NCBI RefSeq assembly: GCF_037975245.1
Contig: NC_092576.1
Location: forward strand, 37,352,611 to 37,416,610
Direction: 5' to 3'
Origin: Apostichopus japonicus
Taxonomy: Eukaryota; Echinodermata; Holothuroidea; Aspidochirotida; Stichopodidae
Length of the DNA: 64,000 bases
Part shown: in pieces, positions 1 through 64,000 of the stretch
How the letters are laid out: every line of letters begins with the position of its first letter
Position numbering within the stretch: the first letter of the stretch is position 1
Position numbers and translations under genes: made by a program
The notes under the pieces: generated by a model
What the model saw: only the letters and a program-made list of their open reading frames with translations
Database searches by the model: none
Told to the model about the DNA's origin: nothing

Positions 1-540
1 TCTAGTTATAACGATAAAACAGAGTGCTACATAATCAGATAATTTGAAATGATTTTCTGTAATTATAAAGGTAAGAAGACGTTACTTTTTGATTTAAAGA
101 CATGGTGCAACATGATCCATTTGGTAAAATATCTCAGAATAATTTTGTCTTTTAGCTTTATATTGTTGCTTTGTAAGTGCTTAATAATATTGTTTCCTTT
201 TAAAAGATTTGATTTGATTTTATATTGGTTTTCCTGTCAAGAAATTGAAACATGCAGTATAATCCTCGACATAATACAAACTTACTTTAGCCTCTAAGTA
301 GTAAAAAAAAAAATGGAACTTCATTTTTGCAAATTGAAAACAAATTAAATTCCAGGAATTATAAATGAATGAGAGTTAACTTTTTGTAAATATTATGATT
401 GTACTTATCGATCATTGAATAGATTAAACAGAAATTAACCTATTGAATTACATTTTGTGTATTATGTATAGTTTTGCTTCTGCTTTGTTACGCATAGAAA
501 GCAAGTATCTGTACAATTATTTTGAAGTTCGTTAAAATTG
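1..540. other. AT-rich stretch without a recognisable gene
   Basis: No gene seen. The only open frame (49-297, plus, 82 codons) is rich in Leu, Ile and Phe, as expected for translated AT-rich DNA, and has no motif or splice context. Confidence 0.5.
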
Positions 541-1178
541 ACATTTAGACAGTTTAGTTTAGTAGAAAAAAGGATCAGAAGGGACACTTAAGTCCCCATC
601 AAGGACCCTATAGAGAGACAAAAAAAACTGAAGACACAAACACTTAGACCCGATAACAATGCTTAAAGTGCTTGTCCAAAGCATACATAAGCCCATTGAT
701 ACTACTTGCAAGTACAACTATCTCAGGCAAATCATTCCACTCATTCACAACCCTATTAGAAAAAGGTTATGCCGAATATTAATCCTACTATGTGAGTTTT
801 GGAGTTTAAGACAATGACCTCTGGTACAACTACTGCTAGCAAACATGAAAAAGTCGGTAAAGGATAAATTTTAGAATCCATACACAACCTTGAAAACTTG
901 GATCAAGTCCCCACTTACCCTCCTAAGCTCAAGTGTGGTGAGATTCAACAGTTGTAACCGCCTATTATAAGGAACACTATTTAAGAAACTAATCATCCTA
1001 GTAGCCCTCCTCTGGACCTTTTTAAGTACTTCCTTATCCTTAGCAAAATATGGGTTCCAAGCCTGCCCCCTCCCTTCACCAGATGAGGCCTAATCAACTG
1101 CTTATAAAGCCTCACTACGATGTCCTCTTTCAGAAAACTGAAGTTCCTCTTGATCATACCTAAAACCCTATTACCTCT

Positions 1179-1970
1179 TTAAGCAGCTTCAAGAAAATGT
1201 TTAGAAGGTTGCAGAGATGAGTTAATGTAGATACCTAGGTCTCTTTCAACAGAGACCTCCTGTAACTCCACACGATTAAGATTGTATGTAAACTTTTGGT
1301 TACTACTACCAATGTGCATTACCTTGCATTTATCAATATTAAAAAGCATTTGCCACCCTAAAGACCAGGAAAAAACCTTATCCAAATCCGTTTGAAACTT
1401 CTCAGAATCGCTTTTGGAAGAAACCGCAGAATACAATTTGGTGTCATTGGCAAACTTCTTAGCTGAACACGGAATATCTCCGTCGATGTCATTTATATAG
1501 GCAACAAACAACAAGAGACCCAATACAGACCCTTGTGGAACCCCACTAGTTACATCCTGTCAAGAAGAAGCACAGCCTTTAATTACCACCCTCTGTTTCC
1601 TATTACCAAGTCAATTCTCTATCCAAGAGAGTAAATTCCCATTGACATCCATGCTCTTCAGCCAAAGTAAAAGACGCTGGTGGGGAACTTAATCAAAGGA
1701 CTTCTGGAAATCCAGGAACACAACATCTACAGACTTGTGCCTATTTAGTGAGCTTGTTACATCTTCCATAAACTCAAGGACATTAGTGAGACAAGACTTT
1801 TTTTGACAAAAAACATGTTCAGACTCTCTGATCAGAGACTGACTGCTGAAGTGACAGACCATAGACTTTTTAACAATAGACTCCATTACCTTACATACAG
1901 TACTAGTGAGACTAACGGGCCTATAATTACAGGGCTTAGACTTATCACCCTTCCCCTTCTTCATTCATAA
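1179..1970 (-). pseudogene. LINE reverse transcriptase domain, broken
   Basis: Reverse transcriptase of the same LINE. The fingers part (1964-1689) carries 'NYRPVSLTS' and ends in 'FLDFQKSFD'. After a gap and frame change, the palm part (1523-1179) carries 'LLFVAYINDI' and 'FANDTKLYS'. The last motif normally reads FADD, so one catalytic aspartate is replaced by Asn. Together with the frame breaks this means the enzyme cannot be active. Confidence 0.85.
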
Positions 1971-2880
1971 ATTTACTAAAAACCAATGAGAGTGGAACAC
2001 AGAAATGGTGTGCAAAAGACTTCAACAAATACGGATGGATTGCATCCGGTTGCATCCAGAAGCTTTAGAAACATTTAAACGAAGCAGCTCCTTTGAGACA
2101 ACCTCATCCGAAAATAAGACCGCATCCAGTTTAGGCCTATCACTGTCCCCCTAAAAATCTGGAATACTACTCATATCCTCCCCCGTAAAAACCGACAAAA
2201 AATAGTTGTTCAAAAGATCTCCAAGATCCTGACTATCAGTAACTATATTATCAGCCTGTGGTGCCCTAAGAGAAACAATTGCATCTTTAACTTTCTGCTT
2301 TGACCTGACATAAGAAAAGAAGGAGACTGGGTTATCCTTAAATTTTACGGCAATGCTATTTTCGAAATTCAAGTTTGCATCAGAGACTAAGCATTCTACC
2401 TTCAGCTGATGAATTTTAAACTTGACGGAAAAGAGTTTCAGATTTAGTCCTCCTAAACAACTTCCACATTCTACGTTTTTGCCTAATTGCACATCTAACT
2501 TTCTTATTCATCCAGTGAGGAATACTGTTTTTACGACGACGATTCTTCCACGGAACATGACTTTCCATAATGACCTTTAATTATTCAGCTAAACAAATTC
2601 AAGACTGAGAAGCACTCATATCTCTAAACAAATTAATCCAATCTGTACCCTTTAGTGAAGTTTCAATTGCCTCTGTATCTGATCTCGCAAAATCAGGGAC
2701 TTTTTCCTAGCTAACAGAATTTACGACTTTGCAAACAACATCAAACGCTATTATATCATGATCACTAGTTCCTAGTTTTCCTAGACCCGTCAAATCAACA
2801 ACATTACTTGGATCAGAACTCAAAACAAGATCTAGGATGTTATCCCCCCTAGTAGGGAAAGTAACATGTTTATGTAAAAA

Positions 2881-3450
2881 TCAATCTTGCACAACATCTA
2901 GAAAGTAACTACCCTTACTACTACTGGAACCATCTATCCAATTAATGTCAGGAAAATTAAAGTCGCCCATAATAACAACATCACCTTTAGCAGCCTTTCT
3001 AATTGTATCCAACGGCAAGACATCATTATCATCGCTGATGTTAGGAGAACGGTAAACAACACCAACATTGATAGCATCACTGGACCTCTTGAAGTTGTCA
3101 GTGGACAACTCGTACCAGACAGAATTGACAAAAGACCCTTGCAACTGAGATTTCTCTACACTTACAATGTCATCCCTAACATACAGTAAAAATCCCCCAC
3201 CAATCCCATTATGAGTATCCCTTCTGTCCTGAAGATACACAACATACCCCGGGTGAGAAACCTCAGCACTATCAATGTCCTCCCTTAACCAAGATTCGGT
3301 GATACCAAACACTTCAGGTTTCAGATCCTCAAGAAGCACAGGAAATTCAGCAAAATTTTACGAATACTTCTAGCATTGGTAAAGACAATATTCAGCTTAT
3401 CCCTGAAACTATGTACCTTAGAATGCCTCTTAAAGTTAGAACTATGACTA
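2881..3450 (-). pseudogene. LINE endonuclease domain, broken
   Basis: This is the apurinic/apyrimidinic endonuclease-like domain that nicks target DNA for a LINE. Visible signatures are 'NIVFTNARSIR' at the start, 'ITESWL', a glycine-rich 'GIGGG' and 'MGDFNFPDINW', the last holding the catalytic D-N pair typical of this family. A frame break near 3340-3360 separates the first motif from the rest. It continues (minus, toward 2520) into 'RGDNILDLVLSSDP', the usual region just after the endonuclease core. Confidence 0.8.
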
Positions 3451-3638
3451 TCACTTTCCTTGCTTTCAAACAGACAGTAAATTATTGAAACCCACAATAC
3501 ACACATACTCACGTTATAGACTAAAATAGTGTATCAAAACATTATTTGCTACGTAATTAATGAATAGTATTTATTCTTTTCGACAGCCTCTCCACCAGAT
3601 ATGTGATATGGTCCTGTAATGTAAATTGTTAAATATTT

Positions 3639-4535
<897 letters not shown>

Positions 4536-4545
4536 AAAGGTTCGG
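4536..4545. repeat. Target-site duplication, left copy (RTE insertion)
   Basis: AAAGGTTCGG directly before the truncated RTE element. An identical copy follows it at 5665-5674. Confidence 0.85.
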
Positions 4546-5664
4546 TAATTACACAAGAGTTCAATATACCTGTATGCGTCGCTTTCGTAGACTATGAGAA
4601 AGCTTTCGATTCCGTTGAAACCTGGGCAGTTCTCGAGGCACTGAAAGAGCAAGACATCAACCCTAACTACATCAAAGTAATCAAAGACATCTATAGTGGC
4701 AGCACAACTACTGTTAAGTTACACAAAGAAAGCCACAAAATACCAATAAGGAAAGGAGTGAGGCAGGGAGATACCATATCTCCAAAGCTCTTTGCTGCAT
4801 GCTTAGAACACATCTTCAAAGACATCAATTGGGAAGATAAAGGTATCAATGTGAATGGGGAGAAGTTCAACCACCTCCGTTTTGCTGATGATATAGTCAT
4901 CATAGCTAACAACTTCAACGAAATGGAGAGCATGCTACAGGACTTGGACATAGCAAGCAGGAAAAGAGGACTGAAAATGAATATGAAGAAGACCAAAGTA
5001 ATGGCAGACCAATCAGTTAAACACAAACCAATCATCATTAATGGAACAGAATTGGAACATGTATCTGAATACATTTACCTGGGACAAAGGTTCATTCTCA
5101 CCGAAAGGAATCAAGATAATGAAATAAGGAGAAGGATCAAAGCAGAGTGGCAAGCATTTGGCAGATACAGCCACATCATGAAGGGCAATCTACCATTATG
5201 CTTAAAAAGGAAAGTGTATGACCAATGCATTCTCCCATCAATGACATATGCATCAGAAACATGGACACTAACAATTAAAATGAAAAGAAAGTTAGCAGCC
5301 GCACAACATAACATGGAGAGGAGTATGCTTAACATAACATACAAAGATCACAAAACCAATAAGTGGATAAGGGAACAGACAAAGGTACAGGATATAATGG
5401 AAGTAATCAAACATCGTAAATGGACATGGGCCGGCCATGTCACTAGAAGGGGAGATGGAAGATGGAGCACGCTAACCACTGTATGGAAACGCTTGACGGG
5501 AAAAGGAACAGAGGCAGGCAAAGGAAGAGATGGAGAGATGAAATACAGAAATTCTGGAATGAAACCAATTGGTACACACATGCAGGGGAGAGAGAGAGTT
5601 GGAGATATCATGCTGAGGCCTTCATCCAGCAGTGGATCGACAACGGCTGAAGAAGAAGAAGAAG
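4546..5664 (+). mobile_element. 5'-truncated RTE-type LINE with target-site duplication
   Basis: The element starts abruptly inside the reverse transcriptase and runs to a short GAA-rich 3' tail (about 5648-5664), a 3' end style usual for RTE elements. It is flanked by direct 10-bp copies of AAAGGTTCGG (4536-4545 and 5665-5674), as expected from target-primed reverse transcription. Only about 1.1 kb of a normally 3-kb element is present. The single frame change and the perfect duplication suggest a fairly young insertion. Confidence 0.88.
4548..5650 (+). pseudogene. RTE-clade reverse transcriptase, 5'-truncated, one frameshift
   Basis: Partial LINE reverse transcriptase. In frame from 4548 it reads 'VAFVDYEKAFDSVE' (first catalytic Asp region), 'KGVRQGDTISPKLF', 'LRFADDIVII' (intact FADD catalytic motif), 'NMKKTKVM' and 'YLGQRF', then the C-terminal 'WTWAGHVTRR', a hallmark of RTE-like elements. 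Near 5455-5500 the frame must shift by one to continue as 'RGRQRKRWRDEIQKFW' and 'AFIQQWIDNG', the usual RTE C-terminus, which ends at 5650. In the original frame translation would run on to about 5684 as an unrelated tail. The fingers and endonuclease are missing. Confidence 0.9.
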
Positions 5665-5674
5665 AAAGGTTCGG
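5665..5674. repeat. Target-site duplication, right copy (RTE insertion)
   Basis: AAAGGTTCGG directly after the GAA-rich tail, identical to 4536-4545. Confidence 0.85.
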
Positions 5675-7139
5675 ATGCCACTAACTATAATTTAGTCGGT
5701 ACATTCCCAATTTACTTCCATAACCATCTTGTATTCATTTACACACCACAACGTTTAAATGTATCCTTAAAGCTTTTGGCGAGCAATGTTAAAACTTTAC
5801 CATTATCATTGTTCAACTGGATAATATTGACACGGAATAGAAATGTATGTAATAAAGAATAGGATATGAGAATTAAAAGAAAGAAGAACATAAATTGGGT
5901 GGTCCTTAAAATCATTTCTGGAAACATATTTACGGCGATCTAACGCATTATATCAGAGTTACTCATTTTTTTTTTATAAGTACGAGTAATCATAATTCGT
6001 CATAAAGTTACATTAGTTTGTGTAGTGCTCAATAGTATTGATAATAGCGATAGCAAGTTTGCCAATATATCCCTAACCCACCATTCAAATGTCGGTTGTT
6101 GCTTGGTTATTCTGACGACGCGACGATCAATATAAGAGAATTTACCTAGTCATATAATATATCCTATGAAATCTAGGTAGCGTTATTGCACTCTAAACTT
6201 GTACAAATCTCTGATATCAGAGTAATATTAGTTTAAGTACATACTTAATCTTCTATTTATTCAATCAAATACTGATACTGGTTGAGTGCTAACTTTTATC
6301 ACAAGTGTCGATATGGTCCTAGAATAGGTTGGCCGGATTGAGATAATATTTCCCATCGGCTTTCCCTTTACTTGTCATCATTTTTGAACTAACAAAATAT
6401 TACAATGAAGTGTTTTAGAGTGACAAGCATATACTCCATACTCATTATTATTTATATTAATTGAACTCGTCCACTTGTTACTCGTAATGTACTAACTAAA
6501 CGGAATAGTGGCATTCGTGTACGGATGCTTGTACCAGACTTAGTGATCTTAATCACGCCTAGAACCCAATAATCGTACTAATAATAAACTATATTAATTG
6601 ATTGTAGTAGGTACAATATGGAACACAAATGTTGGCATGGTTTAAACCTCTAATCTTTCACAGACTCTCCAAATAGGTGAGACAGATGAAGGGCGCCCTT
6701 ATATTTAATTTATATAACTTGTTTTCATTTAACACCGTTTGAAAAGGATACTTGTGTGCTGTGACCATTAAATAATCAACAACATTCCGATATGCCACAC
6801 AGGGTAATACATCTGCCGTCTCTTTGAATGAGCTAGGTCACAAGAAGGTCATATTACATAATGTTCTTATCCAGAGATTGAGTGTAAGTTTAACGTTTCA
6901 CATTAATTTGTCAGATCGCATAAGACCTGATCAAATCAGTCGTTTGTTACCTAAATGTAAAATTTAAGAGAGTAATGTGAAATAAATGTTTAATTTTATA
7001 CAAATAAACATTATTTAATTTATTTTGTTTCACATATTAAATTACCTTTTCTTTTTTATACCTAATTCAACGAATTTAAGTTGGAGCATGTAGATGCAAG
7101 TAGCCAATTTTGATTTACCCAAAATCCACAAGAGTGCCG
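5675..7139. other. No gene recognised
   Basis: AT-rich sequence with only short open frames (for example 5739-5927 minus). I see no exon with paired splice sites and no repeat structure. Confidence 0.4.
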
Positions 7140-7690
7140 GTCTTCAATTTTGTATGCTCACGAGAAATTATGATAGGAATTTATAAAGAGCAAAATGCAA
7201 AAGCCTCTAAGCGCTAAAGAAAGAACAATAATAAAAAAGCATTTACAAGTAAGTGAGTATTTAACATACACTTTAAAGAATTCAAATTGTCGTTTAGGGC
7301 GAATATAAGCCAGGAGGACAGTCCAGAGAGAAGCAGAGGCATGACTAAATGACTTCAAGGAAATATCCCGTGTGACAGCGAGAAAGGACTGGCTGGATGA
7401 CCTAGGCGTCTTGGTCGGTGTGTCAAAGTGAAACAGTTCTAACAGGTAGACTGGCGAGGGTCCGTGTATAACTTTAAAAGTCATCAGAAGAATCTTGACA
7501 GAGATGAGCATAATAAGCGGAAGCCAATGTTAAACTTTTAAATAGGTGATATATGTTGAGAACGAGGGACACAAGAGAAGAGACGAGCAGCAATATTTTC
7601 AACCCGTGGGAACTGGGATAAGTCTTTGTCTGGAATGCCGTAGAGGAGCAAGTTAAATGTGTCTAATCTAGTACTGAAAAAACCCATTAT
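7140..7690 (-). mobile_element. L2-like LINE fragment (RT C-terminal region), degraded
   Basis: Read on the minus strand from about 7690, it gives 'STRLDTFNLLLYGIPD', then 'VENIAARLFS', and in a shifted frame (7511-7158) 'KILLMTFKVIHGPSPVYL' and 'FSHASASLWTVL'. These correspond to the C-terminal block of L2/CR1-group reverse transcriptases (patterns of the type SRLDYCNSLLYG, LLLTFKAL, YLSELL, LWNSLP). There is at least one stop and one frame change. It is a dead 3' fragment and no duplication was found. Confidence 0.75.
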
Positions 7691-7961
7691 GAACTAACCT
7701 ACCGGTGGTATCAGTGTCGAGAAAACGTCGTTTTCTGCTGATCTTTCTACGAGCTATATATTGAACTCATATTTTGAAGGAAAAAAATATGCAGAAAGTC
7801 TGCCGTGTGAATTGACATTATTATTTACTTCATAACGAAACATCCAACTTTGAAATTCCGATTTCAATATTACGCAATAGAGAACTTGGTTTAATCAAAT
7901 ATTTGAAATGTCAAAGCAGAGCATATTCACTACAGGCACCACAACTGTATGCAGTGGTTAC

Positions 7962-8047
7962 CCTTCTTGGATGTTGCCTATTGTATTCATATTTCAATGC
8001 TTCCAGTATTCTAGGTCCTTTGTCACTGTTTACTCCTGTTAAATAAT
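7962..8047 (-). CDS. Possible internal exon of an unrecognised minus-strand gene
   Basis: On the minus strand an acceptor 'TTCATTTACAG' precedes 86 nt that are open and are followed by a donor 'GTAACC'. The frame gives two leading bases, then 28 codons including 'YLTGVNSDKGPRILEALK' and 'NRQHPRR'. Entry phase would be 1 and exit phase 0. The 'GPRILEAL' stretch faintly recalls the core of CARD-type death-fold domains, but this is too weak for a call. A second candidate exon lies upstream at 8845-8892. The phases do not join directly, so another exon would be needed if both are real. Confidence 0.4.
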
Positions 8048-8844
8048 CTGTAAATGAAACGATGTGTATCCATGACAGGGATGTATTACTTAAGATCATA
8101 GAACTTTCACACAGAAATACACAAGATAATGTACGTTACTGTTGTGCTTCAGCATTACATTTGTCTCGAAAGCTAACTTTGAAGATCAATATTTCTATGT
8201 TTTAATACAAGTTTACCCAACTGGGTAGAAAGAAGTATTTTCTTGTGTTAAATAATGATAACAATGAATACATATCATCTAAAACTACGAACTTGATTGC
8301 CTTTATATAAGTTAGCTAACCATTTCACAAACGTGTTTTCACTACGTTTACACAATCTGTCATGTTTGTAACATTGTAATAATATATTAAACAACTAACC
8401 AATGTTGATCTCAAACAAGATTCATGGTTCTTACGTATTGAAGGTAAAGTCTACTTGTAGTACATTTAAGAATGGCTGTAATTAGGATTACAATAACTTG
8501 GTACGTCGATGTTTGATGACCTTGGGCCTTCAACAAAACTTTGAGGTTCCTCTATTGTTAATAATATAACATGGCGAACATATGATATCACTTTAGATAT
8601 TTTAATACAGACTGGCAGCATAGTGCTACCATACATCGGTTCAAACTCGTTTCAACCCAAATCATGTCAGTTCAAATAGTCTACTATTTCAGTATTTACT
8701 CATCTTTACTGTCAAGCTATTTTATCAAATTTTACTGATGACAAATTATATGATACGAATATCACTTAACCTATCATGCATCTTCAATCTCACCAGTATA
8801 TCACTGTCGTCACGCCCACACTTGTGAACACACACACACATTAC

Positions 8845-8892
8845 CTCCCAGCAGAGTTCTTCATCGGTCAGTTCTTCCACAGTTGTTTTCAT
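8845..8892 (-). CDS. Possible short exon of an unrecognised minus-strand gene
   Basis: A 48-nt piece lies between a minus-strand acceptor 'ATTTACAG' and donor 'GTAATG' and encodes MKTTVEELTDEELCWE in phase 0-0. The acidic amphipathic sequence looks like helix-forming protein rather than translated AT-rich noise. It could be an initiating or internal exon of the same gene as 7962-8047. Function is unknown. Confidence 0.35.
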
Positions 8893-9033
8893 CTGTAAAT
8901 AGTATAAATGACGCTCTACATGTTTTGTGAAATACATTAAAATGAGTTTAGTTACACCTTTATACAGTGATGAAGTTTTGTATTGAATTTTTTGGCTGAG
9001 CTGTATTTGTACCAATGATATAAAACGGTACAT

Positions 9034-11934
9034 TTATGTCGATGTTTGTTTTAATATAACACAATGTATAAAGTCTAGACTGTCAAACTTAAGTTGCCAA
9101 TATATTTAAACATAGATGTAATACTGTACTGACATTGGCAGAGCTGCACTGATCAATATGTGTTTGTTTGTTGCCTACAATAAACAAAACAAAGTTGAAC
9201 GTTGAATAATGCCGTTGTACTGACATTGGTTTCAAGTTTCAAGCATTATTGTAAAATATCGCCAACATTACTTTGCCTATGCAAGGTTACCGTACTTTAG
9301 TAATTTAACAGCTGAGCGCGCTTTAACCTTGCGTTTTACGAAATATCAGTTGCTATATAATTGATGGATAGTTTTGTTTGCTCAATAAACAAAGTAGTGT
9401 TGGCCAATACAAGATTTGCTTTCGTTTTAGATGAACTTTGGTTGATTGCATGAGCCTATTATAACATAAAATGCAATGTCAAGTGCCCCAATCACGTTCA
9501 TATCAATAAAGAAAGACTGTATTGTTACTGCTTGGTACGTATTACTTTTCATAAAGGGTTTGAAGAGTATATTGCTGAATCGGCCTACTTGTGATGATAT
9601 TGTAATAGCTATGGTGCATTGGGCCCTCGTGTTTGAAGGCGGACAATAAAATAGTTATTTAATACATTGCATTGTGTTAGTTTATTGTATAACTTGACTT
9701 TACTTAAAGTTTGGAAACGACTACAAAGCATAAATGAGGTGGTCAGTTATTTCACAAAGAGGCTTGAGTCAATTCATGTCATATACGATACAAACCTATG
9801 GGGTGTTGTCTTATATCTTACTAAATACATTCTCTGACTTAGGTAGTATTTTGGTACTTACTTCGAGCATTACTGTTAATACAACTCGATACATATAGCT
9901 CGTCGTTAAGTTATTGATATTTATTGTTCATGATTATTTGCAAATAATGAAATAAAATATTTTATTACGTCATAAGCTAATTTGAAAATAGTATCTGTGT
10001 AGATAAAATGTACAGATTATTCAAACTTATTCACACTAGACCAAAACACTCTATTCAGTGACACACTTAAGAAGGGGTTGAAAATGTTCTGATTGCAATT
10101 ATGTTTAGACTTAATTAAATGAAAACAAACTCAAACGCTCTTTGCATTTTGTCAATCAAGGTTACTTTCGCTTTGGATGAACTTTGATTCAAATGATTGA
10201 CTTCCGCCAGGTATCTGTCATTGTATGTAAAGCCGCAAGATGGGTGCATGGTAACGTTATATTGACCTGTAGTTTAGGAGACCAAACTCTATCTTAACAT
10301 TGTATTGTATACGATGATATATTTAAGCAAAACAGACAATGCGATAAAAGAATCAATAACAAATAATGAGATTTATATCATTTTTGATAACAAAACCTAT
10401 CCTAAATGCGTGTGAAAATGAATCTCAATGGTAATAGCACGAGGTAGTAGTTTTCACTTTCCGTTATCATGATATCAATATGTTAATATGATGATCACAT
10501 CAATGATCATATTGTATTGCTTACGGTACTTCCATGTGAAGCCATGACAGCCAAACGTATAAACCGATGGTACATGCTAGTAATGAAAGCGTTTAGTCGT
10601 CAACCTATGCATACCAAAGCGTTTGTGAGTCATGTGATGATCGTTAGCCAATGCTACCAATTTTTTTATGGTTGTTAATATATCGAACAGCATACAGGGG
10701 GTAACAGCATATGTATTAATAGTATAGTTATCGTTCACTTATTGCAACAACTTTTTCTGAAATCAAATCTGTTATTTAATTGCTACACAGTACATGGTTG
10801 TAATACATTGCAAGTTATTTACAAACGTCTAAAGTCCCGGCGTTTATAATCTACTTAACATAACGAACGATGGCTGATGTTGTCACTTGTGGCTTTTGGC
10901 GAACTTGACGACTCTACAACTCCTCGAATTGCAAGTGTATTGCTAAATAACTGTTTAACAAGTAACAAGAAACAAGAGTCATGTTACACCCTTTGCGTAG
11001 CACATGTTAACAATAAGTGGTATCAGTTATCACTGAATCGTTGCCAGTCTAGAATAAGATGAAAAGAAAAAGTAAATAATACTTTGAGTCTGTATAATAT
11101 GCTATATGCGATATCTGTAAAGGTTCGGAGGGCAATTGACCTGCATTGTACCTAAGTATTTTTATCTTCTATAGTAATCTGCACGGAACATGAAAACAAG
11201 TTTAATCTAATGATCTTACCAAAATTAGTTTATTTTCCTTGTTCTAATTGATTATGATACATTTCGTCTTTTTCTTCCATTGACGCAACTAATGTAACTC
11301 AATACTTTTTCAGAAAATCATGTATACGTTTTACATTTCAAGAATCAAGAGCTTCTTGCAGGATACAAATCAGGGTTCACATACGGTACATTGTTAAACT
11401 TCAGATATACCACGGTATCTTAATTATGTTTTCAAGTTTAATAACAGTACTAACAATAATTTCATTTGTAAAAATATAAGCGTTACAAAACATTATCTCT
11501 TCACTCTACAGAAAGAAATAATTTTCACCCCCATCAATTAGTTACAAAAGAATGTTAATTTCCATATCAAACGTTTTATCTGTTACATTTAGTCAGTAAA
11601 AACCCTCTCCATTTTTGTGTCTATAGTAGACACATCAGATTACTTTAATGTCAATATGAACTTTGAGATTAGTCAGTGACTACAAGCGTGTTAGGAAATA
11701 TGCAACCCGAACAGGAGACGCCATTTTGATACTTCACAATTGGAACATATCATAGTCAAATACACATAAGTCGTGGCTCTGCTAAAACGCCTGGCTGTGC
11801 AAGTTTCGTTTGACTGGACCAATTTCTAAGGTAATTCTCTTCTGTTGACGGTTTAGAATTTCATTATGATATTTAGATTTGTTTCTAGTCGTTACAATGT
11901 ATGTCAGTTCGTGTTTTAGCTAGAACTAAAGTGT
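9034..11934. other. No gene recognised
   Basis: Nearly 3 kb of AT-rich sequence. A 61-codon plus-strand frame (10877-11062) has no family signature. No convincing exon, RNA gene or repeat was found. Confidence 0.4.
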
Positions 11935-13009
11935 AAATGTTGAGTTACAGTTAGGCCCATTGTCAATAGGTTAGTTCTTGTTTGGCTTCCTTATTCCTAT
12001 TCATGTACAGCTGTGGTTTAACATATAACAGTCATATTTAAAACTGTCACAGTGATAAAACAGTGTCTGGTACACATTTCGCATTTCATGGGAACTATTA
12101 TATCGATGATACAACACAAAGGCAAGGACATTTATAAAATTCCAAAAGAAGAACACCTTTTTTGGTCACTATCCTACATTCTCTCACTCTATGGAGCATT
12201 ATTTTTTTTTAATTATCATATCCTTCTTTATAATCAAAATTCTGCCTCATGTCTTTAAAAACGGAACTAAAACGTATTCCACTGCCATTGCAGATGTGTC
12301 AAAAGGATCTCAATGTTTAACCCATGGAGGAAATAACTCACACAGTTATATCGCAATCACTTAAGCAACCACATTTTACGTAGTTAATTGAAAGGTAACT
12401 TTTCCTGGTCTGTCTAGTCTACGTTGGGTCATAGAGTCAAGGTGTAATTTGAATGCCATAGATGAAACAATATGTATGGATACATGCGCGTTTCAGCATT
12501 ACGTAATTACTAGAAATGCCATCAGCATGTAACAAACATTGACTTTCATATTTTAGTAGTAATAGTAATGATAGTAATAAACGTTAAATTCTAACTGGCA
12601 TGTTGTCTACAAAGGCTAGAAATGCTGTTTTGCAATCTATCCCTAAAACAAAGGTGTCATGTACCTTGAACTTGGTGTACATATATCAAAGTGTCTCTTG
12701 AGTCATGTAATCTCAAACTCCCTATTCCTCAGCCAAATCCCGGAAATGACATATGTAACTTCATTAACTTCCTACTAGTCTGAGCTCTATTAACAAGCAT
12801 CGGTACAATGTTTACGGATGTCAAATCAATTCTTCCGGTAGCTACGAATTACTAATACTTCATTTTCTCTCAGTAATCTCTCCTTCCTGCAATTTTCTCC
12901 ACAAAGAAAAGTGTCATGAAATGAGGACGATGTAGTAAAGCTGAACCAATATAAAACATCTGAATGCATATGTGCCCATGCATCAGGTTATTGCTTTATA
13001 TTTTTCAGG
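11935..13009. repeat. Tandem duplication, copy 1 (about 1.08 kb)
   Basis: First of two adjacent noncoding copies offset by about 1075 bp. Matching landmarks run the whole length: 'GTACAGCTG' with the following TTTAACATAT, 'AGTGTCTGGTACAC', 'TCTCTCACTCTATGGAGCAT', 'GTCTGTCTAGTCTACGTTG', 'CATCAGCATGTAACAAACAT' and 'CTGAATGCATATGTGCCCAT'. The 68-codon frame at 12052-12258 is not conserved in copy 2, so it is not a gene. Confidence 0.92.
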
Positions 13010-14092
13010 AAATGTTGCGTTATAGTTAGGCCTTTTGTCAAAAGGTTAGTTATTGTTTGACTTCCTTATTCCTACTAATGTACAGCTGTAGTTTAACATA
13101 TTTAACATATTTAAACTGTCAGAGTGATAATATAGTGTCTGGTACACCTTTTGCATTTTATGAGAACCAATTCTTACGATTATAAAATACAGAGGAAAGA
13201 ACATTTATAATATTCCAAAGCAGAACACCATTTCAGTCATTATCCTACATTCTCTCACTCTATGGAGCATTACTTTTGTAATTATCATATCCTTCGTTAT
13301 AATCAAAATTCTACCTAAAGTCTTTGGAAAACGGAAAAAAAAACATATTTCATGGCCATTGAAGATGTGTCAAAATGACAAAATTGTCAAAATGGTCAAA
13401 ATCCATTAAGGAATTAACTCACATGGTTATATCGCAATCACTTAAGCAACCAAATATCACGTAGTCAATTGAAGTCAACTTGTCCTGTTTTTCCCGGCAA
13501 GGTCTGTCTAGTCTACGTTGTGTCATAGAGTCAAGGTGTAATTTTCGAATGTCATAAAATTAAAAAAATATGTATGGCTACATGCACGTGTGAGCATTAC
13601 ATAATTACTAAACATGCCATCAGCATGTAACAAACATTGACTTGAATATCTTAGTAATAGTAGTGAACGTTAAATGTCAACTGTCATGAGGTCTACAGAG
13701 GCTCGAAATGTTGTTTCTCAATCATACCTAAAACAAAGGTGTCATGTACTTTGAACTTGGTGTACGCATATCGAAGTGTCTCTTGAGTGATGACATCACA
13801 ACCTCCCTATTCCACAGTCATATCCTAGAATGACATCTGTAACTTCATTTTCCTACTAGTTTCAGCTCGTTTAACAAGCATCGGTACAATTATTACGGAT
13901 GTCAAATCAATTTATCTGGTAGCTACGAATTACTAAAACTTCATTTCCTCTTAGTTATCCCACGCCCCTCCCCACCCCACGCCCTCCTCCCAAAAACCTC
14001 ATGAATCGAAAACAATGTAGTACTGTTGAACCAACATAAAACATCTGAATGCATATGTGCCCATTCATCAGGTTATTGTTTTATATTTCTGA
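13010..14092. repeat. Tandem duplication, copy 2 (about 1.08 kb)
   Basis: Second copy of the unit starting at 11935, in the same order with many substitutions and small indels, such as an extra 'AACATATTT' and a C-rich insertion near 13968-13990. The divergence suggests an old duplication. No conserved reading frame is shared between the copies. Confidence 0.92.
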
Positions 14093-14411
14093 GGAGTCGA
14101 CAGAAATGATGAATCATATTTCTATTTTAATTGTTAATCCAAACAAATGAAAGAAATGGCTTTTTTTAATATATCTAGCTTTAAAAGTTGTTGTTTATAA
14201 CAGTGCCGAATCAATTCGTGAAATGGGCAAGTTGCTTAATAATATATTGTTCATGTTTTAATAAGAGCGTTAACCGCTGCTGTAAAGTCGTTATTTGAAG
14301 ATAAAAACAAACAGTCTTACTTGAATATGTTTTTATAACCACGGTACAATATATGTTTGAAATACGGTAACTTGTATATTTCTCAATTGAAAAGGGATCT
14401 TGGGCACGTTG

Positions 14412-14422
14412 TGGTCAAGTGG
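14412..14422 (+). promoter_or_regulatory. Pol III A box of the SINE
   Basis: TGGTCAAGTGG fits the tRNA A-box consensus TRGCNNARYNGG with one mismatch and lies at the usual distance from the SINE start. Confidence 0.75.
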
Positions 14423-14455
14423 TTAAGGCAGTGGACTTGTGATCTAAGGATTGCA

Positions 14456-14466
14456 GGTTCGAGCCC
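14456..14466 (+). promoter_or_regulatory. Pol III B box of the SINE
   Basis: GGTTCGAGCCC fits the B-box consensus GGTTCGANTCC with one mismatch. It lies about 34 bp after the A box. Confidence 0.8.
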
Positions 14467-14775
14467 TGGCCATATTGCGTTGTGTCCTTGGACAAGGAAG
14501 TTTAACTACATTGCCTCTCTTCACCCACGTGTATAAATGGGGACTTGCGAGGTGACTATAGTTGCGTGCTCCGGTTTGTGGCTGCGCCATATGGAATGTC
14601 CCTGAGGGGACACGTGGCCGTGGTGCACTGTGGTGCCCCAGGAGAGATTGTTTGAATTGTGCATACTTTGGTGGGTAGGTGTGACAAGTTACTAATGACC
14701 AGGTTAAGAACAGCGCTGCAAGACTTCATTGCGCTATATGAGAACTGTTAATTATTAGTTGTTATTATTGTTAAT

Positions 14776-16815
14776 CGAACTCTGTGGTTATTTTGCGTAA
14801 CCAATCTTCTACTAGAAAGTATCACGTAGGCGAAAATATATTACACGGGATAAGAATAAACGCACCAAAACAAATTCAAAATGTGTTTGGTTCTGTCTCG
14901 TGATATGGAAAGGTTTGTATAGTGTACGTTTTTATTTCTATTAGTAAAAATGAAAGTTATGGTTTAACATTGTTCACCTAAATATACTGAGACGACAGAT
15001 GAAAGCTCATAAGGAAGACAACAAGAGTAAAAAAAAAATAATATAAATAAAGTAATTAATAAAACGAGAACGAAACCAAAAGTTACAACTGTATAGATAT
15101 CGAAGAGCTCGTTTTCATTCAGGCTCAATTGAATATAATAACATGAGGTGATCTTGCTGACTTTCTGTGGTGACCACAATAGACAAGGTTTGAAATGGTT
15201 TTGGTTTTTGTAAGTTTTGGAATGGTTTCATTTCTTTAGAAGCAAGAAGTGAATGCTCCATTCCCACGAACAAGTTATGACGTATGGTTTTGATTATATT
15301 GTCTTGATAAGTACCATTGTGAATGTACTATTACAACTGCAAGGCTGAGTGTGGAAAGCTGTACTTCACGCAGAATGAGAAGCAAACTGCACCCAAGGGC
15401 TCTAAACAAACAATAGTAATACAATTGAGGGAGAACCTTTTCAACGAGGCATTTTATTATTCACCGTTATGTATCTCTCTGAAGTATAATCTTACCCGAT
15501 TACTTTAACTTAAAGCATTCTCACTATCGATATCAAATTCTTGCCAAAAACATTGTAGCTCTTTACCACAGTTTTCAATTCCCCGGAAGGCTTGGTTTGT
15601 TCAGGAGATGACGTAATCGATCAAAGGTTGCTTATAGTCGTCAGTGTTGTACCGAAACATATACTTACGTATAAACTCAGTGGTCCATGTTCACATTCTG
15701 CTAACAGTTAAGCATCAATTCCCATTAAACATCACCCTTCTGATACATCAAAGCCACTATTTACTTACCCCCCCCCCAAAAAAAATAACATTTGGCATTG
15801 AAACAAACATTACTTCCATGCTGTACAAAATTAGATATGCGATATGTTTTCCTACTCTATTTTGATACGTAGAATAAATTGTCATCACGATGTTAAAAAA
15901 GCATCACCCCAACTCTATGTGTTTTAATGTGTATTTCAATAAAATCAGTGAAAGAATTACGTAAGATATTTGATGTTCATTTTAGGGTTCAACTTATATA
16001 TTATGTACGTTAAAATGACTCGTCAGGAAGAAAATGCTGCTTTAAAGATTGTTAACTTCTTGTTTTATAAAGCGGACTAAGAATAAGTAAACTGGAACGA
16101 TAAGGAAACTGAAATATACTGTTCGGCATTGATGAGACAGTTATATTGATAATATTGAAGAGAGGGATATTTCACACAATGCTATTCTTGAAGTGAAAGG
16201 GATTTGCAACCGTTAAGAACAAAGCGTAATTAAAAATTATATCACAACAGCATACCGCAAATAATAAGATATAACAAATGAAATGAAACCAAAAATAGTG
16301 ATATTTATATTTTCAGATGCTTTGTTGAAAGCAGTATTACCTTATATCAAGAGAATAATATCAGTTTATATAGTTGTCACAAAAAGTAGAAAGTGTTAGC
16401 CAGAAGTAAGTAGTATTTATTGTTCAAGTATTTATTTAACTGTTGATTAATTTCATGTTAGTATAATAAGCTGTGTATACCATTATGTTTTTATTTGAAA
16501 GTTTATAATCGCCAATCTAACCAGCTACAAAGTACGGCTTAAACAAACACTTCTCCACTAAAGACGTATTGTTAACGGCATAAACATGTAGCAAGGGTGT
16601 CACCTTCAAGTATATAAATATCATCCGCATACTGTTTACATTGTTGAAAGACTGAACGAACGTACAATGAATCGCACAACGCATACCAAGCATATCATAT
16701 TACCTAAAATGCTTCATATATCACAAAAACTAAAAATATTCCAGGAACCTGACAATGTTGAACAAGCTAACTTTTATAGCTACACACCTTTCAATTGCTG
16801 TTTCCGATACATATA
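14776..16815. other. No gene recognised
   Basis: AT-rich sequence with short open frames only (for example 15323-15508 and 15644-15865, plus). It includes a C-run then A-run near 15771-15785. No motif or exon was identified. Confidence 0.4.
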
Positions 16816-17100
16816 TTATATGATACGATATGATACGTAACAATGTTATTATATGCGATGTGACATGGTCAGGGTATGATACGGTATGATTTAAAATATG
16901 AAATGATGAATTACTATGCGATGTGATTCGATGTAGTGTGACTTGATAAGGTATGATATGATGTGACATAATATGATGTGTTGTAATGTTGAGTAGTGTA
17001 ATGTGTTGTGATTTGATTTAATTTCCTGTGCTGTGATGTGCTTTGTAGTGATGGGTGTTGTAGAGTTGTGTTATGACGTACTTTGATGTAACGTAATATA
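16816..17100. repeat. Degenerate GATRTGA-type simple-sequence array
   Basis: Many imperfect units of the form TGATACGATATGATA, GATGTGACATG, GTATGATATGATGTGA and TGTTGTGATTTGAT follow one another. The minus-strand frame (16969-16730) is only a translation of this array (His/Ile/Ser-rich). Confidence 0.75.
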
Positions 17101-17487
17101 AAGCACTAAAGTACGGTCTATATAGACAGAAGATCCGTATTTCAGCGTTCACATTCAGCTAAAATATGGCTCATTGTATCAACATCATATGTTGATGACA
17201 TCTGTTATATCGCCCGGCATATAGAATAAAATGTAGTGGTTTTTGTAGTAACAACCATTCTCATGACAGGCATATAGTATCCTCTCTTTCAATATTATTC
17301 TGTTCTTATTACCGACTTCCATTTGAAGGCAAGCTGGAAGTATCCGTTCCTAACACATGGAAACGATAGTTGCTACCGTATATCTAAATTCAATATATCC
17401 CAACATTAACTTTTAATTAAACGTATTCGCTACAAACTGACTCATCAGACGTGTTGCCTTGAGGAATTTCATGTATAGAATGTAGCT

Positions 17488-18165
17488 ATGCTCCAAGCTA
17501 CAATGACAACTCCACAACTTTCTCTCCCTCTCCACGTCCTCCATACACTCACTTTACTACTCTCCAGACATGAATCTAATCCCGAAGTTCGGTGGTGGTG
17601 TTCAAGCATCACATGCATCAGTTCAAATGCTATTATGAGTGGTAATTCACTTTGGAGGACATTATTTTCTCTCCCATTGTAAACGCAAATGAAAAGGAAA
17701 CATTAAGGCCTCAAAAAAGAATTGTGATCGATCAATCGATATCAGTTCAACAAGCGAGTACAATGTCGAATTTTAAAATCTTTCGGAATTTCTTTTCTCA
17801 ATATTTCCTACGTCATTTACATCTGCAACAGACCTACTGCGAGTGATTTCATTGTTTATCTCAATATTGAGTGATTCACTCATTTAATCTGTATTGATTT
17901 CATTTATTACTTATCCATGTTTCCTTTCAGAAGATCAATTTACATTAAATTATGGTCAATGGCTCTCTTAATTCACATATTGTGTAAACACAATCACTGT
18001 TCACAAAAGGAACGTATAAACTTGTTATTAAATTCGTATTTTAAATTCACCAAATCACGCAACACTAACAATATATTCCCTACATCATATCTAGCAAGAT
18101 TCGAAATGTGTGTTGGAAATATTAATTCTGGTATAGGTACTGAGTATAACCTAACTGTGTTTTAG
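17488..18165 (+). pseudogene. Possible relic of plus-strand Ig-like exons
   Basis: Two out-of-frame pieces recall halves of an Ig domain. At 17540-17610 'LLLSRHESNPEVRWW' resembles strands B-C with the core tryptophan. At 18090-18165 'RFEMCVGNINSGIGTEYN' resembles strands F-G with the second core cysteine. Frame breaks lie between them and no clean acceptor/donor pair frames an intact exon. It sits beside real Ig exons, which favours a decayed duplicate, but the match is weak. Confidence 0.25.
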
Positions 18166-18470
18166 CAGTTAAGTTAAATTACCGGTATATCTGGTCACTC
18201 CTCAAATATATATTTATAAAAAAGGACTAACAAAATATTAAAGCCACATAGAGGGGATAAACGAAAGCATGTAACCATGCTCCGCTGGTTATAACATTTA
18301 TTTCAATCAACATTGAACATGTATGGTTTAAAAAAAACATAAAGACTTATTTCTATATACATATATATATTTATATATATATACTTTTAAAAATATTTCA
18401 ATTGGGTGATTACCAGGAATCTAAGCCAAAATTCACTGTTGATGTGTTCAATGAGATAAAAAATGGCGAA

Positions 18471-18480
18471 TTTATTTATT
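18471..18480 (-). terminator. Candidate poly(A) signal after Ig exon 2 read-through
   Basis: On the minus strand this is overlapping AATAAATAA. It lies just past the stop codon (18508-18510) reached if translation runs through the exon 2 donor, giving a 23-residue tail. This would allow a secreted product that ends in the intron. Confidence 0.4.
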
Positions 18481-18578
18481 CTGGAGGCCGTTAAATAAAC
18501 TGTGACATTAAAACAATATATCGGAGATTTGGTAATTGAAATTATTTCGAAACCCAGCATTTATGACGAGAAACTTAC

Positions 18579-19630
18579 CATATTTGAAAAATTCCAAACT
18601 TAACCGTTGCTCTAAAAATGGAAAGCTGCTTTGACAAGAGAGACTTCCACGCATTGTCGTTATCCAAAGTGTGAAATCTATCCTTGTTACAAAAGTATTA
18701 TTTATCAAACGTGAAGAGGTAACAGTGACATTATCTGGTTTGCCATTTCCAAGTCCGTTTAAGGTAAAAGAAAGGTTAACAGCAGGTCTGCTACCAACAG
18801 CATAACATGAAACAGGCACTGATTTCTTGTCAGGAATGTAGATTGCTCTTTCACCGTCGTAGTAAGAGTGATTACCGACATCCATGAATATAGTAGGAGG
18901 AACTTGAGAATAAATAAGGTAGAAATGAAAATCATTTACAAGGTAATGCCGCCTTTGGAAAAAATATACTCCACTTAGTCGTTGCTTATTCTGTAAAATT
19001 TAACAATGAACTTTTCGTTACAATTAATTAGAACGTATTTTTCCCCTAATTCGCACAATGATATTATATAGCATTTATGTTTATTGCAAGGTTTATACGT
19101 TTCACAACTTGGTGTATTTGGTAACGATAAGTAAGGGTATGCATACTAAAGTGTTGGTCAAGATTGCAGGATGTAAATAATTAAGAATAATACGTTATTT
19201 TGATTAAAGTCTTTGATAACAAACTGATGCTTTTGTTTAGGAAATTAAACATGTTATTACATTCATTTAAACAAATTAAGGGTCACAAACCTTCAACGTC
19301 TACAAAATAGGTGGACAAAGTTTGATAATTCCTGACGCAGTTGTATTTTCCGATATGTATTAAAGATACTGGGTTGATGTACAATGAGCTATTGCGCAGT
19401 AAGAACAGGTTAGCTGAAAATTCATCACGCACTAAAAATCCTTCAGTGAATAGCAGCGTTTCTTGAAATTTCCATTCAATTTTATCTTGTTCCATGGCTT
19501 GGCATCCTTCAAGGAGAAACGATTTATTATAAGAAAGTGAAATCATATTAACATTGTTCGCAGATAAACCACACAGGAATGTTACACCGAGAGAAATCCA
19601 AACCTGAAAAAGCTTACAAACTACTTCCAT
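18579..19630 (-). CDS. Divergent two-Ig gene, partial or secreted
   Basis: Two minus-strand exons. Exon 1 (19630-19291) encodes a signal peptide (MEVVCKLFQVWISLGVTFLC) and a first Ig-like domain with 'GCQAM', 'IEWKF' and 'GKYNCV', giving both core Cys and the Trp. Exon 2 (18902-18579) follows acceptor 'TTCTCAAG' and encodes a second Ig-like domain ('SCYAVGSRPAVN', 'GSLSCQ'), in which the core Trp is replaced by Phe ('LSFTL'). Both exons end in phase 1. The donors are GTTTGT and GTAAGT. There are several N-glycosylation sites (NHS, NLS, NVT, NNT). No membrane exon was found below 18508. The gene is head to head with the Ig-TM-NACHT gene. It could be a truncated receptor or a soluble Ig protein. 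Confidence 0.72.
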
Positions 19631-20336
19631 CTTTTTTTTGTTTATTTGCTTATCAAATATTAACATGAATCAGATATCTATAGAAATAAAGCGAAAAGAT
19701 CTTCCTGCGAGTTAAAGAGTAATGAGTTAAAATGGAACGACATTCACTGCTATCAAACTGCATAATTATACTACGGATGCTTGTAAGTCACGCAATAACG
19801 CCACAACAACTTCGAGCAGAGTGTAACAAAATTTATTCGGAAAATTGAAGTGAGTGTTTGTCACAAGGCTTAAAATGTTTTGCAACAACATAGTTCGATT
19901 AACCATAATCCATTGTTTTACCATCTTTTTAAAATAGATCCAACGTTCTAAGGTTCCGTTATATCAAACAAACACGAATATAATGGTACCACAGCGTTGA
20001 AGTTGTGTTGAAATCAAAAACAAAAACAGTATATATCATTTTTCTTGGTTAGGCAGTTATTTTATTAAAACGATGTACTACAGGAAAAACTAAGTATAGC
20101 TTAATGTTTAAAATATTTGCCTTAGAGGCGTTTGTCAACCTTTGCTGTTATAAATCATGCTGTGAACGAGTGTTATAATAGGTATACTTATAGTTTTTGT
20201 TTCTTTTAAGATTGATAAACCATCCCCTGAAAGTGCTGTCCATTGGTAAGCTCTCTCTGATTATAGTTTAGCTTTTAGTACTATTCAACATAACCTTTTG
20301 ATCTATTTCCATTAGGTAACTCGGTCTGCTAACAAA
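19631..20336. promoter_or_regulatory. Shared intergenic region of two divergent Ig genes
   Basis: About 700 bp separate the two start codons (minus at 19630, plus at 20337), so both promoters must lie here unless there are distant 5' exons. No clear TATA box was fixed. A possible short 5'-UTR intron of the plus gene runs from the donor at 20246 (GTAAGC) to the acceptor before 20315 (CCATTAG). Confidence 0.5.
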
Positions 20337-20397
20337 ATGGGTTTGTTTTGTCTACGGATTTTCATTGCTGCTGCGGTGTTACATTCAGCACTTTGGG
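20337..20397 (+). CDS. Exon 1: signal peptide
   Basis: ATG at 20337 starts MGLFCLRIFIAAAVLHSALW, a typical signal peptide with a short hydrophobic core. The donor GTGAGT at 20398 leaves phase 1. A phase 1 signal exon followed by phase 1-1 Ig exons is the standard plan of Ig-family receptors. Confidence 0.85.
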
Positions 20398-23300
20398 GTG
20401 AGTTGCTATGATTTGAAGATTCAATGTAGATATACACATTGATTTAATAGTACTTGATTTGGTACACTGTATTGCCATTCGCAACGTTCTAACACGTGAT
20501 ATTATACGTTGTTCGTGACACTAATGTTCTATTTACTCCCTTCAAGTCATTGAGTCTACTAATATAAACCATTTTATTGGTAGTTTTCTTCTCCTCTTTA
20601 CATTTCTTAGTAGATTTAGTACTCATTCAAATAAATTTGAGCCTTGCTTTTATATCTTGTGTCCATTCACAGAAATATCAGTGGGCAATACAGCATGCTC
20701 CCCTGTCCAGTATCTTGAAATCGGTACCCGTGGTATCATTCAGTGTGCGTTTACTGAAAGTTTGCTGGCAATTACTTGGTACGATGTAGACAAAGGAGAT
20801 CCGATATTGTTTTACAAAGATGGTGTAACAAGTGGACAAGGTTACGAGTCAGAAGAATTTGATATCTATCCTAACGGTTCACTAGTTATCAGAAATGTTA
20901 GCATCAATCACGAATCTGACTTCAGGGTCACAAAGATAATTTCAGGAACTATTCCGACTGTTTCACATCTCATTACGTTGCACACGACGGGTATGTATTT
21001 CAAGCTTGTAATATAAAAGTAAATAACGTAATTATAGCCTAATCAGAGAAATTCAGTCGAAATTTGGAGACAAGTCGCCCGCTGAGTGAAGGAAGTACCA
21101 ATATCATCTATCATATTATACTGATTGATTAATCTGTCACTTTCCCGTACGTTATTCTATGATATTTTTTTTTATTATAAATAATTCATATCAAGTTGTA
21201 TCTTGTGGATTTTCTTTCGAGTGTCTTGTAAATAATACTGAGAAAGTATGATTGAAATACGTCTGTGCTTTGATTGTTATATCCTATGTATTGGATGTCA
21301 ACAGATTTCTTATCCATTTCTCGGTGAATTCTGACTAATAGAGAGATAATTATGATATATGAACATGTACTTTTTAGATAGCTTGATAACACTAAATAAA
21401 ATAAAAAAACAATGGTTCGACTACAAATACGGACACTATAATTTGAAATAAAAAGTTCATCATGATAAATAGGTGTTATTTATCTCGATTATGACATATA
21501 AAACCTAGCACTAGTGAGACTCAACGCAAAAACTGAAAGGACCTTTATACGTTTACACACAGAAAAGAAGACGAAGGGGAAAGTTTCTGGATTCATTTGG
21601 CATGGTTATACGAATAAAGCATTGCAAAAACATACTATGGAACAGTCATATGAAACTAATAAAACTCATTTGCACGTTTTAATAGTTCCTGCCACTGTCT
21701 ACAAACCTTTGCAGAAAATTCATTGCTTCTCTTTAATCCAGGTTTTAAGCTAAACATCTCATTATTTGACCACGTCAACTAACAGGGATCATAGCATGTG
21801 GTACTTACCAGCAGTAGGAATTTTTAAATGTTCAATAATTTTCTAAATTTGAAGGAACCATTAAATGACTATTCATTCATACTTAGTAAAGATTCCTAAA
21901 CCCTATTGGTCCATTCAGGTCAGCTGACCGTGGTTAATCCTGTGAGTAACGCACGGTAAAATTACGGGGCATCACTTTAATAAATCTTTGGTTATATGTA
22001 ACCAAAAATGTTTTGTTTTATGATTTTTTCCCCACACAAATGGTAGTGTATGAATGAATAACCCCGTATTCAACATATGTGTAATGTAATCAAGGCAACA
22101 TACATATTTAACAGTTATTTTAATACATCAATTGAAAGATCACCGTTTGACTTATTATCTACAGTTAAGCCAGTTATGAGCAATCCTATCATAAAGGAAT
22201 GTGAACAGATGGACGGTAATATTTGTTTTAAGTCGGTGACAGGACCACTTGAGTTGAACTGCTTCGTGAGTGCGAGCCGTCCTGCCGTCAATTTGAGATG
22301 GATAGAAAGGACGGCTGAACGAGATAACACCTTGAATTCAAGATATATCAATTCAACATATGATAATGTGACTTACACATCCTGGGCTTCAACAAAGTTT
22401 AATTTTCAGACAACATCTTTCTTGAGCCTTATCGTATGTGAAGCGTCCAGCATTCCACTGGATTTGATAAAGGGAGAAAATATGATTTTGGTTGAGAATC
22501 AGCTTGCTCACAAGTTAGAGGTAGCTCCCATCTTGCACTTCGTCAAACTGAATTTTCCAATGAAGCTGCCATGTGTGAATCCAAGATTAAATTTAATTGT
22601 TTGGAGACGATGTCGTGGTGAAGAGAATATTACATTTGAAATAGAGTATATTAGTATTTTCCTATCGAACGATATGGCTGGATTTCAATACAGGGAGTAC
22701 CAACTTGATGATGCTGGAAGCCTATCGTTACAAAGCGCTTTAGTTGAACACGAAGGACGTTACACCTGTATTTATGATGATGGTATCGATGGAGGTGCTC
22801 TATTGTACGATGTGTTTGTTATCGGTAAGGTTTCTTATATATTCCACTTGCAATGTCCATGGAAATTTCCACTTGCCCTAATATCTAACTGTAATGCTTA
22901 ATGAAAACGGCTACGAGAAGAGGAGCAGGGCCTGTGGCAAAGGTCAATTATTTTTTCTGGAAAATATGTGATAAAGAATTTACTTTCATACTACCATGAA
23001 AGTACCATGAACTAAGTATGTATAATTCAAAGCGGGGACCTGTTGAAATAAGTGGACCCGGGACCCAGCCTGACTCTCGCCCCTGAATGTAAATATATAC
23101 ACCTTATCATTGAAATATACATGTAAATATATGCAATCGATATAAGTTGAGGAGAACTCCATCAGTGTGGCAATTTCTGTCGAGAAAAACGAAGTTGGCT
23201 TCGATTTGTCCTAAAAATCCTTTAGAAGGAACGAACCATACTTCGAAGACTGTTACGAACGTTACTACTTGGGTCAAAATAAGTTTTTATTACTATTTCT

Positions 23301-26300
23301 TTTGTTTCATTGCAGTGGATCCAGTACCTGCGTTTCCAGTGATCGAAGGATGTAATCACCAGCAGTACTGCGTCTTGGAAAAACAAATTCAAGACGTTTT
23401 AACGTGCACAGTATCAGGAATAAGACCAAAGGTGGCACTCGAATGGAAGGTGTTTAGACAGGATAATACTATTGGTTTTTCAGAACAAACAGTAACGGTT
23501 ACACAAAGAGATAACCGATATGATATTATTTTGAAAGCAAAGCTTGGAATTCCTTCCAAACCGGAAAACAAAATCACTGTAGAATGCGTCGCTGTTGGGG
23601 AAAACGCAGAACACTTCGATCTTTCTACAAAGATTGATGTCATCTTTACAAATGGCAAGTATTTTAATAGATTCAGACCTAACTATTATCGAAAGTTTTA
23701 AATAGTTGATGATCATTTAGTGTAATATTACATGATATGTAATCACTGAAAGCAAATTCGACAACATAACTTTGTAGTTCATAGTGTATAGAAATTAAAA
23801 TTAAATTTGCAATAAAGACTATACAATAACAAAACGATAAATTTGCTGTAACATACAAAAAAATGAAAAAAATAAAATCGCTATATATTGGTAACTTTCA
23901 AAAAATGAACAATAAATTTGATACATATATAGTGGTAACTTCATAACTATTAGAGATATGTTACACATCCAGGCAATATACATTTTGGCATATATATTTG
24001 CAAACAAGGTTATATTTGTTTAATTGTGACTATAAAACGGGTACATGTTTATTCACATGTATTGTATTACAATTCTTCCATTCTAGTACATCCGACGGAA
24101 GAAACATCGGTCAGAATATTCTTAGTACCGGTCGTTGTTGTAGTGGTTGCTGTTGTTACGGTGATTCTCGTAGCTCTGTGCATAATCATGCAAAAAGGTA
24201 TATAAATATATATAATTCGTATTAATATTTTAATGTCATGATTCTCAACTCAAGTATACAGTAATATATGCGTTACATAAATGTGTGTTCCACCAACAGT
24301 TTTCCACCATAAACACTTCATAACATCTTCATCAAGTTATTTAATCGATCTTTAAGCTATTTCTGTAGCTCTTAGTTGATTTTTTTTTGTCTCGTTTCTT
24401 TTAAGAACTTGCATTGGATATAAGTCATACCAGGGAGGTAAAACTGTTTTTACCTCCACTGTCATACGGCATCAACAATAAAATCAATCTGCTAATGATT
24501 GATTTTGCTAAGTCTTGAAAAATTGATAGTATACCACTAGGAATTCTATTTCTTATATCAAATGTTTCAAAGTTACGTCAGTCAAATGATATCGCCTACA
24601 TTAACATCGTCACAGAAAAGTATCGAATTGCGCAACTGTAGATTTGTACTAGAATGGACAACGGTAATGGTGTATGTATGCCCTTTTAAACAATTTTGCA
24701 GAGCTAATAGTTAAAATAACAAAATATAATGTAGCTTCCTTTCACTTTCAGTAAGAAAACGAAATATGAAAAAGAAGCTGCATACCGGCAATCTAGAAGA
24801 GGTAAATATATATCTGCGTACGGTGTTTAGTAGTAATGTATGGACATTAATTTGAGCGGTTGTAGTAATTAATTGGATACTTTGGAGGTTCTGACCTTTT
24901 ACACGACATAATTTATTGTTTTGAAAGCAGAAATATAAATATTATGAGAGACTTAATTACGCAAGATATGTGGTACTAGTATATTAAGTAGTTATCAAAT
25001 TGTGAATATTTTAAAATAATGTTCATGTAATCGCTTCCAAGATTTCAAATGTCTACAATTCAGAATACAACATCCATACACTTGATACTAACGCATATGC
25101 ACATCTTTGTTCTTTTACAGACATTGCCAATGATGAAAAAAAAAGAGGTGAGGCAGCTATTATTCCTTAACCATTGACAAATGATACTTTAAAATTTGAA
25201 TACACGCACACTGCCAAGGTTAGCTTCAAACCCTGTCAAACCAATTTACATTAATCACATATTTGCTTGACGTTACCTACTTTATATAATATAAATATCA
25301 TAATCGTTAGCTTTAAAACAATTAGTTAAAATTTCAGTCTCCATTTATGTCATATTGATACAAATACTACCACACCGTTTGGAAAAAAACAGTTAATGTT
25401 ATCATGATTCTTACATTATTTAACGGGTTTTAATTTATTACAGAGTTTTCAGAGAAAGAGACTCTTTTCATCGGACAGATAAAATCCAAATACGAACTGC
25501 TTTATGATTCAGTTCAACCAATACCATACATCAAAGACAGGATGTATTGTGTGGACAAGGTATTTGTTAATGGCGGTGTTGAATTTTTTGCTAACATGCC
25601 CGAAGGTGGAGGACAATCGAGGTGGGAAAGCTTAGGAACTTATCAAGATATACTCAGTGAGAAATGTCTAAGCTCTAAACGACAAATTCTTGAAGGCGAA
25701 CCTGGATATGGAAAATCAACTTTAACCTTACAACTGCTTTATGACTGGTGCCAGTCTGTCCACACTTCACCACTAATAAACTTCGACGTTGTGATTTATC
25801 TTCGATTAAGACAGCTAGGTGGAGTTAACTCTATATACAGTGCAATTAGACAATTCATCCTTCCGAAAGATTCAAACATTAATGATGAGGATGTAAAAGA
25901 GATGCTTCATAGCATGGATTCCGTGCTGGTTTTGTTAGATGGTTTTGATGAGTATCCGGATCAAGACAGTGCAGAAACAGACATCTTTCATATTTTGAAA
26001 AAGAACATGCTGCAGGGAATTAAAGTAGTTCTAACAACAAGAGTATCGTGCTTACCGAAAGATTTTGCACCACGCACTGAACGTGTTCGGCTTCAAGGGT
26101 TTGATGAGGCAGCCCACAGAACCTACATACGTAAAGCTGTTGTTGGAGAAGATGATAAAGCAGTTGAAAATTTAATGCGAAAACTACAGAAAAATCCACT
26201 TCTTGATGATCTGTGTCAAGTTCCATTATTTTTTGTCATGTTTGCTCACATAACGTACGATAATGAAAAGATGATAACATTCAATTCAGTAACTAGTTTT

Positions 26301-29300
26301 TTTCGCTATATGATATCTTGCTTCCATAGTCATATGAGAATTAAAATGAAAGACGAAAACGTACAGAAATTTGAACTGTTAGAAAACGACCATAAGGCTC
26401 TTGACAAAATTGCTTTTGAAGCGTTAAGTAGAAAAAAACAGAAAATAGTTTGGGACAAAGAAAAACTTCGTAATCAACTAGGTTGTGAATTTTACGATCG
26501 GTATTTTCGCATTGGCATCCTTGTTGAAGAAGAAGTTCTAGATATAGCGGATGAAGTAAGTGACGAAAGTCATATTCAGTACAAAAAGGAGGTGAGATTT
26601 TATCACAAACTCTTCTGCGAATGGTATGCTGCATATTATGTTGCAGAATGTTTGTCTGCTACCAGCACTGAAAATGTACACAGTTTTCTGGACAAATTAG
26701 ATCCATTTGAATTACAATATGTATATCGATTTGTGTGTGGTCTTGACAAGATTGCGGCCGAAAAAGTTATTCAGTACCTGCAAAGTAAAGACGATGGGAA
26801 AAAGTTCGCAGTGTTGTGCATGCTTGAACAAGAAGAGAAAACTGAAAACTTTATAAAGAGAGTATCTGATTTGGTGTCTTCTGGTGTTACATCCATTGGT
26901 AGTGATGAGAGTAAACTGCTGCAGAGGTCTACGCTACAAATCCTGGGTGTTGCATCGAAACACAAGGTACATTTTCAAATCAATAAATGTTCGTCTTGTC
27001 ACCAACATTACCTAAATGGGAACAGTATGAAAATGTTAGAATGATAACATGATCAAATGACATATTTAATTAACTTCTACCCGGAAACCTCACTTTGACG
27101 ATCTTTAATTTGCATGATACAAAATGTATTTCAATATTTTTAATTATTGTATTGCATCAAACATAAAGTAATATATATGATATATATTATAAAAACAAGA
27201 GAACAGAAGTTGCAGGATATTATGCGAATGTCTGCCATTCAAAATTAATTTACGTCTGTAAATGAGCATGTCTCTATTGATTAAGCTATTACATATTAGC
27301 TTAGAAATATATACTTTAAGGAATTAACCTCGCACAATCAATGACCACCAAATAATGTTCAGCTCACTTCTATGAGAGTGGGATCCTAAACTTTTGCGAC
27401 ATTCAAGCGAACATGCAGTTTGTGGTCGTTGGTGATACACATACAAACTTTATTTATTTGAAATCACGTTTAGATACCCGTGTCCTGTCTGGTACTAGAC
27501 AAGTCTTTTGCCAATGCAGACCAAAATGAAATCACGCTGAAATCTGGGCTGCGTGTGCCTATCATGCTACTCCTGGAGAAGCTAGAAATCAGAATGGAGA
27601 AGGGAAGAGAGGTTACGCAAGAAGAACTGTTAAGTGTGTGGAGATATGTACAGCAGTGTCAGAAGTTGAAGCGATTGTCGTAAGTATTATACAAATATTG
27701 CATAAATATACATAAAAAGGCCTGTAAGACATTTTGTCAAAGGCAGGGAAAAGTTCAATAAATACAATGTTAAGTGGGATACAAACTTTAAACACATGTG
27801 CACTAAGGGTTTTATAGTAGATCATGATGCTGTCATTCCAGCTTTTATACATAAATAACATTAAAATAGCTTCGTAAGTATTACACAAACATAATTAAGC
27901 CTGTAAGACATTTGGAATCAACTTCAGAGGCAGGAAAAAGTTCAATAATTCCAAAGTTAAATGTGATATAAACATTAAACACATGTGTACATACGATTTT
28001 ATAGTACATCCTGATGCTGTCAAGTTAAATTTTGAACATGAAATACAATTTAAAAAAATATAATCTGCTAGGAAAACTAGAACTTTCAGCGCCAGATTTC
28101 TATGCATACATATTGATGTTTGGTGCATATAGAATTGTATCCATATATACTTACAAACTGAATATATGGTTGTAAAGTAAAAACTTCAGTTAGACATATG
28201 TATAAGCAGTTGAGTATAAACTTGGTATATTAACTAACACTTTCAGAAACCAAGAAATACGTTTGGAGTCCACGAAATATTTTCGGAGAAAATTCATGTA
28301 CTTCACAAACTTCATTTTGCAATATCTTTGTATTAATATTTTATTGCAACTCGTGTGAATAAGTTACTGATTTAAATAAAACATTGCATGGATACCCATG
28401 TCCCATTATTGTTTTTTAACATAAAATTAACATATGTTTACGTCTGTCTATAGCATTTAGTCAATGCTATTGCATGTACTAATTTTTCTTATACTTAAGA
28501 AGTACCGTGCAGTCAAAATAACATACGTAAGTCCCACAAATGAAGATATGTGTCTACATGTTAACTTTTAAACTGTTATATTTTATTCACAGATTTATTG
28601 ACTGTTTCTTGCCTGCGTCTATTCCCGTTGAACAAATTTCGAGTGTTATTAAATCAAGACACCTTAAAGGTAAGACAGATTCAATCAACGGATGAACACA
28701 TCGCAGTCTCTATGTTGTATTTGTGTTCGGTTAACCTTTAACCGAACATTCATGAGCTGCTACTACGATGATTCGAAACCAACATATCTACTTATAGATG
28801 CTTACTCAATAGTACACATAATATTTGAAATAACCAATAAATGTCTAACTTTTGTTTTGCCTAGTCTTTTGGAAGCCCCTTGATTATGAATTTGCCTTAG
28901 AGATTGAAAGTGGCAAATGGAAAATAAATTCTGAAGGGACGTCAAAGTTGTCGGTAAGTACTTTGGTAGCATATGTCGTAATTCATGTTCAAGTTTTCAG
29001 TTTAAATATAATTGTGTTCCACGGTTCACTTTGGATATGCCTCCTCCATGTATTCATCTAAGTTTCGTTAAATGTATTCTCATTAATCTCATCTAAGGAA
29101 ATTAAATTGCTATAGTGCTGAAATGATCACCCCTGTAACATGATACTACAAGACTGGAAAATAAGTAGCAAGAATAAGTACCACGTCAGTTGTTTCCGTA
29201 AATGTTATTGAAATTACTATTTTATATCATTCATCATCGGAATTCTTGCTTCCATTTGTTGTTGTGGCCGCTGAAAATGTTGCATTTTTGTTTGTTCCGA

Positions 29301-31531
29301 CGCTTAAGGGTTCAATGAATCTACTTACATTAACAACGTATACATACTCGTGTATTTATCGTTCACATGTTTTTTTTTTTATCTAGTTCGTTGGTATCCA
29401 TGTCTCGTAATATATTAATAACATATGTACAAAGCAGGTATATTCATTTACTGCTTGACTTTATAAAGTAACTTCATTTTGTTATCAGACTGAGGACCGT
29501 CAGAGCTTACATAAACTGATGTCAAATACAGTAACGCTAAGCAAAGATGACAGTAAACATTTCCAAGGATATATGATAGAGCTCTTACACAATGCATCTT
29601 GTCACAAAGTACGTATCATCCTAATATGTATTTTAATTTCTTCACTATAAAATATAATAGAACCTGTACTATTAACATGTTAATATGCCAAACCTTGTCA
29701 TGTGTCTAGCAACACGCATACCTACCCAAATTTCATAGTAAATCGTATAGGTCAGAAATTGCTTGAAGCTTTTCAAACAGATTAAGCCAGCTAATTAAGG
29801 TTGTTTATACACTGTAATTATTCAATTATTTTTGTTCTATAGTAGATTAATATTGCACTTTGTTAAAAAAAAAAAAAAAAAAAAACATAGTATGGAATAT
29901 CTTACAGTAACGTAGAGTATTTAGGAATGTAACAAAAAAAGTAAAATTCACACCGTAGCTTCTTATTTCCTTTCTGTAGATTCCTATATACTGTGTGAAT
30001 TTGGCAAACGCTTTTAAAGAGCTCGATGTAGATGGGAATATTATCCTCTGCTCTGGTCTCTCTCTACCAATCCTCACATCACTAGAGATACTGGATATAC
30101 AAACAGAGAAAGGCAGGAAAATAGGTCAAAACGAAGTGAATGCAACGTTAGAGTACATACAGTATTGCCCAAGATTCAGGCAGTTGATGTAAGACCATTA
30201 CTAAGTTCATGAGAGTAACAGACATGTAAACTTTGTCATCTAAAATCAGCAATATTTGAACATTGTTGTGATTATTTTAAATATAAGCGTCTCTGGAATC
30301 GTGGACTTAAAGAGTAAGCTATCTTACCATAACTCAAAACAATCACATTGATATGTGGAAGCGATACAGGCAAACAAATATTTAACAAACATTGCCTTAC
30401 TGTACAGAAACACGCGATTAGAGCTATTCTGCGTCCTCTGTATAACTCAATTTCTTGTTTTATTTATTGGTTTCTGAAACAGGTTTGATGGCTGCTTGCT
30501 GCCGAGTTCTGTCTCTTTGGGCCCTTCTTTGTCAAAATTGGAATCAAAGAATATTAACGGTATAGTACAGTATAGTCCTCAGTATTCTCTTTCGTTCTGA
30601 ACAGCATACTCGGAGATATATTACATTAATCAGTGTCTTTGTTAGTCCGGTACCTTACCTGTTTTCAGCTATTCTTGGACGTATTCGTAGAGATTTAGAA
30701 CTTATTGAAATGATTATTTTTTTCTTTCTTTACACCTAGTTTTCTGCTTTCCCGACGGGCGAGAAGGGCGCCACTACAAGCTACATTTCCAGTCTGGTCA
30801 TTGGCTGCTGGATCCTGGAACTTCTTCCGTTTTTCCGGTAATTAAATTACTGTTTTCCTTATTTGCGTACCCTCCACATGATTAGTATTGCGGTAATTAC
30901 TGTGGAATTCGGTTCTATTAAAGTCCTGTTCAATATCCACTGCATTGTGTTGTATGTGGAAAATGACACCATTGTGCCGTTGTGGCAATTCTGTGATACT
31001 CCGACAGAACGCCATACCTGAAACAGCGCGACTTTATAATTGATACTGGAATTTGTTTTTTAGAGCGTTTGATGTAAGATATTGTATACTTGGTTTCTGC
31101 GTCCTCTTATAAGGGTCACACAAAGCTTCTTTTGATACAACGAAACATAGCTTCAACCAATATCCGCGGTCACTAAAGTCACATATTGAGATTGATCATC
31201 AAGTTGAACAATCAAGTTGAACAATTAGTGAACGCATTTGATCATCAAGTTAAACAATAAACGCACTTAAAACAAAACTATAACGCGGCTGTCCGAGTCA
31301 AATGATAAAACGAGCTAAAAGCTGTAAAATGTTTCTGTTTTATGAATCTCTTTAATGTCGTAGAGGTTATGCTAAATTTACAATCATTCATTTATCGTCG
31401 CATTCTGTTGATACATTCTGTTACTATTTGATAATTATAATTATATAATCGGTGGTTTTGAATTCCTGATAATTATGACAAATAATGTGTTTTTTCTTTC
31501 CTTACAGTTAAAGCCATTGGAGAGGTATTGA
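20337..31531 (+). CDS. Ig-TM-NACHT receptor gene with A-B-C-D module tail
   Basis: Joined exons: 20337-20397, 20673-20990, 22165-22824, 23316-23654, 24087-24197, 25121-25147, 25444-26966, 27474-27679, 28593-28669, 28865-28953, 29489-29608, 29980-30188, 30483-30559, 30740-30837, 31508-31531. They total 3939 nt, exactly 1313 codons including the stop, and every junction keeps phase. Predicted order: signal peptide (1-20), Ig1 (21-126), Ig2 and Ig3 (127-346), Ig4 (347-459), one membrane helix (about 470-493), NACHT with Walker A at 590-598 and Walker B at 669-675, then repeat modules to 1312. It should be a type I plasma-membrane protein with ligand binding outside and NTP-dependent assembly inside (inference from the domain families). 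A 50-nt exon (24752-24801) must be skipped for this frame. It could instead be two adjacent genes, but phase continuity argues against that. Confidence 0.75.
20673..20990 (+). CDS. Exon 2: Ig-like domain 1 (V-like)
   Basis: Acceptor 'CCATTCACAG' and donor GTATGT frame 318 nt, phase 1-1. It encodes a V-like fold with 'IIQCAF' (first core Cys), 'ITWYD' (core Trp) and 'GSLVIRNVSINHESDF'. Where the second core Cys is expected (after 'ESDF') the sequence reads RVTKI, so the usual disulfide is missing. There is an N-glycosylation site at NVS. Confidence 0.82.
22165..22824 (+). CDS. Exon 3: Ig-like domains 2 and 3 in one exon
   Basis: Acceptor 'ATTATCTACAG', donor GTAAGG, 660 nt, phase 1-1. The first half holds an Ig domain with 'LNCFVSASRPAVNLRW' and 'LIVCEA'. 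The second half holds another with 'LPCVN', 'IVWRR' and 'EGRYTCIYDD'. Both have core Cys-Trp-Cys. Other Ig domains here have one exon each, so an intron between domains 2 and 3 was probably lost. N-glycosylation sites include NST, NVT and NIT. Confidence 0.85.
23316..23654 (+). CDS. Exon 4: Ig-like domain 4, with a GC donor
   Basis: Acceptor 'TTCATTGCAG', 339 nt, phase 1-1. The Ig domain shows 'LTCTVSGIRPKVALEW' and 'ITVECVAVG'. To keep phase 1, the exon must end at 23654 before GCAAGT, a GC-AG intron. The nearby GT at 23659 would give phase 2 and destroy the membrane helix frame in the next exon. Confidence 0.8.
24087..24197 (+). CDS. Exon 5: transmembrane helix
   Basis: Acceptor 'CCATTCTAG', donor GTATAT, 111 nt, phase 1-1. 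A short polar stalk ('HPTEETSVR') is followed by about 24 hydrophobic residues starting 'IFLVPVVVVVVAVVTVI' and ending 'ALCIIM', then 'QK'. This is a single-pass type I membrane span placed between the Ig domains and the NACHT exon. Confidence 0.87.
24752..24801 (+). CDS. Exon 6: optional 50-nt cassette exon that breaks the NACHT frame
   Basis: Acceptor 'TTCACTTTCAG' and donor GTAAAT frame 50 nt. In the phase left by exon 5 it reads VRKRNMKKKLHTGNLEE, a basic juxtamembrane tail. The following exons then read TLPMMKKKE and hit a stop about 13 codons into 25444. In another frame it reads KKTKYEKEAAYRQSRR, which would join exon 7 well, but that needs entry phase 2. Options: an alternative exon giving a short receptor, a missing micro-exon, or a 1-2 nt sequence error. 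Confidence 0.55.
25121..25147 (+). CDS. Exon 7: 27-nt juxtamembrane micro-exon
   Basis: Acceptor 'TTCTTTTACAG' and donor GTGAGG frame 27 nt. Joined directly to exon 5 (phase 1) it reads DIANDEKKR and exits in phase 1, matching the NACHT exon. It forms a charged linker between membrane and NACHT. Confidence 0.6.
25444..26966 (+). CDS. Exon 8: NACHT ATPase and first A module
   Basis: One 1523-nt exon (phase 1 in, phase 0 out, acceptor 'TTTATTACAG', donor GTACAT). It starts with a conserved block ending 'QPIPYIKDRMYCVDKVFV'. Walker A GEPGYGKST is at 25695-25721, Walker B LLDGFDE at 25932-25952, a sensor-like 'KVVLTTR' follows, and 'RFYHKLFCEWYAAYYVAECL' is the winged-helix region typical of NLR-type STAND ATPases. 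The end ('KLLQRSTLQILGVASKHK') is the first A module. All nucleotide-binding motifs are intact. STAND proteins oligomerise on ligand-triggered NTP exchange (family knowledge). The ATG at 25542 is not taken as the start, because the paralogue conserves the sequence upstream of it. Confidence 0.93.
27474..27679 (+). CDS. Exon 9: module B, copy 1
   Basis: Acceptor 'CACGTTTAG' and donor GTAAGT frame 206 nt, phase 0-2. It starts IPVS, then 'NEITLKSGLRVP', 'LEKLEIRMEKGREV' and ends 'QKLKRLS'. It aligns with the other B exons, which are 209-212 nt. Confidence 0.82.
27678..28035. repeat. Tandem duplication inside intron 9, including the splice donor
   Basis: Two neighbouring copies (about 27678-27846 and 27873-28035) share 'TCGTAAGTATTA', 'GCCTGTAAGACATTT', 'AAAAGTTCAATAA', 'TTAAACACATGTG' and 'CTGATGCTGTCA'-like blocks. 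The duplicate therefore carries a second copy of the exon 9 donor without its exon. Confidence 0.85.
28593..28669 (+). CDS. Exon 10: module C, copy 1
   Basis: Acceptor 'TTATTCACAG' and donor GTAAGA frame 77 nt, phase 2-1. It encodes FIDCFLPASIPVEQ and on to 'KSRHLK'. The F-x-x-C-x-L-P-x-S pattern is shared with the other C exons, all exactly 77 nt. Confidence 0.8.
28865..28953 (+). CDS. Exon 11: module D, copy 1
   Basis: Acceptor 'TTTTGCCTAG' and donor GTAAGT frame 89 nt, phase 1-0. It encodes 'VFWKPLDYEFALEIESGKW' and a short tail. The L-x-[EQ]-S-G-x-W motif is the module D signature. Confidence 0.8.
29489..29608 (+). CDS. Exon 12: module A, copy 2
   Basis: Acceptor 'TTGTTATCAG' and donor GTACGT frame 120 nt, phase 0-0, 40 residues. 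The end 'IELLHNASCHK' matches the end of the NACHT exon ('LQILGVASKHK') and the gene 2 A exon ('IELLLKASSHN'). Predicted to be helical. Confidence 0.8.
29980..30188 (+). CDS. Exon 13: module B, copy 2
   Basis: Acceptor 'CTTTCTGTAG' and donor GTAAGA frame 209 nt, phase 0-2. It reads 'IPIYCVNLANAFKELDVDG', then 'IILCSGLSLPILTSLEIL', 'TEKGRKIG' and 'RFRQLM'. The 'LP-x-x-TSLE-x-L' stretch faintly recalls the start of a leucine-rich repeat, but no full LRR consensus is present. Confidence 0.85.
30483..30559 (+). CDS. Exon 14: module C, copy 2
   Basis: Acceptor 'TTTCTGAAACAG' and donor GTATAG frame 77 nt, phase 2-1. It reads 'FDGCLLPSSVSLGPS' and on, with the C-x-LP-x-S motif. Confidence 0.8.
30740..30837 (+). 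CDS. Exon 15: module D, copy 2
   Basis: Acceptor 'TTACACCTAG' and donor GTAATT frame 98 nt, phase 1-0. It reads 'VFCFPDGREGRHYKLHFQSG' followed by HW, the module D signature. It is 9 nt longer than copy 1. Confidence 0.78.
31508..31531 (+). CDS. Exon 16: last coding exon with stop
   Basis: Acceptor 'TTTCCTTACAG' is followed in phase 0 by LKPLERY and a TGA. A third module A would be expected here, so this short exon closes the protein after two full modules. Confidence 0.6.
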   Translation, partial: LKPLERY

Positions 31532-32095
31532 TAGAAGTAGATTATACAACGATACAACTCACCTTTTGAATGTGAAGTCCAGGCAATGTATTCCATTCCC
31601 AGGACTGGTGGTATTGTTCAAACATCCACGGAACACCAATCATTGAATCGTACGAACATGATGCCTTTTCTGAATGACAGTTTAACAAAGTATATATCGC
31701 GTGGCGTTTTTGTTTGTAGGTGGTGGACAAGGGGGAAGCATCTTGAAATTCCCGGAAGACGAATTTTTGTAACTTGTGTTCATCGGTAGGCCATTGATGT
31801 CATACGAATTTTATGTGACCTCTTTTCAAAATCTGCCACTGGTTCGGTACTGTCACCTGCTTTCCATTGTACACTGCAGTAGCACATTTTACTAACAGTT
31901 TGTTATCGCTGTATGTTGCAATTGCTTCCATCTTTCCTTATAATCCCTTTCCAAATTCTTGACTAAGACTCCCTTTTTGTTTTTCACTAAAAGAATAATG
32001 TTTTTGCATGTGACCTATATTGGAAATGTTATTTGATGCTATTGTTTATTTCATTGTATTCAATTATATTTCATCTCATCGGAAATTGAAGAGAA

Positions 32096-32101
32096 AATAA
32101 A
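32096..32101 (+). terminator. Poly(A) signal of the Ig-TM-NACHT gene
   Basis: AATAAA about 565 bp after the stop at 31531. The interval is AT-rich with no further exon pattern, giving a plausible 3' UTR. Confidence 0.55.
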
Positions 32102-32119
32102 TGAACTGAATCGAAATTG

Positions 32120-33894
32120 TATGTTGAGATAATATATGATTATACTATTATATTATAATATTATTGAAATACATGTTGCAGCAATATATTACTGTACTAT
32201 ATATTGCATATCTTCTGTAACATTTCTAAGTTGTAACTGTTGTAAAGTATTTTGTTATAATTAAAACAAACACATTGACCAGAGTCTTTAAGTCAAGTTG
32301 AATCATATGTTAAATATTAACGCCTTTCATGTTGTAAGTAAGGTAAACATTGATTCAAGTTTAGGCAGTACGTAAAGCTGAAGAATGTTAGCAATTACAA
32401 CCATTTTCATTGATATGTTGTTATTCTTTAAGATGATAACAATGTAATAATCATCAAGTTCTTCGTTTTCTGAATAAAAACAACATAAATAAACACGAAT
32501 TAAGGTCAGTTTTAATTACTCAATGCCTTTCTTTCCGCTGATTAAGCCACATACCACCTGTTTACCACTAATTGTGTATTCCAAAAATGTAAATCTCTGT
32601 CAAATAATTATTTCAAAAGAGAGCAAACCGACTTTTCATTGATGACAGCTATTTGCACTATTGTAAAGTTTCTTTTGGTTCACCAAATATAGCAGTTTGT
32701 ATATGAAAGAAAGCATGCTCGAATAATACGAAGAAAAAAGCTTTTAATCTATCAAGAAATACGTACTTACGAATGAAAAGGGACACTGTTTCAGATTTCA
32801 CAACAGTGAGGGAAGGTAATAAAAAAAAAATACGTCCTGTGTCACTGATCCGTCGTCCCTGTTTGTATTGCCTCATTAAATTGCATCTGCAACGGTGGTC
32901 AAGTACTGGGTGTCAGTACCCCATATTCGATTATCCTCATTGCAACCACGTTCATGTGGAATGAGTGCCCCACATTTCTGCACGACTATAGATTAGTCTG
33001 ATCCCTGCTTATTACCAACAGTGTCCATCTCCATTCATCTTTAACAAACAACCTGTTAGTTTCGTTGTTTTGAGATGCAATGTTAACTGAACGAAGGATT
33101 ACGCCATGCGTTACTGAAACAAATAATATTCTCATTGCCTCTCATAATTTGGTATATGACTGATTAGTCTGCTAAATGACATCTGTCAGTTTTTTAAACA
33201 TACATACACTTTAATGTTAAGTACATATGGGCTAAATTGTAATTACGAGGCTGTTAACATAAACAACAATAATGTTGCATTAGGTCTTAATCATCTATCA
33301 CATCCACGTAAATGTTGATGTTCCTATTAATGAACATACACATATCACTCATCTCCTTTTACATTTCTCTCCAGAGACGTACGTTATTTTCAAATCAAGG
33401 GGCAGGAAACTTTCTGGTACTGGGGTCGTATATACTTGTTACTTCCTCCAAGGGACAGCTTAGACTGCTAATAATGTACTGCACACACAAGTGATATAAT
33501 TTGTTTTATAACATGTTTTCTGTCATTAAAGGGCTGAGTCCGCACCCAGAATATACAGTGCCAAAAGTATACGTGGTTGCGCCCTTGTTCCAGATTAATT
33601 AGGGGTTTTACTAATACTAAATGCTAGTATGTAATACTAGTTGATACAAAGGAGTTGCACTAGCTATACACATGGGGTGTGATACTTTAACAAAATATTG
33701 GAAAACAAATTACCCACAATTTCGATGTCAATTTGATCACCAAAAATATTTCAAGATTATCCTGACAAAAAGCTTCACGAATAGCAGCAAATAAAACGAC
33801 TCGACAACAACAAACTACTATTTTGCTAGGCTACAACATTACAGCACTGGTTTAACTTTAATGTACCTAATCTTTCCTCTAATTAATAACTGCA
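32120..33894. other. Intergenic, no gene recognised
   Basis: Lies between the two NACHT genes. Short open frames only (32658-32876 minus, 32773-32964 and 33312-33494 plus), with no family signature or splice pattern. Confidence 0.4.
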
Positions 33895-34460
33895 TGTTTC
33901 AAAGTGCAATGTTGCGTAAGAGCGCAACGACTTTATTTTAAATCATCATATCATATCGGGCAAATGAATTTGTTGATATATACCCGATTTCAGTTATCAA
34001 ATGTCAACATGAACTTTAGTTATAAGGGGCAGTTAACGATATCCCGAAGTGTGTTCTTAAACAAATTACTATCAGTTAAGGTGTATATGAACTTTGTCAT
34101 ATGATATTACCAGTCGCTGAACGTGTCAACGGCGTTAGCTTATTTCAAGAAATTACTTATAGTGCATAAATTCCAGTACAAAAGAGGTAAGTTTCGCTCT
34201 CTGTTTTAAGTTAAATAAGAAACATCAACGCAGGTCACGAAGAATTATTTTCACAAAATATGGCATTAATATAAGTAAATGTTGTTAATTATCACCATGC
34301 TTCAATTTCAAATGAACCGAACGGTTGTTCTTAGTTGTAGCTAAAATACCAATTTTAAATCACAAATGGGTTCGTTGAGTATTGTTTAACCTTACATTCT
34401 ATATTCAAACTATGATGTATTGGTTCATCATATACGGTTGTAACAATTAGTATGGGTTAC
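33895..34460. repeat. Intergenic direct repeat, copy 1
   Basis: Matches 34657-35265 from 'GTGCAATGTTGCGTAAGAGC' through 'TTTCAGTTATCAAATGTCAA', 'GTCGCTGAACGTGTCAACGG', 'ATGGCATTAATATAAGT' to 'GGTTCATCATATACGGT'. The similar 66- and 64-codon frames in the two copies follow from DNA similarity and are not called genes. Confidence 0.92.
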
Positions 34461-34656
34461 TTCTTACACCAGTAATTGAGAGGAATTTCCACTAGCCAAA
34501 TGATGGGTCAACTAGACCAAGAAAGTACTACGCAGATCAGTATACGACTTAGCATTGTAATTTGACCCGTAAATTGACAGAGGGGGTCGTGAATTCTTCA
34601 CCATGGCAATTAGATAAATCATATAATATAGGCAAAACGGAGCTAAATTGCATGAT

Positions 34657-35265
34657 TTTTCAAAAGTGCAATGTTGCGTAAGAGCGCAACGACTTTATTT
34701 TGAATCATTATATCATAACGGGCAAATGACTTTGTTGATATGTACTCGATTTCAGTTATCAAATGTCAATATGAACTTTGGCTATAAGGGGGAATTAACG
34801 ATATCTCGATGTGTTTTATTAAATAAATTACTATCAATTTAGGTGAATACGAACTTTGTCATCTGCTATTACTAGTCGCTGAACTTGTCAACGGCATTAT
34901 ATCATTTCCAGAAGTAACTTATAGTTAAATTAATTCCAGTACAAAAACAGTAAGTGCTCGCTCTCTATATTAAGTTAATTTAGAAACATCGACGCAGATT
35001 ATGAGGAATTTTTTCACACAATATGGCATTAATATAAGTTAATGTTGTAAATTATCATCATGCTTTAATTAATGTGCAATACAGTTGGATTTCGAATGAA
35101 CCAATCGGTTGTTCTAAATTGTAGCTAAAATACCAATTTATATTATAAATGGATTCGTGAAGGTGTAAATGAAAGCCTGTTTGTGGAGTATTGTTTTAAC
35201 TGATATTCCATTTTCAAACTATGATGCATGGGTTCATCATATACGGTAGTAACAATTAGTACAAC
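34657..35265. repeat. Intergenic direct repeat, copy 2
   Basis: Second copy, offset about 762 bp at its start and 809 bp at its end because of insertions near 35065-35090 and 35155-35190. About 200 bp of unrelated sequence separates it from copy 1. Confidence 0.92.
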
Positions 35266-37757
35266 TCCCCTTGCTGCTGAGATAAAATATCCTTGAATTA
35301 GCTTTGTAGTGACCACGATCCTGGGTAAGGAATATCTGAGAACTATATTATGAAAAGTGGTGTGTACAGCATTCAAGGTGTCGATTGAAAGGAAAAAGTC
35401 TAAGTTATGACCACATGTTTAGATATGGGCGTGGATCTTTGTAGGAGAGCAACGGCGGATCAAATATTTCATAAGTTAGGTGTGAGTGCAGCCCATTGAA
35501 GTCGTTGAAGCCGATTGCGATGTAGGGGATCTAGTGATCCTTGTCTAGACAAACAAAATAAAGGTTTATAATTAAATTGTGCATCGTGAGGAGTATTTTG
35601 GTTATTAATTAAGTATTGTATTAGGGATAAGTTAACGTTTGTTTGCGGTTGAAAAAGGTTTACGTGGAAGAGAGTTTTAATAATTTATTTCCCACAGATT
35701 GGCGGTTTTTGCTACTACGGATTTTACCCCCTGCTACTCTTATTTGCGCCCGTCACTGCTTATGAATGTGAACGGGAACGAATCTATAAAACAAATGACC
35801 ACAGTATTATCAGTAATCGAGATAGCTAAATTATCAGTCTATTTCACTTATTTATGAATAACAGGAACACATAGGCATAGTATGAATAATAAAAACAAGA
35901 AGTAGAGGATACAGGTATCGATAATTGCTGTAAAGATGTAGTGACTGTTGATCGTTAACACCACGGCCCTGATTACAGAGCCATTTTTAAGTCTTTGTTA
36001 TTGGTGCAGGACCCTTAAATTAGGGAATGTTGTTGTGTTCATCACAAATATCATATCTGACTCAACAACATGTCGTCACTAACAATGATCACAAGAGAAA
36101 AGTTATAAACGTAGCTATTGATCACAAAGAAGAAGTTATAAACAAAACTTTCTTGTGAATTTAGTAACAAAAAGGCAATTAAAAAGTACTCGGATGAAAC
36201 AGTACTCGTAGTTGGTACTCGGATTATAATATGCTGTTCTTGGACACTGATACTCGTTGCTCGAATCGCATAAGAACATTACTTGAACCTCGAACTCTCA
36301 GAAGTACTTGTTACTCGGACTACATCACTGCATGTCACAAAAAATAATTCCCTACATTGACAAGTTAATGCTTTCAATCGATAATTTAATACAAAAGTAA
36401 TAACATTACAATATCAAATTAGGTAACACAATGTTACTTTATATCTCTATTCATTTTTTTAAGACATGTTTTCTTTATACGATGCATTATTTTTGAGATT
36501 GTTGAAACTTCTCTCAAATGTTGACGTTGTACTTTACTATAAACAGTAAATCACGATTTCTTCTTTTGTGAAGCACAGTACATCTAGAATTGTCAATATT
36601 CCGAAGTTTCAAAATATATATCAACTGATTATTCATTGCAATATAACATTTTTTTTAAAGCAGTTTATATACGATTTATGTTAAAGACTCAAACTTCAAA
36701 TAGCTAGTTTCTTAGCTGCTTCATAATTCTATATTTAAATAACACAGTTTCGTCTTTTTACTTTGTTAGCTAATCGTATTGAATTTAAACGTGCATTTAG
36801 ACATGTAGTGACTTGTTAGTTTTGTCGCAAATTATGATAAACAATCTTCAAGATCTCGTTATCGCCATGATAAAATATGAAGAGTAAATACTATATCTAA
36901 CAGACGCCCGAAAGTACATATGAACATTTTTCTGATTCCAATGTTATCAAACAATATAGTTGGTAGTTGTTTTCGCAAACGCTGTTACTCTGTTAATCAT
37001 TTGGATGATGTGTTATATCTATATTTAATGGAACTGTAATTTTGGACTTTTTTGTTTCCTCATAATAGCCCCCAATTTGACTTCAGTCCTGATTCAATTC
37101 ATAATTCTGATACCAGAGATTGGTCTAAGAATTACAATTAAAGATTACTTAAAATCACATGTCGACAGTATAAGTAGAGGCACAGGACCTTTAATGAATT
37201 AATACCCAGTAAGTCATATGGTTTTTACAACGTTAGAGCAGTTAGCTCACATTTCCCTATGTATTAACCTGTAATATATCTAGAGAACGCGTATTTGAAT
37301 ATCTTCCAATCACGTTAAGACATGAACATTTAGCGTAATAGAACGATGATGACTACACCGAGTTTCTGACTTACCCGATCCATTTAAACGCCATGGTAAT
37401 TTGATAGATATTGCATGGAATGGCCAGTCACACACCCAGAATGCAATAACATCTCACCTTTGAGGCGGAACAGAACGAATTATTTAATGGCTTCTTACTT
37501 AGAGTCATAACCAGTTTTTATTTTTGGAAAGAGTATAACTACTTCCTCTTAATACCAAACAGTCTTTCATAGACACTGTGTATTATAGATTAAACTATGT
37601 AAGCAAGTCATGCTGATTATTGGTTGTTACAATATGTTTACTCTGTTTGTACTTAAGCACAAACCATCGAAGAGGACAAGGAAATCGACAATGAATGCCG
37701 CAACATTAATCTCAACAACAAATTGACAGTCATTAGCGTTGTTTAAAGTCTTTTGAA
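35266..37757. other. Intergenic, no gene recognised
   Basis: Upstream flank of the second NACHT gene. No Ig exon, signal peptide or membrane segment was found, so gene 2 appears to lack an ectodomain. The only structure noted is the repeat terminus at 36186-36330. Confidence 0.45.
36186..36330 (+). mobile_element. Possible solo hAT-type transposon end
   Basis: Degenerate TACTCGG/ACTCGTA repeats end in 'GACTACATCACTG'. Read in reverse this is CAGTGATGTAG, a terminus type common in hAT elements. No matching left end or duplicated 8-bp flank was found. Confidence 0.35.
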
Positions 37758-37848
37758 ATGCCAGGTAAAGAAAAAGCCGTTCGGAGAAAAAAACAACACA
37801 CTCACAAAGGAACGGCGTCAGCATCACATTCAGGACTCACTTTAGCAG
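37758..37848 (+). CDS. Gene 2 exon 1: charged N-terminus
   Basis: The ATG at 37758 starts 30 codons: MPGKEKAVRRKKQHTHK, then a Ser/Thr/Ala stretch. Donor GTAAGT at 37849 leaves phase 1, which fits the NACHT exon. It is basic and likely unstructured. It could be an internal exon if an unseen upstream exon exists. Confidence 0.55.
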
Positions 37849-40800
37849 GTAAGTTACACATTCACTGTATTATCTTATTCTTTAGCATGCACATTACACA
37901 ACGGGGCAAAACAACATGGATGGAAAAGTTCAACTTCTCTAACAAACACCTCATTCTGTAGTACCAATATAATTACAATCATCGATGCTCTAAAGTTGCG
38001 ACAAATTCAATGTGACTTTAAGGACACAGACCTAATCATCATGTTGGTTTATATGTCAGGCGTAACACCACCAAATATATCATTTTAGAACATATCCCAA
38101 GTAAAAGTAGTGTTTGGGAGCTGTCACTTTGAAAATGTGTCATTTCAATGCCACTAGGATCTGTAGCCGATTATTTGTCTATAAAAAACATTAATATTGT
38201 GATATCTCTCAAATGGATTAAATGTTTCTTGATAAGTGCTCTTGACAACTGTCTATTTCACATAGACTAATGGTATTGTCGTCACCCCCCCCCCCTTGTT
38301 TACATTTTGGTATGATTACATATACTGGAAACAATTACATCTTTTGTAAGTGACATCAATGAAGTCGTTTTAAGAAAATTTAAAATAATCTCTTGATTGC
38401 TAAATACGTGTCATTATAAAAAAAAAATCAAAATAAAACATTCACGCTTCATTGAGTTATGACAACTACTCAATAAAGCCAAACATGTGATTTGTCGGTA
38501 TGTTGTAACAGACCGTATCTTCGGTCCATGAAAACTGTATTTGTATCACACAAGTATTTTATTAAAGAGTATGTTATAAGCTGACCTAAAGAGTTATTAC
38601 ATAACAGCTCCCTGCCTACAGTAAAACAACGAATGAAACGTAACTTATCTGATATTGAAATGTACTGAGATGTTAGTGAAAGAAATAACATCCGGCACAG
38701 AGATGACCTATCTCACACAGGAACCTAAATAGTGCATTAACTATCGCTACTTGATGTTATGAACAGTTGAATGTACTGACAGTTTCAATTATCCTATGAG
38801 AGTGACCTAATAGATTGTTAAAATTGAGTAACTTCTAGGTGCACTATAAGTATAGTACACAATATTTTATAGATTTTGCTGCTAATTTGGTGTTTATTTA
38901 GAACCCCAAAAATATACATATATACTAGGAATACCTTCAGACGTTTCTCAACATTACATTTACGTGTTTGTTCTAATAACATTAATTATTTAATATTTTC
39001 TTACCAGAAAAGAAGTGCATACTTCTAGATTCTCTGAAGACTGTTTACAAAAAGCAGTATGACGCATTACAACCAATTCCCTACATTAAGGACAGACTCT
39101 ATTGTATAGATAAGGTTTTTGTTGAGGGAGGTATTGAACACTTCCTAGAAACCCAGTCCGAAAACTCACAGAAAGAACGTTTGAGCTCGTATAAAAACAT
39201 TTTCACTGATTCAAGTTCAAGGTCATATACTAGGCGTATTGTGGTGGGTGAAGCTGGATACGGTAAATCAACTCTGACCCTCCAGCTAGCGTATGACTGG
39301 TGTAATGGTGTCAAGGATTCTCCTGTCTCTGCAGCGGATGTATTAATTCTTCTGAAACTTAGGCAGTTGGGTAATGTAAGATCAATCTATAAAGCTATCA
39401 AAGTGATGTTATTGCCGAGTGAGTTTCGCTTGAATTCCAAAGACATTAAAGATATTCTTCAACGATGCACTACAGTAAAACTAATTCTGGACGGCTTTGA
39501 CGAATATCCTAATAGAGAAAAAAGTAATCGAAGTGATATCTGGCGAATCATTAAATCCAAATTGTTCGAAACATTTGATGTAACTTTGACAACTAGGCTA
39601 ATACCAATAGACTTCAAAAGTTCATCACCGAAACGACTGGAATTAATTGGGTTTGACGAAACAGCGCGTGACCATTATATTCGCAAGGCTATAACAGGTG
39701 AAAATAACGAACATGATGTTGATAAAATCAAGCGAGGATTACGAGAAAACCCAATCCTTGATGACATTTGTCAAGTACCTCTGTTCTTCGTTACGTTCGC
39801 TCACATGACTCATGAACGAGACGATTTTCGAAAATTTAAGTCGGTAACAGACTTTTTTGTATACATGCTAAAATGTTTCCATAGTCACACTAGAAACAAG
39901 GCATCTGACCAAAATGTAGTTAGCTACTATGTCGAATATGAAATTAATCACGTTGAACTGGATAAAATAGCATTTGAGGGTCTGAACAGAGAAAACCAGC
40001 AGATTACATGGAATAAAAAACAGCTCCGTCAGAGACTTGGTAAACAGTTTTATGATCTGTATATCCGTGTGGGTATTTTAGTAGAGGAGGAAATACTTCA
40101 AGATTCAAACAGAGAAACTTCTGGAGGGGACATCAAGACCAATACTGAAGTAAGATTCTACCATAAAATATTCTGTGAATGGTATGCGTCGTTTAGGTTG
40201 GCGATTGTCACTGCAAATGCAAGAAATGCGTTTGAACTAGAACAGATTCTAGGTAAGCTGGATCCATTTGACCTCCAGTATGTCTTTCGTTTCGCATGTG
40301 GACTAAGTCGTACATCTGCGAGTAAAATTATTGAACATTTGAAGAAGAAAACAGATTGTGATAAGTTTGCAATCCTCTGCATCTTGGAACAAACTGGAGA
40401 CATTGAGGGGATCAGGAAGACTGTTACAGAGCTCTGTTCTAAAGAGGTTATCATCGACAAAGATGACAACAAGTTACTACAGAGGTCTACCGTACAGCTG
40501 CTACAGGTAGCATCAAGTCATGACGTAAGTATGATCAAGGATAATAAATCAAATCGTTAATGTGATATTATTTGTGAATATATTTTTCAATCATTGTCCA
40601 ACTTTCTGATGCAATTCATTTCTGGGAGACCAAGTGAAAACCAGCCACACAAACCTCCACTCTGTGCTATATAGTTAATAACACCTTCCTAATTTATGCA
40701 TAATACCGCTGAAATGTATGTAATAAAGTATACCAATACATATAATGCAGATTGTTTAAACTTCGTCATTTCTGCACGTGGCATATTACAGTATACCGAA

Positions 40801-43800
40801 AAGGTCTTGCATTTTGTACGATGCAATCGGTTTTTGTGTCGCTTTGCACTAAATGGCTACAGTTTTACGTCATAACCAGTACCTGCTGCGTCAATGCAGG
40901 CGCATTGACCATTGCAATATAACGGTGTTTCGACGGTGTTGAAACAGAACTTTTATTTGGACATACAAAGTTAAGCTATATAGGGCTAGACCTTTATGTT
41001 TAACACCGCCTTAGTATATAATTCTTCTAAAATAATATTGCGTTCAGGTAAGTTGAATTATAATACTGCATAATATGAAGACATTGCATATTTTATATAT
41101 GGTTAGGCATATACCCGGTAGCCTACTAGTAACAGGTGTGTTTATTTTACCACTGGCCGTAAATCATAGCTGTAGGCTAATTTAAATGGTTTGTTTAAAA
41201 GAATATAGCTACGTATAGAGACCAAGTATCATATCAGTCCTCTCTAATACGATAACATTCCGAGAGCCGAATTAGCCCTGGTATGATGATACTATTACTG
41301 GTAGTGATAATGGATTTGGTCGTTCGGTCACATTAAGAGTGGTAGTGGTGCATTGATAAAGGCATTTACTGTAGCAATTATGAAGCTGTGACATTCTTAC
41401 ATTTGCAGCTGTACAATAGACTACTACTTTATACACGGCAAAGAATGAGCCTACAACAAACATATTCGAGACAATGTCATATGCATGGAATTTGTTTTAC
41501 AGTTATAGAAACAAAATATTATAATATAATCTAGCGTCTGACTAGAGTTTACGTGGTGGTAGCTTGTAGGCGGTTCATACGGGCGTGTGTCGGTTGTATT
41601 TACCCTGCAAGTGTCGGAGAGGAACATTTCGTACTTGCGATTAATGTATGTAGTTTAGGGCATGATTAACCACGCTTATGCTAATAGGATGATCGATCAT
41701 CTGTTAGGTTTAGCGAACGGATTTTACTATCAGGTAAAGATACCTCCCAGCCATGACATGTGTTCTTTGTTTATTATGTAGGATTTGATCCGGGCAGGGA
41801 AGGGGCGGGGGTGGGGCTGAGGGTAGACACAGTGGCGCAGCCAGGATTGTTTTCAGTGGGGGGCGCTGCGGGAGCTTGACCATTTCATTGGAGGGCGTCT
41901 TGTTACAACCTAAGCGGAGCGCCACCATGAGTTGGCGTAGTGAAATTGTTAGCTTATAAAGCCTCCTAGATCGTCGGAAATGACACTTCCCAAGCCTTGT
42001 AAGCAGGGGCGTCAATCCGATTTGAAACGTGTGGGGGGGGGGGCGTAATCGATTCGAGTATTCCGGCCGCAAGTACTATCTAAGCGGAGCGCCACCACCG
42101 GTTGGCGCGCAGCGTAGCAAGAAAATTTCAGATTTCAATATCTGCCAGATCGCTGGAGATGGCACTTGCCAGGCTGGATAGCAGCCATCTAGTTGCGGGA
42201 TTTCGGGAGAAAATTACAAATTCGTCACTCAGGAAATCTGCAATAAAGTTCATGAGGCCTTAATTTTTGGTGGATTATTTCTGTTATCAGTGATTCCAAT
42301 TGACATCAACATTAGAACCCAGTGCAAGTTGACAAATGATGCGGCGAACTGGAAACCCCAGCCCCATTTTGTCCTATGTTTCAGGATAGAATACCCCTCA
42401 TTTGATCAAACCCATGGCAACTAACAATCTGTGATTACATTGACTTCGAAATGGGCACATTATATTGCACCAAGTCGGTCAAGGAATGACCCCAGGGCCT
42501 CAGATATAGGCCTATAGGAACGATGCCCCCAAATGTCCCCGGACAAACTATAGGCGAAGAAAGCTATCCGCCGCGACTGCATGTGAGTTTCTCGACTTTC
42601 CGTCCTGGGAGTCATACCACAAAATTGTGAGTTTGCCACCGGCATTAACATTTTTCGACAAATCTGCAAATTGCGCGTGGAAAATAAAGAAAGATTGACT
42701 GGGCTTTCAGCCAAGTAACATACTGAATGACCGAACTATATGTCAAACTGACATGACCAAAGATTGCGTCTGAAACACTATTAGAGTAGTAGACTGATTC
42801 TCAGCGATAGTATTGTCTCCTTTCTTGAAAATTTGGTTTTTTAGCGGTTTAAAGAGCATCAGGGTGCGTCCCAGAAGTGAAAACCCGGCCTATGCGCTAT
42901 GTCACGTCCGGTTTTTCAGCAACTATAGCCTACTGCCGGTCCGCGGTCGAAGGGTCGTTCATGAGTGGTCAACATGGAGTTTCGAAACCATTCAGATCAA
43001 AGATATATTTTTCGCACATGTATTTTTTTTTCGACACCCAAAATCCCAGTGGGGGCGACTGGGGGAGGGGGCGACAAGCTTTCATGGGGGCTGTCACCCC
43101 CACGCCCCCTCCCTTGGCTACGCCACTGGGTAGACAATGCTGTAACATGATGTAAAATAGCTGAACTAGAACTTCAGAGTAGACACGACAAAGAATTTGC
43201 CTACAACAAACATTGCATAGAAATTTATAGGCGAGGAATATGTTGCGCAATTATTAGGAAAACAAATGAGATAGCGTTTTCGTGACCGTTACTTATACAC
43301 GGGCGTGTGTCGGTTGTATTTACTCCGTATTTGTCGGGATGTAAAGTATGTTCTTGTGGTTATATTACGTAGAGTTAGGCATCACAATTGCGCTTAAACT
43401 AATGTGGTGATCAATTAATGTACAGACGTGGTCAAGACATAGTTTCATTTTCACAAGTACATCATTTGTTTTTAACGATTTTCTGACTTATTTCTTATCA
43501 TGTTATTTTTCAAGATAGACCAAGCTTTGATGAAGACAAGTTTAGCGCAACTGATTCAATTTACTTGCTGCAAATCATTGATACCAGTTGTTAGGTATAG
43601 CGAATGAGTTTTATTACCACTTACCAATGGCATTGTTATCGCCAGCAGGCACAAGTGTTGTTCTGTCGCGTTAGTCTGGTAGGGCAGAAGGAGGGGAGGG
43701 GTGGGGGTTGAAGGGCAGATGGACAATACTTGTCCTAAAAGACTTCAGTCGAGATTTGAATAACTTGCATAAATTGATACACGAAGCTATTCCTTTATTT

Positions 43801-46800
43801 GTTTGGGTAAAGCATACTTTTTTCATTATATTCCAAGCCAAACTTAGCTTTCATATGAGCTCGCGGTACCTACGCAGTCGGCAGTGAGTTGAATACTTTT
43901 TTATTTCTTTTTATTTATGATTAATTTTGTAATTTTTTAGGTTTTTTTTTTCTAAAATAATTGTTCATTTCTTTTCGAGAGGGACCGGGCGAAATACTAT
44001 GAATTTATATAACTAATCCCCTTTTAATAGAGGTGAGTATTTTTAATAATATTTACTGTCAATTAGGTCATGAAGCTAAACTACATTTTATTCTTTTATT
44101 AATCTTTCTTCAGATTCCAATATCTGATCTAACCCTGAAGTGGTCCTTCAGTAAAGTTGACAACAATACCATCATCCTCCAGTCTGGTATTGCTCTACCA
44201 AGCCTCTCATCACTGGATAAGTTATGCGTGAATGCAGGCACTGTACACCAACCAGAAATTACCGAGGAAGATATTGTAGGATTATTGAACTATGTCTTGC
44301 CGTCTAGGAAATTCAGAAAACTTTGGTAAGTAACTTACAAGATAAAATCTGTATGAGTAGAGGAAAGTCGGGGATAATTACAAGGGGATAGGTCGGTTTA
44401 GCCGGGTAAATTGGATTTTTAAAGTCATTATGGTTGGAAATAATTGGAATTTTAAGGTCATATGATTGATAAAATTCCAGGAATCTGAAATAGCTGTAAG
44501 AAATTACCAGAGATCTCTTCAGTCCTATACCGTTAACATTGTAGGTTGGGACAAAATACGAAAATATTGGAATACATATTTTCCAATATGCATAGCTTAT
44601 GTTGACCTTTATATAATGTACAATGTTTTCATTCATTTTAAAATTACACATATATATTGTACATTTAAATTAACTTGGCGAAAGGACCAAACTAATTGCG
44701 CCTAACATGTCTATTTGACAATGTTGACCAAACGTTAAATACATGTCACTGTCATGTAGGACAAAAAGAAACGTTTTGTGTTTAATAATTTTATTTTTGG
44801 GGGTGGGGGAGGGGAGTATGAATATTTGAAATTAATTCAAATACTTCACTATTATTTTATGCGAAATTAAATTAGATGAATAATTAATTTAGGGAAAAAA
44901 TGTTTTAAAAAAAAACAACAAAAAAACACTTTTCTGTATGTAAGTTAAATTGCATATTTGAATTTTCTGATAAAGCAAGGAGGCCGAATATACTCACATA
45001 AACGTATAATGTAATGTCATGTGATGTAAACCTTTACTTGTATAGCGCACTACGTACGATGCATCTGTGCGCTTTACAGACGATCTATACTATAAAATAT
45101 AACAGTATAAACTAATTAATATAAGATCATGAAAACGATAATAAGTACCGGTAAAGCACAAACGTTAAAAATCGATATGTCTACTACTTAAAACCTAAAA
45201 TGAAAATTAACGAGTAAACGCCAAATGCCACTTAAAACAAAAAAAATCATAAAAACGCAAAATCATAAAAACCGTCATACATGAAGTTCTATGAAATAAG
45301 CTCGTTTATAAAGCTTCATTTTGAAAGTATTTTGTATCGCGTCGCAAGGGGAAGGGGGGGAGGGTGAACTTCCAGTAATGCTGTTGCGATACGAGAATGT
45401 CTTTGTATAACAATGCCTGGATTTCCGCAAATTTTTTGGTAAGCTAGGCTGATTTGAGAGTGTATTTGTAGAACGGAGATACGTATGAGTTGAGTGCACC
45501 AAATTCGTCAAACAGATATCGCGATATATAGTATGACCAACCACGCCTATTTTCAATTCGAATCATGGTGTAAATTATTTCAAATATAAGTAACAATAAG
45601 AGAAGTATTGACAACCGTTTGTTTCTTTTTTCTTTATACATTTTAGACATTATATTTCCCAACAACGTTCAGAGAATTACAAATGAAAACAATCCTTAAA
45701 AACAAAACCCCCTAAATTATTCAACGAACTTTCAACGATATATTATGACTCCAAGGAGATAGCCATTGGTAATTACTAGTTGGTTGCCAACAAAATCAGT
45801 GAGTCATAGCGTAAATCGTGCACACAATTTTGATATTAAGCGAAAAACTTCTTGTGTTGTTCCTTGATGAACAGTTACAATAAAACGCCAAAGAACTCTA
45901 AACATCGGAGGATGGTTTTGTAGGCATTTATGACCTACGAAAGAGTCCTGTTGAGTGTAAAAATATGTATGAGGAAAACATTAACAACTAAACAAGACGA
46001 TTTTATTTGTTTTAAATAATTAAATGACAGAACACTTTATTGTTAGTTCTTGGCTAACATTGTAGAAAAACAGAGAGGTATCGGTTTACCGTTGGTCAAG
46101 GTGACCTTCAGCGGAACTTTCTTTTTATGTATTCACGCTCACTAAGAGAGAATATGAACTTTCACTGTGCAGGTGTTCAATCACGTGACGCATTACAATG
46201 TGATTGACAGGTCATATACAAATGATACAATGAACATTGTGAAATATAGACGACGTGCGTGTTGTTAAAGATTATCATGAAAGAGATGCGTTTTTACGCG
46301 TGATTTAAAGGAGGTGAAGTCTGTGATTATGCGAATTTTGGAAGGAATACCGTTACATAGATCAGGTACAGCGACAGAATAAGCTGCGGGCCATAGTGCT
46401 TCTTGTTATTCGTGCTGGGTAGAACGAGAGTAAAAGGCTTAGGGCGAAGGGTGTGTTTGGGTACTAGAGGTGTGATCAACTCAGACAGGTAAGAAGCTGC
46501 CATTTCGTGCAAGCATTAAAATGAAGTAATTAAAATCTTGAATTTTATGCGTTGGTATATTCAATGCAACTCTGTTATCTTAATTGCAAATATTTGCATA
46601 TTGTTGATACAATTAATGAGGTATTCTCTGTTTATTATCAGGTTACATGGCAATAATAAGGTCAGCTGGTTGTTAGTATTTAAAGAGAAACACACGAACA
46701 TTTGATATGTTTATTTTTATACCACAGGTTTGTTAACTGCACACTACCTGCATCTATCAGACCAGAGAAAATCCCAGAAGATTTAAAAAGACGGAATGTA

Positions 46801-49800
46801 CAAGGTATGGCTATGTGTGTACAAGGTATGGCTAACACTATAGTATGTTACAATACAAGGTAAACTCGTTACAGTACATGACTGTGTACTGTAATAAACA
46901 CTTGTTATACCACAATGATATTAAACTATACTCTACTGTGTTGTGGCGATCATACATTGTTGATAAAACATTACAAGTGGATTTAATATATTGCATTGTT
47001 CAAAGAAACTCCCTTATATCAGAGGTTGACTCAAGGTATGGCAACATTACACCATAAGTAGATAAATAACAGACTCGGGTACATGGATGGTAGTAATTAT
47101 GAGATGAGTAATATGACGTCATTAGTGATATTGATAATATTGAGTAAATGCAACAATTAAAGAGGGCTGGTGAGATGAGAGAATTGACATCATAAATTGT
47201 GATATTCCACCATCTATGTCAGTAATATATTAGACTGGAAACAATAAGTAAACAAGGTTAAAAAAGTATTTAATAGTAAATAAATAATTATATCTATACT
47301 AAAAAAAATAGGTAACTTAGTTTTAATATATTGAGAGTCTTAAATACACAGCTCCGGTTAAGTAAATAAATGTACTTTATTGATTTCGTTTTATTATGTT
47401 TCTCAGTTTTGTGGCCGAGTAATGCCTGCCATCTTGATCTCCAATCCGGTCGATGGAAGAAGGTTGGTTACACTTTTGTTCTGTCTGGATTTAATTTGCC
47501 TGGATGGGTTGTGTTTCCTTGTTTTTGTGTGCACGTGGAGTGGATTGCGAGGGTGGGGAAGGGGAGGGGGGTGAGGGGGTCCGTGAACAGGGAGGTAACA
47601 AATAATGAGCATCCTGCATTTTTGTTTTCCTTAAACTTTTTACGTATAACCTTTCTGTTTTTTTTTATTTTCTCTAATGTCTAACCATGGACAGTTATAC
47701 GTACGATTCAATATCAATCGTTTATACTTGAACTGATTAATTCACCCCGTACAAAGCAACTGATCACCATTGCTATGTAAAGCATGATAGTGTTTGACAT
47801 ATCAGATTTCATGAGTTGGTTCCTTACACACGTTCTGTATGCACTGTGCAGTGCGCCCATACAGGTTAGAATCACACACTACATGAATCTCCATTGATAT
47901 TATTTATTATTGTAAGGACTAGTGAAGTGGGACTTGATCATATAATAGTATTTTCATAAATAATTATTAGTCTATACCTTATCATTTATCATATGTTATT
48001 GCTAAAACAATGTTTATCTTGTTTAATAGGCTGATGACGTTCGAACTATAACAGAGTTGTGCTCACAAGCTGTAGTCATCAGAAGAAAAGACAGTGTGTC
48101 AGTACAGAGGTCAGCCATAGAGCTCCTGCTGAAAGCGTCCAGTCATAATGTAAGTACACCATCAATGGGTCACGTGAGTACGGAACTTGTAGAAATTTAA
48201 ATTAACATAATATCTCCCCCATGACCTCATTGTGAGGAAGATAATGGAATTAAAAATGTCTACCTTTGATCATTATTGAAATGTGTTTGTAAACAAAGAA
48301 TACAATCACGCCTCACCATGAACATTCAACAAATATACAAATAATAACAACTATTCATTAGTATCTCTGTTTCTCCCTCTAATTGTCTGTCTTCAATAGA
48401 ATGAGTCAATATTACAAAACACCTTCCTCTGAAAAGTAAACTATTCTCCTCCCTATCACCCTGGGCTAAAACCTCAAAAATACATATCACTCTACTCCAA
48501 CCCCTCCAGTCATTGGGTACAGTTTAAACCTCAAAATGAATTCGTGGCCATGAGTAGGTAACATTAAACACAAAGCAGTCTTCCACAATCATTAATATGG
48601 TACAAATTATTTGTAAAATGAATCAAATTAGACTTTCAAGGTATGAACATGAAGAAATTTACAACACCAGAAACCCATGCTAACCCCCCCCCCCCACCCC
48701 TGGACCTTAAATTGTCACTCAAATTGTATTTACAGTAACCAAACATACAGTCCAACCCTTATATAAATCAATTTAAATAACTAACCTACCACTCCTTCAT
48801 GTTTATCCTCTCCATGAAATGGTAACTCTTGAATCTATTATATGTAATAACGATGATCAACAGAAATTAAAGAAGTATTGATTATTAAACTTCACTGAAA
48901 ATAAATATATAATAAAAAGTGTTTGTAGAACAAAACAAAATTATAATAAAGTGCCACCCTCCTCTTATACAATAAATATGGATATTTGTCAAATATTTCA
49001 CACTTGTTGCTGTCATGATTAGATTTTCTCCATCTGCCTTAGTGGAAACGTTATGTCATTAATGTTAACAGTAAACAACAAACAATATTTACGAATTGTT
49101 TTAATATGCTTAATTAAGAAATGACTATAACTTTTGTTTATTCTTCAAATCAGACGCAAATTATACAGCACCACACTAGAAATATAATTTGATAAACTTT
49201 CTTTAAATCCAGGATTAAATAAACATTTAAAGGTAATAATAACAACTGTTTGTATACAAATGTACAATGATACCTCATTTTCAAACATAATTAACGATAA
49301 TAGCTTCAAATAAAGTACACCTGTTGCTACCATTATTCACCTTTACAATTCTTGACTTGTAGGCAAATGGGAAAATGTTTACTAGTAAACAACAAACAAC
49401 AAGTTATCATGCATTGTTTCAATATAATAAGTATTTCTCAAAACGCAAGCACAAATTTAAATATCGTTACCAACCAGACTCACCACCCTTTATTTGTAGT
49501 CAAAGCAGATTAACAAATTATATTTCGAAGTAAAAAACACACAACAACAATTAGTTACACGCGTATGTATATTCTTCAGCAACAAACAAGATATTATTGT
49601 TGTATTTTCTTTAAACTTATTTCTTAATTTTTATTAAAATTTCGTTAAACACAATTATGTTAAATTAAAAAAAATAAAAAAATAGCAACATCGTTTCTAA
49701 ACAAGATAAGCAATTGTGACACCTGCTCTCAAAATATGAACAATAACTTTTATAAGAAAATATTTACCCGATGCTATTACTGGAGACTAAACTAACCCTA

Positions 49801-52800
49801 CTACCTTAGGAAAAAAAAACAGATTTACAAATGTATTTAAAGTAAATAACAAACAACAGACATGGACGTATTTTAATGTTCTTTAGACACATGCAATGAG
49901 TTTAAATGTGCATGTTAGTGTTATATCTATTAATAATCTATAGCAATAAATCTAAATCTTGTCACCTACCTGCCATCACCACCCACTATGCCAATGATTT
50001 AAACACATTTTACAACCGTTTTGATGATCATGATTTTTCGTACGAGCTCCATGGTTTGAAAAGTTCATTGACAGATTCTAACTGTAACATAGTAGTGTCA
50101 GAGAATGAGGTTCGCAGGCATTTTTTTAAGTTACATCCATCAAAGGCTGCCGGACCAGATAATGTTTCACCCAGAGTTTTAAAACATTGTGCCCTAGAGT
50201 TTATCTTTTGAAACGGGACAGGTGTCTCATCTCTGGAGCAATCTAGGATAGCTACAGTGTCTAAGCGGCCGGTCATATCGTGTATGAATGACCTCCGCCC
50301 CATTGCCCTAACGGTTGTGCCCATGAAAGTCTGTGAGCATTTATTTTTGAACCACTTTAAGCCTTTGGTCACCCCTTTTTCAGACCCCTTACAATTTGCC
50401 TACAAAGCCAGTCGTAGCTGCGAGGATGCAATCCTCGTTTTACTTCAGTGGTTATATTCTCACTTAGAGCAACAAGGCACCTCTGCACGTGTGATGTTTT
50501 TCGATTTTTTTCTTTCGCCTTTAATACTATCCAGCCACACATTCTCACAAAGAAACTTATCAGCATGGACATCCCTCATGGGTTCATTAACTGGATAATG
50601 AATTATCTGACAGAAAGAACCCAGTTTGTTAGTCTCGGTCCTACATGCCGGTCAGGTGTAATTTCTTCCAACACTGGAGCTCCCCAGGGAACTGTCCTTG
50701 CACCTTTTTTTCTTTACTTTGTACACGGCTGACTGTAGGTCTCAGGAGGAGATGTGCCCCCTCATCAAGTTCGCTGATGATACAGCCATGGCTGGTCTCA
50801 TCCATGGTGATGATGATGAGGCATATCTCCGTCAGCTGCAGTCATTCGTGGACTACTGTGACACCAACTCTCTTCAATTGAATATCTCCAAAACGAAGGA
50901 GATGGTTATTGATTTTCGCCGTAGTACTGTCCCACCACCACCACCACCTATCATTATCAAGAGTATGGAAGTTGAAAGGGTGTCCTCTTACAAGTACCTT
51001 GGCGTTCACTTGAACGATTTTTTAACTTGGGGCGATCAGGTGGATGCTCTAATCAAGAAGCTGAATAGCAGGTTGTATTGTTTAAACAAGATAGCCAGTT
51101 TTAACGTCTGTACTTCTATAATGGATATTCTTTACAACGCTACTATCTGTGGCGTATGGCGGTATTGTCTCGTCGGTTGGGGTGGGAACGCCAAGGGACT
51201 GACAAAGACCGTATTGACAGCATTATTTGTAAAGCGGGTAGAGTCATTGGAGACCCCCAATCAACAGTTGAGGACATTTATGTGTGCTTGCTCCAAAACA
51301 AACTAGACATTGTTTGGAATGACCATGATCACCCGCTTCACTGTTATCTGCACGATAATATCATAAATAGGGGCACTGGCAGACTGCGTCTCCCACCCAT
51401 AAGAACCAACCGTCATCGCAATTCGTTTATTCCACGTGCAATAAGGCTTTACAATGATAACTTGAGCCGTTAGGTCCTGCCTATGTGTGTTTTATTGTTC
51501 GATTGTTTAATGTTTTATCGTTCCGTTCTATCCCTGTTTTTCATATTTGTAACATAGCCATATTTTTATACTGTCTTTTTACATTTTATGTGCAAGATCT
51601 TAATTTCCTTCATTGGAGTAATAAAGTTCTACTTATCATATCTTATCTTATCAACAAACACTAGAATATGTGAATAAACGAAATTCAGTTCAATAGATCA
51701 TAAATAACAACATATGTTTGTAAGCAAGATTTACAGTTTCACACTAGTTTCATCCTAGTTTCAAACCAATAATTACATACAAATATGTTACACCTATTGC
51801 TTACATCTCTCTTGCTTCACCCCTCCCCCACAAAAGAATAAACCTAATGCATAGTAATATGTAAAAGTATACAACAATAATTAACACGTTGCGATGATAT
51901 TCTTCAACAACAAACAATAGAAATAATTTCAGAAATGTGTTCATCTCTTCTAAAATCAAACGCAAACTACCTTGCAAAACAAATATCTCTGCTTTTAGAC
52001 ATCAAATGAATATTTAGTTTCAGCCCCCCCCCCCTCTCCCAAACAAATAGTAACAAACAAAACAGTAAATATAAAAAGGATCCGCTTGTGAAATTAATAT
52101 CTCAACAAAACCTCATTCAAGATTAAAACAGAACATCTACATAAATTTAATACTAATCATATAATAGTAAAAAACAAAATATGTGTTAAACTTTTATCTC
52201 TGTTAAAGCGATATATTGTTCATTCTGTTTATTATTTTCCTTTCTGCAGATTTCCTCCTCACCCCGAAAACCAATTATATTTAATATGTGTAATCGGTCT
52301 ACATGCTCCCCACCCTAAAGCACCCTCCCTTCCTTCTACCAAACCCATTCCTACCCTTTTACGACACCCATCGGTCCTTTTATCTCTCACCCTTTGCACA
52401 AGCTTTGTCAATAACAACATAACATTCACGAGGGTAAGCAATATCCACGCCCTTCCCCACATTAAGACACCCTCATAATAACCCAACCAAATATCGCTGA
52501 ATACAAATAAAATTAAACGAAGATTAAAGAAATAATTTACCCTTTTTTTAACAAGTTCAAACCACTAATTGATATATAATCAACATAAAAATAACTAAAT
52601 ATGATTAAAATAAACAAACTATCACTCGATTAATATACATTTTAAACAACAATACAGTAAATATTCCTAAGTGAATTATACTGTTATAATTTTAAGTATT
52701 TGTCCTGTAAACAAACATGATGATATTAATTCTATTTATTATTTTCCTTTATTCAGATTCCCATACACTGGGTGGTTCTAGGCATTTCCTTTATTAACAT

Positions 52801-52965
52801 TGATGACGATGGGAACATTATCCTCTCCTCTGGTCTCTCTCTACCAATCATAACATCAATAGAGAATATGAACATACAGACAGAGAAAGGGAGAGAAATG
52901 AATAAACATGAAGTTAATGGAATATTAAACTATGTACAACACTCTCAAAGATTCAAGGTACTGCA
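37758..52965 (+). CDS. Cytosolic NACHT gene with A-B-C-D modules, 3' end not found
   Basis: Exons: 37758-37848, 39008-40524, 44114-44325, 46728-46804, 47407-about 47462 (donor unsure), 48030-48149, 52757-52965. Phases join through 46804. The D donor must leave phase 0 to fit the next exon. The product starts with a short basic segment (MPGKEKAVRRKKQHTHK) with no signal peptide or membrane span. NACHT follows with Walker A at residues 111-119 and Walker B at 189-196, then modules B, C, D, A, B. It is a close paralogue of the Ig-TM-NACHT gene with the same exon plan from NACHT on. After the last B exon (phase 2) a C exon is expected but none was recognised downstream. The gene may be truncated, or its next intron may be very long. 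Probably a cytosolic NLR-like sensor (inference). Confidence 0.72.
39008..40524 (+). CDS. Gene 2 exon 2: NACHT ATPase and first A module
   Basis: Acceptor 'TTTTCTTACCAG' and donor GTAAGT frame 1517 nt, phase 1-0, only 6 nt shorter than the matching exon of gene 1. It has the pre-NACHT block 'LQPIPYIKDRLYCIDKVFVE', Walker A GEAGYGKST (39247-39273), Walker B LILDGFDE (39481-39504), 'VTLTTR', and 'RFYHKIFCEWYASFRLA'. The end 'LLQRSTVQLLQVASSHD' is the first A module. All catalytic motifs are intact. Similarity to gene 1 runs through the whole exon. Confidence 0.93.
41400..41821. repeat. Intronic direct repeat, left copy
   Basis: In the gene 2 intron after NACHT. 'GAGCCTACAACAAACAT', 'CGGGCGTGTGTCGGTTGTAT', 'TTAGGTTTAGCGAA' and a G-rich end recur in order at 43160-43740. 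The hAT element at 41830 sits between the copies. Confidence 0.82.
41830..43128 (+). mobile_element. Nonautonomous hAT-like DNA transposon, 1.3 kb
   Basis: Terminal inverted repeats CAGTGGCGCAGCC (left) and GGCTACGCCACTG (right) differ at one base. A perfect 8-bp duplication GGTAGACA flanks it (41822-41829 and 43129-43136). An 8-bp duplication and CAGTG-type ends point to hAT. It is GC-rich compared with its surroundings, and no transposase motif was recognised in its frames. It contains an internal duplication (about 41910-42005 and 42080-42185). It is related to 63306-63863. Confidence 0.9.
43160..43740. repeat. Intronic direct repeat, right copy
   Basis: Diverged copy of 41400-41821 with an extra segment of about 150 bp near 43420-43590. 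The duplication probably predates the hAT insertion. Confidence 0.82.
44114..44325 (+). CDS. Gene 2 exon 3: module B, copy 1
   Basis: Acceptor 'TCTTTCTTCAG' and donor GTAAGT frame 212 nt, phase 0-2. It reads 'IPISDLTLKWSFSKVD', 'IILQSGIALPSLSSLDKL' and ends 'RKFRKLW'. Confidence 0.85.
45010..46520 (-). mobile_element. Degraded L2-like LINE 3' region
   Basis: The minus strand at 46512-46330 reads 'SYLSELITPLVPKHTLR', matching the C-terminal block of L2-group RTs. The far end at 45090-45020 has 'TGTAAAGCGCACAGATGC' and 'GCGCTATACAAG', a 3'-end pattern seen in many L2-like elements and similar to the SINE tail at 14.7 kb. The sequence between is not recognisable, so the joining is inferred. Confidence 0.55.
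46728..46804 (+). CDS. Gene 2 exon 4: module C
   Basis: Acceptor 'TTATACCACAG' and donor GTATGG frame 77 nt, phase 2-1. It reads 'FVNCTLPASIRPEKIPEDL' and on. It has the same length as both C exons of gene 1. Confidence 0.85.
47407..47462 (+). CDS. Gene 2 exon 5: module D, 3' boundary uncertain
   Basis: Acceptor 'TGTTTCTCAG' is followed in phase 1 by VLWPSNACHLDLQSGRWKK, a clear module D. A weak donor (GTTGGT) follows at 47463 and keeps phase 0. A better donor (GTAACA) at 47595 also keeps phase 0 but adds 44 residues not seen in the other D exons. Confidence 0.65.
48030..48149 (+). CDS. Gene 2 exon 6: module A, copy 2
   Basis: Acceptor 'CTTGTTTAATAG' and donor GTAAGT frame 120 nt, phase 0-0, identical in length to the A exon of gene 1. 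It reads 'ITELCSQAVVIRRKD' and ends 'QRSAIELLLKASSHN', close to the end of the gene 2 NACHT exon. Confidence 0.87.
49950..51652 (+). mobile_element. CR1/L2-like LINE inserted in a gene 2 intron, degraded
   Basis: Carries a 5'-truncated reverse transcriptase and ends after its stop codon in about 180 bp of 3' sequence, with a final TATCT-rich repeat (ATCTTATCTTATC) as in several CR1/L2 families. It lies in the same orientation as the host gene, in the intron between its A exon (48149) and last B exon (52757). No target-site duplication was found. Confidence 0.85.
49960..51473 (+). pseudogene. LINE reverse transcriptase, broken frames
   Basis: Pieces in order: 'LNTFYNRFDDHDFSYEL', 'HPSKAAGPDNVSPRVLKHC', 'DLRPIALTVVPMKVCE', 'FNTIQPHILTKKL', 'SSNTGAPQGTVLAP', 'IKFADDTAMAG' (intact FADD), 'LNISKTKEMVIDFRR', 'YKYLGVHL', and the C-terminal 'FIPRAIRLYNDNLSR' before the stop. 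At least four frame changes or stops interrupt it. The fish-like 'NTGAPQG' version of the palm motif suits the L2/CR1 group. Confidence 0.85.
52757..52965 (+). CDS. Gene 2 exon 7: module B, copy 2
   Basis: Acceptor 'CCTTTATTCAG' and donor GTAAGT frame 209 nt, phase 0-2. 'DDDGNIILSSGLSLP' and 'TEKGREMN' are closer to B copy 2 of gene 1 than to B copy 1 of its own gene, suggesting copy 2 existed before the two genes separated. No C exon was recognised after it. At 53085 'FIDRC' resembles a C start but a stop follows. Confidence 0.85.
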
Positions 52966-53994
52966 GTAAGTATAATTAATAGTTATGTATATCATGTACA
53001 TTCTTGATAAAATAACTAAGTAATGTTAATGACGTAAACAAGATAGACATTATTAACATAATTGTATTTAATAATTACTGAAGGTTTATTGATAGGTGTA
53101 GATAATTGTAGAAGTAAACAAAATATGAAGAAGAAAATGAATTAAGAAATAAAATAACAATGAAAGAACAGTCATCAGGTGAGGAATATGATTAATAAGA
53201 GAGTAAAACGGAGACAAAATGAGACAGAAGCACATACTTGTAACTCTAAATTCTTCAGAAGAATGAAATTTGTAAAAATAAAGAGCTATGAGGCCCTAGC
53301 TTACGCTTAAAAATAATATATCTCATTGAAATAGTAATAATAATTAAAAAAGAGTAAGACTCAATTAGATCAAGATATGAAGTAAAAAAATAAACAGCGT
53401 TGCCTAAAGCAACCCTTGATAATTATACAAAAACTTCAGTCATTTAGATTAAAAATAGATAAATAAAAAAAGATAAAAAGCAAAGGAAAAAAGGCTCAAT
53501 GTTTCATCAGGACTCTTTCACTTCATAATTAATATATGAATTAACTGATATTGAATGCACATTGATATTTAAGTAAAACATCAGTGATATAAATTAACAT
53601 ATTGTAATTTTCTTCATCTATTCATATTGCACCCCTCTCAACTATATAACCATAAGCTGTCCTTAATCCTCCCCTACAATTTATGCCGGACCACTTACCC
53701 ATTTACTATGTTTAAAATGCTTGAATTATCATGTTAATAACACCACCCAACACCCTTTAACCCCACACCTACACATACTCAGTAAGGTATCCTGTCATAC
53801 TATTATCGTTCCTCTCCTCTGATCAACAAACCTGTCTTCACCTCCTCCACCCCAACTCTTTGCTCCCGCACCACTCCCCCTCCCCTCCCCCACCCACCAC
53901 CCCGTGCGACAGAAAGCTCTTGATATATGTATATTAATAACCCACATGACATTACAGTATATCCCCACACAGAAGAGTCTAATACAACATCATT

Positions 53995-54030
<36 letters not shown>

Positions 54031-54065
54031 TGGTATTTTGGTTTACTTCATAGCATGGTAGCTGG
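52966..54065. other. No further exon recognised after the last B module
   Basis: AT-rich with a C-rich stretch near 53845-53905. Searched by eye for the C module (F-x-x-C-x-L-P-x-S followed by a donor) without success. Confidence 0.4.
53999..54026. repeat. Short (AT)n microsatellite
   Basis: About 28 bp of perfect AT dinucleotide. Confidence 0.95.
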
Positions 54066-54118
54066 GACTTAGGTTTACCTCGGGGATAGGTTTACCTGAC
54101 ACCAGGTAAACCTAAGTC
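54066..54118. repeat. Perfect 15-bp inverted repeat
   Basis: GACTTAGGTTTACCT (54066-54080) and AGGTAAACCTAAGTC (54104-54118) are exact reverse complements with a 23-nt spacer. The spacer holds a third AGGTTTACCT at 54088-54097. It could form a hairpin or be the terminus of an unidentified repeat. Confidence 0.9.
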
Positions 54119-54600
54119 TAGGGTCTTCTTGTTCAATCAATTTCACTCCCTTTGAGGAATGATTATTTCGAGTTAAGAGAAAACCTCATAAACTTTTCAA
54201 TTCCGAAGTTACAAAAAAAAAAATCGTTCATTTAAAGGGTAAAATTTCCCTTCAAAAGTGGAGGTAATTCCGAAGGGTATATAACAGAATTACGAACATG
54301 GTATATATGTTGATCCCAACTTTACACCTCGATTTTGACCGAATGCGGCTATATATAGTTCCGAAACTTAAAGGTTCCTCTAATTACACTGAAATCTTCG
54401 TAATTGTACTTTTTCTTCCATTAATTTGGGATATTTAAGAAAATAAGAGTTTCTATTTTAACTGGCAAATTTACACGTAACGAAACAACGCCCCCATACA
54501 TAAGCAGTTCTTTCTGTGTTCGGTGGTAGGGCAGTCGATCGGATCGTATCGTTGCTATCCCAATAGCCTACATTCAACGTTACTTTATGTGGGCCTAGCC
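54119..54600. other. No gene recognised
   Basis: The last 100 bp (from about 54480) are richer in CG dinucleotides than the surroundings, which could suit a promoter for the candidate exon at 54601. Confidence 0.35.
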
Positions 54601-54694
54601 ATGTACAGTAGTCTACAAAGGAAAGTGCCGCAGGTTACCGTAAACGTTGCCCATTTGAAGTTGGCTTTTGGAACTTTGGTGGAGTATATGCATT
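54601..54694 (+). CDS. Candidate first coding exon of an unknown gene
   Basis: The ATG at 54601 opens 31 codons beginning MYSSLQRKVPQVTVNVAHLK and ending 'LVEYMH', followed by a strong donor GTAAGT at 54695 (phase 1). Upstream sequence is locally CG-richer. The composition looks coding, but no family is recognised and no partner exon was identified downstream. Confidence 0.35.
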
Positions 54695-57600
54695 GTAAGT
54701 AAATTCCTTAAAAGTGATCCGGATATATTAATAACATTTAGAGTAAATACCTTCATGCTGAACACAAATAAAGTAAGACCATGGTTAGAGTTAGAGTAGA
54801 CTAGCCTAGGCCCCTAGGCCTAACGTTAGCTCTAAATTGGACCTATCAGTATTACTGGCTATGGTAAATCACAGCTGCCTGCTACTGCCTTTGCTGATAC
54901 TCGGAATATAAAATGTGATAAATAAATTAAAGTATATACTTGTAACAGACTGGTCAACCTACACATTTTGCAGCCTGGTGATCTTCCAGATCTTTAAAGT
55001 AAAGGCTTAATAATTGACGCACCTCCAAATATTACTAGGCCTACTACTAGTACTACTACAGTACTGTATTACTATACTAGCCTACTACTACTGTAGCTAG
55101 TACTACTGTAGCAACTATACAGCAGGCAACCATAACTTTTTGCAGCCAAGCAGAGTTAAATATTTCCTGAGTTTGAATCCATTTCAGGTATATGCTGATC
55201 AAATTATGTTTGTGCATGTTTTGGGCATTTGGAAATCTTACTCCCTAAAAATAACCAAAAAAAAAAACCTCAATATAATACCACTAATCTCTGGGACCAG
55301 ACCTGTCTGAGGTTAGAGGCTCAGAGCATAGCAAACAGCATCCAAAGATAATGGATGTTTACTTAGGCCTTCACTACAGTAAGCTTATCGACAGATGTGT
55401 CAATTTAGGGGTATGAAAGAACTTGCATTCGTGCGATGCAATTTTGAACCATTTCACGAAATATAAATCTTTGGGTATGTCTCAATCTCTCTGCCATAAA
55501 ATAAGGCAGTCAGAAAGTCACAACTCCACAAAAACAGATACTCAAGCATGCGGAACACTACAGTAAAAGAAAGGGCCTGATAGATTCCATAAACGAGTTA
55601 CAAAAGTAAAAAATGTGAAAACGTTTGCCGTCTCGATACAATATTCATCCCCACAATATTCTCTATATGTGTTAGTGTGCATCACTTAGCCCTGTGCGTA
55701 CAGTAGTAGTGGTGTGTCATTGGTTCTGATTCAGAGAACTAAGTCACACAGGGCCTCAGTGTAGCAGTGTACAACAATTTTTTGTAACATGAGTTTTTTC
55801 CCCCTGCACCTATGGGATGAATCATGGCTGAAGGTAAACAATTGAGTATTCATTTTAGAATAACAACACAATCATGGCAAGTTATTTAGGCATTTTGATA
55901 TTAACGTTATGATGTGGGTAGTGTTACTAGTGCTGAAGTAATAGCTTGATCAAAAGTATTCCTCAAAGTCCCACAATGCCTTCACAGGGTGACCTACTGT
56001 ACAGTCACTTGAGCACTTAGGAGTTTTTGTGAAAAGAGCAAATTCCTTGTCCAAAATTGCTAGGTTTGATCCAGTTTTACAGAGTCCCATAACAAAAAAC
56101 ACAGTCTGTGATATATCAATGGAAAAGTGTAAAGATTCAATGTAACATATTTGAAAGGATTAGAGTATGTTGAAAAACCACCAGCTATACATTTTAAGGA
56201 AGTAAACAGTACAGTACCTCATTGAACCTTGCATTGTGTTCACACTAATGAGTTATGAAATTGTTATCAGTGTCTTCATCATTAAAAGCTATTAATTAGG
56301 TTGATCAATGGTCTCACATATTAGTGCAATCACAGAGGTTAAATTTCAATCAGGTTATAATGCCAAGGGAATCCAGACCTACTTCATAAAAAAAAAAAAA
56401 AATCATGGCTCCTATAAAAATCATTCATGATAAAAACCAGCATACATACAGTATGTGCAACTAAAGTAGTTTCATATTGGGTATCATGTCCAAATAAAAG
56501 CTCTTGATTGTATTCAGTTTTCATACTTTTATGTGTGCAGTAATTTGGTGTTAGTAAGTAACATGAAAATGCACAAGACTAACGTTCAACAGGCACTAGA
56601 TAGTTCTCATGTCCATACTGTAGCACAAACCAGGGAGTTGTTCCATTACAACTCCCTGCACGAACAGGCTATTATGATCAGAGTTGTTATGGAACAAATA
56701 AAACTCCCTTGTATGATGTTAGCACTGTACTGTGTGACAAAACACTTAAATGCATACATGTGGTAACATGTTGCTATGATCCGATACTAGCTGGTTGGGT
56801 GTATAAATAGATCACCATTATGCAAACTGCACTGCACATGGTTTCCATTATGTAATAAGTTTCATTTTATGAATTTGTCAATCTGACATGTATGCTACTG
56901 TATATGTGTAGGCTGCATGTACAACTTATTGTATCTTAATAATATACAGCAAAAAACTATTGAGAACTGTGATAAACAACATTTTCAAAGTGACAGTTGG
57001 GGATCTAAAAAGACCACTGAAAGCCTTCTGTAGCGATATAACATGATACTAAACATTATATATCTCTGCAAGCTAGTGTACCCTGCTTTGAGATGTATGG
57101 TTTAAATAAGGTTTTCACAAGTTTGTCCTGTTGACCCAACCACTGGCCTAGACATACCAATAAACAGATCTATCCATGCTTCAAATTGAGTTTTCACAAT
57201 TTGACCATTTTTACCTAAATTTCCTTTGACCTTCCCCAAAAACAATAGGCTTCTTGTACTTGTGATGCATCTATACATACATACTGTACCAACTATGAGA
57301 TCTGTCCAATAAAGCTTACTGTCATGAGAAACTGTGTTTACAAGCTAGGATCACAAACACAGTACTCCTACCAATGCACACGCACACATATGCCATCGTG
57401 AGTGGAAAGTTTCAACATCATTGAAACCAAACATTAAAAATGAGCTCAGTCATAATGCCAAAGTCTGTGTACACAAGTAGTCCTGAGCTTAAACCCCAAA
57501 TGATACGTTGAGGGACTAAATGTACCGGTATACATAGTCTAGGGTGCATGCAATTTTTAAGTAAATGAACTGCATGCGGGATGAGGCATTGAACCATGCA

Positions 57601-58562
57601 TGAATACTCAGTCAATCTCTTGAAGTGATTGCATGCTAAATTCCTGGGTACAACTTACATACCAAATAATAGATCAATATTCAAACTTAGTAGTGTGGCA
57701 TTTTTCTCAATTGTTGCATATATGCGGTTTCCATGAAAAAAGTGATAGTTAAATTAACTAAACTGACATGAATATTGGACAACATGTACACTAAGTATTG
57801 ACATCAAATAGGGAACTGCACTGTCAAGACTTCCACCTGCAATTTATGAAACAATTATCTGGACTTATTTATGTTCATTCTCTTGTCAGAAAAGATGGCT
57901 TAAATTTGGCACAATTTGAGGAATGCATGAATGCAGAATGAGAACACCACAGCAGATATGCTCCACTTTATTGCAAGAAGTACAGGGCTGCAATTTCAAG
58001 GTCGACACAGGATATCAAAATACTGTAACTTTGAGCTGCTGGTTCATGCTGACCATGGGATGCAGTGAGAAATGGCTTATATGGAAATAAGGAGCTCCCA
58101 CAAGCATATATTGCAAACATCCCTAGTTGTCTTTAATATTCAGTAAGTATTGACTGTGAGATATATTTTAAATCCCTATGACCTGAAGTTAGTTTTCTAA
58201 AGTCTTCCCTTTAATATCCTCTAAGTCTGATCAACACACACTATACATAATATAAATTTACTGTACTAAGTTTCAACAGGGAAAAAGATGATGAAAAGTT
58301 GCTGTTTATTTTCAAAAAATGAAAACGATCTAAGGCAACGGCTAACAAAGTAATGTAAGAAAGACTTTCCACTTCCCACCAAGTCCACTGCCAAACCTTT
58401 TGTTTTACTTTGCTACTTCCACCATCATAGAATGTAATCAGAATTGAAATGACTTAATGTGTAGTCTTTGAAAACCAAATGTACTGTAAATCTGCCATCT
58501 GGCAGGCTGGAATGAATTGTAGGTAGGATTGTGAAGCAAAGACTTGAGGTGTTAACACACCA
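54695..58562. other. No gene recognised
   Basis: Nearly 4 kb with short frames only (for example 56533-56766 plus and 57418-57615 minus). Less AT-rich than the left part of the window. It might be intron of a gene reaching beyond the window. It contains a degenerate TAC repeat at 55031-55120. Confidence 0.4.
55031..55120. repeat. Degenerate (TAC)n repeat
   Basis: CTACTACTAGTACTACTACAGTACTG-like units recur imperfectly over about 90 bp. Confidence 0.8.
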
Positions 58563-59045
58563 TCATATTTTAACCTTGATTATGATGTGTGTATTTGTAC
58601 CTTTTGCAACAATGTCAATATCAAAATGTGAGGCTTTAAAAAAATATTTACATGGAATGTACTTCAGTGAAACTTTGACATATGATTGAAATGTTGTTTT
58701 GGTTTGTTGTAGGTTAACAAGAGCTGGTGGAATTTCTCCACAAGAGAAGGAAGTACTGTCATCAATAAAATCTGCAGACAGAAGAATATTTTTACTGAAG
58801 ATCAAAATTTTCAATGAAAGGAAAGGCTTTCGATTAAAATTGGACAAACAACTTCTGTAGATACAATGCGGACTAGATTTATATGTCATTGCTTGGAGCC
58901 AGGTACGGTGCATTCTATGAGTTTGAATTTTTCTTTTTAGTTTCTGGACAGGTATATGACATGCAGCATACAAATTAAAATTTGTTAATGAATTTTCTTC
59001 CTTCACAGCATCATAAAATTCATTATTAGTAATCCATTTATACAA
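58563..59045 (-). CDS. Unassigned 160-codon minus-strand open frame
   Basis: Long for this composition. It begins MYKWITNNEFYDAVKEENS and ends 'NTHIIIKVKI'. The middle is rich in Lys, Ser and Phe without a recognised domain. 'EFYDA' next to acidic residues resembles the core of an FFAT motif (consensus EFFDAxE), which binds VAP proteins of the endoplasmic reticulum, but position 7 is Lys rather than Glu. There is no signal peptide or membrane helix. It may be a terminal exon, a processed fragment or chance. Confidence 0.3.
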   Translation of the reverse strand: MYKWITNNEFYDAVKEENSLTNFNLYAACHIPVQKLKRKIQTHRMHRTWLQAMTYKSSPHCIYRSCLSNFNRKPFLSLKILIFSKNILLSADFIDDSTSFSCGEIPPALVNLQQTKTTFQSYVKVSLKYIPCKYFFKASHFDIDIVAKGTNTHIIIKVKI

Positions 59046-59197
59046 ATTCTTATGTTGCTGTATTTGAGAATAATTTTCGTTAGTAAAACAAAGATTTTAA
59101 TCATATTCATTGCATTAACTATTATTCATGTAACTCCCTTACTTCACTGTATCAAATAAAACATTGTTTCACCAATCCATTATTCCAGTTGTTATAC

Positions 59198-59868
59198 TGC
59201 TGGCAGGGGAGACACTAAGGTCTTTTAATACTTCAGTTACCCAATTAATGCTAACTAGATGCTCAATAATGCTTCCCACAATGGGGATGTTGGGTCTAGC
59301 AAACCTTAAGTCTAGTGGACCCTCAATGTAATGGGCATCCTCCCCCCCCCCATGTTGGTACTGCATGTGGTATACTTTTGTTAGTGAAACTAAGAGTTTC
59401 ATCCTAGTCATTACATTGAGGGATGCTCTTTATTAAACTCCCTTACTTCACTGCAGCGTATTGGTAATCAACTATTCTAGTTGTAATGTTGCTAGTACTG
59501 TATTTGAGAATCCTTTTGTTAGTGAAACGAAGAGTTTAATGCTATCCATTACATTTAGGAGTACTCTCTAAGTGTCTACCTTCACAACATCATATAATAA
59601 ATTACTAACAATCCATTATCTCTTTATATTTATGGCAGAGCCGTAGTCGAGTCCAATTAGCCAGAGCCCATTCCAAGTCCGAGTCCATCTGGTCTGAGCC
59701 AAATACAAGACCCCTCAAGTCCGAGCCGACTCCAGATACCAAAGATCACCTTTGGTAAAAATTCTTGAACTGTTATGATAATTATGCACCCAGGAGGAAA
59801 TTTACCTCATGCTATAATTTTTTCGGACCAGATAAGTGGCAGCAAGCTCTTCCTGGTTCATAAATGTT
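59198..59868. repeat. Tandem duplication, copy 1
   Basis: Matches the next copy through 'GCTCAATAATGCTTCCCACA', 'TGTTGGTACTGCATGTGGTA', 'TTTGAGAATCCTTTTGTTAG', 'GTAGTCGAGTCCAATTAGCC' and 'AACTGTTATGATAATTATGC'. Near its end is a degenerate GAGTCC/CCAAGTCCGAGCC array. An 80-codon minus-strand frame (59411-59169) is only partly retained in copy 2. Confidence 0.92.
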
Positions 59869-59871
59869 ATA

Positions 59872-60504
59872 AAACTACTGGGAGGGGAGTCACCAAGGTC
59901 CTTCAATACTTTCGGTTACCCAATAAATGCTAACTAGACGCTCAATAATGCTTCCCACAATGGGGGTGTTGGGTCTAGCAAACAATAAGTCTAGTGGACC
60001 CTCAATATAATGGGCATCCCTCTTGTTGGTACTGCATGTGGTATCCTTTTGTTAGTGAAACTAACTAACTCCCTTTCTTCACTGCATCGTATTGGTGATC
60101 CATTATTTCAGCTGTAATGTTGCTAGTACTGTATTTGAGAATCCTTTTGTTAGTGAAACGAAGAGTTTAATGCTATCCATTACATTTAGGAGTTAACTTT
60201 CTAAGTCTCTACCTTCTCAACATCATATAATAAATTATTAACAATCCATTATCTTTTTATATTTATGGCAGAGCTGTAGTCGAGTCCAATTAGCCAGAGT
60301 CTGAGCCAAGTCCGAGCCCACTTGGTATGAGCCAAATCCAAGACCCTTCAAGTCCGAGCCGACTCCAGATATTCAAATATGATCACCTTTGGTAAAAATT
60401 CTTGAACTGTTATGATAATTATGCACCCAGGAGGAAATTAACCTCATGCTATAATTTTTCGGACCAGATAAGTCGCAGCAAGCTTTTCCTGGTTCATAAA
60501 TGTT
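59872..60504. repeat. Tandem duplication, copy 2
   Basis: Offset 679 bp at its start and 633 bp at its end. The difference comes from a deletion of about 45 bp relative to copy 1 near 60065. Similarity is high, so this is a recent duplication. Confidence 0.92.
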
Positions 60505-63297
60505 CAGCCCGGGCGCTCAACTTTCAAACCATGCAGGGAGAGGCAAAATCATATTCAAACCACGACCACCGCCAGGTTAGAACGTGCTTGTGAGAACCCT
60601 GCTCTACTAAAAGTGATATTCTAGTTACATTTAGGATTGCTCATTAAGATTTTCAAATCATCATCATTGTCTTGGTTGCTACTTTTTCTGATGTCATCAT
60701 CATTTGTGAATTATTGTTATTGTTGCTATGTTACATTTGCCAGTATCAATTTTGCTTATTGTTCTCTCAAAATTGCAGAGTAGAAGGAAGAAATGTTAGC
60801 TAATAGTTATTATACCATATGTTCTTGGTCTCTAAATTGTTTACGCTGAGGTCAGTATGAACAGAAGTGTTTATAATAGTTTTCCTTTCTGTTAAAGTAT
60901 TTTCTGAATCATTTCATTAATTTTATATTTATACTGGAATTTTCAGTAGGTGTTGGCTACTGAATTTTCAGTAGGTGTTACAGTATAGCAGAAGCCCATG
61001 TGAGATAACTAGATATATGAAACTGAAAGCCATGTTAACATGATAGTTCAATATTGGAATGATGAATGGAAGATTGTATGCAGGTGTATCATGTGCTGAG
61101 TGCTCTTAGCCAAGTCAAAGGTTATTTGAGGCCAATATAGGTAAAACCTGAAAACCTTCATGATCCCATACTATCTAGTATCTGACTAGTAGCTGCTTTA
61201 ATAGCTGAATCTTAGGGCAATTAATATATTTATCAGAACAAGTAATGTACCTCAAAAGACTTCTTAAGCTCTTTTGAGCCCCATTCAATATTTCAGTGTA
61301 TTAACTTCATCATTCTTTTAACAAATTTACTCCAAATTGCTAGTTTCATGTTCTGACAATGAACCTTTGTCATATCATGTTGCATGAGTGCTGTAACTGG
61401 TTTACAAGCTTGCAAAAGTCTTAAAAGGAGGATAGGGTGTTGGGATAAATAGTTCAAAATAATATTAACAAAATTGTACCATATTTTGCTTTTCTTTTTT
61501 CCCATATGTTGCCACTGCTTGAATAAGACTAGTTGATAGGACTTTTTGTGAGCTCCACCTTTGACAACAAGGTACAGTAGACTTCAACTGCATCTTGTTG
61601 GCAACATCCTAGGAAAGTTTCAATAAACACAGATGTTTCTATAAAATGAGGAATCTGATGAACATTCCAATACTGCGAGTCTTTATTGGACATTTCAGCA
61701 GGAGGCAATAAACAATTCTGCTATCGTTACATACTGTAGGTCCTTCATAAAATGCCACTTAAAGAACTGTATTACTTCCTTGGGAAGGTGAATTTTATTG
61801 TCAAATACAACATCTGTCAAATATTTAGTTTCCCAACCTGTCCAACTCCCCCCCCCCCCCCACCCCTCCATTTATTCCGAGTAGTTTACAGAAACTGGGA
61901 CAGAACATATTTTGTGGGAAACAAGGTTAAATAATGTTGTTTGAGGTATTGAGCATTTATCTATATGTCCCTTTCGAATCTAGATAGGAGGAAGTAGCAA
62001 ACAATGCAAGGAAAACATGAAGTTCAAGTGGATGCTTTAATTGCTTTTACCCAAAACATTGCTATATTCATTTATAAATATAATCCACTTCAAATTCAGT
62101 ACCGTTATACAACATGCAAAAGAGTTATGATATTGATGTACTTTCTGAATTTAGACCATTGCAGGTGAACAAGTTTAACATTGGTTTTTAATTTGACTGT
62201 ATGTAGAAAACACCGGTTACATAATGAACCTCAGATACAATGTCGTGTAAATACATATTACTGCTAGGAGCTGTTTAACAAACAGTGAAAGAAAAATTTA
62301 TTACTTGACTATCAAGAGATTCGCAGAACTCCACTCCTTCAACAATATTTACAGTGGTGCAGACTTCAAAGCAGTGCAAGGGCAACAACTGCCTATCTCT
62401 TTAAGAAATTTCCAAGTGCTTTCATTTCTAGCATTTGCATATGTTCAAAAGAAAAATGAAATATTAAAAGATGTGGTCTTTTCAACATGTTACCACATCT
62501 CCCCCCCCCCCCTCTCTCCCCCATCAAAAAAGTATTGCATGTACAGCAGTAACCCTTTTTGTACATGTGCAATATATGGGGCAGAGCCTTATTCATGACT
62601 TGACCAAGCCCTTTATCCATTTGAATAGCACAAGTTATGTCAGTGGTATTCACATCAATGCCTCATAGAAAATGTGCCTCATGGTAAATTTTCTAGCTGA
62701 TAGCATGAATGTGAATGAGCTGAAGTTGTAGAAGTTGCTTTGTTTATATATTTCTGAAAGTAACATGAAATTTCATAATGATTTTTAATGAAAATATTTG
62801 CATTTATCAGTAATAAATAGAGTGCTATAGTGTCTTATCTCTGCCTCTTATGTTAAAATTGTGTTCATTGGTTGGTCCTTGTACTTCGAAAATATTGCTC
62901 CCTAACTCAGCAAACCCATAATCGATCTGAAGATGCTAATTCAGACAGCTTACTGTTCTAGCAAGTTCTCGACCAATTATATTGATGAATTTGCATCTGG
63001 ATGAATTTGCACTGGATGAATCGGAATCATGCCAACTATGTAAGGAGCCATTTCTTTAAACCTTGCAAGACTAGTCTATAGAGTTTCAGCTAATTTAATA
63101 CAAGCCGATCGATGAAGAATTCAAATACTGTGTAATCCTATCCTACTTCAAAGGTGTACGTGGTCGAAAGGTTTCCTAGTAAAATTACTGGTCCTTTCAG
63201 ATCTGCAACTTCACCTTGAGAACTTCTCTTTGGTCACATAGTAGCTTGAAACAATTGAAAGTTGGAGACAGTACTTTGAAGATATGTGCTTCGGCAC
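60505..63297. other. No gene recognised
   Basis: Short frames only. C-runs occur near 61849-61862 and 62502-62512. No exon, RNA gene or element end was identified. Confidence 0.4.
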
Positions 63298-63305
63298 CAT
63301 GTACC

Positions 63306-63863
63306 CAGTGGCGTAGCCACGGGGGGGGGGGGGGGTGGGGGCGACAGCCCCATGAAAGCTTGTCGCCCGCCCACTGGAATTTTGGGTGTCGAAAAAATTA
63401 CATGTGCGAAAAATATATCATTCATTGGTCTGCATGGTATCGAATCTCCATGATGACCACTCATGAACGACCCTTCGACCGCGGACCGGCAGTAGGCTAT
63501 AGTTGCTGAAAAACCTGACGTGACATAGCGCATAGGCCGAGATATGTCATGATATTTCAAAGCAACTTACCAGATTGTCTTTTTTCTTCTATCTCTCTAA
63601 ACTATTTGATGACCATATCAAGACATGGGGATCTCAAAATAAAGGATGTTGTGAAACTTTAGAGCAGCTTACAAGGCCTGGGAAGTGTTATTTCCAACGA
63701 TCTAGGAGGTCTTTATAGCTGAAAATTTCCCGTACGCTGAGCGCCAACCCATGGTGGCTCTCCACTCAGGTAGTAACAAGACGCCCTCCCAGGAATTGGT
63801 CAAGCCCCCCCCCCCCCCCAAGCGCCCACCCCCTCCACTGGAACAATCCTGGCTACGTCACTG
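63306..63863 (-). mobile_element. Short nonautonomous hAT-like element (internally deleted relative)
   Basis: Ends CAGTGGCGTAGCC and GGCTACGTCACTG, flanked by a perfect 8-bp duplication CATGTACC (63298-63305 and 63864-63871). Its two arms match, in reverse orientation, the two ends of the 1.3-kb element at 41830-43128, including the 'CTGCCGGTCCGCGGTCGAAG' block. The 1.3-kb element's middle is missing, so this is a MITE-like deletion derivative. Long G and C runs lie near both ends. Confidence 0.92.
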
Positions 63864-63871
63864 CATGTACC

Positions 63872-64000
63872 ACAGGTTTATCTGATATCAAAGTGAAAGC
63901 GGCTTTCCACAAGAATAAAGAAAGCATATCTACGTTTTTGTGTAACACCTACACAACTCAATCCCCTCGCAAACAAGACTACCTACGTATAGTTTTCATT
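63872..64000. other. Window end, no feature
   Basis: The last 129 bp show no recognisable feature. Confidence 0.4.

Follow-up and report, generated by a model that had tools for sequence, protein, structure and literature searches.

The locus at 20337-31531 of the window (the whole stretch of Apostichopus japonicus DNA analysed, 64,000 nucleotides) raises the question whether a single gene joins an immunoglobulin (Ig) ectodomain, a membrane span and a NACHT ATPase, and whether this copy still encodes the complete receptor. The gene is probably a paralog of AjNLRC4: behind a signal peptide its predicted product has four Ig-like domains and a single membrane helix, followed by a short juxtamembrane segment, a NACHT ATPase and a tail of two repeats.

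Exon model and domains of the window gene

The gene was initially annotated on the forward strand as 15 exons with AG acceptors, GT donors and one GC donor, splicing into exactly 1313 codons, stop included. Exon 1 (20337..20397) harbours the ATG and, judged by eye, a putative signal peptide (MGLFCLRIFIAAAVLHSALW), and ends at a GT donor in phase 1. The first Ig-like domain is encoded by exon 2 (20673..20990), the second and third by exon 3 (22165..22824), which displays conserved Cys/Trp columns and matches to Ig chains, and the fourth by exon 4 (23316..23654), all in phase 1-1. The GC donor follows exon 4 and recurs in two paralog loci (L035 and L036). Exon 5 (24087..24197, phase 1-1) encodes the membrane-spanning helix, a 19-residue segment (aa 475-493) with a mean hydropathy of 3.6. 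A small exon of 27 nt (25121..25147), whose peptide contains a PMM motif when read in the family phase, precedes the NACHT exon (25444..26966), in which the ATPase is followed by a winged-helix/helical region. Seven tail exons (27474-27679, 28593-28669, 28865-28953, 29489-29608, 29980-30188, 30483-30559 and 30740-30837) and a last coding exon with the stop codon (31508..31531) complete the model.

The annotated NACHT ATPase was recognised by Pfam (E=1.5e-18), and the NACHT profile matched structures of NLRC4 and NLRP3 (lowest E 1.1e-15), the CQxPL segment being covered as well. Alignment with paralogs revealed that the NACHT exon has kept Walker A, Walker B, TTR, CQxPL and RFYHKxFCEW. The window protein has a canonical NLR trait, the STAND ATPase of NACHT type with its Walker A, Walker B and sensor motifs. 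No CARD, pyrin, death or BIR domain of Pfam was found in this protein, and it has a membrane helix. In a search with the whole protein the Ig-like domains of the window copy remained under the Pfam cut-offs; exon 4 reached the cut-off as a C1-set domain (E=4.4e-4), and exon 2 alone gave a V-set match with E=0.11. Homologues of exon 2 occur in 8 of 20 fetched paralog loci as well as in AjNLRC4, and the paralog profile of exon 3 matched solved Ig proteins, the best being contactin-1 (E=1.6e-12 over 54 positions). The tail is indeed repeated, consisting of two repeats with 35% identity across 127 aligned columns. No Pfam family was found in the tail, and no Pfam LRR in the tail or in the whole protein; an assignment of the repeats as LRRs was rejected, being without Pfam support. 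By eye, the tail displays an LRR-like spacing, which is unproven.

The model omits an exon of 50 nt (24752..24801, phase 1-0) encoding the basic peptide RKRNMKKKLHTGNLEE; paralogs have this exon too, after the membrane exon and ahead of the 27-nt one. Since the paralogs share it, the full phase match of the 15 exons came from leaving out a conserved exon; the splice sites and the codon count hold, but as a transcript the model appears partly wrong. With both small exons included, as in family-type splicing, the window copy loses its frame and meets a stop at codon 535, barely into the NACHT exon, because the next exon measures 27 nt versus 28 nt in two near copies (L045 and L036). The two juxtamembrane exons, a family trait, are both present in the window yet not jointly in frame, and the frame is open only when 24752-24801 is skipped or when both small exons are skipped. 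Because of this frame problem a full-length receptor from the window copy is doubtful as far as the DNA tells; the copy may be newly broken, may depend on exon skipping or may contain an assembly error. The frame failure weakens its standing as an intact member, not its descent from the family. The dN/dS values against L036 were 0.30 for exon 2, 0.23 for exon 3, 0.60 for exon 4 and 0.23 for the NACHT exon, so coding sequence is indicated for the Ig part and the NACHT part alike.

The published relative AjNLRC4

The initial annotation was aware of no characterised protein of this plan. That claim of novelty does not hold, as AjNLRC4 of the same species had been described in 2021 as a receptor in the membrane, with an extracellular Ig part that binds bacteria and polysaccharides and drives phagocytosis (PMC8699970). 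Its published map places an Ig-like domain at 31-132, an Ig domain at 251-353, a membrane helix at 483-503 and an intracellular NACHT domain at 600-757, and this relative was reported through transcriptome work (PMC8699970). In 2025 AjNLRC4 was proposed to form an inflammasome-like complex together with a caspase-1-like protein, its accession being cited as MN607598 (PMC11932488).

By means of the printed primers AjNLRC4 was placed on the chromosome of the window (C16), EX-F and EX-R matching with one mismatch each and qF and qR exactly. Splicing in silico reproduced three published landmarks to within one residue: the membrane helix at 482-502 (published 483-503; PMC8699970), the LRTD motif at 177-180 (published 177-180; PMC11932488) and the hydrophobic NACHT segment at 776-795 (published 776-795; PMC8699970). 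The published numbering was obtained only with both small exons included; dropping either breaks the frame, and without both the NACHT numbers shift by 27. Exon order and phases of the window gene match this plan, with the signal peptide exon leaving in phase 1, the Ig, IgIg, Ig and membrane exons in phase 1-1 and the NACHT exon entered in phase 1. Paralog exon boundaries were picked in the expected phase from the AG/GT sites found within 18 nt, which makes the phase agreement among paralogs partly true by construction. A relative of the window tail was not found in ~7 kb beyond the NACHT exon of AjNLRC4 (search E up to 0.01).

In AjNLRC4, what was reported as a second membrane helix falls on a conserved stretch of NACHT that soluble NLRs also have, which is evidence at the sequence level that it belongs to the NACHT fold. 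The printed primers for the intracellular construct fit a different gene, which makes the published NACHT-actin step less secure than it looks; both the reported topology and the NACHT-actin binding deserve a recheck. LRTD, the proposed caspase-1 binding motif, was found at the aligned position in 1 of 18 exon-3 sequences, that of AjNLRC4 itself; the window gene has ERTA there. The best matches to the AjNLRC4 siRNA target were in L038 (4 mismatches) and L039 (6 mismatches).

Family members in the genome and alternative explanations

Among 86 listed genome matches to the window NACHT exon, two of which represent a single place and some of which contain stops, 31 are preceded by Ig exons on their own strand at a distance of up to 16 kb, a limit of our choosing; none has Ig exons downstream on the same strand or upstream in antisense. 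The genome match totals for NACHT and exon 3 are lower bounds, and in a subset of an earlier listing upstream Ig exons accompanied 30 of 55 matches, out of at least 106. In 16 of 17 intervals separating Ig from NACHT a membrane exon was found, versus none in 340 shuffles or in 17 antisense intervals, with a hydropathy threshold (2.9) and a length range fixed after candidates had been seen. This conserved order and strand, together with the interposed membrane exon, make two chance neighbours very unlikely. It might be supposed that an Ig-membrane gene and an adjoining gene for a cytosolic NACHT protein were wrongly joined. This was rejected as extremely improbable on order, strand, membrane exon and the published AjNLRC4 numbering, which crosses the join; moreover, no ATG-initiated ORF of more than 60 aa starts within 24198-25540. 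A single gene in the order Ig, membrane helix and NACHT, as initially annotated, holds for the family: paralogs conserve this order and strand, and AjNLRC4 shows the same landmarks.

A much stronger competitor, although somewhat short of an even chance, is that the window copy is a recently broken duplicate, whose normal transcripts stop before NACHT and yield at most a membrane-anchored Ig protein. The codon-535 stop and the missing nucleotide relative to L045 and L036 are what this would predict, and a near copy located ~131 kb away is 98% identical in exon 3 and 97% in the NACHT exon. However, the other model exons, including all seven in the tail, are open, dN/dS is low, skipping of 24752-24801 leaves the frame open and a 9-base homopolymer may carry a consensus error. 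It is also conceivable, but rather unlikely, that alternative splicing or early polyadenylation produces both a full receptor, by skipping of the small exon, and a short Ig-membrane form without NACHT. The membrane exon reads straight into a stop (MQKGI, then stop) and is followed by AATAAA at 24477, two skip forms are open and one paralog locus (L033) has two candidate membrane exons; AATAAA, however, occurs commonly wherever DNA is rich in A+T.

The orientation and ligands of the receptor may also be questioned. A reversed topology, with NACHT outside and Ig inside, was reported for AjNLR-new (PMC13133943), and AjNLRC4 itself has no excess of N-glycosylation motifs in its Ig exons (4 seen, 4.6 expected), with 4 seen and 2.6 expected in its NACHT exon. 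Over the loci the balance is the opposite (Ig exons 91 versus 66 expected, NACHT exons 25 versus 33), a modest difference among related sequences, and with the signal-peptide-like exon 1, recognised by eye, and the basic RKRNMKKK directly after the helix, such a topology is highly improbable. Receptors for self or neighbouring cells, with diversity serving allorecognition or adhesion, would suit the many diverged copies and the resemblance of the exon 3 profile to contactins and other cell-adhesion Ig chains. Ig folds generally match adhesion proteins and antibodies, so that this likeness is weak, and the Ig part of AjNLRC4 reportedly binds bacteria and polysaccharides (PMC8699970); recognition of self is accordingly an improbable role.

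For the preferred reading as an AjNLRC4 paralog, domain order, the exon plan of the family, intact ATP-switch motifs and near-identity to other copies are evident from the sequence. By analogy with AjNLRC4, the Ig part would lie outside the cell and bind microbial surfaces, binding would cluster the receptors and trigger signalling by the inner part, and the receptor complex with the microbe would be taken up by actin-driven phagocytosis. As the NLR fold suggests, the NACHT module may be kept ADP-bound and aid oligomerisation on receptor clustering. For the window copy the last steps would depend on transcripts skipping 24752-24801, because with family-type splicing the frame is lost where the NACHT exon begins.

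Tentatively, and with the odds rather against it, A. japonicus may possess a chromosome-scale repertoire of such genes (at least 31 loci, not all intact), that is, germline-diversified surface NLRs, each with its Ig ectodomain coupled to its own built-in ATPase. These would constitute an adaptor-free, antigen-receptor-like family, in which the small phase-shifting juxtamembrane exons would choose between full-length and NACHT-less forms. Of 11 paralog pairs, 8 had a higher dN/dS in exon 4 than in the NACHT exon, 1 had the same value and 2 a lower one; for exon 3 the corresponding numbers among 10 usable pairs were 6, 1 and 3. The pairs overlap in members, the counts are small and only few changes underlie the values above 1. 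This comparison gives no support for strong diversifying selection on the Ig part.

Comparison with known NLR systems

Vertebrate NLRC4 and NLRP3 resemble the window protein by profile in NACHT and the helical region. They are cytosolic and contain a CARD or pyrin domain and LRRs; to our knowledge they have neither Ig domains nor a membrane helix. Surface NLRs overturn the picture of the NLR as a cytosolic sensor, a point already made with AjNLRC4. The window adds scale and anatomy, and what is new here is the family size, the exon plan and the evidence placing the reported second helix of AjNLRC4 in the NACHT fold. With many clustered copies sharing one exon plan, recognition diversity in sea cucumbers becomes testable by long-read RNA and population sequencing.

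AjNLRC4 shares species, chromosome C16, domain order and exon plan with the window gene, and has similar helix and NACHT residue numbers, while exon-level protein identity is 27-49% and its small exons keep the frame that those of the window break under family splicing. A second A. japonicus protein, AjNLR-new (PIK48001.1), reported in 2026, likewise combines Ig, a membrane helix and NACHT (PMC13133943). Compared by description only, it differs in its 1197 aa and its reported orientation (PMC13133943); of the two helices predicted for it, the first could be a signal peptide. In another sea cucumber, Chiridota heheva, V-set Ig domains are mentioned for NLRs, with no word of a membrane helix or an exon plan; like the window gene, these combine NACHT with an Ig domain (PMC8913654).

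The window gene and its domains

The 15 exons proposed in the initial annotation for the plus-strand gene at 20337..31531 are present in the window sequence and join into 1313 codons, stop included. Exon 1 encodes a signal-peptide-like start. The membrane helix, as annotated, is the most hydrophobic stretch of the protein (residues 475-493), and the repeated tail was recovered as two copies of a unit of ~125 residues, 35 % identical, that matched no Pfam family. NACHT was identified at residues 587-737 (Pfam, E=1.5e-18). The Ig domains of this protein score under the Pfam cut-offs. A profile of the two-Ig exon (exon 3), built from 18 sequences, the window's own and those of 17 paralogs, matched solved Ig proteins, with contactin-1 on top (E=1.6e-12 over 54 positions), while the NACHT exon profile, likewise from 18 sequences, matched NLRC4 and NLRP3 (best E=1.1e-15). 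The window NACHT exon retains GEPGYGKST, LLDGFDE, TTR, CQVPL and RFYHKLFCEW, which we take to be the nucleotide switch known from NLRs.

Elsewhere in the window, the main gene has a divergently oriented Ig-like neighbour on the minus strand (18508-19669), in head-to-head arrangement; this neighbour shows a signal-peptide-like start and a weak Ig match at 19283-19669 and a second weak Ig match at 18508-18999 (exon-3 profile, E=6.8e-05). The minus strand of the window yielded no NACHT exon. A second NACHT exon on the plus strand (38986-40560) is 48-49 % identical to the main one; family profiles found no Ig exon in the 7.4 kb upstream of it, and a tail-like exon lies beyond it at 52754-52963. 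Open frames resembling retrotransposon reverse transcriptases, identified by visual inspection, occupy 1179-3357 (minus), 4497-5684 (plus) and 49906-51306 (plus).

Conservation of the Ig-TM-NACHT order

Twenty regions were fetched around NACHT matches on C16, the contig on which the window spans 37352611-37416610. Both Ig exon 4 and the NACHT exon were found in 17 intervals (the window and 16 paralogs); L021, L031 and L035 were left out as one of the two exons was absent in the fetched stretch, and L029 for its weak exon-4 match. With a threshold fixed after the candidates had been examined, an in-phase membrane exon was called between Ig and NACHT in 16 of the 17 intervals, versus none of 340 dinucleotide shuffles and none of 17 antisense intervals. 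Paralog exon boundaries were picked only from sites of the expected phase no more than 18 nt away, making phase agreement partly a matter of construction. The sole interval without a call is that of the published receptor AjNLRC4, whose membrane exon falls below threshold. In L033 (reverse-complemented), successive candidate membrane exons at 5785-5880 and 5959-6069 could be alternatives.

Genome-wide, an upstream same-strand Ig match no more than 16 kb away accompanies at least 31 of at least 86 matches to the window NACHT exon, both match lists being lower bounds in which some entries contain stops. Neither downstream same-strand nor upstream antisense Ig matches occurred among the 86 listed. 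On C12, a locus near 25.0 Mb has Ig then NACHT exons in the same order (L042). Some NACHT genes lack this order: a C12 locus at 33.5 Mb (L041) showed no family Ig exon in the 5.7 kb upstream examined. The C7 locus L040 carries NACHT with broken Ig remnants. Between about 3 and 12 Mb of C7, 16 of the 20 NACHT-exon matches listed keep open frames of 510-512 aa; judged by L040, with its broken upstream Ig exon, they look like amplified copies of a single damaged unit. Some 131 kb from the window gene on C16, near 37.50-37.51 Mb, lies a near-identical copy (exon 3 98 %, NACHT exon 97 %), which represents a recent duplication or a retained haplotype.

Juxtamembrane exons and the published AjNLRC4

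Alignment of the window with its near copy L036 revealed that 24752-24801 is conserved and bounded by splice sites. The same exon was recovered in a joint alignment of 11 C16 paralogs (50 nt, 44 nt in two). A scan of 18 loci found closely similar exon peptides in 13, window counted, candidates that diverge further in L034, L035, L037 and AjNLRC4, and no convincing counterpart in L019. The exon opens with several clustered basic residues, a feature expected immediately inside a membrane. A following small exon of 22 to 34 nt restores the frame in 16 paralogs, lengths that are partly by construction, the scan having taken only frame-completing ones; its PM motif, present in 14 of the 16 (absent from L022 and L023), is not. 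The window copy of this exon (25121-25147) has 27 nt, versus 28 nt in the near copies L045 and L036, and family-type splicing leads to a stop at codon 535. The frame stays open if 24752-24801, or both small exons, are skipped. The 15-exon model thus stands as one of two open readings and departs from the family splice pattern. The window gene belongs to a known kind and is possibly damaged.

The initial annotation knew of no characterised protein with this plan; a 2021 paper already describes it for AjNLRC4 of the same species, Apostichopus japonicus. That membrane receptor carries an Ig-like (31-132) and an Ig (251-353) domain outside the cell, NACHT at 600-757 and helices at 483-503 and 776-795, in a residue numbering traced by its authors to transcriptome work (PMC8699970). 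Of seven printed AjNLRC4 oligos tried, four (EX-F, EX-R, qF and qR) map to C16:4493458-4503408 (L038), the two qPCR primers matching exactly, in support of A. japonicus as the species; IN-F, IN-R and the siRNA had no match there within 3 mismatches. The L038 gene model has exon order and phases as in the window gene. With both small exons it reproduces the published positions of LRTD (177-180) and of the hydrophobic NACHT segment (776-795), and its membrane helix, at 482-502, lies one residue off the published 483-503. Skipping one small exon breaks the frame and skipping both moves NACHT by 27 residues. The second small exon, second among ranked candidates, was chosen by its PM motif and fixed before the numbering was compared, though a linker near that length was expected. 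The published numbering supports one spliced Ig-TM-NACHT product in the family.

IN-F and IN-R, printed for the AjNLRC4 intracellular construct (PMC8699970, Table 1), match exactly at C14:1474164 and C14:1477174. These sites, ~3 kb apart and on another chromosome than L038, are their only genome matches within 2 mismatches. The interval encodes a ZZ zinc finger (Pfam, E=2.3e-13), and the gene presumably resembles p62/SQSTM1. The discrepancy may be a mere misprint; given the C14 match, the published NACHT-actin binding of AjNLRC4 deserves a recheck.

Topology and relation to known systems

Basic residues following the helix favour an inside C-terminus. N-glycosylation motifs, added up across loci, show a slight excess in Ig exons (91 seen, 66 expected) and a deficit in NACHT (25 seen, 33 expected), which lends weak support to Ig domains outside; AjNLRC4 alone lacks this pattern, with 4 seen versus 4.6 expected in Ig exons and 4 versus 2.6 in NACHT. 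Its reported second helix (776-795) is the conserved CQxPLFF segment of the NACHT exon, where the top 20-residue hydropathy reaches 1.76; the NACHT-exon maximum is at most 1.42 in the other 15 sequences measured. Soluble NLRC4 and an NLRP chain can both be aligned to this segment. As part of NACHT common to soluble NLRs, it makes a single-pass receptor the simpler reading.

The Ig part of AjNLRC4 was reported to bind microbes and the receptor to drive actin-dependent phagocytosis (PMC8699970), and its assembly with a caspase-1-like protein into an inflammasome-like complex was proposed later (PMC11932488). By analogy, the window gene product would bind microbes, cluster and promote uptake. Among the open-licence PMC papers listed, none was seen to address family size or exon plan. 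The Ig-TM-NACHT kind itself is already known: a second such protein was reported in reversed orientation (PMC13133943), and Chiridota heheva was reported to have NLRs that carry an Ig V-set domain (PMC8913654).
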